From: Comamonadaceae bacterium 2FH
Lineage (GTDB): Bacteria > Pseudomonadota > Gammaproteobacteria > Burkholderiales > Burkholderiaceae_C
Direction of reading: 5' to 3'
DNA: 64,000 bases
Assembly: GCA_005503335.1 (NCBI GenBank)
Contig: SCMQ01000003.1
Span: 124,001 to 188,000 of the forward strand
Every line of letters begins with the position of its first letter. The stretch's first letter is position 1. Made by a program: the position numbers and the translations under genes. The notes beneath the pieces were generated by a model. That model had not been told where the DNA came from, did not search any database, and saw only the letters and a list, made by a program, of their open reading frames with translations. This document shows positions 1 through 64,000 of this stretch, piece after piece.

Positions 1-50
1 AGCAGCAGGGCGGCGGCCAGGGGCAGCAGGGCAAGCTTGAAGACTTTCAT
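1..50 (-). CDS. outer membrane efflux channel lipoprotein, N-terminal start only (partial)
   Basis: Only the first 16 codons are inside the window. They read as a hydrophobic signal-peptide start (MKVFKLALLPLAAALL) with an ATG at position 50 and an AAGGAG ribosome site 7 bases upstream that overlaps the pump gene stop. A gene directly after fusion protein and RND pump genes is normally the outer membrane factor (OprN/OpcM type). The identity rests on that context; the visible peptide only shows a secretion signal. Confidence 0.6.
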   Translation of the reverse strand, partial: MKVFKLALLPLAAALL

Positions 51-61
51 GGTCGAACTCC

Positions 62-3000
62 TTACTCGTGGGCCTTCAGCGGCGCGGCGGGCACCAGCCG
101 CGCCGAAGCGCCGCCGGCGAAGTCTGCGGGCGCGGCAAAGGCTTCCAGGTGCGGCACGGTGCCGTGCAGTTTCAGCGGGCGGTTGCCGGCCAGCCGGCGC
201 AGCGCCACGTAGAACACCGGTGTGAGGAACAGGCCGAAGGCGGTCACGCCTATCATTCCGGCGAACACGGCCACACCCATGGCCTGGCGCATCTCGGCGC
301 CGGCGCCGGTGGTCAGCACCAGGGGCAGCACGCCCATGATGAAAGCCAGCGAGGTCATCAAAATCGGCCTCAGGCGCAGGCGGCTGGCCTCGATCGCTGC
401 CTGCACCGGCGTGCGCCCGGCGAACTCCAGTTCGCGCGCGAACTCGACGATCAGGATCGCGTTCTTGGCCGACAGCCCCACCAGCACCATCAGTCCGATC
501 TGCGTGAACACGTTGTTGTCGCCGCCGGACAGCCACACGCCGGTCATCGCCGCCAGCAGGCCCATGGGCACGATCAGGATGATCGCGACCGGCAGGGTCA
601 GGCTTTCGTACTGGGCCGCGAGCACCAGGAACACCAGCAGGATGGCCAGCGGGAACACCCACAGCGCCGAGTTGCCGGCCAGGATTTCCTGGTAGGTCAG
701 CTCGGTCCATTCGTAGCTGATGCCGGTGGGCAGGGTCTCGGCCGCGATGCGGGCCACGGCGGCCTGTGCCTGGCCCGACGAATAGCCCGGGGCCGGGCCG
801 CCATTGATGTCGGCCGACAGGTAGCCGTTGTAGCGCATGGCGCGCTCGGGCCCGAAGCTGGGCTTGACGCTCATCAGGGCCGACAGCGGCACCATCTCGC
901 CGCTGGACGAGCGCACCTTCAGCAGGCCCACGTCCTCGGCACGGGCGCGGTAGGGCGCGTCGGCCTGCACGCGGACCGAATAGGTGCGGCCGAACTTGTT
1001 GAAGTCGTTGGCGTAGAGGCTGCCCAGGTAGATCTGCATGGTGTCGAACACGTCCGTGACCGGCACGCCGAGCTGGCGTGCCTTGGTGCGGTCGATGTCG
1101 GCATAGAGCTGCGGCACGTTCACCTGGAAGCTGGAGAACAGGCCGGCCAGCTCGGGCGCCTGGTAGGCCTTGGCCATGAAGGCCTTCAAGGCCGCGTCCA
1201 GCGCCTCGTAGCCTAGCGAGCCGCGGTCCTCCAGCTGCAGCTTGAAGCCGCCCGTGGTGCCCAGGCCCTGTACCGGCGGCGGCGGGAACATCATGACGAA
1301 GGCGTCCTGCAACTGCGCGAACTGGGCATTCAAGCGGCCGGCAATGGCGCCCGCGCTCTGGTCGGCGCCGCGCTCTTCGAACGGCTTGAGCGTGGCGAAC
1401 ACGATGCCGGCGTTCGAGCTGTTGGTGAAGCCATTGATCGACAGGCCGGGGAAGGAAACGGCATGCTCGACGCCGGGCTGCTTGAGCGTGATCTCGCTCA
1501 TGCGGCGAATCACATCCTCGGTGCGATCCAGCGTGGCGCCATCGGGCAGCTGGGCGAAGCCGATCAGGTACTGCTTGTCCTGCGCCGGAACAAAGCCGCC
1601 GGGCACCAGCTTGAACAGGCCTAAGGTCAGGCCCACCAGCACCAGGTAGAGCGCGAGCATCAGTGTCTTGCGCGAGATCGCGGCCTTGACGCCGGTGCTG
1701 TAGCGGGCGGCGCCGCGGCCGAACGCGCGGTTGAAGGCGGCAAAGAAGCGGCCGAGCACCCGGTCCATGCCGCGCGTCAGCGCGTCCTTGGGCGCATCGT
1801 GGCTCTTGAGCAGCAGCGCGGCCAGGGCCGGCGACAGGGTCAGCGAGTTGACGGCCGAAATCACGGTGGATATCGCGATCGTCAGCGCGAACTGCTTGTA
1901 GAACTGCCCGGTCAGGCCGCTGATGAAAGCCAGCGGAACGAACACCGCGATCAGCACCAGCGCGATCGCGATGATGGGCCCAGATACCTCGCGCATGGCG
2001 CGGTAGGTGGCCTCGCGCGGCGTGAGGCCGGCCTCGATGTTGCGCTCCACGTTCTCCACCACCACGATGGCGTCGTCGACCACGATGCCGATGGCCAGCA
2101 CCAGGCCGAACAGGCTGAGCGCGTTGATCGAGAAGCCAAACAGCTGCATCACCGCGAAGGTGCCCACCACCGATACCGGCACCGCCAGCAGGGGGATGAT
2201 GGAGGCGCGCCAGGTCTGCAGGAACAAGACGACCACCAGCACCACCAGGGCGATGGCTTCCAGCAGGGTGTGGATCACCGACTCGATCGAGGCGCGCACG
2301 AACTGCGTAGGGTCGTAGACGATCTCATAGTCCACGCCCTGCGGCATGTTCTTCTTGAGCTCGGCCATGGTGGCGCGCACCTGGTCGGAAATCTGGATCG
2401 CATTCGAGCCCGGTGCGGCGAAAATCGGCACCGCCACCGCGTCCTTGTTGTCCAGCAAGGAGCGCAGGGCGTAGCTCGAGGCGCCGAGCTCCAGCCGCGC
2501 GATGTCGCGCAGCCGCACGACCTGGGTGGAGGGGGCGCCGCCGGTGCCGCCCTTGACGATGATGTCGCCGAACTCTTCCTCGCTCTGCAGGCGACCCTGG
2601 GCATTGATCGACAACTGCAGGTCCACGCCCTCGAGGCCCGGCGAGGCGCCCACCACGCCGGCGGCGGCCTGCAGGTTCTGCTCGCGGATTGCGCGCACCA
2701 CGTCGCCGGCCGAAAGGCCGCGCTGGGCCACCTTCTGCGGGTCCAGCCAGACGCGCATCGAGTAGTCGCCCGAGCCGAACAGCTGCACGTCGCCCACGCC
2801 CTGCACGCGGGCCAGCCGGTCCTTGACATTGAGCAGCGCGTAGTTGCGCAGGTAGGTCATGTCATAGCGCTTGCTGGGCGAGGTCAGGTGCACCACCATC
2901 GTGAGGTCGGGCGAGCTCTTGATCGTGGTCACACCCAGACGCCGCACTTCCTCGGGCAGCCGAGGCTCGGCCTGGGCCACGCGGTTTTGCACCAGCTGCT

Positions 3001-3316
3001 GGGCCTTGTCGGGATCCATGCCGAGCTTGAAGGTGACGGTGAGCGTCATCAGCCCGTCGGTGGTGGCCTGGCTGCCCATGTAGAGCATGCCTTCCACGCC
3101 GTTGACGGCCTCTTCCAGCGGCGTGGCCACGGTTTCGGCGATCACCTTGGGGTTGGCGCCGGGGTAGTTGGCCCGCACCACGATCGAGGGCGGCACGACC
3201 TCGGGGTACTCGGAAACCGGCAGTCCGCGCAGCGCGATCAGGCCGGCGATGAACATCAGCAGCGACAGCACGCCGGCAAAGATCGGCCGGTCGATGAAAA
3301 ACTTGGACAGATTCAT
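62..3316 (-). CDS. RND multidrug efflux pump, inner membrane transporter (MexF/CeoB/BpeF type)
   Basis: Proton-driven inner membrane pump of the HAE1 RND family, 1084 residues, the usual length. The N-terminus (MNLSKFFIDRPIFAGVLSLL) is the first membrane helix typical of MexF-type pumps and is followed by SEYPEVVPPSIVVRANYPGA. The essential proton-relay pair in helix 4 is present as GIVVDDAIVVVENVERN, with the aspartates at about 414-415, and the matching helix 10 lysine lies in GLSAKNAILIVEFA. The gene starts 16 bases after the fusion protein stop and is followed directly by the channel gene, so the three are one operon. The similarity is closer to MexF/CeoB/BpeF than to AcrB, so chloramphenicol, trimethoprim and quinolones are likely substrates. 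That substrate range is inference. Confidence 0.93.
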   Translation of the reverse strand: MNLSKFFIDRPIFAGVLSLLMFIAGLIALRGLPVSEYPEVVPPSIVVRANYPGANPKVIAETVATPLEEAVNGVEGMLYMGSQATTDGLMTLTVTFKLGMDPDKAQQLVQNRVAQAEPRLPEEVRRLGVTTIKSSPDLTMVVHLTSPSKRYDMTYLRNYALLNVKDRLARVQGVGDVQLFGSGDYSMRVWLDPQKVAQRGLSAGDVVRAIREQNLQAAAGVVGASPGLEGVDLQLSINAQGRLQSEEEFGDIIVKGGTGGAPSTQVVRLRDIARLELGASSYALRSLLDNKDAVAVPIFAAPGSNAIQISDQVRATMAELKKNMPQGVDYEIVYDPTQFVRASIESVIHTLLEAIALVVLVVVLFLQTWRASIIPLLAVPVSVVGTFAVMQLFGFSINALSLFGLVLAIGIVVDDAIVVVENVERNIEAGLTPREATYRAMREVSGPIIAIALVLIAVFVPLAFISGLTGQFYKQFALTIAISTVISAVNSLTLSPALAALLLKSHDAPKDALTRGMDRVLGRFFAAFNRAFGRGAARYSTGVKAAISRKTLMLALYLVLVGLTLGLFKLVPGGFVPAQDKQYLIGFAQLPDGATLDRTEDVIRRMSEITLKQPGVEHAVSFPGLSINGFTNSSNAGIVFATLKPFEERGADQSAGAIAGRLNAQFAQLQDAFVMMFPPPPVQGLGTTGGFKLQLEDRGSLGYEALDAALKAFMAKAYQAPELAGLFSSFQVNVPQLYADIDRTKARQLGVPVTDVFDTMQIYLGSLYANDFNKFGRTYSVRVQADAPYRARAEDVGLLKVRSSSGEMVPLSALMSVKPSFGPERAMRYNGYLSADINGGPAPGYSSGQAQAAVARIAAETLPTGISYEWTELTYQEILAGNSALWVFPLAILLVFLVLAAQYESLTLPVAIILIVPMGLLAAMTGVWLSGGDNNVFTQIGLMVLVGLSAKNAILIVEFARELEFAGRTPVQAAIEASRLRLRPILMTSLAFIMGVLPLVLTTGAGAEMRQAMGVAVFAGMIGVTAFGLFLTPVFYVALRRLAGNRPLKLHGTVPHLEAFAAPADFAGGASARLVPAAPLKAHE

Positions 3317-3332
3317 GTGCTTCTCTTCGGGC

Positions 3333-4562
3333 TCAGGATTGCGCCGTGCCGCCCCGCTGGGCCTGCACCTCGGGCTTGGCGCCCATGCCCACCGGCTGCG
3401 GCGCGAGCTGCGCGCCGGGGCGGATGTGCTGCAGGCCGTTGACCACGATGCGCTCGCCGGCCTTGAGGCCGCTGCTCACCACGCGCAGGCCGTTCACCGG
3501 TGCGCCCAGCGTGACTTCCCGGTACTCGGCCTTGTTGTCGGCTCCCACCACCAGCACGAACTTCTTGTTCTGGTCGGTGCCGACCGCTCGCTCGTTCACC
3601 AGCAAGGCCTTGCTGCTGCGCGCCTGGCCCATGCGCACGCGGGCAAACTGCCCGGGCATCAGGGCGCCGTCCTTGTTGTCGAAGGCGGCGCGCACGCGGA
3701 TGGTGCCGCTCTTCGCATCGACCTGGTTGTCTATCAGTTGCAGCTTGCCCTGGTAGGGCGTGTCGGCCATGGCCGCCGTGCCCATTTGCACGGGGATGCG
3801 TTCGATCAGCGTGCGGGCGCTGGCGCCGCCGGGCAGCTCCTGGAGCGCGCGGGCAATGACCTGCTCGTCGGTGTCGAAACTCGCGTAGATCGGGCTGACC
3901 GAGACCAGCGTGGTGAGCACGGGCGCGCCGGGGCCGGCGGCCACCAGGTTGCCCACGGTAACCTCGAGGCGGCCGATGCGTCCGGCCACCGGGGCGCGCA
4001 CCTGGGTGTAGCCCAGGCTCAGCCGCGCCGTCTGCAGCTGGGCCTGGGCCGCGCGCAGGTTGGCCTCGGCCTCGCGCTGGGCATTCAGGCGCTCTTCGTA
4101 TTCGCGCTGGGCAATGGCGCGCTCCTCCCACAGGCGTTTCGCGCGTTCGTGCTCGCTCGTGGTGTGCGAGACACGGGCCTGGGCGGCCGCGACCTGGGCC
4201 TCGGCACGCTCGACTTCGGCCGCATAGGGCGCGGGGTCGATGGTGAAGAGCAACTCGCCCTGCTTGACCAGCGCCCCTTCGCGGAAATGCACCGACTGCA
4301 CGGCGCCCGCCACGCGCGAGCGCACGTCCACCCGCTCCACGGCTTCGAGCCGGCCGGAGAACTCGTCCCAGGCCGTGACTTCGCTCTCGGCCACCGTGGC
4401 CACCGACACCGGCGTGGCGGGCGGCTCGGCCGGGCCTGCGCTCGCCTGCGCCGCGGCGCCCCGCAGTCCGAGTGCGGCCGAGCCGACGGCCACCAGCGCG
4501 ACGAGCGCGGTCACGGCCGCCCAGAGCCGGCGGCGCGGGAAAGAATTGGCGTTGTTGTTCAT
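3333..4562 (-). CDS. RND efflux periplasmic membrane fusion protein (MexE/CeoA/BpeE type)
   Basis: Periplasmic adaptor joining the RND pump to the outer membrane channel, 409 residues. The start at 4562 (MNNNANSFPRRRLWAAVTAL) is preferred over longer in-frame readings because it has an AAGGA ribosome site, an arginine-rich plus hydrophobic export signal, and a normal family length. The body shows the barrel-sandwich segment (VRSRVAGAVQSVHFREGA), an alpha-helical hairpin rich in Ala, Glu and Arg (about residues 115-170), and the second lipoyl half (VRAPVAGRIGRLEVTVGN). It lies 16 bases upstream of the pump gene and 86 bases after the lipase-like gene, all on one strand. There is no lipobox cysteine near the start, so the protein may be anchored by its N-terminal helix. 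Confidence 0.92.
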   Translation of the reverse strand: MNNNANSFPRRRLWAAVTALVALVAVGSAALGLRGAAAQASAGPAEPPATPVSVATVAESEVTAWDEFSGRLEAVERVDVRSRVAGAVQSVHFREGALVKQGELLFTIDPAPYAAEVERAEAQVAAAQARVSHTTSEHERAKRLWEERAIAQREYEERLNAQREAEANLRAAQAQLQTARLSLGYTQVRAPVAGRIGRLEVTVGNLVAAGPGAPVLTTLVSVSPIYASFDTDEQVIARALQELPGGASARTLIERIPVQMGTAAMADTPYQGKLQLIDNQVDAKSGTIRVRAAFDNKDGALMPGQFARVRMGQARSSKALLVNERAVGTDQNKKFVLVVGADNKAEYREVTLGAPVNGLRVVSSGLKAGERIVVNGLQHIRPGAQLAPQPVGMGAKPEVQAQRGGTAQS

Positions 4563-4648
4563 GGATTCGTCCTTTTTGGGGTGAGTCGGTCCTTCCCGGT
4601 GGGGTACACCGGGTTGGCGCAGGGGTGGGGCCGCTTGGCGGGGCGGGT

Positions 4649-5500
4649 CTAGGAAGGCGCTGCTGCGGCCGCGTCGAAGAAGGCGCGCAGATGCTGCTGC
4701 ACGCTGGCTGCGCAGGCGCATTCGGCATCGGCAGGCTGGTCCAGCGAATCGGGCCAGCCGGTGACTGGCAGCACGCCCGCGGTCACGGCGATGCCCGCGC
4801 CTTGCAGGCGTCTGGCGTAGGCCAGGGCTTCGTCGTGCATGGGGTCGTCCTCGCCGGTCAGCACCAGGGTCGGCGGCAGGCCGGCCAGGCGCTGCGTGCG
4901 GCCGGGCACGGCATAGGGATGCTCGGCGTCCATGGGGCTGCGCAGGTACTGCTGCCAGCCTTGTGTCCATTTGCAGCAGGTGGCAGTGCCCATGGCTTCG
5001 CGCAGCGAGGCCGTGCCGACGCAGGGGTCGAGCATGGGCGCTACCAGAATCTGGCCGGCCAGCGGCGGGTGGGCGCGGTCGCGCGCCATCAGCACCACGG
5101 CGGCGGCCAGGTTGCCGCCGGCTTCCTCGCCGGCCAGGAACATGCGGGCGCCCGGGCCGGCCAGCTTGCTGCGCTGCTGGTGGGCCCATTGCAGGGCGGC
5201 ATAGCCGGTCTCCACGGCTTGCGGGAAGGGGTGGGCCGGCGCCAGCGGGTAGGCCACCGAGACCACCACCGCGCCGGCTGCCGCCATCAGGCGGGCCAGG
5301 CAGGCGCCGCTGTCGAGGTCACCGGACACGAAGGCGCCGCCGTGGAAATGCACGACCAGCGGCGCTCCGCCGCCCGTGCGGCGGCTGCCGTACAGGCGCA
5401 GGTCCACGCTGGCCTGACCGGCCAGTACCATCGTGGTGTCGGTTTCGACCGTGGCCCGGGCCGGGTCGGCGCTTGGCGGCAATGAAGGACGAGGTGGCAT
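4649..5500 (-). CDS. llpE: LlpE-like alpha/beta hydrolase fold protein lacking catalytic Ser and His
   Basis: 283 residues of the hormone-sensitive-lipase-like alpha/beta hydrolase fold, with the oxyanion motif HGGAF at residues 53-57. Position matches llpE of the Burkholderia ceo/bpe efflux operons: first gene of the efflux operon, divergent from the LysR activator. At the nucleophile elbow, where the family has GDSAGG, this protein reads GEEAGG with Glu126 in place of serine. Where the catalytic histidine (HGF/HGW) is expected it reads TGW, with Thr247. The acidic residue (Asp219 in EDDPMHDE) remains. The fold is kept but the triad appears broken, so the protein may bind a ligand instead of hydrolysing it. 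The start at 5500 has only a weak ribosome site; a start 43 codons upstream is possible. Confidence 0.8.
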   Translation of the reverse strand: MPPRPSLPPSADPARATVETDTTMVLAGQASVDLRLYGSRRTGGGAPLVVHFHGGAFVSGDLDSGACLARLMAAAGAVVVSVAYPLAPAHPFPQAVETGYAALQWAHQQRSKLAGPGARMFLAGEEAGGNLAAAVVLMARDRAHPPLAGQILVAPMLDPCVGTASLREAMGTATCCKWTQGWQQYLRSPMDAEHPYAVPGRTQRLAGLPPTLVLTGEDDPMHDEALAYARRLQGAGIAVTAGVLPVTGWPDSLDQPADAECACAASVQQHLRAFFDAAAAAPS

Positions 5501-5598
5501 GGTGGGCAGGACAGGCGTTCGGCCTGGAAACTGGGGAACTGTGCCGGGAATGTTAGGCGCGGAGGACTCGCGAATAAAGTAGGCTGTTGCCAGCTTTC

Positions 5599-5617
5599 TG
5601 TTTCCAATTGAGAAACA
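5599..5617. promoter_or_regulatory. inverted repeat, candidate operator between efflux operon and LysR gene
   Basis: TGTTTC and GAAACA form a perfect 6-bp inverted repeat around a 7-base centre (CAATTGA), 50 bases before the LysR start and about 100 bases before the lipase-like gene. LysR regulators of this efflux family act from exactly this kind of divergent gap, so it is the best candidate binding site. The assignment is inferred from symmetry and position. Confidence 0.5.
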
Positions 5618-5666
5618 ATCCCGGGGCACTCCAAGTTGAGAATGTCGAGCCGGAAAAGGAAGGAAG

Positions 5667-6581
5667 ATGGATCAGATTCTGACCATGCGTGTCTTTGCCC
5701 GCGTCGTTGAAGCGGGCACGTTCACGAAAGCCGCGGCCTCACTGGACATGCCCAAGGGCACGGTCACCAAGCTGGTCCAGCACCTGGAGGCGCGGCTGCG
5801 CGTCAAGCTGCTCAACCGCACCACGCGCCGCGTGACGGTCACGCCCGACGGCGCCGCCTACTACGAGCGCATGACGCGGCTGCTCAACGATCTGGACGAC
5901 ATCGAAGCCAGCATGACGAACGCCCAGGCCAAGCCTAGCGGCCGGCTGCGCGTCGACGTGGGGGCCTCGGTCGCGCGCCTGGTCATCATTCCGGCGCTGT
6001 CCGGTTTCTACCAGCGTTATCCCGAGATCCAGCTCGACCTGGGCGTGAGCGACCGTCCCGTGGACCTGATCAGCGACAACGTGGACTGCGTGATCCGCGT
6101 CGGCGAGTTGATCGAACAGTCCCTGGTGGCGCGGCGCATCGGCCATCTGGCCTTCGTGACCGTGGCCTCGCCCGGCTACGTCGAGCGCCACGGCGTGCCC
6201 CAGCATCCGAACGACCTGGAGGACAGCCACACCACGCTGAACTACTTCTCGGCCCGCACAGGGCGCATGCATCCGCACGAATTCGTGAAGCATGGCGCAA
6301 GCATCGAAGTGACCGGACGCTACAAGCTGGCCGTCAACGAGAGCAATGCCTACGACGCCGCAGCGCTGGCGGGCCTGGGCATTGCGCAGTGCGTGACCCT
6401 GGTGGCCGCGCCCCATCTGGCGAGTGGTGAACTGGTTCAGGTGCTGGCCGACTGGTCCTGCCCGACGCTGCCCGTCTACGTGGTCTACCCGCCCAACCGG
6501 CACCTCAGCGCCAAGGTGCGCGCCTTCGTGGATTGGGCGGCCGATCTGTTTGCGCGCGAGCCGCGACTGCAGGGGGCATGA
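5667..6581 (+). CDS. LysR-family regulator of the RND efflux operon (CeoR/BpeT type)
   Basis: 304-residue LysR-type regulator. The N-terminal winged helix (residues 1-60) contains the ARVVEAGTFTKAAASL and NRTTRRVTVTPDG segments of the CrgA/BpeT-like subgroup. The rest is the two-lobed effector-binding domain (about residues 90-300). It is transcribed away from the lipase-like/efflux operon across a 166-base gap, the layout of ceoR and bpeT in Burkholderia, which activate pump expression in response to inducers. The ribosome site AAGGAAG precedes the ATG closely. Specific regulation of this pump is inferred from synteny. Confidence 0.88.
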   Translation: MDQILTMRVFARVVEAGTFTKAAASLDMPKGTVTKLVQHLEARLRVKLLNRTTRRVTVTPDGAAYYERMTRLLNDLDDIEASMTNAQAKPSGRLRVDVGASVARLVIIPALSGFYQRYPEIQLDLGVSDRPVDLISDNVDCVIRVGELIEQSLVARRIGHLAFVTVASPGYVERHGVPQHPNDLEDSHTTLNYFSARTGRMHPHEFVKHGASIEVTGRYKLAVNESNAYDAAALAGLGIAQCVTLVAAPHLASGELVQVLADWSCPTLPVYVVYPPNRHLSAKVRAFVDWAADLFAREPRLQGA

Positions 6582-6641
6582 GGCCGGGCAAGCTCGGCCT
6601 TCACGGCGCTGCCCGAGACCATGGGCCTGCTGACTTGCGGC

Positions 6642-7862
6642 TCATGACAGCGGCGCGCGGGGGGCCTGACGCAGTGACACGGCGGCAGCTGCGAGCAGCA
6701 GCAGCGGCCCCAGCCAGAGTCCGGCGGCCAGCGAGCCCGTGGCATCCGAGAGCGCTCCCGCGAGCAGGGGGCCGAGCGACTGGCCCAGTGAGAACGCGGC
6801 CGTCAGCAAGGACAGGCCCCATGTCAGCGCCGGGGCCGGCAGCAGGCGCTGCGCGACCATGCTGACGGCGGCCGGCCCGGCCATGAAGCTGGCGCCGAAC
6901 AGCAGGGCGGAGGCCAGCGCCGCCAGCGGCGTAGGCGAGACCAGCAGCGGCAGCATGCCCAGGGCCACGGCGGTGCAGACCAGGGCGAAGCCGCGGCCCA
7001 GCGGCAGGCGCGAGAGCGCCGGTCCCCAGGCCAGGCTGGCCGCCATCGAGGCGCCGCCCAGCAGCGCGAAGAAGCCCAGCGTGGTCGCCGGGGGCAGGCC
7101 TTGGCCGTGCAGCAGGGCAATCACGAAGGTCATGTAGCCCACGTAGCCGGCGCCGAACAGCAGGTTGGCCAGCAGGCTGGGGGCGAGCAGGCGCCAGATC
7201 GCGGGCGCCGGCCTGGCGCCGCCGGCTGGCGCCTCGACCCGGGCCGGCACGGCACGCGCCGCGCGAATGGCCAGCCAGGTCGCCGCGCCGGCCAGGCCCG
7301 CCATGACCAGCCAGGAGCTGCGCCAGTCCAGGCCCTGCGGGCCACCAGCGGCCAGGGGCAACAGGGTGCCCGCGATCACGATGCCGCTGCCCGAGCCCGC
7401 GAAATACAGGGCCAGGGCCATGGCCGAGCGGCCGGGCCAGACGCGGGCCGCGAACGCCGAGCCGAGCACGAAGGCCAGGGCGGTGGCGACCCCACCCACG
7501 AAGCGCACCGCCAGCAGCAGCGGCAACCAGGACCAGAGGGCCGTCGCGGCCAGCGCCAGGGCGCTCAGTCCCATGGACAGTCCGAAGCTCCTGAGCGCCC
7601 CCAGCTTGGCGGCCAGCGGCGCGGCGAGCAGCGCGCCGACCAGGTAACCGGCGGCGTTGGCGGTGTTCAGCGAGCCGGCCTGGGCGAAGCTCCAGCCGAA
7701 TTCCTGCTGCATGGCCGGCAGCAGCAGCGCATAGGCGAAGCGCGAGAAACCCAGGGCGACCAGCGGCGCCAGGGCCAGTCCCAGCGCCGGTGCCAGGCCG
7801 GCCGCTGCCTGAGGCGGAGGGGAGGAGGGCGTGTCACGCGCGACGCGTGCCGTGGTTTGCAT
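6642..7862 (-). CDS. MFS transporter, YbfB/YjiJ family
   Basis: 406-residue major facilitator with about 12 hydrophobic segments and the family opening LALAPLVALGFSRFAYALLL, as in YbfB/YjiJ proteins. The start at 7862 (MQTTARVARD) was chosen because an upstream in-frame extension runs into the divergent binding-protein gene and is not membrane-like. It is transcribed away from a peptide-type ABC importer across a 186-base gap that holds a symmetrical set of operators, so the two units are probably co-regulated. The substrate is unknown; export of a metabolite or drug is typical for the family. Confidence 0.85.
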   Translation of the reverse strand: MQTTARVARDTPSSPPPQAAAGLAPALGLALAPLVALGFSRFAYALLLPAMQQEFGWSFAQAGSLNTANAAGYLVGALLAAPLAAKLGALRSFGLSMGLSALALAATALWSWLPLLLAVRFVGGVATALAFVLGSAFAARVWPGRSAMALALYFAGSGSGIVIAGTLLPLAAGGPQGLDWRSSWLVMAGLAGAATWLAIRAARAVPARVEAPAGGARPAPAIWRLLAPSLLANLLFGAGYVGYMTFVIALLHGQGLPPATTLGFFALLGGASMAASLAWGPALSRLPLGRGFALVCTAVALGMLPLLVSPTPLAALASALLFGASFMAGPAAVSMVAQRLLPAPALTWGLSLLTAAFSLGQSLGPLLAGALSDATGSLAAGLWLGPLLLLAAAAVSLRQAPRAPLS

Positions 7863-7872
7863 GGCCCCGATA

Positions 7873-7942
7873 TTGCCACAAACCCGCTTGACCGTCACAA
7901 AATCTGTTGATATTGTGACAATCACTTTTATGTTTGTGGCAA
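7873..7942. promoter_or_regulatory. array of four phased operator-like dyads in a divergent promoter
   Basis: Four 9-bp elements start at 7873 (TTGCCACAA), 7892 (CCGTCACAA, degenerate), 7913 (TTGTGACAA) and 7934 (TTGTGGCAA), spaced 19, 21 and 21 bases, close to two helical turns each. As whole arms, TTGCCACAAAC (7873-7883) pairs with GTTTGTGGCAA (7932-7942), and inside it GTCACAA (7894-7900) pairs with TTGTGAC (7913-7919). The inner arms cover a sigma-70-like promoter. The layout suggests cooperative binding by a dimeric repressor controlling both the MFS gene and the ABC operon. No regulator gene is adjacent, so the protein is unknown. Confidence 0.65.
7888..7916 (+). promoter_or_regulatory. 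sigma-70-type promoter for the ABC importer operon
   Basis: TTGACC (7888-7893) and TATTGT (7911-7916) are separated by exactly 17 bases, a near-consensus vegetative promoter pointing to the binding-protein gene at 8049. The inner operator dyad overlaps the spacer and the -10 element, so bound repressor would block RNA polymerase. The predicted transcript has a leader of about 125 bases. Confidence 0.6.
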
Positions 7943-8048
7943 AGCAGATCCGACAAGGCCAGGGCGACCCCGAGGGGAATGCCGCAGCCTGCCCACCCGG
8001 CGCGTCGCCTGTGAGCCCATCCCTTCCCTGACCCGAGGAGACTTTTCG

Positions 8049-9641
8049 ATGACCGCTTCCCGCTTTGCCCGCCGCGCCACCGTGGCTGCCGTCCTGGGCC
8101 TGGCGCTGGCCAGTGCCGGCGCCAACACCCTGACCTGGTCGTCCAGCCTGGACGCCCTGTCGATGGACCCGCATTCGACCAACAACACCTTCACCAACGC
8201 CTTCGTCAACAACGTCTACGAGGGCCTGGTGCGCTTCAACGAGAAGCTGCAGGTCGAGCCGGCGCTGGCCACGAGCTGGAAGACGCTGAGCCCCACGGTG
8301 TGGCGCTTCACGCTGCGCCAGGGCGTCAAGTTCCACGGCGGCGAGAGCTTCGACGCCGACGACGTGGTGTTCTCCTGGAAGCGCACCAACACGCCGGGCT
8401 CGCTGATCAAGGGCAACCTCAGCGACATCAAGGAGGTGCGCAAGGTCGACGCCTACACGGTCGACATCGAGACCCACCAGCCGCTGCCCATCCTGCCCAA
8501 CGAGCTGCAGCAGCTCTTGATCATGGACAAGGGCTGGAGCGAGCTCAACCGCGCCACCGAGGCCAGCGACCTGCAGAAGCAGAAGGAGAACCACGCCAAC
8601 CGCAACGCCAACGGCACGGGCCCGTTCCGCCTCGAGTCGCGCGACGTCGACACCCGCACCGTGATGGTCGCCAACGCGAGCTGGTGGGACAAGCCGCGCC
8701 ACAACCTCAGACGCGTGGTGTTCACGCCGATCAAGTCCGACGCCACGCGCACCTCCTCCTTGATCAGCGGCGGCATCGACGCCTCGATCAACGTGCCGCT
8801 GCAGGACGTGCAGCGCCTGCAGGGCAGCGGCAACCTCCAGGTGGTGCAGGGCCCCGAGCTGCGCACCATCTTCCTGGGCATGGACCAGCAGCGCGACGAG
8901 CTGCTGTACAGCGACGTCAAGGGCAAGAACCCGTTCAAGGACCTGCGCGTGCGCAAGGCCGTCTACCACGCGATCGACATCGAGGCGATCAAGCGCTCGG
9001 TGATGCGCGGCGCGTCCTGGCCCGCGGGCACGCTGCTGTCGCCGCACCTCAACGGCGCGCCGGCCGCGCTGAACAAGCGCCTGCTGTCCTACGACCCCGA
9101 GGCGGCCAAGAAGCTGCTGGCCGAAGCCGGCTACCCGAACGGCTTCGCCGTGGGCCTGCAGTGCCCCAATGACCGCTATGTCTACGACGAGGCCATGTGC
9201 ATTGCCATGTCCTCCATGCTGGCCAAGGTCGGCATCAAGGCCCAGCTGATGATCGAGCCCACGGTCAAGTGGAGCGTGCGCCTGAACACCAACGACGTGT
9301 CGCTCTACGTCGTCGGCCACGCCGGCCTGCCCATGGCCGACAGCTACGGCCTGCTCAAGGACATCGTGCACAGCCGCACGGCCAAGGAGGGCTCGCTCAA
9401 CGCCGGCCGCTACTCGAACCCCAAGTTCGACGCCATGCTGCCGCAGGTCGCGGCCGAGATCGACCCGGCCAAGCGCAACAAGCTGATCGAGGAGGCCGTG
9501 GCCATCGAGCGCAACGACGTCTCGCATGTGCCGCTGCACCAGCAGCCCATCACCTGGGCCGCGAAGAAGGGCGTTTCGCTGGCCCAGGCGCCGGACAACC
9601 AGCTGCGCCTGTGGCTGGTGACCGTGCCGGAAGTCAAGTAA
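8049..9641 (+). CDS. ABC transporter substrate-binding protein, family 5 (peptide/nickel/opine type)
   Basis: 530-residue periplasmic binding protein of the SBP_bac_5 (DppA/OppA) family. A signal peptide (residues 1-25, cleaved near ASAGA/NT) is followed by LTWSSSLDALSMDPHST, and the family signature region YEGLVRFNEKLQVEPALATSW lies near residues 57-77. There is no lipobox, so it should be soluble in the periplasm. It begins an operon with two permeases, two ATPases and a hydrolase. The ribosome site GAGGAG lies 11 bases before the ATG. The ligand cannot be read from the sequence; the downstream amidohydrolase suggests an amide or N-heterocycle-type substrate (inference). Confidence 0.9.
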   Translation: MTASRFARRATVAAVLGLALASAGANTLTWSSSLDALSMDPHSTNNTFTNAFVNNVYEGLVRFNEKLQVEPALATSWKTLSPTVWRFTLRQGVKFHGGESFDADDVVFSWKRTNTPGSLIKGNLSDIKEVRKVDAYTVDIETHQPLPILPNELQQLLIMDKGWSELNRATEASDLQKQKENHANRNANGTGPFRLESRDVDTRTVMVANASWWDKPRHNLRRVVFTPIKSDATRTSSLISGGIDASINVPLQDVQRLQGSGNLQVVQGPELRTIFLGMDQQRDELLYSDVKGKNPFKDLRVRKAVYHAIDIEAIKRSVMRGASWPAGTLLSPHLNGAPAALNKRLLSYDPEAAKKLLAEAGYPNGFAVGLQCPNDRYVYDEAMCIAMSSMLAKVGIKAQLMIEPTVKWSVRLNTNDVSLYVVGHAGLPMADSYGLLKDIVHSRTAKEGSLNAGRYSNPKFDAMLPQVAAEIDPAKRNKLIEEAVAIERNDVSHVPLHQQPITWAAKKGVSLAQAPDNQLRLWLVTVPEVK

Positions 9642-9669
9642 GGGCGGCGCCCCTGCCTGGAGCATCCTG

Positions 9670-10638
9670 ATGCTGCGTTTCATCCTGGGCCGGCTGGCCA
9701 ACGGCCTGCTGGTCATGGCGGTGGTGTCCCTGCTGTCGTTCGCGCTGTTCAACTTCACCGGCGACCCGGTCAACAACCTGGCCGGCGAAACCGCCACCGT
9801 CGCCGAGAAGCAGCAGCTGCGCGCCTCGCTGGGCCTGGACCAGCCGCTGCCGCTGCAATACCTCAAGTTCGTCGGCCGCGCCCTGCAGGGCGAGTTCGGC
9901 GTGTCCTACCGCAACCTGGAGCCGGTCGCGCAGCTGATCGCCTCGCGCCTGCCGGCCACGCTGGAGCTCAGCGCCGTGGCCGCGCTGCTGGCCCTGGGCC
10001 TGGGCATTCCCATGGGGGTGTACGCGGGCATCAGGCCGCGCGCCCTGGGGGCGCGGGCGCTGCAGATCGTCTCGCTGATCGGCGTGTCCGTGCCGTCCTT
10101 CGTCACCGGCATCGCCCTGATCCTGGTGTTCTCGGTGGGGCTGAACTGGCTGCCGTCCTACGGGCGCGGCGAGGTGGTGCAGCTGGGCGGCTGGAGCACC
10201 GGCCTGCTGGGCGCCAGCGGCTGGAAGGCCATCGTCATGCCGGCCATCACCCTGGCCCTGTTCCAGCTCACGCTGTTCATGCGCCTGACCCGCACCCAGA
10301 TGATGGAGGTGATGAAGAGCGAGTACATCAAGTTCGCGCGCGCCCGCGGCCTGCGTGAGCGCGCCGTGCATTTCCGCCACGCGCTGCGCAACACGCTGAT
10401 CCCCATCATCACGGTGGCGGGGCTTCAGCTCGGCTCCATGGTCGCGTTTTCCATCATCACCGAGAGCGTGTTCCAGTGGCCGGGCCTGGGCCTGCTGATC
10501 ATCCAGGCCATCACCTTCAGCGACGTGCCGGTGATCGCCGCCTACCTGCTGCTGGTGGCAGCCCTGTTCGTGCTCATCAACACCGTGGTCGACCTGCTCT
10601 ACGTGGTGGTCGATCCGCGCCTGCGCGTCGCTCGCTGA
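9670..10638 (+). CDS. ABC transporter permease, DppB type
   Basis: 322-residue inner membrane permease of the peptide/nickel importer class. The N-terminus (MLRFILGRLANGLLVMAVVS) is the typical DppB first helix, and the cytoplasmic loop that contacts the ATPase is visible as the EYIKFARARGLRERAV segment (about residues 218-233). It lies 28 bases after the binding-protein gene with GGAG ahead of its ATG. Together with the DppC-type partner it forms the membrane channel. Confidence 0.92.
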   Translation: MLRFILGRLANGLLVMAVVSLLSFALFNFTGDPVNNLAGETATVAEKQQLRASLGLDQPLPLQYLKFVGRALQGEFGVSYRNLEPVAQLIASRLPATLELSAVAALLALGLGIPMGVYAGIRPRALGARALQIVSLIGVSVPSFVTGIALILVFSVGLNWLPSYGRGEVVQLGGWSTGLLGASGWKAIVMPAITLALFQLTLFMRLTRTQMMEVMKSEYIKFARARGLRERAVHFRHALRNTLIPIITVAGLQLGSMVAFSIITESVFQWPGLGLLIIQAITFSDVPVIAAYLLLVAALFVLINTVVDLLYVVVDPRLRVAR

Positions 10639-10653
10639 AGGAAATCTTATGGA

Positions 10654-10718
10654 CCCCCAAGCTCACATTTGTTCGCTGCCCCCCGAGGGGGCGCACGCCT
10701 CCTTTGAGGCGGCTCGGC
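10654..10718. repeat. interspersed palindromic repeat between two permease genes
   Basis: A 65-base block beginning CCCCCAAGCTCAC carries two tandem hairpins: GCCCCC-CGA-GGGGGC at 10678-10692 and GCCTC-CTTT-GAGGC at 10697-10710. The wording resembles a repeat scattered between genes in Comamonadaceae (from memory, not searched). It ends just before AGGAGGCCTGA, which supplies the ribosome site of the next gene. Inside an operon such hairpins could lower downstream expression or protect the upstream message. Confidence 0.7.
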
Positions 10719-10732
10719 AGGAGGCCTGATCT

Positions 10733-11656
10733 ATGCAATCTCTTGTCCTGCGCCTGTCCCGCTGGCGCCAGTCGGACCTGGCCTGGAGCTTCGGGCGATC
10801 GCCCGAGGCCGTGGCCTCCGCGCTGCTGCTGATCGTCTACGGGGTGCTGGCCCTGGGCGCGCCCTGGCTGGCACCGCAGAATCCCTTCGACCTCGCGGCC
10901 GTCGAGCTGATGGACGCGCGCCTGCCGCCGGCCTGGCTCGAGGCCGGCCAGCTCAAGTACCTGCTCGGCACCGACGGCCAGGGGCGCGACCTGGTCTCGG
11001 TCATGCTCTACGGCCTGCGCATGTCGCTGCTGGTCGGCCTGGCCTCGACCCTGCTGGCCATGCTGATCGGCGTCACCCTGGGCCTGGTGGCCGGCTACAT
11101 GGGCGGCTGGGTCGACAACCTGATCATGCGCGCGGCCGACGTGCAGCTGAGCTTTCCGGCCATCCTGGTCGCGCTGCTGGTCGACGGCCTGTCGCGCACC
11201 CTGCTGCCCAGCGCGCTGCAGCAGCAGCTGTCCCTGCCCATCGTGGTGCTGGCGATCGCGCTGGCCACCTGGGTGCAGTACGCGCGCACCGTACGCGGCG
11301 TGACCATGGTCGAGAAGAACAAGGACTACGTCAACGCCGCGCGCCTGATCGGCATGGGCCGCGCGCGCATCCTGGCGCGCCATGTGCTGCCCAACGTGCT
11401 GAGCCCGGTGCTGGTGATCGCCACGCTGTCGATCGGCCTGGCGGTGCTGACCGAGGCCACGCTGAGCTTCCTGGGCCTGGGCGTGCCGGCCACCTCGCCC
11501 TCGCTGGGCACGCTGATCCGCCTGGGCAACGAGGTTCTGTTCTCGGGCGAGTGGTGGATCACGGTGATGCCGGGCCTGCTGTTGATCGGCCTGGTGCTGG
11601 CCATCAACCTGTTCGGCGACTGGCTGCGCGACGCCCTCAACCCCCGCCTGAAATGA
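10733..11656 (+). CDS. ABC transporter permease, DppC type
   Basis: 307-residue permease partner. It has the DppC-type N-terminal helix after a short cytoplasmic tail, the conserved LLGTDGQGRDLVSVMLYG segment (about residues 77-94) and the ATPase-contact loop KDYVNAARLIGMGRARILAR (about residues 197-216). The ATG at 10733 follows AGGAGG by a good distance. It is separated from the DppB-type gene by 94 bases of repeat, which is unusual for this tightly packed class of operon. Confidence 0.92.
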   Translation: MQSLVLRLSRWRQSDLAWSFGRSPEAVASALLLIVYGVLALGAPWLAPQNPFDLAAVELMDARLPPAWLEAGQLKYLLGTDGQGRDLVSVMLYGLRMSLLVGLASTLLAMLIGVTLGLVAGYMGGWVDNLIMRAADVQLSFPAILVALLVDGLSRTLLPSALQQQLSLPIVVLAIALATWVQYARTVRGVTMVEKNKDYVNAARLIGMGRARILARHVLPNVLSPVLVIATLSIGLAVLTEATLSFLGLGVPATSPSLGTLIRLGNEVLFSGEWWITVMPGLLLIGLVLAINLFGDWLRDALNPRLK

Positions 11657-11660
11657 AATG

Positions 11661-11683
11661 CCCCCACGCTCATCACTACGTGT
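11661..11683. repeat. truncated copy of the interspersed repeat
   Basis: The bases CCCCCACGCTCATCACTACG begin like the repeat at 10654 (CCCCCAAGCTCAC) but the hairpin part is missing. Like that copy it runs straight into AGGAGGCCTGA, the ribosome site of the following gene. It therefore looks like a short relic of the same element in the next intergenic gap. Confidence 0.5.
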
Positions 11684-11695
11684 AGGAGGCCTGAA

Positions 11696-12693
11696 ATGAG
11701 TTCCACGATGAAACCCGAAACCCTGCTCGACGTGCGCCGGCTGCGCGTGGAGATACCGACCCGGCATGGCGCGCTCACGGCCCTGGACGAGGTCAGCTTC
11801 CAGATCGCGCGCGGCGAGATCCTGGGCTTCGTCGGCGAGTCCGGCGCCGGCAAGTCGCTGACCGGCATGGCGGTGATCGGCCTGCTCGACGCGCCGGCCC
11901 ATGTGGCGCGCGGCGAGATCTGGTTCGACGGCCGGCGCATCGACCAGTTCGACGCCGCCGCCATGCGCGCCCTGCGCGGGCGTCGCATAGGCGCGATCTT
12001 CCAGGACCCGCTGGTCAGCCTGAACCCGCTGCTCACCGTGGGCGACCAACTGGTCGAGACCATGCTGACCCACCTGCCGCTGTCGCGCAGCCAGGCGCGC
12101 GAGCGCGCGGTCGACTGGCTGCGCCAGGTCGGCATTCCCTCGCCCGCGCAGCGCGTGGACGCCTACCCGCACCAATTCTCGGGCGGCATGCGCCAGCGCA
12201 TCGTGATCGCCCTGGCCCTGTGCGCCGAGCCCGACCTGGTGGTGGCCGACGAGCCGACCACGGCGCTCGACGTCTCGGTCCAGGCCCAGGTGCTGGAGCT
12301 GCTGCGCGGCCTGTGCCGCGAGCGCGGCACCTCGGTGCTGCTGGTCACGCATGACATGGGCGTGATCTCGGAGAACGCCGACCGCGTGGCCGTGATGTAC
12401 GCGGGCCGCATCGCCGAGATCGGCCCGGTCGACGAGGTCGTGAACCGGCCGCGCCACCCCTACACCCAGGGCCTGATGGGCTCGATCCCGCCGATAGACG
12501 CCAGCCCCGAATGGCTGCGCCAGATCGACGGCGCCATGCCGCGCCTGGCCGCCCGGCCCGCGGGCTGCGCCTTCCACCCGCGCTGCGCCAGCGCCAGTGC
12601 GCGCTGCCGCGCCGAGCTGCCCACGCCGGCGGCCCAGGGCGCGGTGCAGGTGGCCTGCTGGCACCCCCAACAACCCACGGTTCTGGAGGCCGC

Positions 12694-12697
<4 letters not shown>
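11696..12697 (+). CDS. ABC transporter ATP-binding protein, DppD type
   Basis: 333-residue ATPase with Walker A GESGAGKS, Q-loop FQDPLVSLNP, signature FSGGMRQR, Walker B LVVADEPTTALDVS and the switch histidine in LLVTHDMG. The C-terminal oligopeptide extension with its cysteine-containing motif (GCAFHPRCASASARC, ending AVQVACW) identifies the Dpp/Opp D/F class, which often binds an iron-sulfur cluster there. Its ribosome site AGGAGG sits 6 bases before the ATG. It pairs with the next ATPase, whose start overlaps its stop. Confidence 0.93.
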
Positions 12698-13656
<959 letters not shown>

Positions 13657-13681
13657 TTCACTCGACTTACCGAGAGTCTTC

Positions 13682-15127
13682 ATGACCCAAGCCATAGACC
13701 TGCTGATCGAGCACGGCACGGTCATCACTCTGGACCCGCAGCGCCGCGTGATCGAGGACGGCGCGGTGGCCGTGCTTGCCGACCGTATCGTCGCGGTCGG
13801 CCGCACGGCCGAGCTGCGCGAGCGCTACGGCGCGCGCCAGACCCTGGACGCCCACCGCAAAGCCGTGCTGCCCGGCCTGATCGACAGCCATGCCCATGCC
13901 GGCCACGCCATGCTGCGCACCCTGGGCGGCGGCGACACCCATGCCTGGAGCGATGCCGCCGCCAGGATCTACACCTCGGCCTCGGACGAGGGCTTCTGGC
14001 GCGCCGAGTCGGCCCTGGCTTCGCTCGAGCGGCTCAAGGCCGGCGTGACCACCGGCGTCTCGCTGCTGGGCGGAGGCGACTCCATCATGCGCGTGGACGA
14101 TCCGAAATACGCGCGCGCGCATTGCGATGCCGTGGTCCAGGCCGGCACGCGCTCGGTGGTCGCGGTCGGCCCCTCGCGCCCCGACTCGCCGCGCCGCTAC
14201 CTGGACTGGGCCCAGCAGCCGCCCAGCGGGCGAGACATCGACGAGGCCAGCATGCTGGCGGTCTGCGAGCAGGTGATCGCGAGCGAGCATGGCCGCGCCG
14301 AGGGCCGCATCGCCATCGCCGTGACCCTGCCGGTGTTCGCGCCCATGCACGAGCCCGGCCAAGCCGCGCTGCGCGAGGCCTACCTGTGGCAGGCCGGCGC
14401 CTACGCCCAGCTCGCGCGCCGCCACGGCCTGTCCTTCACGCAGGACGGGCATTGCACCGGCACGCTGGCGCTGGCGCATCGCGAGCTGGGGCTGCTGGGG
14501 CCGCGGTCCTTCATGTCGCATTGCATAGACCTCAGCGAGGAGGACATCCAGCTTGCGCGCGAGACCGACACGCGCATCGTGCACAACCCCAGCGCCATCA
14601 TGTCGATCCGCGGCCGCTGCCCGGTGCCCGAGCTGATCGACGCCGGCGTGACCGTGGCCCTGGGCTCGGACGGCGCCGCGCCCGACCGCGGCTACGACAT
14701 GTTCCGCCACATGTGGCAGTGCATGCACTACCACCGCCGCCATTTCCGCGACCCCGGCGTGCTGCCGCACGGCAAGGTGCTGGAGATGGTGACCATCGAC
14801 GCGGCGCGCGCCTTGGGGCTGGGGGCCGAGATCGGCTCGCTCGAGGCCGGCAAGAAGGCTGACATCATCCTGGTCGACCTGTTCAAGCCGCACCTGATGC
14901 CGATGAACATGCCGCTCTACCGCGTGACCTGCTTCGCCAACGCGGCCGACGTCGCGACCACCATCGTCGACGGCCGCGTGCTGATGCAGGATAGGCGCGT
15001 GCTCTCGGTCGACGAGGGCGCGGTGCTCGAGGCCGCCCAGGCTGCGAGCGAGCTGATGCTCGAGCGCAGCGGCCTGCAGCACCTCACGCGCGAGCCGGCG
15101 CGCCTGTGGGGGGCCAGCCATTACTGA
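13682..15127 (+). CDS. metal-dependent amidohydrolase (TrzA/AtzA/SsnA-like)
   Basis: 481-residue member of the amidohydrolase superfamily. The N-terminal beta-sandwich (LLIEHGTVITLDPQRRVIEDG) leads to the metal motif LIDSHAHAGH (about residues 67-76). Later metal ligands are the His of QDGHCTGTL, MSHCIDL and the Asp of ALGSDGAAPD, followed by the closing barrel motif SLEAGKKADIILVDL. This pattern fits the deaminase/chlorohydrolase subgroup acting on cyclic amidines, triazines or guanine-like compounds. It starts 25 bases after the last ATPase gene, so it likely acts on the imported compound. The exact substrate is not evident. Confidence 0.85.
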   Translation: MTQAIDLLIEHGTVITLDPQRRVIEDGAVAVLADRIVAVGRTAELRERYGARQTLDAHRKAVLPGLIDSHAHAGHAMLRTLGGGDTHAWSDAAARIYTSASDEGFWRAESALASLERLKAGVTTGVSLLGGGDSIMRVDDPKYARAHCDAVVQAGTRSVVAVGPSRPDSPRRYLDWAQQPPSGRDIDEASMLAVCEQVIASEHGRAEGRIAIAVTLPVFAPMHEPGQAALREAYLWQAGAYAQLARRHGLSFTQDGHCTGTLALAHRELGLLGPRSFMSHCIDLSEEDIQLARETDTRIVHNPSAIMSIRGRCPVPELIDAGVTVALGSDGAAPDRGYDMFRHMWQCMHYHRRHFRDPGVLPHGKVLEMVTIDAARALGLGAEIGSLEAGKKADIILVDLFKPHLMPMNMPLYRVTCFANAADVATTIVDGRVLMQDRRVLSVDEGAVLEAAQAASELMLERSGLQHLTREPARLWGASHY

Positions 15128-15203
15128 GGAGCCGGCCGGGGGCTTTTACACGCTCTTGCATTCATTGAGATGGCCTCATCGCGCTGCGACGCGGTGCCGT
15201 GTT

Positions 15204-15415
15204 CCGTTCATGTCCCCCGGCGCCGACCTTCGGCCGGCACCTCCTCCTTGACCTCGCTGCACACGACACCGCGCCGCAGCGCTCCAGCCGGCGTCGTGGT
15301 GCGCGAAGCCGTGGCGCGGGAGCGGTGGTGGACCCGAAGGGGAGGGCGGGTGAACGGCGCAGTGAAGTCAAGGAGGAGACGAGGGCGGCACGCCCTCGTC
15401 GGGGGACATGAACGG
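15204..15415. repeat. long imperfect inverted repeat in a gene-free stretch
   Basis: The ends CCGTTCATGTCCCCCG (15204-15219) and CGGGGGACATGAACGG (15400-15415) are perfect inverted copies. Inside them CTCCTCCTTGAC (15241-15252) pairs with GTCAAGGAGGAG (15367-15378), and the match continues imperfectly for about 20 bases. The right arm also holds a perfect 10-bp hairpin, GACGAGGGCG-GCA-CGCCCTCGTC, at 15378-15400. The block fills most of the 371-base gene-free interval 15128-15498. Short open frames occur on both strands but mirror each other across the repeat and look non-coding. It may be a small non-autonomous element or a bidirectional terminator relic. Confidence 0.65.
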
Positions 15416-15498
15416 AGCCGCTCGCCCGCCCTCCCCGCCATACTCGACGCAGCGAGGGACTTCTGACTTCTTCTTGTACTTCTGATCGCAAGTCTGTA

Positions 15499-16431
15499 TC
15501 AGGCCTTCAGCGCATCGATCAGCGCCTGCACCGGCCGCAGTCGCGGCGTCTTGCGCAGCGCGTAGAGGCAGAGCTCGCGCGCGGCCCAGGGTTCGGCCAG
15601 CGGGCGGCGCACGAAGCGGGCCGTGCCGGCGTAGGCCTTGGCCGCGCTGAGCGGGATCAGGGCGATGCCCAGGCCTGCCTCGACCATGCGGCAGGCCGCG
15701 TCGAAACCGCTGACCGAGACCGGGCTGTGCAGCGTGAGGCCGGCCGCCAGGGCGCGCGCGCGCAGCTCGCTGTCCAGCGCGCCGCCGGCGTGGATGCCGA
15801 TCAGCGGCCAGGCCAGGGCCTCCTGCAGGCGAACGCTGCGCTGGCGCGCCAGCGCGTGGCCGCGCGGCAGCACCACGATCAGCGGGTCTTCGGCAAAGGG
15901 CCAGGCCTCCAGGCCCGGTGGCGGCTCGGTCCTGACCCCCACGCCGAGGTCGGCCTGGTCGTCCAGGCAGGCGCGCAGCACGTCGCGCGTGTCGAGCTCG
16001 GTCAGTGACACGGCCACGCGCGGGCAAGCCGCGCTGAAGGCCTTGAGCCGCTCGGGCAGGAAGCCGATGATGGCCGAGAGGTTGGCGGCCAGGCGCACCT
16101 GGCCGCCGATCTGGCTGCTGTCCTGGCCGTGCAGGGCCTGGACTTCGCGCGCCAGGTTCTGCAAATCCTGGTCGATCTGCAGGCCGCGCTGCAGCACCAG
16201 CTGTCCCGCCTCCGTCAATTCGATGCCGCGCGGCGAGCGCACGAACAGCGGGCTGCCGAAGGCGTGCTCGAGGTCGGCGATGCGCCGGCTCAGCGCCGAG
16301 GCCGCGATGTGCTCGCGCTGCGCCGCGCGCGCGATCGAGCCTTCGCGCGCCGTGCTCACGAACAGGCGCAGGCTGTAGGGGTCGACGCGGGGGCTGGTGG
16401 GGCGGGGCATGGGCGAAGTATCGCTTGCCAT
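15499..16431 (-). CDS. LysR-family transcriptional regulator, divergent from Bug1
   Basis: 310 residues. The winged helix (about residues 18-77) contains LRLFVSTAREGSIARAAQ and PLFVRSPRGIELTEAG; the effector domain follows. Alternative starts lie at internal methionine 8. It is transcribed away from a Bug receptor gene and its oxidoreductase/AEC neighbours across 251 bases that include a perfect LysR-type box, so it is the natural candidate regulator of that unit. Effector unknown. Confidence 0.88.
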   Translation of the reverse strand: MASDTSPMPRPTSPRVDPYSLRLFVSTAREGSIARAAQREHIAASALSRRIADLEHAFGSPLFVRSPRGIELTEAGQLVLQRGLQIDQDLQNLAREVQALHGQDSSQIGGQVRLAANLSAIIGFLPERLKAFSAACPRVAVSLTELDTRDVLRACLDDQADLGVGVRTEPPPGLEAWPFAEDPLIVVLPRGHALARQRSVRLQEALAWPLIGIHAGGALDSELRARALAAGLTLHSPVSVSGFDAACRMVEAGLGIALIPLSAAKAYAGTARFVRRPLAEPWAARELCLYALRKTPRLRPVQALIDALKA

Positions 16432-16562
16432 GGCGCGGACTCCGGGCCACGGGCGGTCCAGGCCTGGCCGGCTTCGCGCCGCGCGTGCAGTGCCACGTCG
16501 ACGACGGCTGGCTGGCGAAGAAGCTCGACCTCCGGCGCCGCCCGGCGGTTATGCGTTTTCCG

Positions 16563-16616
16563 TCTAGCAGCTAGATGCGCCGCGGCTTGCCCGCGGGCGT
16601 GCAGATTGCACACAAT
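16563..16616 (+). promoter_or_regulatory. LysR-type box plus CACAAT -10 element upstream of Bug1
   Basis: TCTAGCAGCTAGA (16563-16575) is a perfect 13-bp palindrome that also fits the T-N11-A LysR-box form. CACAAT (16611-16616) begins 36 bases after its last base, and the Bug1 ATG 108 bases after it. The same palindrome (reverse complement, same symmetry) with the same 36-base step to a CACAAT occurs before the protocatechuate operon at 21534. The box centre would lie near -65 relative to a start about 16625-16635, the standard LysR activator position. Confidence 0.6.
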
Positions 16617-16682
16617 GGCGTTTTCGCGCGCGCCCGAAAGGTCGGGTTGTGTGCGCCATCATCGCCACTCGAAGGAAAAACC

Positions 16683-17663
16683 ATGCTGTCTCGTCGTGAT
16701 CTTCTCTCGCACAGCCTGGCGCTGGGCGCGGCCGGCCTGCCGCTGGCTGGCCGCGCGCAAGCCGGCTTCCCGTCCAAACCCATACGCATCGTCGTGCCCT
16801 TCGGCGCCGGCGGCGTGGCCGACCTGACGGCGCGCACCGTGGCACAGAAGATGGCCGAGGGCCTGGGCCAGAGCATCGTGATCGAGAACAAGCCGGGGGC
16901 CGGCGGCATCGTCGCCGGCGACACGGTGGCCAAGGCCGAACCGGACGGCCACACCCTGCTCCTGATGAGCAACGGCACGGCCGTCAGCGAGGGCCTGTTC
17001 AAGAGCCTGCCCTTCGACCCGCGCAAGGACTTCGCGCCGGTCTCGGTGCTGGGCTTCTTCGACCTGGTCATCGTCGTGCCCGAGGGCTCGCGCTTTACGA
17101 CCCTGGCCGAGCTGGTGGCCAACGCCCGGGCCAATCCGGGCAAGCTCAACGTCGGCACCGTGGCGATCGGCAGCACGCAGAACCTGGCGGCCGAGCTGTT
17201 CAAGACCAGCGCCGGCATCGAGGCCCAGATCGTGCCCTTCAACGGCACGCCGGCCGTGGTGACGGCGCTGCGCGGCGGCCAGATCGACGCCGCGGTCGAG
17301 ATCCTGGCGCCGGTCGCGGCCCAGATCTCGGGCAAGGCGCTGCGCGCCCTGGCGGTGATGGGCGACAAGCGCAACGTCGCGCTGCCCGAGGTGCCGACCG
17401 TCAAGGACGCGGCGCGCCTGGCCAGCTTCAGCGTGGCCTCGTGGAACGCCCTGGCCGCGCCGGCCAGGACGCCGCGCGAGGTGGTGGCGCGCCTGAACCA
17501 GGAAGTGCAGGCCGCGCTCAAGTCGCCCGAGGTCAGGAAGCGCTTGGCCGAGCTCGGCGTGGAGGCGCATTCGAGCACGCCGGAGCAGCTGGCTGCGCTG
17601 CTGGACGCCGAGATCAAGCGCTGGAGCGAGGTCATCACCCGCGCCCGCATCCCGCGCCAGTAA
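16683..17663 (+). CDS. Bug family tripartite tricarboxylate receptor (Bug1)
   Basis: 326-residue periplasmic receptor of the Bug/TctC family. The signal peptide contains twin arginines (LSRRDLLSHSLALGAAGLPL), so Tat export is possible, with cleavage near GRAQA. The mature start, FPSKPIRIVVPFGAGGVADL, and the later IVIENKPGAGGIVAGD are family hallmarks. Start chosen at 16683 for its AAGGAAAAA ribosome site. No membrane partners (TctA/TctB) are nearby, as is usual for Bug genes. The shared LysR box with the protocatechuate operon suggests an aromatic or tricarboxylic acid ligand (inference). Confidence 0.9.
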   Translation: MLSRRDLLSHSLALGAAGLPLAGRAQAGFPSKPIRIVVPFGAGGVADLTARTVAQKMAEGLGQSIVIENKPGAGGIVAGDTVAKAEPDGHTLLLMSNGTAVSEGLFKSLPFDPRKDFAPVSVLGFFDLVIVVPEGSRFTTLAELVANARANPGKLNVGTVAIGSTQNLAAELFKTSAGIEAQIVPFNGTPAVVTALRGGQIDAAVEILAPVAAQISGKALRALAVMGDKRNVALPEVPTVKDAARLASFSVASWNALAAPARTPREVVARLNQEVQAALKSPEVRKRLAELGVEAHSSTPEQLAALLDAEIKRWSEVITRARIPRQ

Positions 17664-17689
17664 ACCAACGGGGCAGGGGAGGACCAGTC

Positions 17690-18589
17690 ATGAAACCAGC
17701 ACGCATAGGCCTGATCGGCTACGGCGAGGTCGGCAAGATCTTCAGCGCCGGCCTGAAGGACAAGGACGGCGTCAGCGCCGTCAGCGCCTGGGACCTCAAG
17801 CTGGCCGACCCGGCCACGCAGGCGGCCGAGCGCGCCCATGCGGCCCAGGCCGGCGTGGCGGCCCAGCCTTCGATGCAGGCCCTGTGCGAGGCCAGCGATC
17901 TCGTGATCTCGGCCGTCACGGCCTCCAACACCCTGGCCGTGGCGCAGGAGGCGGCGGGCTTCATCCGTCCAGGCACGGTGTTCCTGGACCTCAATTCCGC
18001 CTCGCCCGGCACCAAGCAGCAATGCGCGGCGCTGATAGCCGCGGCGGGCGCCCATTACGTCGAGGCCGGGGTCATGACCTCGGTGCCGCCCTATGGCATA
18101 CGCGTGCCCATGCTGCTGGGCGGCGCCCGGGCCGCCGAGCTGGCCGCCTTGCTGGGCGCCTGGGGCATGGACGCCAAGGCGGTGAGCCAGCAGCTCGGCG
18201 TGGCCAGCGCCATCAAGATGTGCCGCAGCGTCATGATCAAGGGCCTGGAAGCCCTGGTCATCGAGAGCTACACCACGGCGCGCGCCTACGGCGTGGAGGA
18301 CCATGTGCTGCCCACGCTGCAGGAGACCTTCCCCAGCATAGACTGGAGCGAGCAGGGCGCCTACTTCTTCAGCCGCGTGGTCCAGCATGGCCAGCGCCGC
18401 GCCGAGGAGATGCGCGAGTCGGCCAACACGGTGCGCGAGGCCGGCTTCGAGCCCCTGATGACCGCCGCCATCGCCAGCAAGCAGCAATGGGTGGCCGACC
18501 AGGCCAGGGCCGGCGTGTTCCAGGGCCTGGCCAAGGGCGCTCCCTGGCAGGACTATGCCGACCGGCTTCTCGCTTCCCGCAAGAAGTAG
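17690..18589 (+). CDS. NAD(P)-dependent oxidoreductase, 6-phosphogluconate dehydrogenase-like with DUF1932
   Basis: 299 residues. The N-terminal Rossmann motif GLIGYGEVG (residues 8-16) is followed by the beta-hydroxyacid dehydrogenase-like core. The C-terminal half (from about residue 190) is the DUF1932 helical domain, including the conserved KMCRSVMIKGLEALVIE segment with two lysines. Start at 17690 has GGGGAGG ahead; 26 bases separate it from Bug1. The stop is immediately followed by the AEC gene start (TAGATG). It probably oxidises or reduces a hydroxy-acid handled with Bug1; the substrate is unknown. Confidence 0.82.
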   Translation: MKPARIGLIGYGEVGKIFSAGLKDKDGVSAVSAWDLKLADPATQAAERAHAAQAGVAAQPSMQALCEASDLVISAVTASNTLAVAQEAAGFIRPGTVFLDLNSASPGTKQQCAALIAAAGAHYVEAGVMTSVPPYGIRVPMLLGGARAAELAALLGAWGMDAKAVSQQLGVASAIKMCRSVMIKGLEALVIESYTTARAYGVEDHVLPTLQETFPSIDWSEQGAYFFSRVVQHGQRRAEEMRESANTVREAGFEPLMTAAIASKQQWVADQARAGVFQGLAKGAPWQDYADRLLASRKK

Positions 18590-19546
18590 ATGCTCGACAT
18601 CCTGGCCATCACCGGCCCGATCTACGTCGCCATCGCCCTCGGCTACCTGACCACCCGCATGGGCCTGTTCGCGCGGGCCGACATGCAGGTGATGGGCCGC
18701 TTCGTGATCAACCTGGCCCTGCCGGCTCTGCTGTTCAACGCCCTGGCGCAGCGCCCCATAGGCGAGATCCTGAACGGCGCCTACATGGGGGTCTATCTGC
18801 TGGGCTCCCTGCTGACCCTGGCCCTGGGTCTCCTGTGGGCGCGCCGCGGCGCGCGGCAGGACCGCACCACCAGCGTCTACTGGGCCATGGGCATGGCCTG
18901 CGCCAACAGCGGCTTCGTCGGCTACCCCGTCGCGCTGCTCACGCTGGGGCCGGTGGCCGGCGTGCTGCTGGGCCTGAACATGATCGTCGAGAACCTGCTG
19001 CTGATCCCGCTGCTGCTGGCCCTGGCCGAGAGCGCCGAGAACCGCGGCAGCCGCTGGCAGGCGGTGGTGGGGCAGGCGCTGCGCAAGCTGCTGCGCAACC
19101 CCATGGTGCTGGGCCTGGTGGCGGGCTTCGCGGTCTCGCTGCTGGGCTGGCAGCTGCCTTCACCCCTCGCGCGCACGGTCACGCTGTTTTCCCAGGCCAG
19201 CGGCGCGCTCTCGCTGTTCGTGATCGGCGGCTCGCTGGCCGGCCTGCACATCGAGGGCATGGGCCGCCAAGTCGCGCAGATCGCGGCGGGCAAGCTGCTG
19301 CTGCACCCGCTGGTGATGGTGGCCGTGCTGACGGGGCTGGAGCTGGCCGGCCTGGTGGCTCTGGAGCCGCAGCTGCGCCTGGGCCTGCTGCTGACCGCGG
19401 CCTGTCCGATGATGGGCATCTACACCATCCTGGCGCAAAGGCACGGCCGCGACGGCCTGGCGGCCGCGGCCCTGCTGGGCACGACCACCGTGTCTTTCGT
19501 GACCCTGAGCGCCGTGCTCTGGGCTTTCAAGGCCTTCGGCGGCTGA
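18590..19546 (+). CDS. AEC (auxin efflux carrier) family transporter
   Basis: 318-residue integral membrane protein with about ten hydrophobic segments. The N-terminus GPIYVAIALGYLTTRMGLF and the loop GRFVINLALPALLFNALAQ are typical of AEC carriers, including malonate/malate-type carriers. It begins at the very next base after the oxidoreductase stop, so the two are translationally coupled. It ends one base before the convergent Bug2 gene. The substrate is likely an organic acid, by family and context. Confidence 0.88.
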   Translation: MLDILAITGPIYVAIALGYLTTRMGLFARADMQVMGRFVINLALPALLFNALAQRPIGEILNGAYMGVYLLGSLLTLALGLLWARRGARQDRTTSVYWAMGMACANSGFVGYPVALLTLGPVAGVLLGLNMIVENLLLIPLLLALAESAENRGSRWQAVVGQALRKLLRNPMVLGLVAGFAVSLLGWQLPSPLARTVTLFSQASGALSLFVIGGSLAGLHIEGMGRQVAQIAAGKLLLHPLVMVAVLTGLELAGLVALEPQLRLGLLLTAACPMMGIYTILAQRHGRDGLAAAALLGTTTVSFVTLSAVLWAFKAFGG

Positions 19547-19547
19547 G

Positions 19548-20552
19548 TCAGTCGGCCTTGACGCGCCCCGAAGTGATCACGGGACGCCAGCGCACGATCT
19601 CGCTGTCGATCAGCTTGCCGAACACCTCGGGCGGGTTGGGCGTGGCCACCGCGCCTTCGGCGGCCAGGCGGGTCTTGAGCTCGGGCGCGTTCAGCGACTG
19701 GTTGATCTGGCCATTGAGCCTGGCCACGATCTCGCGCGGCGTGCCGGCGGGCGCGACCACGCCGTACCACTGGTCGGCCTCGAAGTCCTTCATGCCCAGC
19801 GCTTCCGACACGGTCGGCAGATCGGGCAGGGCGTCCACGCGTTGCGGGCTGGAGACCGCCAGTGCGCGCAGCTGGCCGCTCTTGATCTGGCTGAGCACGG
19901 CCGGCACGCCGGTGAACATGAGCTGGATCTGGCCGCCGACGAGGTCGGTCACGGCCGGCGCCGTGCCGCGGTAGGGGATGTGGACCAGGGCGCTGCTGGT
20001 CTGCAGCTTGAGGTACTCGGTCGCGAGGTTGGCTGCGCTGCCGTTGCCGCCCGAGCCGTAGTTGAGCCGGCCCGGGTTGGCCCTGGCGTAGGCCACGAAC
20101 TCCTTGAGCGTGCGCGCCGTCACGCTGGGGTGCACCACCAGCACGTTGGGCACGCGCGCCACCCAGGCCACGGGCGTGAAGTCCCGCACCGGGTTGTAGG
20201 GCAGCTTGGGATAGAGGCTGGGGTTGACTGCCAGGGTGCCGATGTGGCCCATCAGCAGCGTGTAGCCGTCGGCCGGGGCCTTGGCCACCTTGTCCGCGCC
20301 GATGGCGCCGCCGGCACCCGGCACGTTCTCCACCACCACGCTCTGGCCCCAGGCCTTGGTCAGCTCCTGGCCGATGGCGCGCGCCAGGATGTCGGTGCTG
20401 CCGCCGGGCGTGAACGGCACGACCAGGCGGATCGGCTTGGCCGGGTAGGGCGCCGGCTGGGCCCAGGCGCTGGCGCAGGTCATGAGCAGCGTGCCGGCAA
20501 CGGCCAGGGCGGCGCGGCGGCGTTGGGTGGGCTGGGGGCGGGTGACGGTCAT
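19548..20552 (-). CDS. Bug family tripartite tricarboxylate receptor (Bug2)
   Basis: 334 residues. The signal peptide (RRRAALAVAGTLLMTCASAWAQ form, residues about 11-32) precedes YPAKPIRLVVPFTPGGSTDI, and VVVENVPGAGGAIGADKVAK follows near residue 85. The gene lies 21 bases downstream of a LysR gene on the same strand, which is less common than divergent pairing, so regulator and receptor may be co-transcribed. No TctAB genes are nearby. Confidence 0.9.
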   Translation of the reverse strand: MTVTRPQPTQRRRAALAVAGTLLMTCASAWAQPAPYPAKPIRLVVPFTPGGSTDILARAIGQELTKAWGQSVVVENVPGAGGAIGADKVAKAPADGYTLLMGHIGTLAVNPSLYPKLPYNPVRDFTPVAWVARVPNVLVVHPSVTARTLKEFVAYARANPGRLNYGSGGNGSAANLATEYLKLQTSSALVHIPYRGTAPAVTDLVGGQIQLMFTGVPAVLSQIKSGQLRALAVSSPQRVDALPDLPTVSEALGMKDFEADQWYGVVAPAGTPREIVARLNGQINQSLNAPELKTRLAAEGAVATPNPPEVFGKLIDSEIVRWRPVITSGRVKAD

Positions 20553-20573
20553 GAGGCTGTCTCCTTCTTCTCT

Positions 20574-21485
20574 TTACGGCGGGGTGAGCAAGGTCTGCGC
20601 GGTCTCGCGGATCAGCGCCAGCGTGGCCTGCTGGGTCAGCGTGGCCGGTCGCAGCGAGCTGACGGCAGTGGACAGCGGTATGCGCAGCGGCGGCTCGGCG
20701 ATCGCCCGCAGCGCAAAGGCCGAGGGCTTGATCGAACGCGCCACCGCGTTGCGCGACAGTATGGCGCAGCCCGCGCCGTCGGCCACCAGGTCCAGGATGG
20801 CGGACACGCCGTCGATCTCGAGCACGACCTGCGGCCGGCAGCCGATGGCCGCCATCTCGGACTCCACGTGCATGCGGATGGCGTTGGGGCGGCTGGGGAT
20901 GACCAGGGGCAGCTGCGCGACCTCGCGCAGCGGGACGGGCGGCGGCGGCGGGTCCTCGGGCAGGCCCGGCGGGCGCGCCTGCACCAGCAGCAACTCCTCC
21001 TCGATCAGCGGATGGATTTCCAGGCCGGCCTGGGGCTGGGCGTCGTAGAGCACGGCGATGTCGAGCCGGCCGCTGATCAGGTTTTCCTGCATGGCGGTGG
21101 ACAGGCCTTCGCTGATCGACAAATGGGCTTCGGGCATCTGCTGGCGAAAGGCCCGGGTGAGCGGCACCGTGAGCACGCGCGCCACGCTGGGCGGCAGGCC
21201 CAGCGCCACGCGCCCGGCCAGGCCGCCGCGCGCGCGCGCCAGCTCCTCGCGCGCCCGCTCGACCTGGTGCAGGATGCCGCGCCCATGCTCCAGCAGCAGC
21301 TTGCCGGCCTCGGTGGGTGTGGCGCCGCGGCCGTTGCGCACCAGCAGGTTCTGGCGCAATTCGACCTCGAGCAGGCGCACCTGACGGCTCAGCGCGGGCT
21401 GGGCCACGTCCAGCGCGACGGCGGCGCGCGTGAAGCTGCCCAGTTCGGCCACGCGCACAAAGTACTCGAGCTGCTTGAGGTCCAC
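20574..21485 (-). CDS. LysR-family regulator divergent from the protocatechuate 4,5-cleavage operon (PmdR-like position)
   Basis: 303 residues with an N-terminal winged helix (MDLKQLEYFVRVAELGSFTR onward, then RNGRGATPTEAG) and a LysR substrate domain that contains the proline-rich insert EDPPPPPVPL (about residues 177-186). It diverges from the hydratase gene across 165 bases holding a perfect LysR box. In Comamonas and sphingomonads the protocatechuate 4,5 genes are governed by LysR activators (PmdR, LigR), so this gene is the obvious candidate. That role is inferred from position. Confidence 0.85.
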   Translation of the reverse strand: MDLKQLEYFVRVAELGSFTRAAVALDVAQPALSRQVRLLEVELRQNLLVRNGRGATPTEAGKLLLEHGRGILHQVERAREELARARGGLAGRVALGLPPSVARVLTVPLTRAFRQQMPEAHLSISEGLSTAMQENLISGRLDIAVLYDAQPQAGLEIHPLIEEELLLVQARPPGLPEDPPPPPVPLREVAQLPLVIPSRPNAIRMHVESEMAAIGCRPQVVLEIDGVSAILDLVADGAGCAILSRNAVARSIKPSAFALRAIAEPPLRIPLSTAVSSLRPATLTQQATLALIRETAQTLLTPP

Positions 21486-21533
21486 GATGCCCTTGGAAAT
21501 TTACATAGCTGGATTGTAGATATAAATATTTGT

Positions 21534-21587
21534 TCTAGCTGCTAGACGACCTAGGGGCTGTTCGTCCGGGGGGCGAAGTCGCACAAT
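21534..21587 (+). promoter_or_regulatory. LysR-type box plus CACAAT -10 element upstream of the protocatechuate operon
   Basis: TCTAGCTGCTAGA (21534-21546) is the exact reverse complement of the box before Bug1. CACAAT (21582-21587) again begins 36 bases after its last base, and the first gene starts 105 bases after it. The region just left of the box is A/T-rich (21500-21533) and probably serves the LysR gene. The box lies where a LysR activator would contact the promoter from about -65. Confidence 0.6.
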
Positions 21588-21650
21588 CCGCCCCATCGGC
21601 CCGGCATCGCCCGGCGGCCCGCACCTCATCCGCACGACCAGGAGACCTGC

Positions 21651-22679
21651 ATGATCATCGACTGCCACGGCCACTACACCACCGCGCCCAAGGCGCTGGA
21701 GAACTGGCGCAACGCACAGATCGCCAACCTCAAGACGCCCGAGCTCGGCCCCAAGGTCGCCGACCTCAAGATCAGCGACGACGAGCTGCGCGAGTCCATC
21801 GAGACCAACCAGCTGCGCCTGATGAAGGAGCGCGGCTCCGACCTCACCATCTTCAGCCCGCGCGCCAGCTTCATGGCCCACCACATCGGCGACTTCAAGG
21901 TCTCCTCGACCTGGGCCGCGATCTGCAACGAGCTCTGCTTTCGCGTCTCCCAGCTGTTCCCGGACAACTTCGTTCCGGCGGCCATGCTGCCGCAGTCGCC
22001 CGGCGTGGACCCTGCGACCTGCATTCCCGAGCTCGAGAAATGCGTCAAGGAATACGGCAACGTCGGCATCAACCTCAACCCCGATCCCTCGGGCGGTCAC
22101 TGGACCAGCCCGCCGCTGACCGACAAGCAGTGGTACCCGATCTACGAGAAGATGGTCGAGTACGACATCCCGGCCATGATCCACGTGTCGACCAGCTGCA
22201 ACGCCTGCTTCCACACCACGGGCGCGCATTACCTGAACGCCGACACCACGGCCGTGATGCAGCTGATCCAGGGCGACCTGTTCAAGGACTTCCCGACGCT
22301 GAAGTTCATCATCCCGCACGGCGGCGGCGCCGTGCCCTACCACTGGGGCCGTTTTCGCGGCTTGGCCCAGGAGATGAAGAAGCCGCTGCTGCAGGAGCAT
22401 CTGCTGAAGAACGTCTTCTTCGACACCTGCGTCTACCACCAGCCCGGCATCGACCTGTTGACCAAGGTGATCCCGGTGGACAACATCCTGTTCGCCTCCG
22501 AGATGATCGGCGCCGTGCGCGGCATCGACCCGGAGACCGGCCACTACTACGACGACACCAAGCGCTACATCGAGGCCTCGACCATCGTCGTGGGCGACGA
22601 CCGCTACAAGGTCTACGAGGGCAACGCGCGCCGCGTGTTCCCGCGCCTCGATGCCGCTCTGAAGCAGCGTGGCAAGTAA
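21651..22679 (+). CDS. ligJ: 4-oxalomesaconate hydratase (LigJ/PmdE type)
   Basis: 342-residue amidohydrolase-fold hydratase. It adds water to 4-oxalomesaconate, giving 4-carboxy-4-hydroxy-2-oxoadipate in the protocatechuate 4,5-cleavage pathway. The metal motif HGHY sits at residues 6-9, and ASFMAHHIGDF, MIHVSTSCNACFHTTGAHYL and FIIPHGGGAVPYHWGRFRG are family-specific segments. First gene of the operon, 24 bases before the aldolase gene; AGGAGA precedes the ATG. The order hydratase-aldolase-lactonase-dioxygenase-dehydrogenase matches pmdEFDABC of Comamonas. Confidence 0.93.
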   Translation: MIIDCHGHYTTAPKALENWRNAQIANLKTPELGPKVADLKISDDELRESIETNQLRLMKERGSDLTIFSPRASFMAHHIGDFKVSSTWAAICNELCFRVSQLFPDNFVPAAMLPQSPGVDPATCIPELEKCVKEYGNVGINLNPDPSGGHWTSPPLTDKQWYPIYEKMVEYDIPAMIHVSTSCNACFHTTGAHYLNADTTAVMQLIQGDLFKDFPTLKFIIPHGGGAVPYHWGRFRGLAQEMKKPLLQEHLLKNVFFDTCVYHQPGIDLLTKVIPVDNILFASEMIGAVRGIDPETGHYYDDTKRYIEASTIVVGDDRYKVYEGNARRVFPRLDAALKQRGK

Positions 22680-22703
22680 TCGATCGAAACAAGGAAGCTG
22701 ATC

Positions 22704-23387
22704 ATGTACGAACTCGGAGTCGTCTACCGCAACATCACCCGCGCCGACCGCGCGGCCACCGAGCGCCTGGCCGCGCTGGGCTCGGCCACGGTGCACGAGG
22801 CCATGGGCCGCGTGGGCCTGCTCAAGCCCTATATGCGCCCGATCTACAGCGGTGTCCAGGTCTCCGGCACCGCCGTCACGGTGCTGCTGCAGCCCGGCGA
22901 CAACTGGATGATGCATGTGGCGGCCGAGCAGATCCAGCCTGGTGACATCGTGGTCGCGGCCGTCACGGCCGAGTGCACCGACGGCTACTTCGGCGACCTG
23001 CTGGCCACCAGCTTCCAGGCGCGCGGCGCCAAGGCCCTGATCATCGACGCCGGCGTGCGTGACGTGAAGACGCTCAAGGAGATGGGCTTCCCGGTCTGGA
23101 GCAAGGCCATCTCGTCCAAGGGCACGATCAAGGCCACGCTGGGCTCGGTCAACATCCCGGTGGTCTGCGCCGGCATGATCGTGAACCCGGGCGACGCCAT
23201 CGTCGCCGACGACGACGGCGTGTGCTGCGTGCCGGCCGCCAAGGTGGTCGAGGTGGCCGAGGCCGCCGCCAAGCGCGAAAGCTTCGAAGGCGAAAAACGC
23301 GCCAAGCTCGCCTCCGGCGTGCTGGGCCTGGACATGTACAAGATGCGCGAGCCGCTGGAAAAAGCCGGCCTGCGCTACATCGACTGA
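22704..23387 (+). CDS. ligK: 4-carboxy-4-hydroxy-2-oxoadipate aldolase (LigK/PmdF type)
   Basis: 227-residue class II aldolase of the HMG/CHA aldolase (RraA-like) fold. It cleaves 4-carboxy-4-hydroxy-2-oxoadipate to pyruvate and oxaloacetate and often also decarboxylates oxaloacetate. The active site Arg-Asp pair is Arg119-Asp120 in [12 protein letters not shown], downstream of the phosphate/carboxylate loop GYFGDLL (about residues 94-100). Length and the C-terminal extension fit LigK. It lies between the hydratase and the embedded Bug gene. Confidence 0.93.
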
Positions 23388-23404
23388 ACCCGAGGAACTA
23401 CCCG

Positions 23405-24406
23405 ATGAAATCCATCCAAATCCTGCGCCGTGGCGCGCTGCTGTCCGCCGCCCTGGCCGTCGCCGGCCTGGGCCTGTTCGCCCAGAACGCGTCTGCCCAG
23501 GAATGGCCGACCCGGACCGTGCGCCTGATCCTGCCTTACCCCGTGGGCGGCGGCCCGGACGGCGTGGCCCGTCTGCTGGCCGACAAGCTGGGGCGCAAGT
23601 GGGGCAAGCCCGTGGTGGTCGAGAACCGCCCGGGCGGCAACGGCTTCATCGCCATCGACGCCTTCAAGCGCGGCGCCAAGGACGGCCACGACCTGATCCA
23701 GCTCGACAGCGTGCACCTGGCGGCCTATCCCTACATGTTCAAGAAGCTGCCCTACGAAGTCGAGAAGGACTTCGAGCCCCTGGCGCCGCTGTTCAAGGCC
23801 TACCTGTTCTTCACGGTGGCCCAGGACAGCAAGTACAAGAAGGTGTCGGACATCATCGCCGACGCCAAGGCCAACCCCGGCAAGCTCAACTACGGCTCCT
23901 GGTCGATCGGCAACCCGGTGCACCTGGGCATGGAGGAATTCCAGCAGTTGACCGGCACCAAGGTCGAGCATGTGCTCTACAAGGAAACCACCCAGCTCTA
24001 CACCTCGGTGGCCACCGGCGAGCTGGCGTTCTCGATCGGCTCGGCGGCCACCGCCGGCCCCATGCAGCGCGCCGGCAAGCTGCGCTTCCTCGCGGTGGCG
24101 GCGCCCAAGCGCCTGTCTGCCTACCCGGACGTGCCCACCGTGGCCGAGTCGGGCGGCCCGGCTGCGCCCTACGAGGTCAGCGGCTGGAACAGCATCGTCG
24201 GCCCCAAGGGCCTGTCGCCGGCCGTCGCCGACAAGATCCGCAAGGACGTGGCCGAGGCGCTGTCCGGCCCCGAGGTGAAGGAGAAGTTCCTGTCCTTCGG
24301 CTACGAGCCGCTGAACCTGGACCGCCAGCAGTACGCCAAGTACATCCAGTCCGAGGCCAAGCGCCACGAGGCCATCATCAAGCGCGCCAAGATCGAGCTC
24401 GAGTAA
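23405..24406 (+). CDS. Bug family receptor inside the protocatechuate operon (Bug3)
   Basis: 333-residue Bug/TctC-type periplasmic binding protein. The start at 23405 has GAGGAA upstream; the signal peptide (residues 1-31, ending ASAQ) precedes EWPTRTVRLILPYPVGGGPD. The binding-pocket motif VVVENRPGGNGFIA follows. It replaces, by position, the PmdK transporter of the Comamonas operon, so protocatechuate or a related acid is a reasonable ligand guess. It lies 17 bases after the aldolase and 19 before the lactonase, so it is co-transcribed. No permease subunits are encoded in the operon. Confidence 0.9.
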   Translation: MKSIQILRRGALLSAALAVAGLGLFAQNASAQEWPTRTVRLILPYPVGGGPDGVARLLADKLGRKWGKPVVVENRPGGNGFIAIDAFKRGAKDGHDLIQLDSVHLAAYPYMFKKLPYEVEKDFEPLAPLFKAYLFFTVAQDSKYKKVSDIIADAKANPGKLNYGSWSIGNPVHLGMEEFQQLTGTKVEHVLYKETTQLYTSVATGELAFSIGSAATAGPMQRAGKLRFLAVAAPKRLSAYPDVPTVAESGGPAAPYEVSGWNSIVGPKGLSPAVADKIRKDVAEALSGPEVKEKFLSFGYEPLNLDRQQYAKYIQSEAKRHEAIIKRAKIELE

Positions 24407-24425
24407 AGACAAGGAGTTGCCTGCC

Positions 24426-25355
24426 ATGGAATTCACCAAGACCCCCGGTTGGCTGGACTGGTACGCCGGCCCGAGCAAGCCCCGCTTCCAGCTGCCCGCC
24501 GGCAGCGTGGACGCGCACTGCCATGTGTTCGGCCCCGGCGCCGAGTTTCCCTACGCGCCCGAGCGCAAGTACACGCCCTGCGACGCCTCCAAGGCGCAGC
24601 TGTTCGCGCTGCGCGACCACCTGGGCTTCGCGCGCAACGTGGTCGTGCAGGCCACCTGCCACGGCGCCGACAACCGCGCCATGGTCGACGCCTGCCTGGC
24701 CTCTGCTGGCCGCGCGCGCGGCGTCGCCACCGTCAAGCGCAGCGTCAGCGATGAGGAGCTGCAGCAGTTGCACGCTGCCGGCGTGCGCGGCGTGCGCTTC
24801 AACTTCGTCAAGCGCCTGGTCGACTTCACGCCCAAGGACGAGCTGATGGAGATCGCCGGCCGCATCGCCAAGCTGGGCTGGCACGTCGTCATTTACTTCG
24901 AGTCCGTGGAGCTGCCCGAGCTGTGGGACTTCTTCACCGCGCTGCCGACCACGGTGGTGGTGGACCACATGGGCCGGCCCGACGTGAGCAAGCCCATCGA
25001 TGGCCCCGAGTTCGAGCTGTTCCTCAAGTTCATGCGCGAGCACAAGAACGTCTGGAGCAAGGTCAGCTGCCCGGAGCGCCTGTCGGTCACCGGCCCCAAG
25101 GCGCTGAACGGCGAGCAAGGCTTGGAAGGTGGTGCCTACCGCGACGTGGTGCCGTTCGCGCGCCGCGTGGTCGAGGAGTTCCCCGACCGCGTGCTCTGGG
25201 GCACCGACTGGCCGCATCCCAACCTCAAGGACCACATGCCCGACGACGGCCTGCTGGTCGACTTCATCCCGCACATCGCGCCCACGGCCGAGCTGCAGAA
25301 GAAGCTCTTGGTCGACAACCCGATGCGCCTGTACTGGCCCGAAGAAGTCAAGTAA
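24426..25355 (+). CDS. ligI: 2-pyrone-4,6-dicarboxylate hydrolase (LigI/PmdD type)
   Basis: 309-residue amidohydrolase-superfamily lactonase that opens 2-pyrone-4,6-dicarboxylate. Active-site motifs are HCHVFGPG (His31, His33), QATCHGADNRAM, VDHMGRPD, and the catalytic aspartate in WGTDWPHPN. LigI-type enzymes work without a bound metal. The ATG at 24426 is preferred over a TTG 9 bases upstream because AAGGAG (24411-24416) is correctly spaced from it. The alpha subunit of the dioxygenase starts 9 bases later. Confidence 0.94.
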   Translation: MEFTKTPGWLDWYAGPSKPRFQLPAGSVDAHCHVFGPGAEFPYAPERKYTPCDASKAQLFALRDHLGFARNVVVQATCHGADNRAMVDACLASAGRARGVATVKRSVSDEELQQLHAAGVRGVRFNFVKRLVDFTPKDELMEIAGRIAKLGWHVVIYFESVELPELWDFFTALPTTVVVDHMGRPDVSKPIDGPEFELFLKFMREHKNVWSKVSCPERLSVTGPKALNGEQGLEGGAYRDVVPFARRVVEEFPDRVLWGTDWPHPNLKDHMPDDGLLVDFIPHIAPTAELQKKLLVDNPMRLYWPEEVK

Positions 25356-25364
25356 GGAGTCGAC

Positions 25365-25832
25365 ATGCCACTCGACAAGCCCTACATGGACGTGCCCGGC
25401 ACGACCATCTTCGACGCCGAGCAAAGCCGCAAGGGCTACTGGCTCAACCAGTTCTGCATGTCGCTGATGAAGGCCGGGAACCGCGAGCGCTTCAAGGCCG
25501 ACGAACGCGCCTACCTCGACGAGTGGGCCATGAGCGAGGAGCAGAAGCAGGCCGTGCTGGCGCGCGACCTCAACCGCTGCATCGCCCTGGGCGGCAACAT
25601 CTACTTCCTGGCCAAGATAGGCGCGACCGACGGCCGCAGCTTCCAGCAGATGGCGGGCTCCATGACCGGTATGACCGAGGAAGAGTACCGCGACATGATG
25701 ATCAAGGGCGGGCGTTCGGCCGAGGGCAACCGCTACCTCGGCGAGGACGGCGACGCCCAGCCGCAGAACCAGCCGCAAGGCAAGAGCCATGAGCTGCAGC
25801 AAGCCGCAGCGGGAAAGACCAAGGGGACCTGA
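25365..25832 (+). CDS. ligA: protocatechuate 4,5-dioxygenase alpha (small) subunit (LigA/PmdA type)
   Basis: 155-residue helical subunit that caps the active site of the extradiol dioxygenase. Conserved parts are DVPGTTIFDAEQSRKGYWLN, FCMSLMKAGNRERFKADERA and ALGGNIYFLAKIGATDG. The C-terminal 30 residues are Gln/Gly/Lys-rich and probably disordered. The stop is directly followed by the beta-subunit ATG (TGAATG), so the two subunits should be made in equal amounts. Confidence 0.94.
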   Translation: MPLDKPYMDVPGTTIFDAEQSRKGYWLNQFCMSLMKAGNRERFKADERAYLDEWAMSEEQKQAVLARDLNRCIALGGNIYFLAKIGATDGRSFQQMAGSMTGMTEEEYRDMMIKGGRSAEGNRYLGEDGDAQPQNQPQGKSHELQQAAAGKTKGT

Positions 25833-26696
<864 letters not shown>

Positions 26697-26698
26697 AC

Positions 26699-27649
26699 AT
26701 GACCATCAAAGTCGCTCTCGCCGGTGCCGGCGCCTTCGGCATCAAGCACCTGGACGGCATCAAGAACATCGCCGACGTGGAAGTGGTGTCGCTGATCAGC
26801 CGTGACCTGGACAAGACCCGGGAAGTGGCCGACAAGTACGGCATCAAGCATGTCAGCACCGAGCTGGCCGACGCGCTGGCGATCAAGGAAGTGGACGCCG
26901 TGATCCTGTGCACGCCCACGCAGATGCACGCTTCGCAGTCCATCGCCTGCCTCCAGGCCGGCAAGCATGTGCAGGTCGAGATCCCGCTGTGCGACGTGTA
27001 CAAGGACGGCCAGGAAGTGGCGGCCCTGCAGAAGCAGACCGGCCTCGTCGCCATGGTCGGCCACACCCGCCGCTTCAACCCCAGCCACCAGTGGGTGCAC
27101 AAGAAGATCCAGGCCGGCGAGTTCAACGTCCAGCAGATGGATGTGCAGACCTATTTCTTCCGCCGCACCAACATGAACGCCCTGGGCCAGCCGCGCAGCT
27201 GGACCGACCACCTGCTGTGGCACCATGCCGCCCACACCGTGGACCTGTTCGCCTACCAGGCCGGCAGCCCCATCGTGAAGGCCAATGCCATCCAGGGCCC
27301 GATCCACCCCGCGCTGGGCATCGCCATGGACATGAGCATCCAGCTCAAGGCCGCCAACGGCGCGATCTGCACGCTGAGCCTGTCGTTCAACAACGACGGG
27401 CCCCTGGGCACCTTCTTCCGCTACATCGGCGACACCGGCACCTACATCGCGCGCTACGACGACCTGTTCAACGGCAAGGAGGAGAAGATCGACGTGTCCC
27501 AGGGCTACGTGTCCATGAACGGCATCGAGCTGCAGGACCGCGAATTCTTCGCCGCCATCCGCGAAGGCCGCGAGCCCAATTCCAGCGTGGCCCAGGTGCT
27601 GCCCTGCTACCAGGTGCTGCACGACCTGGAGCAGCAACTCGGCGCCTGA
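26699..27649 (+). CDS. ligC: 4-carboxy-2-hydroxymuconate-6-semialdehyde dehydrogenase (LigC/PmdC type)
   Basis: 316-residue Gfo/Idh/MocA-fold NADP-dependent dehydrogenase that oxidises the ring-cleavage product (as its hemiacetal) to 2-pyrone-4,6-dicarboxylate. The dinucleotide motif is VALAGAGAFGIKHLDGI (residues 5-21), and the catalytic region includes QVEIPLCDVYKDG and MVGHTRRFNPSHQW. The ATG at 26699 is 2 bases after the beta-subunit stop. It is the last gene of the operon; palindromic repeats follow 2 bases later. Confidence 0.93.
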   Translation: MTIKVALAGAGAFGIKHLDGIKNIADVEVVSLISRDLDKTREVADKYGIKHVSTELADALAIKEVDAVILCTPTQMHASQSIACLQAGKHVQVEIPLCDVYKDGQEVAALQKQTGLVAMVGHTRRFNPSHQWVHKKIQAGEFNVQQMDVQTYFFRRTNMNALGQPRSWTDHLLWHHAAHTVDLFAYQAGSPIVKANAIQGPIHPALGIAMDMSIQLKAANGAICTLSLSFNNDGPLGTFFRYIGDTGTYIARYDDLFNGKEEKIDVSQGYVSMNGIELQDREFFAAIREGREPNSSVAQVLPCYQVLHDLEQQLGA

Positions 27650-27651
27650 GT

Positions 27652-27751
27652 GTCATGGCGAGGCGCGCAGCCTTCAGCTGCGAGGCCGAAGGCCGTGGCG
27701 GGCGCGGCAATCCACGGTGGATCGCCGCGCCCCTGCGGGGCTCGCGATGAC
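27652..27751. repeat. REP-like palindromic repeat, copy 1
   Basis: A block that opens GTCATGGCGAGGCGCGCAG and closes GGGGCTCGCGATGAC, with the central dyad CAATCCACGGTGGATCG. It matches the general layout of GTCATTGCGAG...GCAATCC...CTCGCAATGAC repeats common in many proteobacteria. It sits directly behind the dehydrogenase stop and may end or stabilise the long protocatechuate transcript. Confidence 0.65.
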
Positions 27752-27771
27752 GATCCAGCGCGCCCGCTCCC

Positions 27772-27845
27772 GTCATTGCGAGGCGGCGCAGCCGCCGTGG
27801 CAATCCATGATGGATCGCCACGCCGCTTGCGGGGCTCGCGATGAC
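27772..27845. repeat. REP-like palindromic repeat, copy 2
   Basis: Begins GTCATTGCGAGGCGGCGC, has the centre CAATCCATGATGGATCG and closes CTCGCGATGAC. It is the same element as the preceding copy but about 25 bases shorter, in the same orientation and 20 bases downstream. The tandem pair occupies most of the 257-base gap before the aldo/keto reductase. Confidence 0.65.
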
Positions 27846-27906
27846 GCATGATTCCACGGCTCCATCCTCGCGGCTGGAGCCGTTGCCGTTTTCAGGAGAT
27901 CTTTCG

Positions 27907-28911
27907 ATGCAACAACGCAAACTCGGCCCCTTCAGCGTCAGCGCCATCGGCCTGGGCTGCATGAACCTCAGCCACGCCTACGGCGCGCCGCCCTCGCCCG
28001 AGCAGGGCGAGCAGCTCCTGCTGGCCGCGCTGGACGCCGGCGTGACCCATTTCGACACCGCCGCCCTGTACGGCTTCGGCGCCAACGAAACCCTGGTCGG
28101 CAAGGTGCTGTCGCCGCACCGCAGCCGCTTCACCCTGGCCAGCAAATGCGGCATGAGCGGCGTGGACCTCAATGGCGACGGCAAGCCCGTGCGCGTGATC
28201 GACGGCCGGCCCGAAACCATCAAGGCCACCTGCGAGGCCGCGCTCAAGCGGCTGCGCACCGAGGTGATCGACCTCTACTACCTGCACCGCTGGGACAAGA
28301 AGCTGCCCATAGAGGACAGCGTGGGCGCGCTGGCCGACCTGGTGCGCGAGGGCAAGATCCGCAGCATAGGCCTGTCCGAAGTCTCGGCCGCCACCATACG
28401 CAAGGCCCACGCCGTGCACCCCGTCGCCGCCGTGCAGACCGAGTACTCGCTGTGGACGCGCAACCCCGAGATCGCCGTACTCGACACCTGTCGCGAACTC
28501 GGCATCAGCTTCGTCGCCTTCAGCCCGGTGGCGCGCGGCTTCCTCACGGGCGCGCCGCCCGACGTGGCTGCGTTCGAAGCCAAGGACATCCGCCGCGCCA
28601 TGCCGCGCTTTGCGCCCCAGAACTACGCGCAGAACCTCAGGCTGCTGGACGGCTACCAGGCCATCGCGCGCGAAGTCGGCTGCACCCCGGCCCAGCTGGC
28701 CCTGGCCTGGCTGCTGCACCAGGGCCAGGACATCCTGCCGATTCCCGGCACCACGCGGGTCGACCACCTGCTGGACGACCTGGGCGCGGTCAACGTCAAG
28801 CTCGACGCCGCGGTGCTCGCGCGCCTCGATGCGCTGATCAACCAGAACACCGTGGTCGGCAGCCGCTACAACGACCAGGGCAACAGCGAGGTCGATACCG
28901 AGACCTTCTGA
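27907..28911 (+). CDS. aldo/keto reductase
   Basis: 334-residue NADPH-dependent reductase, (beta/alpha)8 barrel. The catalytic tetrad is visible: Asp and Tyr in HFDTAALYGFGANE, Lys in LASKCGMSG, and His in YYLHRWDKK; the nucleotide-binding end is PIPGTTRVDHLLDDLGA. The start at 27907 has CAGGAG upstream; an upstream in-frame ATG lies inside the repeat. Twenty bases later a Gfo/Idh/MocA gene begins, probably in the same transcript. The substrate is unknown; a link to the ring-cleavage pathway is not shown. Confidence 0.88.
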   Translation: MQQRKLGPFSVSAIGLGCMNLSHAYGAPPSPEQGEQLLLAALDAGVTHFDTAALYGFGANETLVGKVLSPHRSRFTLASKCGMSGVDLNGDGKPVRVIDGRPETIKATCEAALKRLRTEVIDLYYLHRWDKKLPIEDSVGALADLVREGKIRSIGLSEVSAATIRKAHAVHPVAAVQTEYSLWTRNPEIAVLDTCRELGISFVAFSPVARGFLTGAPPDVAAFEAKDIRRAMPRFAPQNYAQNLRLLDGYQAIAREVGCTPAQLALAWLLHQGQDILPIPGTTRVDHLLDDLGAVNVKLDAAVLARLDALINQNTVVGSRYNDQGNSEVDTETF

Positions 28912-28930
28912 CGCCCCATACACTCCCGCC

Positions 28931-29977
28931 ATGACCACCACACCCACCCGTACCCAACCCCTGCGCATAGGCATCCTAGGCTGCGCCAACATCGCCAAGC
29001 AGTTCGCGCGCGACGTGCAGCCCAGCGCGGCCGTCCAGATCGTGGCCGTCGCCAGCCGCGACGCCGACAAGGCCGCCGCCTTCGCCGCCGCCCAGGGCAT
29101 AGCACGCCACCACGCCAGCTACGAAGCCCTGCTGGCCGACCCCGAGGTCGACGCCGTCTACATCCCCCTGCCCAACAGCCTGCACGCCGAATGGGCGGTC
29201 AAGGCCGCCGAGGCCGGCAAGCATGTGCTGTGCGAAAAGCCCCTGGCCCTGGGCCGGGCCGAGGCGCAGACCATGTTCGACGCCGCGCGGCGCCACCACG
29301 TCATGCTGCTCGAGGCCTACCCCTGGTGGTTCCAGCCCCAGACCGGCGACATGCTGGCGCTGCTGCAGCAAGGCGCCATCGGCGAGCTGCGCTCGGTGCA
29401 GGCCAGCTTCGGCTTCACCGTGGGCAACCCGCAGACCAACATCCGCCTGAAGCCCGAGCTGGGCGGCGGCGCGCTGCTCGACGCCGGCAGCTACACGCTG
29501 AGCCTGATCCGCCTGGTCATGGGCAGCGCGCCCGAGCGCGTGCTGGCCGACGCCAGCTGGTCCGACTCGGGCGTGGACATCAGCCTCGTGGCCACGCTGC
29601 ATTTCGCCGACGGCCGGCGCGCCCAGCTGTCCTGCGCCATGGACGCGGCCAACCACCGCCGCGCCACCCTGGTCGGCAGCCAGGGCACGATGGAGACCGA
29701 GTACCTCAACCACACCAGCGACGGCGCCGGCCATCCCTGGGGCTACCTGCCCAGCCAGCTGCGCTTGCGCCGCGGCATCGCCAACAGCATCCCCTTCGAG
29801 GAGATCCGCTCTCCCAGCGGCAGCGGCTTCCGCTTCTGTGCCGAGGCCTTCGCCAAGGTGGTCGCCGAGCAGGATTTCGACGCCATAGCCCGTGCCGCCG
29901 CCGCCAGCCTGGACATTGCGGCCACGCTGGAGGCGATCGCGCGTAGCGCGCGCGAGGGCAGGGCGGTGGCGGTTTAG
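28931..29977 (+). CDS. Gfo/Idh/MocA family oxidoreductase
   Basis: 348 residues. Rossmann motif GILGCANIAKQFARDV (about residues 14-29) and the catalytic family motif LCEKPLAL (Glu-Lys-Pro) near residue 99. The C-terminal half carries GGGALLDAGSYTLSL, as in trans-1,2-dihydrobenzene-1,2-diol dehydrogenase-like members. It follows the aldo/keto reductase by 19 bases. A sugar, polyol or dihydrodiol substrate is possible; none can be assigned. Confidence 0.85.
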   Translation: MTTTPTRTQPLRIGILGCANIAKQFARDVQPSAAVQIVAVASRDADKAAAFAAAQGIARHHASYEALLADPEVDAVYIPLPNSLHAEWAVKAAEAGKHVLCEKPLALGRAEAQTMFDAARRHHVMLLEAYPWWFQPQTGDMLALLQQGAIGELRSVQASFGFTVGNPQTNIRLKPELGGGALLDAGSYTLSLIRLVMGSAPERVLADASWSDSGVDISLVATLHFADGRRAQLSCAMDAANHRRATLVGSQGTMETEYLNHTSDGAGHPWGYLPSQLRLRRGIANSIPFEEIRSPSGSGFRFCAEAFAKVVAEQDFDAIARAAAASLDIAATLEAIARSAREGRAVAV

Positions 29978-30052
29978 GGCGGGCGGCCAAGCTCCAGCCG
30001 GCCGCCTCAGGCGTGGCGCCTTGCGGCCACTCTGTTTTTGTTTTACATTCTG

Positions 30053-30071
30053 TATTCGCGATTTGCGAATA
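30053..30071. promoter_or_regulatory. perfect inverted repeat just upstream of the AbiE-like pair
   Basis: TATTCGC (30053-30059) and GCGAATA (30065-30071) are perfect inverted arms around GATTT, ending 7 bases before the start codon of the winged-helix gene. The A/T-rich stretch before it (TTTTTGTTTTACA, about 30034-30046) would fit the promoter. AbiEi-type antitoxins repress their own operon through inverted repeats at this place, so this is a likely autoregulatory operator (inference). Confidence 0.55.
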
Positions 30072-30078
30072 TTGAATC

Positions 30079-30753
30079 ATGGCCCAGCTCAAACCTCAAG
30101 ACTTTCTGGTCGCCCTCAAGCTCGTGGCCTGGGGTAGTCGGCGCTGGACCTATGCCAGCCTGGCGCAGGCCCTGGGCTTGAGCGCTTCCGAAGCCCATGC
30201 CTGCATCAGGCGCGGCTTGCAGGCCGGCTTGCTGGTAGACAACGCGCTGCTGGTGCCGCCCGACTCGGTGCCGATGGGCGTGCAGGAGCCGGCGGCAGGG
30301 TATCGGGTGCATACGCGGCCGCGCCGTGCCCGGCTGCAGGTGGGTGAGGCGCCGGACCGGCCGACTGACAACCCGGCGCATGTGAACGCGCGCCATCTGG
30401 CCGAGTTCGCCCTGCATGGCGCCAAGTACGCCTTCTTCGCCGAGCGCCTGCCGGTGGCGCTGGGCGTGCCCACCAGTCACAGCGCCCCGGCGTTCGCCAA
30501 TGTCTTCGTGCCAGGCTCGGACGCCTGGGTCTGGCCCCATCCGCAGGGCACGGTGCGCGGCCAGGGGCTGATGCCGCTGCACCCGAGCGTGCCCTATGCC
30601 GCCATGCAGGACGAAAAGCTTTACGAGATGCTGGCGCTGTTCGACGCCTTGCGCGTGGGGCGCGCGCGCGAGCGCGGCATGGCCATGGAGCGGCTGCCCG
30701 CGTTGATCTACCCTGAGGGGCCTGCGCCTGAGAAGAGGTCCATGCATGGCTGA
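30079..30753 (+). CDS. winged-helix protein, putative antitoxin/regulator of AbiE-like pair
   Basis: 224 residues. The N-terminal 55 residues read as a helix-turn-helix (WTYASLAQALGLSASEAHACIRRGLQAGLL). The remainder contains a conserved-looking block, LHGAKYAFFAERLPVALGVPTSHSAPA, and a helical end YEMLALFDALRVGRARERGMA. I do not recognise a named family. It has no clear Shine-Dalgarno and sits right behind a perfect inverted repeat. It overlaps the nucleotidyltransferase gene by 8 bases, so the two are coupled. A DNA-binding antitoxin in an AbiE-like system is the best hypothesis. Confidence 0.6.
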   Translation: MAQLKPQDFLVALKLVAWGSRRWTYASLAQALGLSASEAHACIRRGLQAGLLVDNALLVPPDSVPMGVQEPAAGYRVHTRPRRARLQVGEAPDRPTDNPAHVNARHLAEFALHGAKYAFFAERLPVALGVPTSHSAPAFANVFVPGSDAWVWPHPQGTVRGQGLMPLHPSVPYAAMQDEKLYEMLALFDALRVGRARERGMAMERLPALIYPEGPAPEKRSMHG

Positions 30754-31435
30754 CCCGAACCTGGCACTGCTCACCCAGATGGCGTTGGCCATGGGGCCGC
30801 TGCGCGGACAGGTCGTGTTCGTGGGTGGCTGTGCCACGGGCCTGCTGCTCACGCAGCCGGAGGTGGCCGAGGTGCGCGCCACGGAAGACGTGGACGCGAT
30901 CGTGGAGGTGTTTACCTTGGCGGCCTACCACCAACTGGCCGAGGTACTGATGGCACAGGGCTTTCGCCAAACCATGGAGGCCAGCACGCCGCCGTTCCGC
31001 TGGTATTGGAACCGCATGCAGCTGGACCTGGTGCCGCTGGAAGAGAGCGTGATGGGCTTTGCCAACCGTTGGTACAGACCCGCCTTCGCGGCCGCCGTGA
31101 CCACCGAGCTGGCGCCTGGTCTGCCGCTGCGGCATCTGTCAGCCCCTTACTTCATGGCCACCAAGCTCGAGGCATTCAAGGATCGTGGCCAGAATGATCC
31201 GTATCTCAGCCATGACCTCGAGGATGTCATCACTGTGGTCGATGGGCGGGCCGAGGCGGTGGGCGAATTGGCCGACGCTCCTGCGGACGTGGCGGACTTT
31301 GTCGCCGAAACGCTGCGTGGGGTACTGGCTCACCCGGATTTCCTCAATGTGCTCCCCGGCCTGGTGTCGGAGCCTGCGCGCAGCGGTCTCGTGCTGCAGC
31401 GACTCCGGCAGATGGCCGCCTTGGCCGGGCACTGA
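30746..31435 (+). CDS. AbiEii-like nucleotidyltransferase, putative toxin
   Basis: 229 residues with the minimal nucleotidyltransferase fold. The motif VGGCATGLLL (residues 26-35) holds the Gly-Gly pair, TEDVD holds Asp48 and Asp50, and the third carboxylate is Asp94 in MQLDLVP. Downstream, MATKLEAFKDRGQNDPYLSH and DLEDV match the Lys...Asp region of AbiEii/MenT-type toxins. All predicted catalytic residues are intact. Known relatives transfer nucleotides to tRNA or other targets and are neutralised by a winged-helix partner, as encoded here immediately upstream. Target and toxicity are inference. Confidence 0.7.
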   Translation: MADPNLALLTQMALAMGPLRGQVVFVGGCATGLLLTQPEVAEVRATEDVDAIVEVFTLAAYHQLAEVLMAQGFRQTMEASTPPFRWYWNRMQLDLVPLEESVMGFANRWYRPAFAAAVTTELAPGLPLRHLSAPYFMATKLEAFKDRGQNDPYLSHDLEDVITVVDGRAEAVGELADAPADVADFVAETLRGVLAHPDFLNVLPGLVSEPARSGLVLQRLRQMAALAGH

Positions 31436-31483
31436 CACCTTCAGCACAGCCCGTCCTGAACCGTTTGGGTATAAACGAAGGCT

Positions 31484-32239
31484 ATGCCATCTCCCACCCG
31501 CTCCCTCAAGCTCACCGGCGCCAGCAACTTCCGTGACCTCGGCGGTTACACCGGCCTGGGCGGGCAGCAGCTGCGCTGGCGGCGGCTGTTCCGCTCGGAC
31601 CATCTGGCCGGCCTGACGGAGGAGGATACGCAGCGGCTGACGGCGCTGGGCCTCACCCGCGCCTTCGACCTGCGCGGCGTGAGCGAGCGCGCGGCCGTGC
31701 CCTACGAGCTGCCGGGCGTGGCGCAGCACGCGCTGCCGATCGAGCCCACCGTGGTGCAGGGCATGAAGGACTTGCTGGACGCGGGTCACCAGGTGACGGC
31801 GAATGACACCGTGCGCCTGATGCAGCAGACCTACCGCGCCTTCGTGCACGACAACGCCCACCGCTTTACCGAGCTGTTCGGCCACCTGCTCGAGAGCGAC
31901 GCGCCCCTGGTGATCCACTGCACGGCGGGCAAGGACCGCACCGGCTTCGCCGCCGCGCTGATCCTGCTGGCCCTGGGGGTGCCGCGCCCCGTGGTGATGC
32001 GCGACTACCTTCTGACCAACGAGCTGTTCCGCATGCCGCCGCTGCCGCCCGGGCGCACGCCGCCCGAGGTGATGCAGGTGCTGTGGCGCGTGCAGGAAGA
32101 CTTCCTCGAGGCCGCGCTGCAAGCCGTCGAGGCCGACTACGGTGGCGTGGACCGCTACTTCAAGGAGTCTTTGCGCCTGGGCGAGCGCGAGCGCCAGCGG
32201 CTGGCGCAGCTCTACCTCGAGCCGCCCGTCCTACCCTGA
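31484..32239 (+). CDS. tyrosine-protein phosphatase (IphP/SIW14-like DSP fold)
   Basis: 251 residues. The phosphatase loop HCTAGKDRTG carries the nucleophile Cys146 and Arg152 in CX5R form, preceded by the N-terminal signature GASNFRDLGGY and SDHLAGLTEEDTQRL. This is the bacterial tyrosine/lipid phosphatase family (Y_phosphatase3). There is no signal peptide. It starts 48 bases after the nucleotidyltransferase stop, on the same strand. A functional link to it is unproven. Confidence 0.88.
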   Translation: MPSPTRSLKLTGASNFRDLGGYTGLGGQQLRWRRLFRSDHLAGLTEEDTQRLTALGLTRAFDLRGVSERAAVPYELPGVAQHALPIEPTVVQGMKDLLDAGHQVTANDTVRLMQQTYRAFVHDNAHRFTELFGHLLESDAPLVIHCTAGKDRTGFAAALILLALGVPRPVVMRDYLLTNELFRMPPLPPGRTPPEVMQVLWRVQEDFLEAALQAVEADYGGVDRYFKESLRLGERERQRLAQLYLEPPVLP

Positions 32240-32321
32240 CAATCTGGTAGCCTGCCTTACAACCAGTCGGTGCGCCCAGGGATGGATAGGGCGTGAGGGC
32301 CAAATGGATGGGAGAGGAACA

Positions 32322-33101
32322 ATGAAACATGCCGAAGAGCGTTCGCCATTGGAGCGCGCCGCGCCACTGCGTGTGCCGGGCCAGTCGCTAACGGACGAGT
32401 TGGACGACGTGGTATATGACCATGTGTTGTCGCCACTGTTTCTCGCAGTGTCCATGGCACTGCTCGCCGTGCTTGAGTGGTGGCGGTACGTGAGCGACGC
32501 GAAACCTTCGCCATGGGTATTCACCGCTGCGGCGGTTGCGACCTTTCTGTATGCGGTGTTCAAGGTCCGGCGCACGCGAAGGCGGATTCGGCTGCTCAAG
32601 CTGGGTCGTGATGGCGAACGGGTCGTGGCCCAGTATCTCGAGTGGTTCAGAACTTCAGGCTTTTTTGTTTTCCATGACGTGCCTAGCGGCGATGCCAACC
32701 TGGACCATGTGTTGATCGGCCCGCGTGGTGTCTTCTCCATAGAAACAAAAACGCTTTCCAAACCGCGGCGCGGTGATTGCAAAGTGTCCGTGGTGAATGG
32801 CGTGGTGCTGGCCAATGGCCGGAAGCTGGACCGCGATCCGCTGGTACAGGCCAAGGCCCAAGCGGGCTGGCTTCGCAGCTTCTTAACTGGAAGCCGGTTT
32901 GATGTGTCGGTGTGGCCTGTGGTGCTTTTCCCAGGCTGGTTTGTCAGCCCGTTCGATTCGAAAGGCGTTGGCGCGTGGGTGCTTGAGCCGAAGGCCTTGA
33001 ACAAGTTTATTGAGAACGAGCCCGAGCGCTATACGCGCGAGCAAGTGCAGGCGATGGCCTCCGCGCTGAGCAGCTACATCAGGATGCAGAACGAAAAGTA
33101 G
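32322..33101 (+). CDS. membrane-anchored NERD-domain protein
   Basis: 259 residues. Two hydrophobic segments near residues 41-63 and 70-86 (PLFLAVSMALLAVLEWW and VFTAAAVATFLYAVFKV) anchor the protein. A nuclease-related NERD domain follows (about residues 95-200), with LDHVLIGPRGVFSIETKT carrying the Asp and Glu-x-Lys of the PD-(D/E)XK-like core. The start at 32322 has GAGAGG 6 bases upstream. Base composition is visibly less GC-rich than the neighbours and codon use differs, suggesting acquisition. Cellular role unknown; NERD proteins have been linked to DNA processing. Confidence 0.75.
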   Translation: MKHAEERSPLERAAPLRVPGQSLTDELDDVVYDHVLSPLFLAVSMALLAVLEWWRYVSDAKPSPWVFTAAAVATFLYAVFKVRRTRRRIRLLKLGRDGERVVAQYLEWFRTSGFFVFHDVPSGDANLDHVLIGPRGVFSIETKTLSKPRRGDCKVSVVNGVVLANGRKLDRDPLVQAKAQAGWLRSFLTGSRFDVSVWPVVLFPGWFVSPFDSKGVGAWVLEPKALNKFIENEPERYTREQVQAMASALSSYIRMQNEK

Positions 33102-33188
33102 GACTCGCGCAGTCCGAAAGCTGCCAAGTTGAGAGAGATCGGCGGCGGTCTCACGGTGCGACGGGGCCGCAATCACTCTTGCCGCCCG

Positions 33189-33308
33189 TCAGTCCGCTGC
33201 AGCCTTGAACGCCGCGCTTGCATGGGCGCGCTCGCTGTGCAGCATGTACAGACCCGCGCCCAGCAGCAGCGCGATGCCGACCCAGGCCAGGCCGTTCGGT
33301 AGTTCGCC
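33189..33308 (-). pseudogene. C-terminal remnant of an EamA/DMT-family transporter
   Basis: The minus strand reads GELPNGLAWVGIALLLGAGL then YMLHSERAHASAAFKAAAD and a stop: the last membrane helix and tail typical of EamA (drug/metabolite transporter) proteins. There is no start and no upstream part; instead it begins at the base after the TAG of the LysR gene, in the same reading frame. It looks like what is left after a deletion joined the LysR gene to the end of a former transporter gene. Confidence 0.65.
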
Positions 33309-34235
33309 CTAGCCAGCACCAACGGCACCCTGTGCCGCCATCACCGGCCCCACCACCCCCTCCAGCTGCCCCCTCAGCCACCGGTGCGCCGCGTCCTGCT
33401 GGTGCCTCAGGTGCCAGACCATGTACATGGGCATGGGGGGGCAGGGCAGGGGCACTTTGACGCTGGCCAGGCCGCGCAGCAGGCCGGTCTGCAGCAGGCC
33501 GGGGGCAGTGGCCAGCAGGTCGCTGCTGCGCAGAAAGGCCGGCAGGCCGGCAAAGCCCGGCACCATGACGGCGAAGCGGCGCTGCACGCCGCGTGCGGCG
33601 AGCAGCTGGTCCAGGTCCAGCGGGCGGCGCGGCTCGTAGAGTACGGTCACATGGTCGGCCGCCAGGTAGTCCGCCCGCGTTCTTGGCGCGGTGCGCACGG
33701 CCGGGTCGTAGAACACGCGGTAGCGGTCCTCGAACAAGCGCTTTTGCAGGATGTCGCTGCCCTCGGGCGGGCGCGGGCTGATGACCAGCTGGCAATGCTC
33801 GTGGCGCAGCATCTCCAGCGTGGGCACGTCCGAGGGGATGACGCGCAGCGCCACGCCGGGCGCCTGGGCGCGCAGGCGCGCCATCAGCGGCGGCAGCAGC
33901 ACATCGCGCTGGAAGTCGTTGGCCGCGATGGTGAAGCTGGTCTGCCAGCGCCCCGGGTCGAAATCGCCCGAGCGCGCGAAGCGCTCCATCTGGCCGAGCA
34001 GCTCGCGCGCCTCGCCGGCCAGCGCCTCGGCGCGCGCGGTGGCCACGATGCCGCGGCCTGACTTGACGAACAGGGCGTCGCCGGTGATGGCGCGCAGCTT
34101 GTCCAGCAGGTGGCTCACGGCGGATTGGGTGACGCCCAGGCGCTGCGCCGCGCCGGTGATGGAGCCGGCTTCCACCACCGCCACTAGCAGCTGCAGCAGG
34201 CGGCCGTCCAGGTCTGACCAATCGAATTTGCTCAT
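33309..34235 (-). CDS. LysR-family regulator divergent from orphan LigAB-type dioxygenase
   Basis: 308 residues from the ATG at 34235 (MSKFDWSDLDGRLLQLLVAV); an ATG 5 codons upstream is also possible and neither has a strong ribosome site. Winged helix in residues 1-65 (VVEAGSITGAAQRLGVTQSA). The substrate domain follows and resembles the NodD/PcpR-like subgroup (AANDFQRDVLLPPL). It faces the second dioxygenase pair across 86 bases and probably controls it. Its C-terminus abuts the transporter remnant, so the last residues may not be ancestral. Confidence 0.85.
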   Translation of the reverse strand: MSKFDWSDLDGRLLQLLVAVVEAGSITGAAQRLGVTQSAVSHLLDKLRAITGDALFVKSGRGIVATARAEALAGEARELLGQMERFARSGDFDPGRWQTSFTIAANDFQRDVLLPPLMARLRAQAPGVALRVIPSDVPTLEMLRHEHCQLVISPRPPEGSDILQKRLFEDRYRVFYDPAVRTAPRTRADYLAADHVTVLYEPRRPLDLDQLLAARGVQRRFAVMVPGFAGLPAFLRSSDLLATAPGLLQTGLLRGLASVKVPLPCPPMPMYMVWHLRHQQDAAHRWLRGQLEGVVGPVMAAQGAVGAG

Positions 34236-34321
34236 GAATCTGATGATCATTCATCGGTTTATTTCTGGCAATGAGGGCGGAATACTGGGTGCCTGACACA
34301 GCTCAAACACAGGAGAAAAAG

Positions 34322-34672
34322 GTGAGCCATCCACTGCCCGAGATTCCCGGCACCACGCCTTTCGACGGCGCGCAGGCGCGCAAGGGCTATGCGCTGAACA
34401 AGATGTGCTTTTCGTTCAACGACGAGGCCAACCGCAAGGCTTTCGTCGCCGACGAGGAGGCCTACATGAAGCAGTACGGGCTGACCGAGTCCCAGGCCGC
34501 GGCGATCCGCGCGCGCAATGTGCTGCAGCTGATCGCGGCCGGCGGCAACGCCTACTACCTGGCCAAGTTCGCCGGGATCTTCGGGCTGGACATGCAGGAC
34601 ATAGGCGCCCAGCAGACCGGCATGAGCAAGGAAGCATTCAAGGCCAAGCTGCGCGCGGCCGCCTATCAATAA
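34322..34672 (+). CDS. LigA-type extradiol dioxygenase small subunit (second copy)
   Basis: 116 residues from a GTG at 34322 chosen because AGGAG (34311-34315) is 6 bases upstream; an in-frame ATG at 34271 has no such site. The sequence PEIPGTTPFDGAQARKGYAL and LIAAGGNAYYLAKFAGIFG clearly match the LigA family. It lacks the long C-terminal tail of the operon copy. It is followed 17 bases later by the catalytic subunit. Confidence 0.88.
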   Translation: MSHPLPEIPGTTPFDGAQARKGYALNKMCFSFNDEANRKAFVADEEAYMKQYGLTESQAAAIRARNVLQLIAAGGNAYYLAKFAGIFGLDMQDIGAQQTGMSKEAFKAKLRAAAYQ

Positions 34673-34689
34673 GCAGGAGCACCCACAGC

Positions 34690-35538
34690 ATGGCAACACT
34701 CATCGGCGGCCTCGGCACCTCCCACATTCCCGCCATCGGCGGCGCGATCCACAAGGGCCTGCAGCAGGACCCGTACTGGAAGCCCTTCTTCGACGGCTTC
34801 CCGCCCATCCGCGACTGGCTGGGCCAGAAGCAGCCCGACGTGGTGGTGATGTTCTACAACGACCACGGCCTGAACTTCTTCCTCGACAAGATGCCGACCT
34901 TCGCCATCGGCGCGGCGCCCGAGTACAACAACGCCGACGAGGGCTGGGGCATTCCCACGCTGCCGCCGTTCAAGGGCGAGCTGGACCTGTCCTGGCATTT
35001 GATCGACCAGCTGATAGCCAAGGAGTTCGACGTCGTGACCTGCCAGGAGATGCTGGTCGACCACGCCTGCACCCTGCCGCTCAAGCTGTTCTGGCCCGAG
35101 GGCGACTGCCCGGTCACCGTGGTGCCGGTCTGCATCAACACCGTGCAGTTCCCGCTGCCCTCGGCCAAGCGCTGCTACGCCCTGGGCAAGGCGGTGGGCG
35201 AGGCCATCCAGTCCTGGGACAGCGACAAGAAGGTGGCGGTGATCGCCTCGGGCGGCCTCTCGCACCAGCTCGACGGCGAGCGCGCCGGCTTCATCAACAA
35301 GGCCTTCGACCTGCAGTTCATCGACAGCCTGGAGTCCAACCCCGAGTGGGCCACGCGCTTTTCCATCCACGAGCTGGTGGAGAAGACCGGCACCCAGGGC
35401 GTGGAGCTGTTGATGTGGCTGGCCATGCGCGGCGCGCTGGGCGCGGCGGGCGGCGCCCAGCTGCGCCGCGTGAGCGGCAACTACCACATACCGATCTCCA
35501 ACACGGCCACCGCGGTGCTGGCGCTGGAGAGCGTTTAG
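34690..35538 (+). CDS. LigB-type extradiol dioxygenase catalytic subunit (second copy, substrate unknown)
   Basis: 282 residues, class III extradiol dioxygenase. His12 (LGTSHIPAIG), FYNDHGLNFF, the acid/base histidine in GGLSHQLDGE and the Glu of GVELLMWL are all present, so catalysis is expected. It is clearly diverged from the operon LigB. With its own LysR gene it forms a separate unit without the downstream dehydrogenase, lactonase or hydratase. Gallate, 3-O-methylgallate or another catechol acid are candidates (inference). Confidence 0.88.
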   Translation: MATLIGGLGTSHIPAIGGAIHKGLQQDPYWKPFFDGFPPIRDWLGQKQPDVVVMFYNDHGLNFFLDKMPTFAIGAAPEYNNADEGWGIPTLPPFKGELDLSWHLIDQLIAKEFDVVTCQEMLVDHACTLPLKLFWPEGDCPVTVVPVCINTVQFPLPSAKRCYALGKAVGEAIQSWDSDKKVAVIASGGLSHQLDGERAGFINKAFDLQFIDSLESNPEWATRFSIHELVEKTGTQGVELLMWLAMRGALGAAGGAQLRRVSGNYHIPISNTATAVLALESV

Positions 35539-35540
35539 CC

Positions 35541-36545
35541 TCAGCCCGTGCGGATCACCGAGATATGCTCGGTGCCGCTCTCGGGCAGCCAGACCTCGCC
35601 GGGCCGGCCGAGGATCTGGCGCACGTTGGCGCTCTCGCGCGGGAAGGCGTAGCGCTCGAAGCGCTCGCTGCGCGCATCGAAGGACCAGCAGGCGTTGCCG
35701 CCGAAGTCGCTCACCCAGACCATGTCGCGCTCGTCCACGTAGATCGCGTAGGGGCGCGGGCGCTCGCCGGGCAGCTTCCACTGGCGCCAGCGCCCAGCCG
35801 CGCCGGCAGCTGCCGGATCGTGCACCGAGAGCTGGCCGCTGTTCCACTCGCTGACCCAGATGCGGCCCCGGCTGTCGCTCCAGACGCGGCGCGCGCCCTG
35901 CTCGGGCGTGGGCGGCTCCACGACCACCGAGTCGCCGCTGCGCCGGTCTATGCGCGCGATGAAGGAGCCGGCCAGCGAGCACCACCAGACCTCGCCGCCC
36001 GGCGTGCTGCAGATGCCGTAGGGCCCGCGGCCGCGCGGCGAGGCCTTGACGCTGACCTGGCCGGTCTTCACGGCCACCCGGCCCACATAGCCGGCCTGGC
36101 CCGTGAACCAGAGGTCGCCATTGCCGTCGAAGGCGCAGGTGTTGAGGTTGGCATGGGGCGTGCCGCGGGGCAGGGGATAGAGGTGCAGCGAGCGCTCGGG
36201 CCAGCCCACGCGCACGATGGCGTTCTGCCCGCCGTCCGTGATCCAGGCCGCCTTGTCCGGGCCCTGGATCACGCCATGCGGCGCCGAGCCCGACCCCAGG
36301 GCCAGCAGCTCGGTGCGGCCGCTGCCGGGATCGAACCAGCCCAGGTGGCCGCTGGCCTGGGCCGTGAACCAGACGCCGCCATCGGGTGCCGGCGCCAGGT
36401 CGTGGATGCCGGTGCGCCGCGCGGTGGAGAGCTTCCAGGACTGCATGCGGCCTGTCTGGGCGACGGCGGGCTGCAGGCCCGCGGTGCCGGTCAGCAGCGC
36501 CGCGCCCAGGGTGGCGAGCGCGCTGCGCCGGGTGAATGGTTCCAT
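35541..36545 (-). CDS. virginiamycin B lyase-like beta-propeller, exported
   Basis: 334 residues. A twin-arginine signal (FTRRSALATLGAALLTGTAG) with an Ala-rich cleavage region (AVAQ) predicts Tat export. The mature part is a repeat protein with about seven blades, each containing a Gly-x-hydrophobic-Trp-Phe/Val strand such as GGVWFTAQ, GDLWFTGQ, GEVWWCS, GRIWVSEW and DMVWVSDFG. This is the Vgb/SMP-30-like propeller family; many members are lactonases or lyases and others have no known reaction. I could not place the catalytic histidine of Vgb. It is convergent with the dioxygenase pair (2 bases apart). Confidence 0.75.
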   Translation of the reverse strand: MEPFTRRSALATLGAALLTGTAGLQPAVAQTGRMQSWKLSTARRTGIHDLAPAPDGGVWFTAQASGHLGWFDPGSGRTELLALGSGSAPHGVIQGPDKAAWITDGGQNAIVRVGWPERSLHLYPLPRGTPHANLNTCAFDGNGDLWFTGQAGYVGRVAVKTGQVSVKASPRGRGPYGICSTPGGEVWWCSLAGSFIARIDRRSGDSVVVEPPTPEQGARRVWSDSRGRIWVSEWNSGQLSVHDPAAAGAAGRWRQWKLPGERPRPYAIYVDERDMVWVSDFGGNACWSFDARSERFERYAFPRESANVRQILGRPGEVWLPESGTEHISVIRTG

Positions 36546-36621
36546 GGCTCACCTCGCTTCTCGAGCGGCAAGAAAGCGCATTCTCGCGCGGCTCGGCCGC
36601 GCAGCGTGCATTGCGCGCGGT

Positions 36622-37539
36622 CTAGGGCTGCTTTTCTGCCGCCTCGGCCCCGCGCACCAGGTGCTCCACCAGCAGCCGCGCCGCCGGCGACAGCCCCTGC
36701 GCGTCGCGAAAGCAGATCGCGAAGCGGCGTCGTGCCCAGTCGTCGCTGAGCGGGATCACGCTGAGGCCGAAGGCCGCCGCGAAGGGCTGGGCCAGCTCGG
36801 CCGGCAGCACGCTGATGGCAAGCTGGGCGCGCACCACGCGCAGCGCGGCGTCGAAGGTCGCGACCACCACGCGCGACTGCAGGGGCCGGCCGGCGAGGGC
36901 GGCGGCGCGCTGCAGCATGACCGGCACGGCGCTAGACGGCGGCAGGCTGACCTGCTCGTAGTCCAGCGTCTGCGCGAAGGCCAGCGTCGCGTGCTGCGCC
37001 AGCGGGTGGCCCAGCGGCGCCACCACGGCCAGGTGGTCGCTGCGCCAGGGGCGGCTTTGCAGGCCCTCGAGGTTGGCCCTGTCCCAGCACAGGCCGACCG
37101 AGGCGCTGCCCTCGCGGATGCCGCGCAGCACGCCGCTGCTCACGCGCTCCTCGATGTCGACGCGGATGTCGCCATGCGCCGGGTCCTTGAGGAAGGCCGC
37201 CACGTCGTCGGCCAGCGATTCGGCGATCGCCGAGGCCGTGGCCAGGATGCGCACCTGGCCGCGCACGCCGGCTGCGTAGGCCGCCATGTCGCGCTCGATC
37301 TGGTCGCTCTGGGCCAGCATGGCGCGCGCATGCTCGAGCAGGGTCTCGCCGGCCGCGGTCGGCTCCACGCCGCGCCGCCGGCGCACCAGCAGCGGCGTGC
37401 CCACCGTCTCCTCGAGCTGGGCCAGGCGCTTGCTGATGGCCGAGCCGACGATGGCCTGCTGCTCGGCCGCGCGCGCGATGTTGCGCGTCTCGCAGACGGC
37501 GACGAACAGGCGCAGGGTGGTCAGGTCCAGGTCACGCAT
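36622..37539 (-). CDS. LysR-family regulator divergent from the HMG-CoA lyase/homogentisate unit
   Basis: 305 residues; the winged helix (residues 5-64) has LRLFVAVCETRNIARAAEQQ and PLLVRRRRGVEPTAAG, followed by the substrate domain. It diverges from the lyase-like gene over 96 bases. A short perfect palindrome overlaps its own start region, suggesting autoregulation. It probably controls the downstream operon that includes the homogentisate genes. Confidence 0.87.
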   Translation of the reverse strand: MRDLDLTTLRLFVAVCETRNIARAAEQQAIVGSAISKRLAQLEETVGTPLLVRRRRGVEPTAAGETLLEHARAMLAQSDQIERDMAAYAAGVRGQVRILATASAIAESLADDVAAFLKDPAHGDIRVDIEERVSSGVLRGIREGSASVGLCWDRANLEGLQSRPWRSDHLAVVAPLGHPLAQHATLAFAQTLDYEQVSLPPSSAVPVMLQRAAALAGRPLQSRVVVATFDAALRVVRAQLAISVLPAELAQPFAAAFGLSVIPLSDDWARRRFAICFRDAQGLSPAARLLVEHLVRGAEAAEKQP

Positions 37540-37544
37540 AGATA

Positions 37545-37557
37545 TTCCCGTTGGGAA
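37545..37557. promoter_or_regulatory. 13-bp palindrome TTCCC-GTT-GGGAA, candidate LysR operator
   Basis: TTCCC (37545-37549) and GGGAA (37553-37557) are perfect arms around GTT, 6 bases upstream of the LysR start codon and about 80 bases before the lyase-like gene. The adjacent A/T-rich ATAAAG stretch suits a promoter. Operator function is inferred from symmetry and place. Confidence 0.45.
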
Positions 37558-37635
37558 CTATAAAGCTTCCGGAATTGATTTTGTGATCTATCAAGGAATT
37601 TCTAAACTCCAGGTATTCACTGAAGGAGACATGCC

Positions 37636-38580
37636 TTGGAAGTTACGTCCGCTTCCCCCCGCCTGCCGCGCCAGGCCATCGTCCGAGAGGTCGGCCTGCG
37701 CGACGGCCTGCAAAGCATCGCGCGCACCCTGCCCACGGCGCAGAAGCTGGAGTGGCTGCGCGCGGCCCATGCCGCCGGCCAGCGCGAGATCGAGGTCGGC
37801 TCCTTCGTGCCGGCGCGCCTGCTGCCGCAGCTGGCCGACACGGCCGAGCTGGTGGCCTTCGCCAAGACCCTGCCGGGGCTGTTCGTCTCGGTGCTGGTGC
37901 CCAACCTCAAGGGGGCCGAGAAGGCCCTGGAGACCGGCGCCGACCTGATGATCGTGCCGCTGTCGGCCAGCCATGCGCACAGCCTGGCCAACCTGCGCAA
38001 GACGCCCGACGAGGTGGTGGCCGAGGTGGCCCGCATCCGCGCCGCGCGCGACGCTGCCGGCGCCAAGACCCTGATCGAAGGCGGCGTGGGCACGGCCTTC
38101 GGCTGCACGATACAGGGCGAGGTGGCCGAGAGCGAGGTGCTGCGCCTGATGCAGGCCCTGCTCGACGCCGGGGCCGACCACGTGAGCCTGGCCGACACCG
38201 TGGGCTATGCCGACCCGGCGATGGTCGCGCGCCTGTTCGAGAAGGCGCGCCACCTGGTGGGCGACAAGCTCTGGTGCGGCCATTTCCACGACACGCGCGG
38301 CCTGGGCCTGGCCAACGTGTTCGCCGCGCTGCAGACCGGCGTCACGCGCTTCGACGCCTGCCTGGCCGGCATCGGCGGCTGCCCGCACGCGCCGGGCGCC
38401 AGCGGCAACGTGAGCACGGAAGACCTGGCCTACATGCTGCGCAGCATGGGCATTGAAACGGGGCTGGACATTGCGGCCCTGCTGGCGCTGCGCAAGCAGG
38501 TCGCGGGCTGGCTGGAAGGCGAGTGCCTGCACGGCACGCTGTGGCAGGCCGGCCTGCCCAAGACGCTGGCGGCCGCGTGA
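37636..38580 (+). CDS. hydroxymethylglutaryl-CoA lyase family protein
   Basis: 314-residue member of the DRE-TIM aldolase/lyase family. [11 protein letters not shown] carries the catalytic Arg-Asp, CGHFHDTRG the metal histidines, and [14 protein letters not shown] the loop cysteine, so it looks active. The start is a TTG at 37636: AAGGAG (37623-37628) is 7 bases away, while the ATG at 37631 is out of frame and too close. Members cleave HMG-CoA or related 3-hydroxyacyl-CoA to acetyl-CoA plus a ketoacid. A family III CoA-transferase and a Bug gene in the same transcript suggest an imported dicarboxylic acid is activated and cleaved. Confidence 0.88.
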
Positions 38581-38657
38581 GTGCAAAGCCCATGGGGCTT
38601 GCCCAGACTTCGCGGGCAGGCTCAAATTTGGCTGATCGAGGTTTCAAGGAGTCCGAG

Positions 38658-39734
<1,077 letters not shown>

Positions 39735-39745
39735 GAGTCCGCGCC

Positions 39746-41044
39746 ATGAACAGCCCCGCCTACCAATCCGGTTTCGGCAACCAGTTTGCGAGCGAGGCCC
39801 TGCCCGGGGCGCTGCCCGTGGGCCGCAACTCGCCGCAGACCTGCCCCTATGGCCTGTATGCCGAGCAGCTCTCGGGCACGGCCTTCACCGCCCCGCGTGC
39901 CGACAACCGCCGCAGCTGGCTCTACCGCATCCGGCCCTCGGCCATGCACCAGCCCTTCGAGCGCATGCCCGACGGCCGCATCACCAGCGACTTCGGCGCC
40001 TTGCCCACGCCGCCCAACCAGCTGCGCTGGAATCCGCTGCCGCTGCCCGATGCCCCGGCCGACTTCGTCGAGGGCATCGTGACCATGGCCGGCAACGGCG
40101 ACCCGCATGTGCAGACCGGCGCCGCCGTGCACCTGTACGCCTGCAACCGCTCTATGACGCGGCGCAGCTTCTACAACGCCGATGGCGAGCTGCTGATCGT
40201 GCCCCAGCTGGGGCGGCACCGCTTCGTCACCGAGATGGGCGTGATCGAGGCCGAGCCGCAGGAGATCGTGCTCATCCCGCGCGGCGTGCGCTTCCGGCTC
40301 GAGCTGCTGGACGAGGCCGCGCGCGGCTACATTTGCGAGAACTTCGGCGCCAACTTCCGGCTGCCCGACCTGGGGCCGATCGGATCGAACGGCCTGGCCA
40401 ACCCGCGCGACTTCCTCACGCCCGTGGCAGCCTACGAGGACCTGGAGGAAGAGCACGAGCTGGTGGCCAAGTTCATGGGCCATCTCTGGTCGGCGCGCAT
40501 GGACCATTCGCCGCTGGACGTGGTGGCCTGGCACGGCAACTACGCGCCCTGCAAGTACGACCTGCGCCGCTTCAACGCCATAGGCTCGATCAGCTACGAC
40601 CACCCGGACCCCTCTATCTTCCTGGTGCTGCATTCGGCCTCCGACACGCCGGGCGTGAGCAGCATCGATTTCGTGATCTTCCCGCCGCGCATCCTGGCCA
40701 TGCAGGACAGCTTCCGTCCGCCCTGGTTCCACCGCAACATCGCCTCGGAGTTCATGGGCCTGATCCATGGCGCCTACGACGCCAAGGCCGAGGGCTTCGT
40801 GCCGGGCGGCGCCAGCCTGCACAACAGCATGAGCGGCCACGGGCCCGATGCCGAGACCTTCGAGAAGGCCAGCGCGGCCGACACCTCCCAGCCGCACTAC
40901 ATCACCGACACCATGGCCTTCATGTTCGAGACCCGCTGCGTGCTGCGCCCCACGCGCGAGGCCCTGGCCTCGCCCGAGCTGCAGGCCGACTACTACCAAT
41001 GCTGGCAGGGCCTGCGCAAGCATTTCCACCCGGAGCAGCCATGA
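39746..41044 (+). CDS. hmgA: homogentisate 1,2-dioxygenase
   Basis: 432-residue ring-cleavage dioxygenase forming maleylacetoacetate. The N-terminus [19 protein letters not shown] is diagnostic. Active site: [14 protein letters not shown] (His and Glu iron ligands) and [12 protein letters not shown] (third His). ATG 39746 is preferred; an in-frame GTG at 39731 overlaps the preceding stop and would add 5 residues. Its stop overlaps the fumarylacetoacetase start (ATGA). No maleylacetoacetate isomerase gene is in the cassette. Confidence 0.96.
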
Positions 41045-42345
41045 ACCCGCTTGCCACCAACCCCTTGCTGGACGCCACGCACGACCCGGCCCTGGCCAGC
41101 TGGGTCGAGTCGGCCAACGATCCGGCCACCGACTTTCCCATCCAGAACCTGCCCTTCGGGCGCTTTCGCCGCGCAGGCGACGCGGACTGGTGCATAGGCG
41201 TGGCCATAGGCGACCAGGTGCTGGACCTGCGCCGCGCCAAGCTGATCGAGACCCACGACATGAACCGGCTCATGCGCCTGGCGCCAGGGCCCCGGCAGGC
41301 GCTGCGCGCGGCGATCTCCGAGGGTCTGCGCCGCGGCAGCCCGCGCGAGGCGCTGTTCCGCACGGCCCTGGTCGCGCAGGCCGAGGTCGAGCTGGGCCTG
41401 CCCTGCGAGATCGGCGACTACACGGACTTCTACGCCAGCATCCACCACGCCACCACGGTGGGCAAGCAGTTCCGCCCCGAGCAGCCGCTGCTGCCCAACT
41501 ACAAATGGGTGCCGATCGGCTACCACGGCCGCGCCTCCTCGATAGGCGTCAGCGGCCAGTCCTTCCCGCGCCCGCTGGGCCAGACCAAGGCGCCCGACCA
41601 GGCGGTGCCGGTGTTCGGGCCCTGCCGCCGGCTGGACTACGAGCTCGAGCTGGCCATGTGCATAGGCCGGCCCAATGCGCAGGGCGAGCCCATCCCCATG
41701 GCCAGCGCCGAGGAGCATGTGTTCGGCCTGGCGCTGTTCAACGACTGGAGCGCGCGCGACATCCAGGCCTGGGAGTACCAGCCGCTGGGCCCCTTCCTGT
41801 CCAAGAACTTCGCCAGCACGCTCTCGCCCTGGGTGGTGACGCTCGATGCGCTGGCGCCGTTCCGCAGCGCCTTCGTGCGGCCCGAGGGCGACCCGGCGCC
41901 CTTGCCCTACCTGGACTCCGAAGCCAACCGCCGCCAGGGCGGGCTGGACATCACGCTCGAGGTCTGGCTGCAGACCGCGGCCATGCGCGAGGCCGGCCAC
42001 GCCGGCGACCGGCTGATGAGCTCGAACTTCGCCGACGCCTACTGGACCGTGGCGCAGCTGGTCGCCCACCACACGGTGAACGGCTGCAACCTGCGCTGCG
42101 GCGACCTGTTCGGCTCGGGCACGCTGTCCGGGCCGCTGCCCGAGCAGGGCGGCTCGCTGCTGGAGCTGAGCCAGGGCGGGCGCCAGCCGCTGCGCCTGTC
42201 CAGCGGCGAGACCCGCAGCTACCTCGAAGACGGCGACACCGTCATCCTGCGCGGCCACTGCCTGCGCCAGGGCTTCAGGCGCATCGGCTTCGGCGAATGC
42301 CGCGGCACCGTGCTGCCGGCGCGCCAGCCCGTCCTTTCCGTTTGA
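41041..42345 (+). CDS. fahA: fumarylacetoacetase
   Basis: 434-residue hydrolase cleaving fumarylacetoacetate to fumarate and acetoacetate, the last step of the homogentisate pathway. The N-terminal SH3-like domain ([20 protein letters not shown]) is followed by the FAH catalytic domain: [19 protein letters not shown] with the catalytic His, the metal-binding [12 protein letters not shown], and [20 protein letters not shown]. Start overlaps the previous stop by 4 bases. Confidence 0.95.
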
Positions 42346-42357
42346 GAACCTGACCCC

Positions 42358-43563
42358 ATGAGCAACGCAACCCCTTCCCAAAATCTGCCGCTCGCCGGCC
42401 TGCGTGTCGTCGAATTCACCCACATGGTCATGGGCCCGACTTGCGGCATGGTGCTGGCCGACCTGGGCGCCGAGGTCATCAAGGTCGAGCCCATAGACGG
42501 CGACCGCACGCGCCACCTGCTGGGCGCGGGCGCGGGTTTCTTCCCCATGTTCAACCGCAACAAGAAGAGCATCGCGCTGGACCTGCGCAGCCCCGCGGGC
42601 GCCGAGGCGGCGCGCCGCCTCGCGGCCAGCGCCGACGTGGTGGCCGAGAACTTCAAGCCCGGCACCATGGCCAAGTACGGCCTGGACTACGCCAGCCTGT
42701 CCAAGACCAACCCGCGCCTGATCTACGTGAGCCACAAGGGCTTCCTGCCCGGCCCCTACGAGCACCGCACGGCGCTGGACGAGGTGGTGCAGATGATGGG
42801 CGGCCTGGCCTACATGACCGGCCGGCCCGGCGACCCGCTGCGCGCCGGCAGCAGCGTCAACGACATCATGGGCGGCATGTTCGGCGCCATAGGTGCGCTC
42901 GGTGCGCTGATCCAGCGCGGCATCACCGGCCGCGGCCAGGAAGTGCAGAGCGCGCTGTTCGAGAACAACGTGTTCCTGGTCGGCCAGCACATGCTGCAGT
43001 ACGCGATCACCGGCCAGCCCGCCGCGCCCATGCCCGACCGCATCTCGGCCTGGGCCGTGTACGACGTGTTCACCGTCAAGGACGGCGAGCAGATCTTCCT
43101 GGCCGCGGTCAGCGACGCGCAATGGGCCACCTTCTGCGACGCGCTGGGCTTCGCCGACCTCAAGGCCGACCCGCGCTACGCGACCAACAACGAGCGCGTG
43201 CGCCTGCGCCCCCAGCTGCTGCCCGAGCTGCGCGAGCGCCTGGCCCGGCGCAGCGCAGCCGAGCTCGCGGCCCTGTTCGAGCAGGCGGGCCTGCCGTTCG
43301 CGCCCATCCGCAAGCCCGAGGAGCTCTACGACGACGAGCACCTCAAGGCCACCGGCGGCCTAGCCGAGATCCGCCTGCCGGACGGCGCGCGCGCCGGCCA
43401 GACCGCGCAGACCACCTTGCTGCCCTTCACCATGGACGGCCAGCGCCCGGGCGTGCGCCTGCAGCCGCCGACCATGGGCCAGCACACGGCCGAGCTGCTG
43501 GCCGGCCTGGGCTACACGCCGGCCGACCTAGCGGCCCTGCGCGAGCAGGGGGCGGTGGCCTGA
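42358..43563 (+). CDS. family III CoA-transferase (CaiB/BaiF)
   Basis: 401 residues of the CaiB/BaiF CoA-transferase family. The N-terminal Rossmann-like start VVEFTHMVMGPTCGMVLADL and VIKVEPIDGDRTRHL are typical. The catalytic aspartate is expected in SSVNDIMGGMFGAIGALGAL (about residue 165). It follows fumarylacetoacetase by 12 bases. With the lyase-like gene at the head of the operon it could activate a hydroxy-dicarboxylic acid to its CoA ester for cleavage. Substrate unproven. Confidence 0.9.
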   Translation: MSNATPSQNLPLAGLRVVEFTHMVMGPTCGMVLADLGAEVIKVEPIDGDRTRHLLGAGAGFFPMFNRNKKSIALDLRSPAGAEAARRLAASADVVAENFKPGTMAKYGLDYASLSKTNPRLIYVSHKGFLPGPYEHRTALDEVVQMMGGLAYMTGRPGDPLRAGSSVNDIMGGMFGAIGALGALIQRGITGRGQEVQSALFENNVFLVGQHMLQYAITGQPAAPMPDRISAWAVYDVFTVKDGEQIFLAAVSDAQWATFCDALGFADLKADPRYATNNERVRLRPQLLPELRERLARRSAAELAALFEQAGLPFAPIRKPEELYDDEHLKATGGLAEIRLPDGARAGQTAQTTLLPFTMDGQRPGVRLQPPTMGQHTAELLAGLGYTPADLAALREQGAVA

Positions 43564-43723
43564 AGCTCGATGCGCCTGGCGCCGCCCTTGTCCCGGGTCT
43601 GCGCCTGCATGGCGCGTGACCGGGCGTCGCATTTCGCGATGACTTTTCCCTCCCGTTCGCCGATAGCATCGGCGCGCGGGTGTTTCATCAAGCAAGCCTG
43701 ACCCATTCCTACAGGAGACAAAC

Positions 43724-44719
43724 ATGAGTCGAATTTCTGCCCTCACCCTGCCGCGCCGCCTGGTGCTGGCCGGCCTGGCGCTGGGCCTCGCAGCGGCGGC
43801 CCTGCCGCGCGTGGCGCTGGCCCAGGCCTCCGACAAGCCCATCAAGTTCATCCTGCCCGTGGCCAGCGGCTCGGGCGTGGACACCATCACGCGCGCCACC
43901 AGCGTGGCGGTCTCCAAGGCCCTGGGCCATGCGGTGGTGGTGGAGAACCAGCCCGGCGCCGGCGGCGTGATCGGTACGGCCGCGATGATCAAGTCGCCGC
44001 CGGACGGCTTCACGCTCAGCGTGGTGTCGAACAACCACGTGATCTACCCCAGCGTGCTCAAGTCCGTGCCCTTCGATCCGGTGGGCGACATCACGCCGAT
44101 CACCGTCATGGGCACCACGCCGCTGGTGCTGGTGGTCAACCCCAAGGTGCCGGCCCACAACGCCAAGGAGCTCGTGGCCCTGCTCAAGTCCAAGCCCGGC
44201 CAGTTCAACTTCGCCTCCTCGGGCAACGGCACCATCCTGCACCTGGCGGCCGAGATGTTCGTCGACGAGGCCGGCGTCAAGGCCAAGCACATTCCCTACA
44301 AGGGCGTGGGCCCCATGCTGACCGACCTCATGGGTGGCCAGGTGGAGTTCGGCGTGCTGGCCCTGCCGTCGATCCAGGCCCATCTCAAGAGCGGGGCGCT
44401 GCGCGCCATCGGCACCTCGTCGGCGCAGCGCCTGGCCGCCGCGCCCGAGATCCCGACCTTCGCCGAGCAGGGCCTGCCGGGCTACGTGGTCGAAGGCTGG
44501 TTCGCCGTGGTCGGCCCCAGGAACCTGCCGGCCGCCGACGTCAAGCGCATCCATGCGGCCTTCAGCACGGCCTTCGCCACCGCCGAGGTCAAGGAGACCA
44601 TGGCCAAGCAGGGCAACAGCATCTCGATGAGCTCGCCGGAAGCGGCCACGGCCTTCTTCCGCAGCGAGCTGGCCAAGTATTCGGCCCTGGTCAAGAAGGC
44701 CGGGATCGAGCCGCAGTAA
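43724..44719 (+). CDS. Bug family tripartite tricarboxylate receptor (Bug4)
   Basis: 331-residue Bug protein. The signal peptide (residues 1-30, RRLVLAGLALGLAAAALPRV, cleaved near ALA/QA) is followed by KPIKFILPVASGSGVDTITR and VVVENQPGAGGVIGTA. The ribosome site AGGAGA precedes the ATG. It is separated from the CoA-transferase by 160 bases, in which I see no gene, and ends just before a strong terminator, so it closes the unit. Confidence 0.9.
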   Translation: MSRISALTLPRRLVLAGLALGLAAAALPRVALAQASDKPIKFILPVASGSGVDTITRATSVAVSKALGHAVVVENQPGAGGVIGTAAMIKSPPDGFTLSVVSNNHVIYPSVLKSVPFDPVGDITPITVMGTTPLVLVVNPKVPAHNAKELVALLKSKPGQFNFASSGNGTILHLAAEMFVDEAGVKAKHIPYKGVGPMLTDLMGGQVEFGVLALPSIQAHLKSGALRAIGTSSAQRLAAAPEIPTFAEQGLPGYVVEGWFAVVGPRNLPAADVKRIHAAFSTAFATAEVKETMAKQGNSISMSSPEAATAFFRSELAKYSALVKKAGIEPQ

Positions 44720-44743
44720 GGCAGGGCTTTCCTCAGTCACCCC

Positions 44744-44768
44744 AGCCCGCCTCGCGCGGGCTTGTTTT
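44744..44768 (+). terminator. rho-independent terminator after Bug4
   Basis: AGCCCGC (44744-44750) pairs with GCGGGCT (44756-44762) around CTCGC, followed by TGTTTTT. It lies 25 bases after the Bug4 stop and separates this operon from the paaZ gene. Confidence 0.8.
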
Positions 44769-44836
44769 TGCCCCCAGACTTGCCAAGGGGTAGGGGGGCT
44801 GTGCCACAATGGTCGACTGCTGCACAATATTTCGCG

Positions 44837-44850
44837 ACCGACCGGTCGGT
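44837..44850. promoter_or_regulatory. perfect 14-bp palindrome ACCGACCGGTCGGT, TetR-type operator of paaZ
   Basis: A fully symmetric 14-mer 47 bases before the paaZ ATG. CACAAT sequences at 44805-44810 and 44823-44828 could be -10 elements, placing the palindrome at the transcription start. Palindromes built on CCGACCGGTCGG are typical of TetR-family regulators; phenylacetate genes in Burkholderiales are often governed by the TetR-type repressor PaaR, so this is a likely PaaR-like site. No TetR gene is in the window. Confidence 0.65.
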
Positions 44851-44896
44851 TAATAAGTATTATGCCTAATTCTTCCATCAACGCGAGCCCACAGCC

Positions 44897-46942
44897 ATGA
44901 CCACTCTTCTTCAAAGCTTCATAGCCGGCCGCTGGATCGGCCAGCAGGCGGCCCAGGCGCTGAAAAGCGCCGTCAACGGCCAGACCGTGGCCCAGACCCA
45001 TGCCGAGGCGATCGACTTCGGCGAGGCGGTGGACTATGCGCGCCGCGTGGGCCTGCCGGGCCTGCTGGCGCTCGATTTCCAGCAGCGCGCCGCGCGCCTG
45101 AAGGCCCTGGCCAAGTACCTGGGCGAGCGCAAGGAAGAGCTCTACGCGGTTTCGGCCCACACCGGCGCCACGCGCACCGACAGCTGGATCGACATCGAGG
45201 GCGGCAGCGGCACGCTGTTCTCCTACGCCGGCGTGGGCAGCAGCGAGCTGCCCAGCGGCAACCTGATCCACGAGGGCCCGGCGCTGCAGCTGGGCAAGAA
45301 GGGCCTGTTCGGCGGCACCCACATCCTGGTGCCGCGCGGCGGCATTGCGGTCCACATCAACGCCTTCAACTTCCCCATCTGGGGCCTGCTCGAGAAGTTT
45401 GCGCCCAGCTTCCTGGCCGGCATGCCCTGCATAGGCAAGCCCGCCACGGCTACCAGCTACCTGACCGAGGCCATGGTGCGCCTGGTCAACGAATCGGGCA
45501 TCCTGCCGGCCGGCGCGCTGCAGCTGGTGATCGGCAGCACCGGCGACCTGCTGGACCGCCTGGACGGCAGCGACGTCGTGACCTTCACCGGCTCGGCCGA
45601 CACGGCCGCCAAGCTGCGCGTGCACCCCAACATCGTGCGCAACAGCATCCCCTTCAACGCCGAGGCCGACTCGCTGAACTGCGCCATCCTGGCCCCGGAC
45701 GTGACGCCCGACGACGAGGAGTTCGACCTGTTCGTCAAGGAAGTGGCGCGCGAGATGACCGTCAAGGCCGGCCAGAAATGCACGGCGATCCGCCGCGCCA
45801 TCGTGCCGCGCCAGCACCTCGACGCCGTGGCCGAGCGCCTGGCGGCGCGCCTGGCCAAGACCGTGGTGGGTGACCCCTCGGTCGAGGGCGTGAAGATGGG
45901 CGCGCTGGCCTCGCTGGACCAGCAGGCCGACGTGGCCGAGCGCGTGGCGCTGCTGCGTCAGGGGGCCGAGCTGGTCTACGGCGGCGGCCAGGGCTTCGCG
46001 CCGCTGGGCGAGGGCGTCGCCGGGGGGGCTTTCTTCCAGCCCACGCTGCTGCTGTCGCGCCAGCCGCTGGCCCACGACGCGGTGCACGACGTCGAGGCCT
46101 TCGGCCCGGTCAGCACGCTGATGCCCTACGAGGGCATTGAAGAAGCGCTGCAGCTGGCCGCGCGCGGCAAGGGCAGCCTGGTCAGCACCCTGGTGACCAA
46201 GGACCCGGCCACGGCCGCGACCATGGTGCCGGCCCTGGCCGCGCTGCACGGCCGCGTCCATGTGCTGGACCGCGAGTCGGCGCCCGAGTCGACCGGCCAC
46301 GGCTCGCCGCTGCCGGTGCTCAAGCATGGCGGCCCGGGTCGCGCCGGCGGCGGCGAGGAGCTCGGTGGCCTGCGCGCCGTCACGCACCTGCTGCAGCGCG
46401 CCGCGGTGCAGGGCTCGCCCACCATGCTGACTGCCGTGACGCGCGAGTACGTGCGCGGCGCCAAGGTGATCGAGACCGGCACGCACCCGTTCCGCCGCCA
46501 TTTCGAGGACATCCAGATCGGCGAGTCGCTGCTGACTGCGTCGCGCGTGATCGGCGACGAGGATGTCCATGCCTTCGGCAAGCTGACTGGCGACATGTTC
46601 TACATGCACTTCGACGAGGAAGCCGCCAAGGCCTCGCCGTTCGGCAAGCGCATCGCCCACGGCTACCTGGTGCTGTCCGATGCGGCCGGCCTGTTCGTGG
46701 TGCCCGAGCCGGGCCCGGTGCTGGCCAACTACGGCCTGGACACCCTGCGCTTCGTCAAGCCCGTGGGCATAGGCGACAGCATCCAGGTGCGCCTGACCTG
46801 CAAGCGCAAGATCGACCGCAACAAGAAGGACGCCAACGGCCAGGGCCAGGGCGTGGTGGCCTGGGACGTGGAAGTCAAGAACCAGGACGGCGAGCTGGTG
46901 GCCAGCTACGACATCCTGACCCTGGTGTCGAAGAAGGCCTGA
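44897..46942 (+). CDS. paaZ: PaaZ bifunctional oxepin-CoA hydrolase / aldehyde dehydrogenase
   Basis: 681-residue fusion enzyme of aerobic phenylacetate degradation. The aldehyde dehydrogenase domain (about residues 1-525) has the catalytic Cys295 in AGQKCTAIRR. The C-terminal MaoC-type hydratase domain (about residues 545-681) has Asp566 and His571 in TGDMFYMHFDEE. The N-terminal part hydrolyses/oxidises the ring-opened aldehyde and the MaoC domain opens oxepin-CoA. Both active sites look intact. The rest of the paa operon is absent here. Confidence 0.94.
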   Translation: MTTLLQSFIAGRWIGQQAAQALKSAVNGQTVAQTHAEAIDFGEAVDYARRVGLPGLLALDFQQRAARLKALAKYLGERKEELYAVSAHTGATRTDSWIDIEGGSGTLFSYAGVGSSELPSGNLIHEGPALQLGKKGLFGGTHILVPRGGIAVHINAFNFPIWGLLEKFAPSFLAGMPCIGKPATATSYLTEAMVRLVNESGILPAGALQLVIGSTGDLLDRLDGSDVVTFTGSADTAAKLRVHPNIVRNSIPFNAEADSLNCAILAPDVTPDDEEFDLFVKEVAREMTVKAGQKCTAIRRAIVPRQHLDAVAERLAARLAKTVVGDPSVEGVKMGALASLDQQADVAERVALLRQGAELVYGGGQGFAPLGEGVAGGAFFQPTLLLSRQPLAHDAVHDVEAFGPVSTLMPYEGIEEALQLAARGKGSLVSTLVTKDPATAATMVPALAALHGRVHVLDRESAPESTGHGSPLPVLKHGGPGRAGGGEELGGLRAVTHLLQRAAVQGSPTMLTAVTREYVRGAKVIETGTHPFRRHFEDIQIGESLLTASRVIGDEDVHAFGKLTGDMFYMHFDEEAAKASPFGKRIAHGYLVLSDAAGLFVVPEPGPVLANYGLDTLRFVKPVGIGDSIQVRLTCKRKIDRNKKDANGQGQGVVAWDVEVKNQDGELVASYDILTLVSKKA

Positions 46943-48107
46943 TCAGGCAGCCTGTGCCCGGTAATGCGCCACGGTGGCCGCGAGGCCCTGGGCCAGCGTG
47001 GTGCGCTGGCGCCCCGGCAGCAGCGCGTCCAGGCCTTCCTCGTCTAGGCCGGGCGCAATCGTGAGCGGCGGGCCCACCGCGTCCAGCCGGGCACCAGGCG
47101 GCGGATCTCGGCCATTACCTGGTCCACGGTGGCGGTTTCGCCGACCAGGTTGTAGACGCTGGCGCCCTGGGCCGGCGTGAGCAGGGCCTGCTCGAAGGCG
47201 GTGGCCACGTCGTCCACGTAGATCAGGCCCGAGGCGCCGGTATAGCCTATCGTGTACGGCTCGTCGCGCACGGCGGCGCGGCAGGCAATGCTGGGGCCGG
47301 CGCTGATACCGCTCTCGCGCCCGGGCCCGTAGACCACGAAGGGCCTGAAGCCCACGCTGGCCAGGCCATGGTCGCGCCAGTAGGCGCGCGCCGAGCCTTC
47401 CACGGCGAGCTTGAAGGCGCCGTAATGCGTGGCCGGCAGCGGCTGGCGCGCATCGTCGGGGCCGTAGACGCCCGCGGTGCTGGCGTAGACCAGCTGGCGC
47501 AGGCCCTGGGCGCGCGCCGCCTCGAACAGGTTGAGCGAGCCGATCAGGTTGATCCAGGAGTCTGTCGGGCTCTGGGATGGCCCCGCGCCGGGGCGAGTCG
47601 GGGCGCCAGGCGAGGCGGCGGCGACGCCGCATGGCCGAGCCATGCAAGGAGCCGGCAACGACGCATGGCGCCCCGAATCGCCCCGGCCCGAAGGGTTGGG
47701 CCGGAAACCGGGCCGATGCGGCGTTGCAAATGCTCGCCGGACGGCTAGTCCGGCTGCGCTTTGCGCCTTGCCTCGACCCGGTTTCTGGCCCAACGCGGGG
47801 CCATCCCAGAGCCCGACAGACTCCTTGCGCCGCGCACCGGGTCGGCCGCGCAGGCCGGGGTCAGCACGCCGGCCAGGTGGACGATGCCGTCGCAGCCTGC
47901 GGCGGCGCGCCGCACGGCCGCGCCGTCGCGGATGTCGCCGACCTGCCAGTCCAGGGACTGGGCCAGGGCGTGGCCCGCGACCTCGGCGACGATGCGGCGC
48001 TCGGCGCTGATGTCGAACACCCGCGCCGCGATGCCGCGCCGCGCCAGGCGGCGGATGATCCAGGCGCCGAGGAAGCCGCTGCCGCCGGTGACCAGGACTT
48101 GTTTCAT
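46943..48107 (-). pseudogene. NAD-dependent epimerase/dehydratase, disrupted by an insertion and a frameshift
   Basis: The 5' part (48107 down to about 47825) reads MKQVLVTGGSGFLGAWIIRR and ends at VHLAGVLTPACAADPVRGA. The same protein resumes at about 47556 with INLIGSLNLFEAARAQGLRQ, including LVYASTAGVYG and the YxxxK-like YGAFK, and runs to IRRLVPG. The gap is filled by a 268-bp element with inverted ends. Near 47085-47095 a second lesion, apparently one lost base, shifts the frame, and the true C-terminus (RLDAVGPPLTIAPGLDEEG onward) continues in the other frame to 46943. Without the element it would encode about 298 residues. It is the last gene of the long minus-strand operon and touches the paaZ stop. 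Confidence 0.85.
47557..47824. mobile_element. 268-bp MITE-like element with 31-bp perfect terminal inverted repeats
   Basis: The left end (47557-47587, starting GGAGTCTGTCGGGCTCTGGG) and right end (47794-47824) are perfect inverted copies of 31 bases. The interior has no transposase and only chance reading frames. It splits the epimerase gene between the codons for PVRGA and INLIG. I see no convincing target duplication at the borders, so the exact ends may be a few bases off. It is probably moved by a transposase encoded elsewhere. Confidence 0.8.
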
Positions 48108-48117
48108 GTTTGCTCCT

Positions 48118-48936
48118 TCAGCGGTCCAGCGGGGGCTTGCCCGGGCGGCCCGGGATCATGGCCAGCATGTGGTCGGAGATGCCGCCGTCGACCACCAGGT
48201 TCTGGCCCGTCACGTAGGCCGCGCCGGCGCTGGCCAGCCAGGCCACGGCCGCGCCCACGTCCTCGGCGCGGCCGATGCGGCCCAGCGGCACCAGGGCCTC
48301 GCGCCGGGCCAGGGTGCCGGGGTCCTGGTAGACGGCCTCGGTCAGCGGGGTGCGGATCATGCCGGGGCAGACCGTGTTGACGCGTATGCCCGGCTCGGCC
48401 CATTCCTGGGCGAGCTGGCGGCACAGCATGATCAGCGCGGCCTTGGCGGCCGAGTAGGCGCCGTAGCCGGGATGCGGGGTGAGGCCCGACATCGAGGCGA
48501 CGGCCGTGATGCTGCCGCGTGTGCGCGCCAGTGGCTCGCGGGCGGCCTGGGCCAGCAGCCAGGCCGAGCGGGTGTTGAGGTTGAACGTCGCGTCCCACTG
48601 GGCCAGCGGCAGGTCGGCCAGGCGGCCGGGCCCGGAGGCGCCGGCGTTGCAGACCAGGGCCGTGAGCTCGCCGCCGCCGGCCTGGGCCTGCGCGACCAGG
48701 GCCGCGCATTGCTGCGCATCGGTGAGGTCGCCGCTCACGCCGCCGGCCGTGGCGCCGGCGGCGCGCAACTCGGCCAGCAGGGCCTGCAGGCGCTCGCCGG
48801 GCTGCGAGGCCGCGGCGCTGAGGTGGATGGGGGCGCCGTCCCGGCGTGCCTGGTCGATCAGCGCGAAGCAGATCGCGCGGCCTATGCCGCCCGTGGCACC
48901 GGTCACCAGGGCGTGGCGGGGAGGGGTGGCCTGCAT
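48118..48936 (-). CDS. SDR family oxidoreductase (SDR-A)
   Basis: 272-residue classical short-chain dehydrogenase. Cofactor motif TGATGGIGRA (residues 13-22), CNAGASG, catalytic Ser in VASMSGLTP and YGAYSAAKA (Tyr-x3-Lys), then the PG motif VCPGMIRTPL. A 5-base gap separates it from the binding-protein gene upstream, so it is part of the long operon. It presumably oxidises or reduces a hydroxyl/keto intermediate of the imported compound. Confidence 0.9.
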   Translation of the reverse strand: MQATPPRHALVTGATGGIGRAICFALIDQARRDGAPIHLSAAASQPGERLQALLAELRAAGATAGGVSGDLTDAQQCAALVAQAQAGGGELTALVCNAGASGPGRLADLPLAQWDATFNLNTRSAWLLAQAAREPLARTRGSITAVASMSGLTPHPGYGAYSAAKAALIMLCRQLAQEWAEPGIRVNTVCPGMIRTPLTEAVYQDPGTLARREALVPLGRIGRAEDVGAAVAWLASAGAAYVTGQNLVVDGGISDHMLAMIPGRPGKPPLDR

Positions 48937-48941
48937 GGCGC

Positions 48942-50120
48942 TCAGAGCTTGCAGTCGGGCGAGGGCTGGGGCGCCAGCGTGGCCGGGAAGCTCTGCTGGA
49001 TCACCGGGCGCAGCTTGCCGCCCTCGGCCTTGACCACGCCGACGTAGTTGGGGATCAGCAGCTGGTTGTCCTGGGCGCGCATGGTGACTTGGCCGTACAC
49101 GGTGTCCAGCTGGGCGCCGCGCAGGGCCTTGGCCACTTCGGCGGGCTTGACGCTGCCGGCCTTCTTCACGCCCTCGAACATGACCTGGATGCCGTTGTAG
49201 GCAGCGCCTTCGTTCTCGGTCGGCAGGCGGTTGAACTTGGCCTTGAAGGCCTGGACGAAGGCCTTGTTGCGCGGGTTGTCGATCTCGGCGCCGTAGCCGA
49301 TGTTGCCCCAGGTGCCCTCGGTGGCCTTGCCGGTCGCGTCGGCCACGTACTGGAAGATCAGCGCATGGCCCAGCAGGCGCTTAGGGCCGATCAGGCCGAA
49401 CTCCTGGGCCTGCTTGACGAAGGCGATGCCGTCGCGGCCGACGATGGCGACCCAGACCGCCTGGGCGTCGGAGGCCTTGAGCTGGGCGATGTAGGGCGAG
49501 AAGTCCTTGGTGCCCATGGGCACGTAGAGCGACAGGTCGGCTTTCTTGCCCAGTGCGGCGGCCTTCTTGACGAAGGATTCGCCGGAGTCGCGGCCCCAGA
49601 CGTAGTCGGAGGCGATCACGGCGTAGTTCTGCTCCTTGAAGCTCTTCATCCACTCGCCGATCATGGCCAGGTCCATGGCGTCGGAGTGGTTGGTGCGGAA
49701 GCTGCGCGCCTTGCAGCTGTCGCCGGTCATCTTGTCCGACTTGGACAGGGTGCCGAAGTAGACCGCGTCCCAGCGCTCCAGGTTCTGGGCGATGGCCATC
49801 GAGATGGAGGAGGGGATGGCGCCGATCAGCAGGTTGTGGCCATCGCGCGCGAGCTTCTCGGCCACGCGGCGGCCGGCGTCGGGCGTGCCCTCGTCGTCGG
49901 CGACCTGCACCTTGACCTCGCGGCCGTCCACGCCGCCCTTGGCATTGGCCTCGTCGATCGCGAACTGGATGGCGCGCAGCACCTCCTCGCCCTGCTGGGC
50001 GAACTGGCCGGACTTGGACGTCACGAGGCCGACCTGGACCGGCTCCTTCTTCTGCGCGAGTGCCGCGAAGGGCAGGATGGCGCTGAGGGCCAGGGCGGCG
50101 AGGGGTTTGAGCTTCGACAT
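48942..50120 (-). CDS. ABC transporter substrate-binding protein, branched-chain amino acid/aromatic type (LivJ-like)
   Basis: 392-residue periplasmic binding protein of the HAAT/LivJ class (type 1 fold). The signal peptide is MSKLKPLAALALSAILPFA, then AALAQ, before KEPVQVGLVTSKSGQFAQQG. Such proteins in catabolic operons bind aromatic acids, amides or other small carboxylates as often as amino acids. It lies 71 bases after the LivF-type ATPase gene. Confidence 0.92.
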   Translation of the reverse strand: MSKLKPLAALALSAILPFAALAQKKEPVQVGLVTSKSGQFAQQGEEVLRAIQFAIDEANAKGGVDGREVKVQVADDEGTPDAGRRVAEKLARDGHNLLIGAIPSSISMAIAQNLERWDAVYFGTLSKSDKMTGDSCKARSFRTNHSDAMDLAMIGEWMKSFKEQNYAVIASDYVWGRDSGESFVKKAAALGKKADLSLYVPMGTKDFSPYIAQLKASDAQAVWVAIVGRDGIAFVKQAQEFGLIGPKRLLGHALIFQYVADATGKATEGTWGNIGYGAEIDNPRNKAFVQAFKAKFNRLPTENEGAAYNGIQVMFEGVKKAGSVKPAEVAKALRGAQLDTVYGQVTMRAQDNQLLIPNYVGVVKAEGGKLRPVIQQSFPATLAPQPSPDCKL

Positions 50121-50191
50121 GCTTTGTCTCCGAAAGGTGAGGATGGGAATACCGGATGCGGTCCGGCGGCCGGTCTTGCAAGAAAAGCGGT

Positions 50192-50896
50192 TCAGACCAT
50201 CACATGGGCCTCGAGGTCGGCGAGCCCCTGGCGCGAGTTGACGACCTCGCCCTGGGCCACTACCGAGCCCTTGGCCATGGCGCAGTAGCGCTCGGCCACA
50301 CGGGTGACCAGGCTCATGTTCTGCTCGATCAGCAGCAGGGCCGTGCCCTGGTCCGCGACCTTGTTGAAGATCTGGGCCAGCTGGTCCACGATCACCGGGG
50401 CCAGGCCCTCGGTCGGCTCGTCGAGCAGGATCAGCGCGGGGTTGGCCATCAGCGCCCGCCCCACGGCCAGCATCTGCTGCTGGCCGCCCGAGAGCGCCGT
50501 GCCCGGCGTGTGGGCGCGCTCCTCGAGGATGGGGAACAGCTTGTAGATCGCGGGCACGGTCCAGGGCCCCTTGCGGCCCACGGCCGCGCCCAGCAGCAGG
50601 TTCTCCTCCACCGTGAGGTTGGCGACGATGCGCCGGCCCTGCGGCACCACCACCACGCCATGCTGGGCGGCCAGGTAGGGGCGCGGCCGCGGCAGGAGCT
50701 TGCCGCCCAGGCGGATCTCGCCGCCGCGCAGCGCGGCCAGGCCCAGGATGGTGTTGACCACCGTGGTCTTGCCCACGCCGTTGCGCCCGATCAGCGCCAC
50801 GCGCTCGCCGGGGTTCACCGTGAGGCTGAGGCCGTGCAGGATATGGGCAGAGCCATAAAAAGCATTGACGTTCTCAAGTTTCAGCAAGGCGGTCAT
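50192..50896 (-). CDS. ABC transporter ATP-binding protein, LivF type
   Basis: 234 residues. Walker A GRNGVGKTT (about residues 37-45), signature ALSGGQQQMLAVGRAL, Walker B LILLDEPTEGLAP and LLIEQNM. The short length and NGVGKTT/QQQML wording are typical of LivF. Its start codon overlaps the stop of the LivG-type gene by 4 bases. Confidence 0.93.
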   Translation of the reverse strand: MTALLKLENVNAFYGSAHILHGLSLTVNPGERVALIGRNGVGKTTVVNTILGLAALRGGEIRLGGKLLPRPRPYLAAQHGVVVVPQGRRIVANLTVEENLLLGAAVGRKGPWTVPAIYKLFPILEERAHTPGTALSGGQQQMLAVGRALMANPALILLDEPTEGLAPVIVDQLAQIFNKVADQGTALLLIEQNMSLVTRVAERYCAMAKGSVVAQGEVVNSRQGLADLEAHVMV

Positions 50897-51612
50897 GCAG
50901 CGCTCCCGAGATAGGCTTCGCGCACGCGCGGGTCGGCGCGCACGGCGGCCGGCTCGCCACTGGCGATCACGCGGCCCAGTTCAAACACCGTCACGACATC
51001 GGAGATGCCGAACACCACGTCCATGTCGTGCTCGACCAGCAGCACGGACACCTCCCAGCGCGAGGTCAGCGCCTTCAGATGCCTGGCCAGGTCGTGCGAC
51101 TCCTTGACCGACAGTCCGGCCATGGGCTCGTCGAGCAGCAGCACGCTGGGCCGGCCCACCAGGGCCAGTGCCAGGTCCAGCCGGCGCTGCTGGCCGTAGC
51201 CCAGGTCTTCGGCGATCGCGTCGGAAAGCGGCAGCAGGTCCAGCTCCTGGAGCACCGCGTCGGCGTCGGCGTCCGGGTCTGCCACGCCCATCTTGTAGGA
51301 GGCCAGCTCGACCTGCTTGCGCACCGGCATCTGGCCGAACACGCTGGTGCGCTGGAAGCTGCGCGAGAGGCCGCGCATGCGGCGCTCGCTCACGCCTAGC
51401 GCGCTCACATCCTGGCCGCCCAGCATCACCTTGCCGCGCGTGAGGCGCCGGCGGCCGGTGATGGCGTCGATCACGGTGGACTTGCCGGCGCCGTTGGGGC
51501 CGATCAGGCCGCGGATCTCGCCCTTCCTGAGCGTCAGCGAGACGCCGTCCACCGCCTTGACGCCGCCGTAGTGGATGGCGACGTCCTCGGCCTGCAACAC
51601 GAATTCACTCAT
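50893..51612 (-). CDS. ABC transporter ATP-binding protein, LivG type
   Basis: 239 residues from the ATG at 51612 (MSEFVLQAEDVAIHYGGVKA). AAGGA sits 6 bases upstream of this ATG, whereas another ATG two codons earlier touches that site. Walker A IGPNGAGKST, the LivG-type SRSFQRTSVFGQM segment, signature DLGYGQQRRLDLALAL and Walker B VLLLDEPMAGLS. The membrane permease gene lies 11 bases upstream. Confidence 0.93.
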   Translation of the reverse strand: MSEFVLQAEDVAIHYGGVKAVDGVSLTLRKGEIRGLIGPNGAGKSTVIDAITGRRRLTRGKVMLGGQDVSALGVSERRMRGLSRSFQRTSVFGQMPVRKQVELASYKMGVADPDADADAVLQELDLLPLSDAIAEDLGYGQQRRLDLALALVGRPSVLLLDEPMAGLSVKESHDLARHLKALTSRWEVSVLLVEHDMDVVFGISDVVTVFELGRVIASGEPAAVRADPRVREAYLGSAA

Positions 51613-51623
51613 GGCCATTCCTT

Positions 51624-52646
51624 TCAGTGCGCGGTGGCGGAGTGGGTGGCGGGCGCCGCCGCGGCGCCCCGCGGGCGGGCCGCGGCCAGGGGCGCGTGGC
51701 GCTTGCGTGGCCGGGCCAGGCGCTGCAGGGCGCCGGCCATGCCGCTCGGGGAGAACACGATCACGGTGATCAGCGCGATGCCGAAGATCGCCATCCAGTG
51801 GTTGGCCCAGTCGCCCAGGATGTCCTTGGCCAGGAAATAGACCATGGCGCCCAGCACCGGGCCCCACAGCGCCTTGTAGCCGCCGACCACCACCATCATC
51901 AGCGCCACGCCGGAGACGCTCCAGTGCAGGCTCTCGGGCGAGACGAAGCCGGTGTTCAGCGCCGACAGCACGCCGGCCACCGAGGTGATGCCGGCCGACA
52001 GCGCGAACAGCGCGGCGCGCGGCAGCAGGGTGCGGATGCCGATGAAGCGCGCGCGCTCCTCGTTGTCGCGCACCGCCTCGGTGACGGCGCCGAAGCGCCC
52101 GTGCAGCGCCAGCGACAGGCCCAGCATGCACAGCACCAGCACCACCCAGCAGACCAGGAACATGGGGGCCGGGCGCAGCAGGGCCGAGGTGGAGAGGCCG
52201 AACAGCTGGCTCGGCCAATCGATGTTCATGCCGTCGGCGCCGCCGGTCAGGCCGCGCGAGCGCGAGGCGGTGAGGAAGAACATCTGGCCCACGGCCAGGG
52301 TCAGCATGCCGAAGGCGATGCCGGGCACGCGCACGATGATCAGGCCGAGCAGGAAGCCGAAGGCCGTGAGGCCGAGCACGGCGATCACGATGGCGGCCTC
52401 GGCCGGCACGGCCTTGAGCTGCAGCAGGATGCCAACCACATAGCCGGCCGAGCCGAAGAACAGGGCATGGCCGAAGCTGGCCATGCCGTTCTGGCGCAGC
52501 AGCAGGCCCAGGCCGAGCGCGAACACGGCGTAGATCGTGGCCTGGGTCAGCAGCGACAGCGCGGTGCCCGAGCTGACGGCGAAGGTGAGGGCGAGGCCGG
52601 CCAGCAGTGCGGCGGCGGCGCAGGCCAGGAGGCGGGACAGGGACAT
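51624..52646 (-). CDS. ABC transporter permease, LivM type
   Basis: 340-residue membrane permease from the ATG at 52646 (MSLSRLLACAAAALLAGLAL), chosen because AAGGAGGT lies just upstream. About eight to ten hydrophobic helices; the cytoplasmic coupling loop is AVRDNEERARFIGIRT (around residues 207-222). The C-terminal 35 residues are an Arg/Ala/Pro-rich tail that is probably cytoplasmic. Confidence 0.9.
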   Translation of the reverse strand: MSLSRLLACAAAALLAGLALTFAVSSGTALSLLTQATIYAVFALGLGLLLRQNGMASFGHALFFGSAGYVVGILLQLKAVPAEAAIVIAVLGLTAFGFLLGLIIVRVPGIAFGMLTLAVGQMFFLTASRSRGLTGGADGMNIDWPSQLFGLSTSALLRPAPMFLVCWVVLVLCMLGLSLALHGRFGAVTEAVRDNEERARFIGIRTLLPRAALFALSAGITSVAGVLSALNTGFVSPESLHWSVSGVALMMVVVGGYKALWGPVLGAMVYFLAKDILGDWANHWMAIFGIALITVIVFSPSGMAGALQRLARPRKRHAPLAAARPRGAAAAPATHSATAH

Positions 52647-52659
52647 GATGGGACCTCCT

Positions 52660-53511
52660 TCAGGTACGGCTGCCAGCAAAGCCCGCGGGCTTCCACAGCA
52701 GGATGGCGACCATCAGCGCAAACGGCAGCACGGCCGACAGGTCGGGCAGGTAGACCGCGCCGAGCGCCTGCACCTGGCCCAGCACCAGCGCCGCGACGAA
52801 GGCGCCGGCCAGGCTGCCCAGGCCGCCGATCACCACCACCACGAAGGAGTCGATCAGCACGTCGCTGCTCATGGCCGGCGAGAGCGCGAGAAAGGGCGCG
52901 GCCACCACGCCGGCCAAGCCGGCCAGGGCCGTGCCCAGGCCCACCACGCCGGCGCTCAGCGCGTCGGTGTTGACGCCCTGCATGGCGGTGGTGGTGGGGT
53001 CGGTGCTGGCGGCGCGCACGAACAGGCCGAGCTTGGAATGGCGCAGCCACAGGCTCAGGCCCAGCGCCACCAGGGCGCCCACGGCGACCACCGCGACTCG
53101 GTAGGCCGGCACCGGCGCGCCCAGCAGCTCGACCGAGCGGCTCAGCAGATCGGGCGCGGGCACCGAGAGGTTGCCCTTGCCCCAGGTGGTCTGCACGAAG
53201 TCCTCGATCACCAGCAGCAGGCCGAAGGTGACCAGCACCACGGTGAGCGGGTCGCGGTCCTGCAGCAGGCGAAAGCCCCAGCGGTCGAGCAGCACGCCGA
53301 CCACGGCCATCAGGGCCGGGGCGGCGAGCAGGGCCACCCAGAAGTTGCTGTGGGTGGCGATCGAGTAGCCTAGGTAGGCCCCCAGCATGTAGAGCGAGCC
53401 GTGGGCGAAGTTCACCACTCGGCGCAGGCCGTAGATCAGGGCCAGGCCCGAGCACATCACGATCAGCAATGCGCCGTAGACCAGGCCGTTGAACAGGTGG
53501 ATGGTCAGCAT
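52660..53511 (-). CDS. ABC transporter permease, LivH type
   Basis: 283 residues from the ATG at 53511 (MLTIHLFNGLVYGALLIVMC), supported by AGGAGA upstream. Typical LivH features are LIYGLRRVVNFAHGSLYMLG, the coupling loop VRAASTDPTTTAMQGVNTDA, and the C-terminal LPFALMVAILLWKPAG. It is 13 bases before the LivM-type gene and 58 bases after an SDR gene. Confidence 0.92.
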   Translation of the reverse strand: MLTIHLFNGLVYGALLIVMCSGLALIYGLRRVVNFAHGSLYMLGAYLGYSIATHSNFWVALLAAPALMAVVGVLLDRWGFRLLQDRDPLTVVLVTFGLLLVIEDFVQTTWGKGNLSVPAPDLLSRSVELLGAPVPAYRVAVVAVGALVALGLSLWLRHSKLGLFVRAASTDPTTTAMQGVNTDALSAGVVGLGTALAGLAGVVAAPFLALSPAMSSDVLIDSFVVVVIGGLGSLAGAFVAALVLGQVQALGAVYLPDLSAVLPFALMVAILLWKPAGFAGSRT

Positions 53512-53569
53512 CTGTCTGTCTCCTAGTGTTGTTGCGAAAATTCCGGCGCGAGCCGGTGGCAGCCAGTCC

Positions 53570-54424
53570 TCATGACAGCTCCGAGGACAGGCCGGGCAAG
53601 GCGCTTTCGGTGGCACCGAAGGCCGACCAGCCGCCGTCGACGCTCAAGCTGGCGCCTGTGACGTAGCTGGCCCGGGGCGAGGCCAGGAACACGATGGCCT
53701 CGGCGATTTCCGCCGGCTCGGCCATGCGGCCCAGCGGCGTGCGGTGCTGGATGGCAGGGCCGTCGACCGCGCCCTGGCGCACCAGCTCGGCCACCAGCGC
53801 GGTGCGCACGTAGCCGGGCGCGACCGCGTTGACGCGTATGCCCTCGCGCGCCCATTCGCTGGCCAGGGCGCGCGTCATGCCGAGCAGGCCGGCCTTGGCC
53901 GCGCTGTAGGCGTTGCGGCCCGGGATGCCGACTAAGCTGGCGATGGAGCCCAGGTTGACGATGGCGCCGCGGTTGCCGCGCGCGTCGCGGGCTTGGCCGC
54001 GCATGTGCGCCAGCACGGCCTGGCTCATCAGGAAGCTGCCGCGCAGGTGCACGGCCAGCACGCGGTCGAAGGCCGCGGCGCTCTGGTCCAGCGTGGGCGC
54101 GGTCTGGTCGGCGATGCCGGCGTTGTTCACCAGGGCGTCGAGGCGGCCGAAGCGGTCCAGCGTAGCGGCCACGGCGGCCTGCACGCTGTCTGCGTCGGTC
54201 ACGTCGCAGCCCAGGCCCAGGTGACGGTCGCCGAGCTCGGCGGCACGGGCCTGGGCGGCCTCGGCGCGCAGGTCGAGCAAGGCCACGCGCCAGCCCTGGG
54301 CCGCGAATTCGCGCGCCGTGGCCCAGCCTATGCCGTCGGCGGCGCCGGTGACGATGGCGACGGCAGGCGCGAGGGGTTGAGCATCCCCCTGCGCGGGCAG
54401 CGCATGCGTGTTGGGATCGGTCAT
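53570..54424 (-). CDS. SDR family oxidoreductase (SDR-B)
   Basis: 284 residues. TGAADGIGWATA cofactor motif (about residues 26-37), VNNAGIAD, catalytic GSIASLVG serine and YSAAKAG, and VAPGYVRTAL. It sits between the NIPSNAP gene (3 bases) and the LivH-type permease, so it belongs to the same transcript. Likely an alcohol/ketone interconversion in the unknown pathway. Confidence 0.9.
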   Translation of the reverse strand: MTDPNTHALPAQGDAQPLAPAVAIVTGAADGIGWATAREFAAQGWRVALLDLRAEAAQARAAELGDRHLGLGCDVTDADSVQAAVAATLDRFGRLDALVNNAGIADQTAPTLDQSAAAFDRVLAVHLRGSFLMSQAVLAHMRGQARDARGNRGAIVNLGSIASLVGIPGRNAYSAAKAGLLGMTRALASEWAREGIRVNAVAPGYVRTALVAELVRQGAVDGPAIQHRTPLGRMAEPAEIAEAIVFLASPRASYVTGASLSVDGGWSAFGATESALPGLSSELS

Positions 54425-54427
54425 GGC

Positions 54428-54766
54428 TTAGCTCCTGGGGCTGGGCAGGCCGGGCATGTCCGCCGCCTTGATCAGGCGCGTCTCCTGCGCGGTGATCAGG
54501 TGGGCCGAGGCCTGCAGGTAGGCCGGGAAGTCCGGGTGCGTATCGCGCGCCCGGCAGCGCCGCTCGTAGTCGGCCAGGTCCTCGTAGGCCCAGAGGTGCA
54601 CGAACTGGTTCTGCGGGCCCACGAGGCTGGTGTAGAAGCCGATCGGGTGGCCCAGGGTCTCGATCAGGATGGGCATGGCCATGCGGTTGAACACCTCGAG
54701 GAACTCGGGCATCTTGCGCAGGGCGATGGTGTAGACGCGGTGGTCTATCAGCGTCCTGTGGCTCAT
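54428..54766 (-). CDS. NIPSNAP family protein
   Basis: 112-residue ferredoxin-like (dimeric alpha/beta barrel) protein. The start at 54766 has AAGGAG upstream and overlaps the flavoprotein stop (ATGA). Family features are the opening DHRVYTIALRKMPEFLEVFN, the GFYTSLVGPQNQFVHLWAYE strand pair and YERRCRARDTHPDFPAYL. Small NIPSNAP proteins often accompany catabolic flavoproteins; an isomerase or monooxygenase-like role is possible but unknown. Confidence 0.85.
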   Translation of the reverse strand: MSHRTLIDHRVYTIALRKMPEFLEVFNRMAMPILIETLGHPIGFYTSLVGPQNQFVHLWAYEDLADYERRCRARDTHPDFPAYLQASAHLITAQETRLIKAADMPGLPSPRS

Positions 54767-56502
54767 GCGGCGACTCCTTTCGCGACCTCGACGTTCGCGA
54801 CCCGGCCCTGGGCCCGGTCGGCGATGTGGTTGCCGGTCACGAAGCCGAAGGTCATGTTCGGGCCGTGCGTGATGCCGGCGCCAGGGTAGTTGCCGCCCAT
54901 CACGCTGGCGCGGTCGTTGCCCACCGCGTACAGGCCGTCGATGGGCTGGCCGTCGCGCTTGAGCACCTCGCCGATCACGCTGGTCTGGATGCCGTCGAAG
55001 GTGCCGAGGTCGCCCATCACCACCCTCACGGCGTAGAACGGGCCTTTTTCCACCGGCGCCACGCAGGGATTGGGCTGCTGATCGGGGTCGGCCAGGTAGC
55101 GGTTGAACGAGCTGCGGCCGCGGCCGAAGGCCGGATCCTCGCCGCGCACGGCGTGTTGGTTGTAGTCGCGCACGGTCTGCTCCAGGCCTGCGGCGTCCAT
55201 GCCGCAGGCGCGGGCCAGCTCGGCCAGGGTCTTGCCCTGGTAGAGGTAGCCGTTCTTGATGTGGCGGGCTATCGGCATGGGCGCGGGCTTGACATAGCCC
55301 AGGCCGTACTTGGCCAGCGTGGTCTTGTCGCAGACCAGCCACATGGCCGTCTCCTTCTGGCCTTCGCAGGCTCGCGTGAGCGCGGCGCCCACGTCGTGGT
55401 AGGAGTTGGACTCGTTGGTGAAGCGCTTGCCGTTCTTGAGCACGCCGATCACGCCGGGCTTGTAGCGGTCCAGCAGGTGGGGGAACACGCCGAACTCGCC
55501 GTTTCCGAAGGGTACGCGCGACACCGGCATCCAGGCCGCGCTGTCCGTGAAGCGTATGTCGACCCGGCCGCCGGCCGCCTCGGCCATGTTGACGCCGTCG
55601 CCGGTGTTGCCGACCGGCGTGGGCGAGAGGTGCTCGTGGCCGCGCCGCAGATGCGGGTAGGCCTTGGCGATGCGCTTGATGTCGTGCGGAAAGCCGCCGC
55701 AGGCCAGCACCACGCCATGGCGCGCGACGATGCGGCGCTCACCGCCTGCGCCGCCTGTACGCACGCCTGCCACCCTGTTGCCCTTGAAGATCAGCTCCTT
55801 GGCCGGCGTGCCGGTCAGGATGGGGATGCCCAAGTCCAGCGCCGACTTGGCCAGCCGCGCCGCCAGCGCGTTGCCGCTGGTCACGTTGATGCCGCGGCGG
55901 TAGAGCGCCAGCTCCTTGAGGTGGGTGGCCAGGCGCTTGGCGACATACACGAAGGAGGTCAGCGACTGGGTGGCGCGGAAGAAATGCTTGAGGTCGGCAT
56001 TGGACGAGTTGAACATCATGCCGATGAAGGTGATGGTCTTGAGCGGCGGCTTCAGGCGCGCCATGTCCTTGCCCAGGCCGCGGATGTCGTAGGGCGCGGC
56101 CAGGATGGAGCGGCCCAGGTCCACGCCGCCAGCCCCGTCGGGGTGGTAGTCGGGGTAGAGCGTGGGCACGAACTGCATCTCGGTCTCGCGCTCGAAGAAT
56201 TCGACCATCCTGGGGCCGTTGTCGAGGAAGGCCTCGACGGCCGCCTCGTCGTAGTGCTGGCCGGTCTCGGCCATCATGTAGCGGCGCACGGCCTCGCGCG
56301 TGTCGGCCGGGTTCTGCTTGCGCCCATGGTGGTTGAGCGGGATCCAGAGCACGCCGCCGGACAGGGCGGTGGTGCCGCCGAACACCGGCTCCTTCTCCAG
56401 CACGAGCACATCGAGGCCGCGCTTCTTCGCGGTGATGGCCGTGGCCAGGCCGGCGGCGCCGGAGCCGACGACGATCAGGTCATATTCAAGCTGGTTGCCC
56501 AT
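54763..56502 (-). CDS. FAD-dependent 3-ketosteroid-dehydrogenase-like flavoprotein
   Basis: 579 residues of the KstD/fumarate-reductase flavoprotein family. The N-terminal FAD motif is VVGSGAAGLATAITAKKRGL, followed by LEKEPVFGGTTALSGGVLW. The C-terminal motif GGNYPGAGITHGPNMTFGFV resembles the Tyr-Pro-Gly-x-Gly site of 3-ketosteroid delta-1-dehydrogenases. It is therefore expected to introduce or remove a ring C=C double bond next to a ketone. No signal peptide. It lies between two SDR/NIPSNAP genes of one operon. True steroid specificity is not established. Confidence 0.82.
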   Translation of the reverse strand: MGNQLEYDLIVVGSGAAGLATAITAKKRGLDVLVLEKEPVFGGTTALSGGVLWIPLNHHGRKQNPADTREAVRRYMMAETGQHYDEAAVEAFLDNGPRMVEFFERETEMQFVPTLYPDYHPDGAGGVDLGRSILAAPYDIRGLGKDMARLKPPLKTITFIGMMFNSSNADLKHFFRATQSLTSFVYVAKRLATHLKELALYRRGINVTSGNALAARLAKSALDLGIPILTGTPAKELIFKGNRVAGVRTGGAGGERRIVARHGVVLACGGFPHDIKRIAKAYPHLRRGHEHLSPTPVGNTGDGVNMAEAAGGRVDIRFTDSAAWMPVSRVPFGNGEFGVFPHLLDRYKPGVIGVLKNGKRFTNESNSYHDVGAALTRACEGQKETAMWLVCDKTTLAKYGLGYVKPAPMPIARHIKNGYLYQGKTLAELARACGMDAAGLEQTVRDYNQHAVRGEDPAFGRGRSSFNRYLADPDQQPNPCVAPVEKGPFYAVRVVMGDLGTFDGIQTSVIGEVLKRDGQPIDGLYAVGNDRASVMGGNYPGAGITHGPNMTFGFVTGNHIADRAQGRVANVEVAKGVAA

Positions 56503-56515
56503 CAGTGCCTCGGTT

Positions 56516-57331
56516 CTAGGAGGTTTGGTTGAAGCCGGGGCGGGGCACCATGTCCATCAGCATGGAGGACATGCCGCCGTCGACCACGATCTCGGCCGCG
56601 TTGACATAGGCCGAGCGCGGGCTGGCCAGGAACAGCGCGACGTCGGCGATGTCCTGCGGCTCGCCGATGCGGCGGCTGGCAGTGACGGCGGCGCGCTTTT
56701 GCGCTAAGCCCGGTTCCTCGTAGAACCTGGCCGACAGGGCGGTGCGGATCATGCCGGGGCAGATGGCGTTGCTGCGCACGCCCTGCGGCCCCCATTCCAC
56801 GGCCATCTGGCGCGACATCAGCAGCACGCCGGCCTTGCTGGCGCTGTAGGCGCCGCTGGCGGTCTGGGGCGCGAGGCCGGAGATCGAGGCCACGTGGACG
56901 ATGCTGCCGCGGCCGGCCGCGCGCATGGGCTTGGAGAAGGCGCGCGCGCACAGCAGGTAGCCGGTCAGGTTCACGGCCAGCACGCTGTTCCAGTCGGCCA
57001 GGCTGACTTCGGCCAGGCTGCCGGGGCGCAGCAGGCCGGCGTTGTTGACCAGCACCGCGCCGGCGCCGAGCTCGGCCTGCACGCGCTCGGCCGCGGCCTG
57101 CACGCTGGCCTCGTCGGCGATGTCGCAGCTCACGGCGAGAGCGGTGGCACCAGCGGCCGCGAGTTCGGCCGCGACGCGCTCGCAGCCGGCGGCGTCGCGG
57201 TCGAGCAGGGCGACCTGGGCGCCGGCCTGGGCCAAGCCCTGGGCGATGGCCGCGCCTATGCCGCTGGCGGCGCCGGTCACGACACAGACCTGGCCTGCAA
57301 GGCCCAGCCAGTGACGGGATGAATCGGACAT
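56516..57331 (-). CDS. SDR family oxidoreductase (SDR-C), first gene of operon
   Basis: 271 residues from the ATG at 57331 (MSDSSRHWLGLAGQVCVVTG), supported by GAGGAGA upstream. TGAASGIGAAIA cofactor motif, VNNAGLL, ASISGLAP and YSASKAG active site, CPGMIRTALS. It is the promoter-proximal gene of the long minus-strand operon and faces the AraC regulator. It shares with SDR-A the ending VVDGGxS...M.P, suggesting these two are paralogues. Confidence 0.9.
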   Translation of the reverse strand: MSDSSRHWLGLAGQVCVVTGAASGIGAAIAQGLAQAGAQVALLDRDAAGCERVAAELAAAGATALAVSCDIADEASVQAAAERVQAELGAGAVLVNNAGLLRPGSLAEVSLADWNSVLAVNLTGYLLCARAFSKPMRAAGRGSIVHVASISGLAPQTASGAYSASKAGVLLMSRQMAVEWGPQGVRSNAICPGMIRTALSARFYEEPGLAQKRAAVTASRRIGEPQDIADVALFLASPRSAYVNAAEIVVDGGMSSMLMDMVPRPGFNQTS

Positions 57332-57385
57332 GTGGTCTCCTCGGGAAGCGATGCTGGATTGTTCGTTCCGCAGGCCTCGCACAGT

Positions 57386-57414
57386 TTGACGATTCACGCC
57401 AACAGCAGGACAAT
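57386..57414 (+). promoter_or_regulatory. promoter of the AraC-family regulator
   Basis: TTGACG (57386-57391) and GACAAT (57409-57414) are separated by 17 bases and point to the AraC gene at 57443. The region between the divergent starts is only 111 bases, so the promoter of the long operon must overlap or abut this one, which suits joint control. Confidence 0.45.
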
Positions 57415-57442
57415 TCGTGCATTCTTTTTAGGAGCAGCTTCC

Positions 57443-58420
57443 GTGGCTCGGGTTATCCCTAACTACGCGCTCTACGGCGATCAGGCCCAGCCGGGCTGGC
57501 ACAACTCGTTCGATTTCGAGTGGATTCCGCAGCGCTCCCGCCCGTACAACTGGGAGATACAGCCGCATCTGCACGATGCCTTCGTGCAGATCCTGTACCT
57601 GACCGAGGGCTCGGTCGAGGTGCAGCTGGACAATGCCAAGTGGCTGGCCCGCGCGCCCTGCCTGCTCTTGATTCCGGCACAAACCGTGCACGGCTTTCAT
57701 TTCTCCACCGACGTCAACGGCCCCGTGGTCACGGCCACGCAGCGCCCGCTGGAGTCGCTGGCCGCGGTGCTCATGCCCGAGCTCGTGCAGACCCTGCGCA
57801 AGCCCGCCGTGATCCTGCTCGACGACGCCAGCCGCCATGCCGAGGCGTTGATGCCTCTGTTCCTGGCGATCGAGCGCGAGTCGCGCATGCACGCCATCGG
57901 CCAGGTCGCGGCGGGCATGTCGCTGATCACCGCGGTGCTGGTGCAGATCGCGCGCCTGGGCGACCTGATGCAGCCCACGCCGCTGACGGTGAGCTCGCGC
58001 AAGACGCAGCAAATCGAGAAGTTCCGCGCCCTGGTCGACGAGCATTTCAAGAAGCACCTGGCCATGTCGGCCTACGCCAGCCAGCTCGGCATCACGCCGG
58101 GCCAGCTCTCGCGCCTGTGCCGCGAGGTGCTGGGCATCTCCAGCCTGGAGGTGATCAACGCGCGCCTGGTGCACGAGGCGCAGCGCGACCTGGTCTACAC
58201 CAGCGTCAGCATCAAGCAGCTGGCCGGCCAGCTGGGCTTTGCCGACGAGGCCTATTTCGGCCGCTTCTTCCGCAAGCACACGGGACTGAGCCCGCGCGAG
58301 TTCCGCGCGCGCGCGCTGCAGGCCCTGCTCAAGCCCGAAGGCGACGGTGTCCGATCTTCAAGAGCTCAGCCAACGTCAGTGGCGACGCCTTTGCTGAATC
58401 AAGCCCCGGCGCGGCGGTAA
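57443..58420 (+). CDS. AraC-family regulator (PobC-like), divergent from the flavoprotein/SDR/ABC operon
   Basis: 325 residues from a GTG at 57443 (VARVIPNYALYGDQAQPGWH), chosen because AGGAG (57430-57434) is 8 bases upstream; the longer frame reaches into the divergent SDR start. The N-terminal cupin-like sensor (IQPHLHDAFVQILYLTEGSV) resembles PobC-type regulators of 4-hydroxybenzoate genes. The C-terminal AraC domain (about residues 190-295) has SAYASQLGITPGQLSRLCRE and IKQLAGQLGFADEAYFGRFF. Likely activator of the divergent operon. Its last 22 bases overlap the end of the opposing regulator gene. Confidence 0.85.
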   Translation: MARVIPNYALYGDQAQPGWHNSFDFEWIPQRSRPYNWEIQPHLHDAFVQILYLTEGSVEVQLDNAKWLARAPCLLLIPAQTVHGFHFSTDVNGPVVTATQRPLESLAAVLMPELVQTLRKPAVILLDDASRHAEALMPLFLAIERESRMHAIGQVAAGMSLITAVLVQIARLGDLMQPTPLTVSSRKTQQIEKFRALVDEHFKKHLAMSAYASQLGITPGQLSRLCREVLGISSLEVINARLVHEAQRDLVYTSVSIKQLAGQLGFADEAYFGRFFRKHTGLSPREFRARALQALLKPEGDGVRSSRAQPTSVATPLLNQAPARR

Positions 58421-59403
58421 GCTCCCGGCGCGCTGCCGGTCCAGCACTTGAACGCGCGCTGGAAGGCCGCGCTGTCGGCGAACCCCAGTTCGCCAGCCAG
58501 CGTCGCCAGCGGCACCGTGCTGGTGTTCAGGCGGACGATCGCGATGTCGCGTCGCAACTCGTCCTTCAGCGACTGAAATGCCGTTCCCTCGCTGGCCAGG
58601 CGCCTTTGCAGTGTGGAAGTCGCCATGTGCATGGCTTCGGCCGTCGCGGCAAGGTCGGGCCATGCAGGCTGCGTCCGCTGGAGATGATTGCGTACGCGCG
58701 CGCTAACCACGTCACCGCGCCGTGGTGCGATGATATTGCCCTGCGCATCGGCCAGGAAGGTGCGCAGCGCGGCCTCATCCCGGCGCACCGGGTCCTGCAG
58801 CCGTCTCGCGTCGAACCAGAAGGCAGACTGGGGCCGCTCGAAATGCAGCGACGCAGGAAAGACCTTGCCGTAGCTGCCCGCGTACAGCGGCGTCTCGAAC
58901 GCAAAGTCGAAGCGTGCGGCGGGCAAGCGGCCGCCCGCCAGCCATGCCAGCAAGCGCCAGAACACGCGCAGCAACAGTTCATGCAGAAAGGCAGGACGCA
59001 CCACCGACGGGTCGCTGAAGCGCAGGGCCAGCCCCGCCAGCGCGCCCTCGCGCACCGGCTCCAGCACCACATCGTCCTGCAGCAGACGGAAGGTGCGGGC
59101 GACGCGCCGAATGGCCACCTCCAGGTTCGGTGCGCCCAGCGCGGAACGGGACGTCAACGCAAAGCTGCCGCGCTTGAGGGTCCGCGAAAAGAAGCCGAGA
59201 CCATCGTCGTCGAGGCGGTCGATCAACAGCCGAAACAGCGCCACATACTGGTCCGCGGTCACGCGGGCGCCGGCCTGCTGGAGCAGTTCGGGGGCGATGC
59301 CCGCATCGGCCAGGAAGGCGTCACAAGGCTGGCCGCGGGCCATAACTCCGGACAGCATGCCGTGCACGAAGGCGATCGGGATCGTGACCGGGTGATGCAG
59401 CAT
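58399..59403 (-). CDS. AraC-family regulator (OruR/ArgR-type sensor), divergent from the acyl-CoA ligase operon
   Basis: 334 residues if started at 59403; starts at 59490 or 59499 are also open and no start has a good ribosome site. The N-terminal two thirds match the ornithine-utilisation-regulator-like domain (CDAFLADAGIAPELLQQAGA, then LQDPVRRDEAALRTFLADAQ near its end). The C-terminal AraC DNA-binding part is MHMATSTLQRRLASEGTAFQ and LATLAGELGFADSAAFQRAF. It probably controls the fatty-acid-like operon that starts 139 bases away. Confidence 0.82.
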   Translation of the reverse strand: MLHHPVTIPIAFVHGMLSGVMARGQPCDAFLADAGIAPELLQQAGARVTADQYVALFRLLIDRLDDDGLGFFSRTLKRGSFALTSRSALGAPNLEVAIRRVARTFRLLQDDVVLEPVREGALAGLALRFSDPSVVRPAFLHELLLRVFWRLLAWLAGGRLPAARFDFAFETPLYAGSYGKVFPASLHFERPQSAFWFDARRLQDPVRRDEAALRTFLADAQGNIIAPRRGDVVSARVRNHLQRTQPAWPDLAATAEAMHMATSTLQRRLASEGTAFQSLKDELRRDIAIVRLNTSTVPLATLAGELGFADSAAFQRAFKCWTGSAPGAYRRAGA

Positions 59404-59541
59404 CAAGCGGGAAAGAGTCGTGGATTGAGGTCTTTTGCCATGCGATCGAGGCAATGGGCAATTGTCGGCTCGATCGCTCGTTTTTACCATGAGCGACATA
59501 CGCAACAGGCTCGCGCATTGACGGGCCGTATGGAGACAAGT

Positions 59542-61101
59542 ATGTACCTCACTCAAGCCTTGCACCGGGCGGTGCAGCAACACCCTGAGCGCATCGCGGT
59601 TCGCTTCGGCAACCGCCAAAGCAGCTTCCGCCAACTGGCCGACCGCGTGGCGCGCCTGGCCGGCGCCCTGCAGAAGCTGGGCATGCAAGGCGGCGATCGC
59701 GTTGCGATGCTGTCGCTCAATTCCGACTGCTACCTCGAATACCAGATGGCGGTGCCCTGGGGCGGCGGCGTGCTAAACCCCTGCAACATCCGCTGGTCGG
59801 CGGCCGAGATCCTGTATTCGCTGGACGACTCGGGCTCGTCCATCCTGTTGGTCGACGAGACCTTCCGACCCTTGGTCGAGCAGTTCCGCCGCGACTCGAG
59901 CACCCTGCGCGAGGTGGTCTATTGCGGCGACGGCGACGTGCCGGCCGGCATGCACGGCTATGAGACGCTGCTGGCCGAAGCCAACCCCGTGCCCGATGCC
60001 CTGCGCCGCGGCGACGATCTGGCCGGCATCTTCTACACCGGCGGCACCACCGGCTTTCCCAAGGGCGTGATGCTGAGCCACACCGACCTGTGCAGCTCGG
60101 CCCTGGCCTTGCGCGCCGAGGGCCTGGCCGCGCCCGGCGGCACCTACCTGCACGCCGCGCCGATGTTCCACCTGGCCGACATGGGGTGCGCCGCGCCGCA
60201 CTGGATCGAGGGCAACACGCACGCGATCGTCCCGGCGTTCAACCCCGAGCTCGTGCTCGACACGCTGGAGCGCGACCGCGTCACCCATCTGCTGCTGGTG
60301 CCGACCATGATCCAGATGCTCGTCGACCACCCGGCCATGAAGAAGCCACGCGATCTGAGTGCGCTGCAGACCATCGTCTACGGCGCCTCGCCGATCTCGG
60401 AGGCGGTGCTCGATCGTGCCATGGCCGCGCTGCCCGGCGTGGGCTTCGTGCAGGCCTATGGCATGACCGAGCTGTCACCCGTGGCGACGATCAACCCGGC
60501 CTGGTACCACACGGCCGACGGCCGCAAGCTCGGCAAGCTGCGATCCGCCGGCCGGGCCAGCTTCGTCACCGAAGTCAGCATCGTCGATGCCGAGGGCAAG
60601 GAAGTGCCGCGCGGCACGGTGGGCGAGGTCGTGGTGCGCGGCCCCAACGTGATGCAGGGCTACTGGAACAAGCCCGAGCAGACCGCCGCGGCCCTGCGTG
60701 ACGGCTGGATGCACACGGGCGACGGCGCGTACATGGATGAGGACGGCTTCATCTTCATCGCCGACCGACTCAAGGACATGATCATCAGCGGCGGCGAGAA
60801 CATTTATTCGGCCGAGACCGAGAACGCGGTCGCCCAGCATCCCGCGGTGGCCGCCTGTGCCGTGATCGGCATCCCGAGCGACGAGTGGGGCGAGACGGTG
60901 CACGCGGTGGTGGTGCGCAAGCCAGGGCAGGAGGTCTCGGCGGAGGCGCTGATCGCGCATTGCAGGTCGCTGATCGCCGGCTACAAATGCCCGCGCAGCG
61001 TGGACTTCAGCGACGCGCTGCCGCTGTCCGGCGCCGGCAAGGTGCTGAAGACCCAACTGCGCGAGCCCTTCTGGCAGGGCCGCGAGCGCAGCGTGGCGTA
61101 A
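59542..61101 (+). CDS. AMP-forming acyl-CoA ligase
   Basis: 519-residue adenylate-forming enzyme. Start at 59542 (MYLTQALHRAVQQHPERIAV) has GGAGA just upstream; a much longer reading frame extends through the opposing regulator and is not real. ATP motif IFYTGGTTGFPKGVMLSH, AYGMTELSPVAT, the hinge GDGAYMDEDGFIFIADRLKD, SGGENIYSAETE and the C-terminal catalytic lysine in LPLSGAGKVLKTQLR. It activates a carboxylic acid, probably a medium-size or side-chain acid, for the thiolase/MaoC/SDR steps encoded next. Confidence 0.92.
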   Translation: MYLTQALHRAVQQHPERIAVRFGNRQSSFRQLADRVARLAGALQKLGMQGGDRVAMLSLNSDCYLEYQMAVPWGGGVLNPCNIRWSAAEILYSLDDSGSSILLVDETFRPLVEQFRRDSSTLREVVYCGDGDVPAGMHGYETLLAEANPVPDALRRGDDLAGIFYTGGTTGFPKGVMLSHTDLCSSALALRAEGLAAPGGTYLHAAPMFHLADMGCAAPHWIEGNTHAIVPAFNPELVLDTLERDRVTHLLLVPTMIQMLVDHPAMKKPRDLSALQTIVYGASPISEAVLDRAMAALPGVGFVQAYGMTELSPVATINPAWYHTADGRKLGKLRSAGRASFVTEVSIVDAEGKEVPRGTVGEVVVRGPNVMQGYWNKPEQTAAALRDGWMHTGDGAYMDEDGFIFIADRLKDMIISGGENIYSAETENAVAQHPAVAACAVIGIPSDEWGETVHAVVVRKPGQEVSAEALIAHCRSLIAGYKCPRSVDFSDALPLSGAGKVLKTQLREPFWQGRERSVA

Positions 61102-61154
61102 GCAACGCCTGCCCTTCTTTCTTTTCCTTTCCTTCGAACCTTCAGGAGTCCCTC

Positions 61155-62336
61155 ATGAGCCGTGACGTCTTTGTCGCCGGGGTCGGTATGATCCCCTTCA
61201 CCAAGCCGGGGGCCAACGAGCCCTACCCGCAGATGGCCGCCAAGGCCAGCCGCCAGGCGCTGGCCGACGCCGGCATCGGCTATGAGCGGGTGCAGCAGGC
61301 CTATGTGGGCTACGTCTACGGCGACTCCACCGCCGGCCAGCGCGCGCTCTACGAGGTCGGCATGACCGGCATCCCGATCGTCAACGTCAACAACAACTGT
61401 TCCACCGGCTCGACTGCGCTGTTCCTGGCCCGTCAGGCGGTGGCCAGCGGCGCCGCCGACTGCGTGCTGGCGCTCGGCTTCGAACAGATGAGCCCGGGCG
61501 CGCTCGGTGCCGTGTTCAAGGACCGGCCCAGCCCCTTCGAGCGCTTCGACAAAGCCACCAACGAGTTGGTCGACGTCGATCTGCCGCTGGCGTTGCGCTA
61601 CTTCGGCGGCGCGGGCCTCGCGCACATGAAAGAGTTCGGCACCAAGGTCGAGACCTTCGCAAAGATCCGAGCCAAGGCCAGCCGCCATGCCGCGAACAAC
61701 CCGTTGGCCTTGTTCCGCACCATGGTGACCGAAGAAGACGTGATGGCCTCGCCGATGCTCTGGCCCGGCGTAATGACCAAGCTGATGGCCTGCCCGCCGA
61801 CCTGCGGTTCGGCCGCGGCCATCGTCTGCTCGGCCGATTTCGCAGCAGCCCACGGACTGAAGCGCAGCGTGCGCATCAAGGCCCAGGCGATGACCACCGA
61901 CCGTTCGATCACCTTCGAGGCGCGCGACATGCGCGAGGTGGTCGGCTTCAGCATGGCCCTGGCCGCGGCGCAGCAGGTCTACGAGGCCGCCGGTGTCGGG
62001 CCGCAGGACATCGACGTGGTCGAGTTGCACGACTGCTTTGCCCACAACGAGCTGGTCAGCTATGAAGCGCTCGGCCTGTGCCCGGTCGGCGGCGCGGAGA
62101 AATTCGTGGTCGATGGCGACAACACCTACGGCGGCAAGGTGGTCACCAACCCGTCGGGCGGCCTGCTGAGCAAGGGCCATCCACTCGGCGCCACCGGCCT
62201 CGCGCAGTGCACGGAACTGGTCCAGCAACTGCGCGGCCAGGCCGACAAGCGCCAGGTCGAAGGCGCGCGGCTGGCGCTGCAGCACAACCTCGGCCTGGGC
62301 GGCGCCTGCGTGGTGACGCTGTACGAGCGCGTCTGA
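61155..62336 (+). CDS. SCP2-type thiolase / lipid-transfer-protein thiolase
   Basis: 393 residues from the ATG at 61155 with AGGAG upstream. Catalytic Cys82 lies in NVNNNCSTGS, the SCP2-thiolase motif is ELHDCFAHNE, and the C-terminal His is in LLSKGHPLGATG. All catalytic residues of the SCP2-thiolase branch are present. Relatives cleave 3-ketoacyl-CoA or, in the Ltp2 branch, retro-aldol cleave hydroxyacyl-CoA side chains. It follows the ligase by 53 bases. Confidence 0.9.
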   Translation: MSRDVFVAGVGMIPFTKPGANEPYPQMAAKASRQALADAGIGYERVQQAYVGYVYGDSTAGQRALYEVGMTGIPIVNVNNNCSTGSTALFLARQAVASGAADCVLALGFEQMSPGALGAVFKDRPSPFERFDKATNELVDVDLPLALRYFGGAGLAHMKEFGTKVETFAKIRAKASRHAANNPLALFRTMVTEEDVMASPMLWPGVMTKLMACPPTCGSAAAIVCSADFAAAHGLKRSVRIKAQAMTTDRSITFEARDMREVVGFSMALAAAQQVYEAAGVGPQDIDVVELHDCFAHNELVSYEALGLCPVGGAEKFVVDGDNTYGGKVVTNPSGGLLSKGHPLGATGLAQCTELVQQLRGQADKRQVEGARLALQHNLGLGGACVVTLYERV

Positions 62337-62347
62337 AAGGAAACCCC

Positions 62348-62788
62348 ATGATCGACAGGAAATGGATAGGCCATGAACTGCCCGCCTCGGTGCTGCCCAT
62401 CGAGCGCAGCCGGCTGCAGTTCTTCGCCAAGGCGATCGGCGAGACCGATCCTATCTACACCGATGCTGCTGCCGCGCGCGACGCCGGCTACCCGGACCTG
62501 CCCGCGCCGCCGACCTTCTTGTTCGCGGCCGAGCTCGACTCCGGGGTCTCTGACCGTCTGCTCGCGGACCTGCAGATCCCGATCGCCAAGCTGCTGCATG
62601 GCGAGCAGAGCTTTAGCTACCACCGGCCGGCCTGCGCGGGCGACACGGTGACCGTTCGCTCGACCATCAGCGACATCTACGACAAGAAGAACGGCGCGCT
62701 CGAGTTCGTCGTCAAGACCTCGCGCGCCACCAACCAGCGCGATGAGCTGGTGGCCGAGCTGCGCACGGTCATCGTCTGCCGCAACTGA
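62348..62788 (+). CDS. MaoC-like dehydratase subunit, non-catalytic N-terminal type
   Basis: 146-residue hot-dog protein of the MaoC_dehydrat_N family (KWIGHELPASVLPIERSRLQ). At the place of the Asp-x4-His dyad it reads GETDPIYTD, so the histidine is replaced by tyrosine. Such halves pair with a catalytic MaoC subunit, as in two-gene enoyl-CoA hydratases. It starts 11 bases after the thiolase and 12 bases before its partner. Confidence 0.85.
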   Translation: MIDRKWIGHELPASVLPIERSRLQFFAKAIGETDPIYTDAAAARDAGYPDLPAPPTFLFAAELDSGVSDRLLADLQIPIAKLLHGEQSFSYHRPACAGDTVTVRSTISDIYDKKNGALEFVVKTSRATNQRDELVAELRTVIVCRN

Positions 62789-62800
62789 AAGGACAGGCCC

Positions 62801-63220
62801 ATGACTTCCCCCACCTTCGATACCGTGCAGGTCGGCGACCAGCTGCCGACGCTGCAACTGCCGCCCGTGGACCGCACGACGCTGGCCTTGTTTGCCGGCG
62901 CGTCCGGCGACCACAACCCGATCCACATCGACACCGACGTGGCACGCCGCGCCGGCATGCCCGACGTCTTTGCACAGGGCATGCTGGGCATGGCTTGGCT
63001 CGGCCGCCTGCTCACCGGCTGGGTGCCGCAGAGCCGGCTGCGCCGCTTCGAGGCCCGCTTCCAGGGCATCACCCACCTCGGCAACGCCATGCGCTGCAGC
63101 GGCCGCGTGCTCGAGAAGCTAACTCACAACGGGGAGCGCTGCGTGCGCATCGAGCTGCAAAGCGCCAACCAGTTCGGACAAACCAAGATCGTCGGCGAGG
63201 CCCTCGTCGCGCTGCCCTAA
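62801..63220 (+). CDS. MaoC family enoyl-CoA hydratase, catalytic subunit
   Basis: 139-residue hot-dog hydratase. The catalytic dyad Asp37/His42 is in GASGDHNPIHID and the glycine-rich loop is DVFAQGMLGMAWLGRLL. The partner gene directly upstream encodes a half without the histidine, so the two most likely form a heteromeric hydratase for a bulky enoyl-CoA. Confidence 0.88.
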   Translation: MTSPTFDTVQVGDQLPTLQLPPVDRTTLALFAGASGDHNPIHIDTDVARRAGMPDVFAQGMLGMAWLGRLLTGWVPQSRLRRFEARFQGITHLGNAMRCSGRVLEKLTHNGERCVRIELQSANQFGQTKIVGEALVALP

Positions 63221-63241
63221 TCCTTTCAGGAGAACCACCCC

Positions 63242-64000
63242 ATGACACGCAAACTCGAAGGCAAGGTCGCCCTCATCACCGGCTCGGGCCGCGGCATCGG
63301 CCGCGCGATCGCGCTCAAGCTGGCCAGCGAAGGGGCGCGCATCGTCGTCAACGACCTCGATGCCGGCCCGGCCGAGGAAGTGGTCGCAGAGATCAAGAAG
63401 AGCGGCGGCCAGGCCGTGGCCTGCGTCGGCAGCGTCACCGCGCCGGACTTCGCCGAACGCTTCATCGGCACCGCCGTCAACGAGTACAAGGGCCTGGACA
63501 TCGTCGTCAACAACGCCGGCTACACCTGGGACAACGTGATCCAGAAAATGACCGACGAGCAGTGGTACGCGATGCTCGACTGCCACCTGACGGCGCCATT
63601 TCGCATCCTGCGCGCCGCCCAGCCTGTGATCCGCAGCCTCGTCAAGACCGAGACCGAAGCCGGCCAGCGCGTGGTGCGCAAGGTGGTCAACATCTCGTCG
63701 GTCGCCGGCCTGTTCGGCAACGCCGGGCAGACCAACTATTCCGCCGCCAAGGCCGGCATCGTCGGCATGACGCAGACGCTGGCCAAGGAGTGGGGGCGCC
63801 TGAACGTGACGGTGAACTGCGTCGCCTACGGCCTGATCAAGACCCGCCTGACGGGCAGTGCCGGCGAGGAGGCGACGGCCAACATCGAGGGCCGGGAGAT
63901 CAAGGTGGGCGTCAACCCCGAGCTGATGGCGATGATGGAGAAGTCCATTCCGCTCGGCCGCGGCGGCACGCCCGACGAGGCCGCGGGCGCGGTGTACCTC
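63242..64000 (+). CDS. SDR family 3-oxoacyl-type dehydrogenase (FabG-like), cut by window end
   Basis: The first 253 codons are present; the gene runs off the right edge without a stop. TGSGRGIGRAIALKLASEGA cofactor motif, NNAGYTWDNVIQKMTDEQWY, NISSVAGLFGNAGQTNYSAA with the Ser and Tyr-x3-Lys residues, and VAYGLIKTRLTG where a PG motif is usual. AGGAGA precedes the ATG. It probably oxidises the hydroxyacyl-CoA made by the MaoC pair for the thiolase. Confidence 0.9.
   Translation, partial: MTRKLEGKVALITGSGRGIGRAIALKLASEGARIVVNDLDAGPAEEVVAEIKKSGGQAVACVGSVTAPDFAERFIGTAVNEYKGLDIVVNNAGYTWDNVIQKMTDEQWYAMLDCHLTAPFRILRAAQPVIRSLVKTETEAGQRVVRKVVNISSVAGLFGNAGQTNYSAAKAGIVGMTQTLAKEWGRLNVTVNCVAYGLIKTRLTGSAGEEATANIEGREIKVGVNPELMAMMEKSIPLGRGGTPDEAAGAVYL

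Follow-up and report, generated by a model that had tools for sequence, protein, structure and literature searches.

Which compound is oxidized by the minus-strand gene cluster at positions 46943-57331 of the window (the whole 64,000-nucleotide stretch of Comamonadaceae bacterium 2FH DNA that was analyzed), and does its chemistry lead to an aromatic product? We propose, with moderate confidence, that the cluster is an operon for the substrate-inducible catabolism of a hydroxy- or oxo-cyclohexanecarboxylate with aromatization to 4-hydroxybenzoate. The original prediction, made from the same DNA, had suggested that an alicyclic keto or hydroxy acid is broken down as far as aromatization, with which the findings are consistent; its other candidate, a terpenoid-like compound, gained no support.

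Gene content and arrangement

The cluster comprises sdrA, a KstD-like flavoprotein gene, a NIPSNAP gene, sdrB, the genes of a Liv-type importer, sdrC, and an epimerase gene, with araC located divergently at the sdrA end (Table 1). Intergenic spacing ranges from 4-base overlaps to a 71-bp gap, and this spacing, together with one regulator site upstream, supports the view that the genes form a single operon. The ORF coordinates bear out the genes, order, strand, and tight spacing of the original prediction. For its functional assignments, Pfam models identified three SDRs, NIPSNAP, FAD_binding_2, two BPD_transp_2, two ABC_tran, and Peripla_BP_6 domains, the regulator matches HTH_18 and AraC_binding, and the GGNYPGAG motif is found in the flavoprotein. 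The gene set is, however, not intact: ten genes are open, but the terminal epimerase gene is broken. Compared to the intact copy at a related locus (L045), it is split by a 270-bp insertion, and according to three-frame translation against the same copy its reading frame shifts again beyond the insertion. The inverted ends of the insertion (37 nt) share 95% identity, the element matches its own reverse complement at 70% identity, and one full copy was found in the draft genome. An Rfam scan of the window at the gathering threshold yielded no match, and a tRNA scan of the window found none.

Table 1. Features of the operon and its surroundings (window coordinates).
Feature	Position	Strand	Basis
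araC, AraC-type regulator, AraC_binding N-terminal domain	57443..58420	+	Pfam HTH_18, HTH_AraC, AraC_binding (run on 57434-58420); likely GTG start 57443, read from sequence
Proposed AraC operator, direct repeat GAATTGTCC-N12-GAATCGTCAA, 21 bp start to start	57386..57420	-	PWM; ends 54 bp before sdrA
sdrA, short-chain dehydrogenase predicted to oxidize the ring alcohol of 4-hydroxycyclohexanecarboxylate to a ketone	56516..57331	-	Pfam PF13561
KstD-like FAD flavoprotein, proposed 4-oxocyclohexanecarboxylate desaturase	54763..56502	-	PF00890
NIPSNAP protein, proposed accessory dienone tautomerase	54428..54766	-	PF07978
sdrB, second short-chain dehydrogenase	53570..54424	-	PF13561
livH-type permease	52660..53511	-	PF02653
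livM-type permease	51624..52646	-	PF02653
livG-type ATPase	50893..51618	-	PF00005, PF12399
livF-type ATPase	50192..50896	-	PF00005
Periplasmic binding protein of the importer	48942..50120	-	PF13458
sdrC, third short-chain dehydrogenase	48118..48936	-	PF13561
NAD epimerase/dehydratase-type gene, broken (insertion and frame change)	46943..48107	-	Three-frame translation vs intact L045, L032 copies
270-bp insertion within epimerase gene, MITE-like, imperfectly palindromic	47556..47825	.	Inverted ends 47556-47592 / 47789-47825

The flavoprotein and its NIPSNAP partner

The closest solved structures of the flavoprotein are steroid dehydrogenases (PDB 7p18, E 3.7e-90). Its residues Y119, Y368, Y539, and G543 align with Y119, Y318, Y487, and G491 of KstD1 (4c3x) and are invariant in 75/75 close homologs. 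Since it has the complete KstD catalytic set of four residues, the enzyme probably desaturates a ring ketone. Three positively charged residues in an FPHxxDRxKP segment, H342, R346, and K348, are unmatched in the aligned KstD1 and occur in all 97 sequences examined (those that remained after matches below 500 residues or with stops were left out); they are a possible candidate site for binding a carboxylate. The protein does not reach the cut-off of NF004789 (725.7 of 747 bits) and scores far below those of NF053677 ChcC2 (550.7 of 900) and NF053676 ChcC1 (328.5 of 1000). The ChcC2 score was dismissed as proof of function because the same genome encodes, on contig 9, a paralog with a slightly higher score (563.2); the ChcC2 cut-off was passed by no match in this genome.

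The NIPSNAP protein (PF07978, 76.7 bits; gathering score 22.3) is encoded no more than 250 bp from the flavoprotein gene in 74 of the best 80 of 271 related loci; tblastn did not find it in the other six. Its AlphaFold2 model, calculated without the first Met, has a pLDDT of 93, and the nearest folds are NIPSNAP, followed by LsrG- and ABM-type proteins. The alignment covers 43 of 73 sequences, namely the plus-strand sequences complete at both ends, the first row again lacking the first Met. The NIPSNAP structures 5kak, 1vqs, 2ap6, and 1vqy share the fold (query TM 0.78-0.85), and their titles give no function; the operon protein differs from them in sequence (27-31% identity) and in being tied to one flavoprotein.

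Among the best 80 of 271 loci, homologs of sdrA (at least 58%) occur in 68, of sdrB (at least 58%) in 31, and of sdrC (at least 60%) in 17. Neither ChcB2 (cut-off 350; SdrB 210.7, SdrA 184) nor ChcB1 (cut-off 400; SdrB 178.2) was reached. A ChcB identity was rejected, and the matches were judged to reflect generic SDR similarity because BadH also scores 179 on ChcB2. The importer has the composition of a Liv-type (HAAT) system, with two BPD_transp_2 permeases, two ABC_tran ATPases, and a Peripla_BP_6 protein. The best solved relative of the latter is 3ip5 (E 1e-25); 17 solved relatives of several kinds score alike, and their titles point to no single ligand class.

Proposed operator and genomic context

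The 80 related loci are the best 80 of 271 relatives and not a random sample. Operon genes were counted in them by tblastn, and neighbor counts based on clustering are rough lower bounds because the ORF caller merges or misses some ORFs. An araC homolog (at least 40%) is present in 66/80, and in 64/80 it is divergent and at most 600 bp from sdrA. The complete arrangement of a divergent araC beside sdrA, flavoprotein, and NIPSNAP occurs in 58 of these best 80 of 271 loci, which is more than chance. A direct repeat with 21-bp spacing precedes sdrA in the identical 66 loci that contain araC, including two (L029, L054) where araC was found not adjacent to sdrA. An AraC/XylS operator is expected to consist of two direct half-sites separated by about two helical turns within the divergent promoter region, and the repeat has this form; the divergent AraC protein would act through it. 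In the window genome (4.78 Mb) the operator is the sole match with up to three mismatches, and a reversed-pattern control gave none. With a PWM built from 60 intergenic regions (the window and 59 loci), all 30 second copies in the best-80 loci (score at least 14) precede a gene for a reductase-FCD-P450 fusion (15 loci), a PcaK-like protein (5), SdrB (5), a Bug protein (4), or a DctP-like protein (1). Dinucleotide-shuffled loci contained no operator site in 1,534,461 bases.

The P450 fusion gene lies beside the core in at least 17 of the best 80 of 271 loci, which are of the Paraburkholderia type and often also contain pobA and a PcaK-like transporter gene. These neighbors match the hydroxylase, dehydrogenase, desaturase, and PobA steps of a known route as outlined in PMC9795900. 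The fusion was not found in the window genome, where the query matched separate P450s and reductases over part of its length (best 36%). In a quick FastTree phylogeny of the flavoprotein with weak inner support, the P450 loci form a separate clade (17 of 18 members), and the window protein groups with 10 loci of a class without araC and sdrA (support 0.25). The P450 evidence and most of the pobA evidence comes from the sister clade, not from that of the window flavoprotein.

PobA is encoded in 12 of the best 80 of 271 loci; all 12 proteins pass NF006091, eight also the stricter TIGR02360, and the other four score 516-535 against 538.7. The window genome has pobA on contig 32, not adjacent to the operon (TIGR02360, 688.6 bits; cut-off 538.7). 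Among 200 sampled genomes of the family, pobA is present in 16/16 with a close flavoprotein and in 122/184 others (one-sided Fisher p = 0.002, a test that ignores shared ancestry and genome size). For the control gene hmgA, counted by eye, the figures are 8/16 and 74/184. In Limnohabitans and a related MAG, genes beside the core encode proteins that score above the NCBIfam cut-offs of AliA, AliB, BadH, and BadI (a single protein was tested for each), and badI is also above cut-off in the window genome. The AraC-type operator was not found before bad-ali genes in the best-80 loci.

Proposed pathway and alternatives

Judged from neighboring genes and shared control sites, the pathway may proceed as follows. 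The Liv importer would take the cyclohexane acid into the cell, most likely cis/trans-4-hydroxycyclohexanecarboxylate or 4-oxocyclohexanecarboxylate. SdrA would oxidize the ring alcohol to the C4 ketone, and SdrB and SdrC possibly serve other stereoisomers. The flavoprotein is then predicted to act like KstD, with Y539 and G543 polarizing the ketone, Y368/Y119 taking the alpha proton, and FAD accepting the beta hydride. Two rounds on the equivalent sides of 4-oxocyclohexanecarboxylate would give a cross-conjugated dienone, which would tautomerize to 4-hydroxybenzoate, a step that the NIPSNAP protein might perhaps speed up. The cell can probably use 4-hydroxybenzoate, as its PobA would convert this compound to protocatechuate. 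4-Hydroxybenzoate is also used by Pseudomonas putida KT2440.

The same chemistry might instead act on another hydroaromatic acid, such as a polyol acid resembling quinate or shikimate, or a ring ketone with other substituents. The three SDRs and the epimerase would then serve several hydroxyls, and the product would not be 4-hydroxybenzoate. This alternative is rather unlikely in our estimate, although the neighbors of the core include genes for AroE-like proteins (at least 17 loci), a second flavoprotein (at least 12), and IolG-like Gfo/Idh proteins (at least 14), for each of which one protein was scanned, and, by eye, IclR-like (at least 11) and CoA-transferase-like proteins (at least 8). 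At one locus (L044) sdrB and the liv genes follow the AroE and second flavoprotein genes, Bug genes adjoining the AroE-type cluster carry the operator in four loci, and a cluster of similar appearance was seen by eye on contigs 51 and 60 of the window genome. In the window genome, however, the AroE-type cluster lies on other contigs than the operon, no operator scoring at least 14 precedes the AroE or second flavoprotein genes in the best-80 loci, and the operator-linked P450 and pobA favor a single oxygen at C4. Ring cleavage, which the original prediction had also allowed for, survives only as a rival via CoA-type loci, in which the flavoprotein-NIPSNAP pair would feed a CoA-thioester ring-opening route rather than aromatization. 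We consider this improbable. In 12 of the best 80 of 271 loci a similar flavoprotein-NIPSNAP pair occurs with neither araC nor sdrA. Bug genes are present in most of these loci, and several have genes resembling those for acyl-CoA dehydrogenases, thiolases, DUF35 proteins, and CaiB (named by eye or from their similarity to genes of the window); the window flavoprotein weakly groups with 10 of the 12. Located 1-5 kb beyond araC in the window are a thiolase gene, a MaoC gene, and an ORF that by eye resembles an acyl-CoA ligase. The operon itself, however, contains no CoA ligase, thiolase, or acyl-CoA dehydrogenase gene, and at 45% identity or more the best-80 loci contain no relative of the window thiolase and one of the ligase (L048, 53%).

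A role as a steroid or terpenoid A-ring dehydrogenase operon is suggested by the KstD sequence family, its catalytic residues, and the closest solved structures, but is very improbable. The flavoprotein matched three steroid KstD models but reached the cut-off of none (NF009478, 458.3/789; NF005882, 414.2/788; NF009479, 371.6/793), and its H342 and K348 are unmatched in both 7p18 and 4c3x, with which it shares the sequence family and all four catalytic residues. The original prediction had named a known steroid gene cluster as evidence against itself; no steroid gene was noticed among the annotated neighbors, and the steroid reading was rejected on gene context and model cut-offs. Equally hard to credit is a decaying operon with little present function. 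The epimerase gene is broken twice, but the ten other genes and araC are fully open and the operator scores close to the consensus (50.6, against a best score of 53.4). Epimerase homologs (at least 50%) occur by tblastn in just 2 of the best 80 of 271 loci, and the gene therefore seems dispensable.

Aromatization to 4-hydroxybenzoate, the reading preferred here, has a described counterpart, so that the earlier statement that no pathway with this gene set is known was too strong. As described in PMC9795900, which cites Yamamoto 2021, Sinomonas converts cyclohexanecarboxylate to 4-hydroxybenzoate by a P450, a dehydrogenase, and two desaturases, and an aerobic route to 4-hydroxybenzoate was reported in Alcaligenes and Pseudomonas; NCBIfam models for the enzymes exist. 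The operon is best read as resembling this Chc pathway of Sinomonas cyclohexanicum, known here from NCBIfam names and PMC9795900, with different parts and control. Common to both would be a ring alcohol dehydrogenase, a ChcC2-related FAD desaturase, PobA downstream and, in sister loci, a P450 hydroxylase. In contrast to the two desaturases given for Chc in that source, the operon has one flavoprotein; it also includes NIPSNAP, the AraC operator, and the Liv importer, misses the Chc equivalog cut-offs, and the P450 of the sister loci is a reductase-FCD-P450 fusion. The bad-ali pathway, whose genes adjoin the core in Limnohabitans and Curvibacter, handles the same substrate class, but by CoA-dependent ring opening without an aromatic product, as outlined in PMC9795900. 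According to that source, Pseudomonas putida KT2440 acquired the ability to grow on cyclohexanecarboxylate only when bad-ali genes were introduced. In the open-licence literature, no description was found of AraC, NIPSNAP, and a Liv importer in combination, or of the genes by which proteobacteria form 4-hydroxybenzoate aerobically.

More tentatively, the loci might represent a modular AraC regulon for aromatizing cyclohexane acids, mostly in Burkholderiales and in some Pseudomonas and Rhodocyclales. One flavoprotein would make both double bonds, NIPSNAP would be the dienone tautomerase, and unrelated importers (ABC, MFS, tripartite, TRAP-like) and the P450 fusion would be swapped under the same operator. 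The conserved operator can serve as a marker in genome searches for such regulons, and the close pairing of flavoprotein and NIPSNAP provides a handle on NIPSNAP function. If the modular-regulon reading is true, it would give a bacterial NIPSNAP its first catalytic role, to our knowledge.

Operon structure and conserved core

All genes of the set originally predicted at 46943-58420 were found there, and Pfam backs the protein families. The gene order is sdrA, FAD protein, NIPSNAP, sdrB, livH, livM, livG, livF, periplasmic binding protein, sdrC and an epimerase-type gene, spaced from 4-base overlaps up to a 71-bp gap, with an AraC-type regulator divergent on the (+) strand. The epimerase-type gene is disrupted by an imperfectly palindromic insertion with inverted ends of 37 nt and, judged against the intact copy in the related locus L045, by a second frame change downstream of it. 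A draft-assembly error could account for the frame change, and less plausibly for the insertion. The draft genome holds one full copy of the insertion and a 50-bp match (80%) on contig 12. The PaaZ-type fusion gene ends one base before the broken epimerase gene, and three Limnohabitans loci (L064, L077, L096) carry homologues of it (83%) close to the core. By eye, this region is rich in aromatic catabolism genes.

Features in the window and in related loci
Feature	Positions	Strand	Remarks
Operon, sdrA to epimerase-type gene	46943-57331	-	
KstD-like flavoprotein	54763-56502	-	579 residues
Putative AraC operator	57386-57420	-	upstream of sdrA
Insertion in epimerase-type gene	47556-47825		270 bp
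PaaZ-type aldehyde dehydrogenase-MaoC fusion	44897-46942		
Apparent extradiol LigAB-type dioxygenase, homogentisate dioxygenase, CaiB-like gene	24417-26696 and 39731-43563		by eye; hmgA alone confirmed
Paralogous flavoprotein, window genome (G000), contig 9	51867-53543		then SDR and Liv importer; IclR-like gene upstream (neighbours by eye)
P450 fusion, related locus L090	5214-8015		domains Fer2, FAD_binding_6, NAD_binding_1, FCD, P450, in this order

Window proteins were used to probe the best 80 of 271 related loci from species-representative genomes. NIPSNAP accompanied the flavoprotein in 74/80 loci (at most 250 bp apart; not found in six), and Liv genes occurred in 26 (at least one gene at ≥60%). 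The regulator gene araC (≥40%) was present in 66 loci, divergent and less than 600 bp from sdrA in 64 of these, and sdrA (≥58%) in 68; sdrB, sdrC and the epimerase gene were found in 31, 17 and two. The conserved core is araC/sdrA-flavoprotein-NIPSNAP. Twelve loci have NIPSNAP and lack both araC and sdrA (L038, L043, L048, L051, L074, L086, L089, L091, L095, L097, L099, L102); their flavoproteins are 71-80% identical to that of the window. Most of these flavoproteins adjoin Bug genes, and in several cases genes resembling those for acyl-CoA dehydrogenase, thiolase and CaiB are also present.

Clustering of neighbouring ORFs placed a P450 fusion near the core in 17/80 loci, although two of these ORFs are partial. 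AroE-like genes likewise turned up in 17 loci, second flavoproteins in 12 and PcaK-like transporters in 10. The L062 transporter misses both the PcaK (509.3 vs 770) and the subfamily cut-off (394.8 vs 418.55) and is therefore no more than a relative. In L090, the one member whose domains were checked, a single reading frame joins a BenC-like reductase (above the BenC cut-off, 492.4 vs 430), an FCD domain and a P450; 16 other loci have a member of this cluster. FCD domains usually occur in GntR regulators, and we know of no described self-sufficient P450 with this domain order. In Limnohabitans, Curvibacter and related MAGs, the core is accompanied by genes of the CoA-dependent bad-ali route for cyclohexanecarboxylate; single representatives pass the equivalog cut-offs for AliA (L066, a Burkholderiales MAG; 946 vs 792.3), AliB (L069; 678.1 vs 575.35), BadI (L103; 528.8 vs 467.6) and BadH (L069; 459.2 vs 431.2).

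A proposed shared operator

In the window and in 59 loci, the stretch between araC and sdrA bears sites resembling GCACGAATTGTCCTGTTcTTgGCngGAATCGTCAA, in which two direct half-sites are spaced by 21 bp. A matrix built from these regions finds a site upstream of sdrA in 66/80 loci, and the 14 loci without one are the same 14 in which araC was not found; among them, L028 is truncated by a contig end and L053 has sdrA without araC. In L029 and L054 the site is present and araC lies elsewhere in the locus. From position and co-occurrence we infer that AraC binds this site. Beyond the primary sites, 30 score at least 14 (26 of them at least 17), and according to the site list all precede a same-strand gene: the P450 fusion (15), the PcaK-like gene (5), a Bug gene (4), sdrB, where its Liv module does not come straight after the core or is preceded by a promoter region of its own (5), or a DctP-like gene named by eye in L101 (1). 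Dinucleotide-shuffled versions of the same loci gave no site scoring ≥14 in 1,534,461 bases, and mononucleotide-shuffled ones none scoring ≥17 in 768,574 bases. On the strength of these sites, the hydroxylase, the dehydrogenase-desaturase core and the exchangeable importers probably form one regulon. With up to three mismatches, the window genome holds a single site, that upstream of sdrA.

Flavoprotein and NIPSNAP

The closest solved structures to the flavoprotein are 3-ketosteroid dehydrogenases (7p18, E 3.7e-90; 4c3x, E 4.5e-58). KstD1 promotes keto-enol tautomerisation through Tyr487 and Gly491, while Tyr119 and Tyr318 remove the C2 proton and the C1 hydride passes to FAD (PMC5348764). Aligned through the solved relatives, with a numbering offset of 20 in 4c3x derived here, these residues correspond to Y539, G543, Y119 and Y368, all invariant in 75/75 homologues of at least 70% identity. 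In 22 more distant homologues Y368 and Y539 are invariant, Y119 is replaced by F or M in 12, and G543 by D in one. As the KstD1 catalytic residues are matched and conserved, the protein is most likely an α,β-desaturase of a ring ketone. Residues H342, R346 and K348 of an FPHxxDRxKP motif are invariant in 97/97 sequences; R346 has a counterpart in 7p18, H342 and K348 in neither 7p18 nor 4c3x. The three may bind a carboxylate. In NCBIfam the protein falls narrowly under the cut-off of subfamily NF004789 (725.7 vs 747) and misses by a wide margin those for ChcC2 (550.7 vs 900) and ChcC1, of the Chc pathway from cyclohexanecarboxylate to 4-hydroxybenzoate, and for the steroid models. The paralogue cluster on contig 9 is apparently a parallel system with a different substrate.

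In NIPSNAP, 31/134 alignment columns are invariant (43 sequences). Its AlphaFold2 model (pLDDT 93) retrieved with Foldseek first NIPSNAP structures, then LsrG and putative ABM-type monooxygenases. Since related barrels include isomerases, a tautomerase role is possible. Its absence from six loci fits a reaction that also proceeds unaided and counts equally against an essential role.

Probable link to 4-hydroxybenzoate and the predicted substrates

The gene pobA lies near the core in 12/80 loci, where about 0.3 would be expected by chance (1,534,542 bases, assuming about one pobA per 5-6-Mb genome): ten belong to Paraburkholderia and its relatives, and the other two to an unclassified MAG (L036) and a Pseudomonas (L104). 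All 12 proteins pass NF006091 and eight pass TIGR02360; those of L036, L065, L067 and L075 score 516-535 against 538.7. In G320, a genome of the window's family, pobA and flavoprotein starts are 3.3 kb apart on the same contig. The flavoprotein occurs (E ≤1e-220) in 16/200 sampled genomes of this family; pobA is present in all 16, which may include other context classes, vs 122/184 others (one-sided Fisher p = 0.002, ignoring relatedness and genome size), and hmgA, a control for general catabolic breadth counted by eye, in 8/16 vs 74/184. At a looser E of 1e-150, 15/300 genomes of the order have a flavoprotein match. In the window genome, contig 32 carries pobA and contig 34 badI.

Counting against the reading given below, the window flavoprotein falls outside the P450 clade (18 members, 17 from P450 loci, support 1.0) and groups, at a support of just 0.25, with ten loci of the class without araC and sdrA, in which several gene sets hint at CoA chemistry. 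Another acid is also a possible substrate, because a second hydroaromatic-looking cluster adjoins the core in many loci and, by eye, occurs elsewhere in the window genome on contigs 51 and 60. The translated end of L116 on contig 51 resembles sequencing-adapter sequence and is therefore likely to be an artefact of assembly.

The described aerobic route converts cyclohexanecarboxylate by a P450 to the 4-hydroxy acid, by a dehydrogenase to the 4-oxo acid and by two desaturases to 4-hydroxybenzoate (PMC9795900). Genes for the same kinds of step are grouped in Paraburkholderia-type loci. A search of the window genome did not find the P450 fusion; the window operon has no P450, and has an importer and extra SDRs. 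For this reason we lean, by a modest degree, towards ready-made hydroxy- or oxo-cyclohexanecarboxylates as the predicted substrates that the window operon would serve. The kind of pathway is already known; this would be a new version of it, with a different gene set, control and partner protein.
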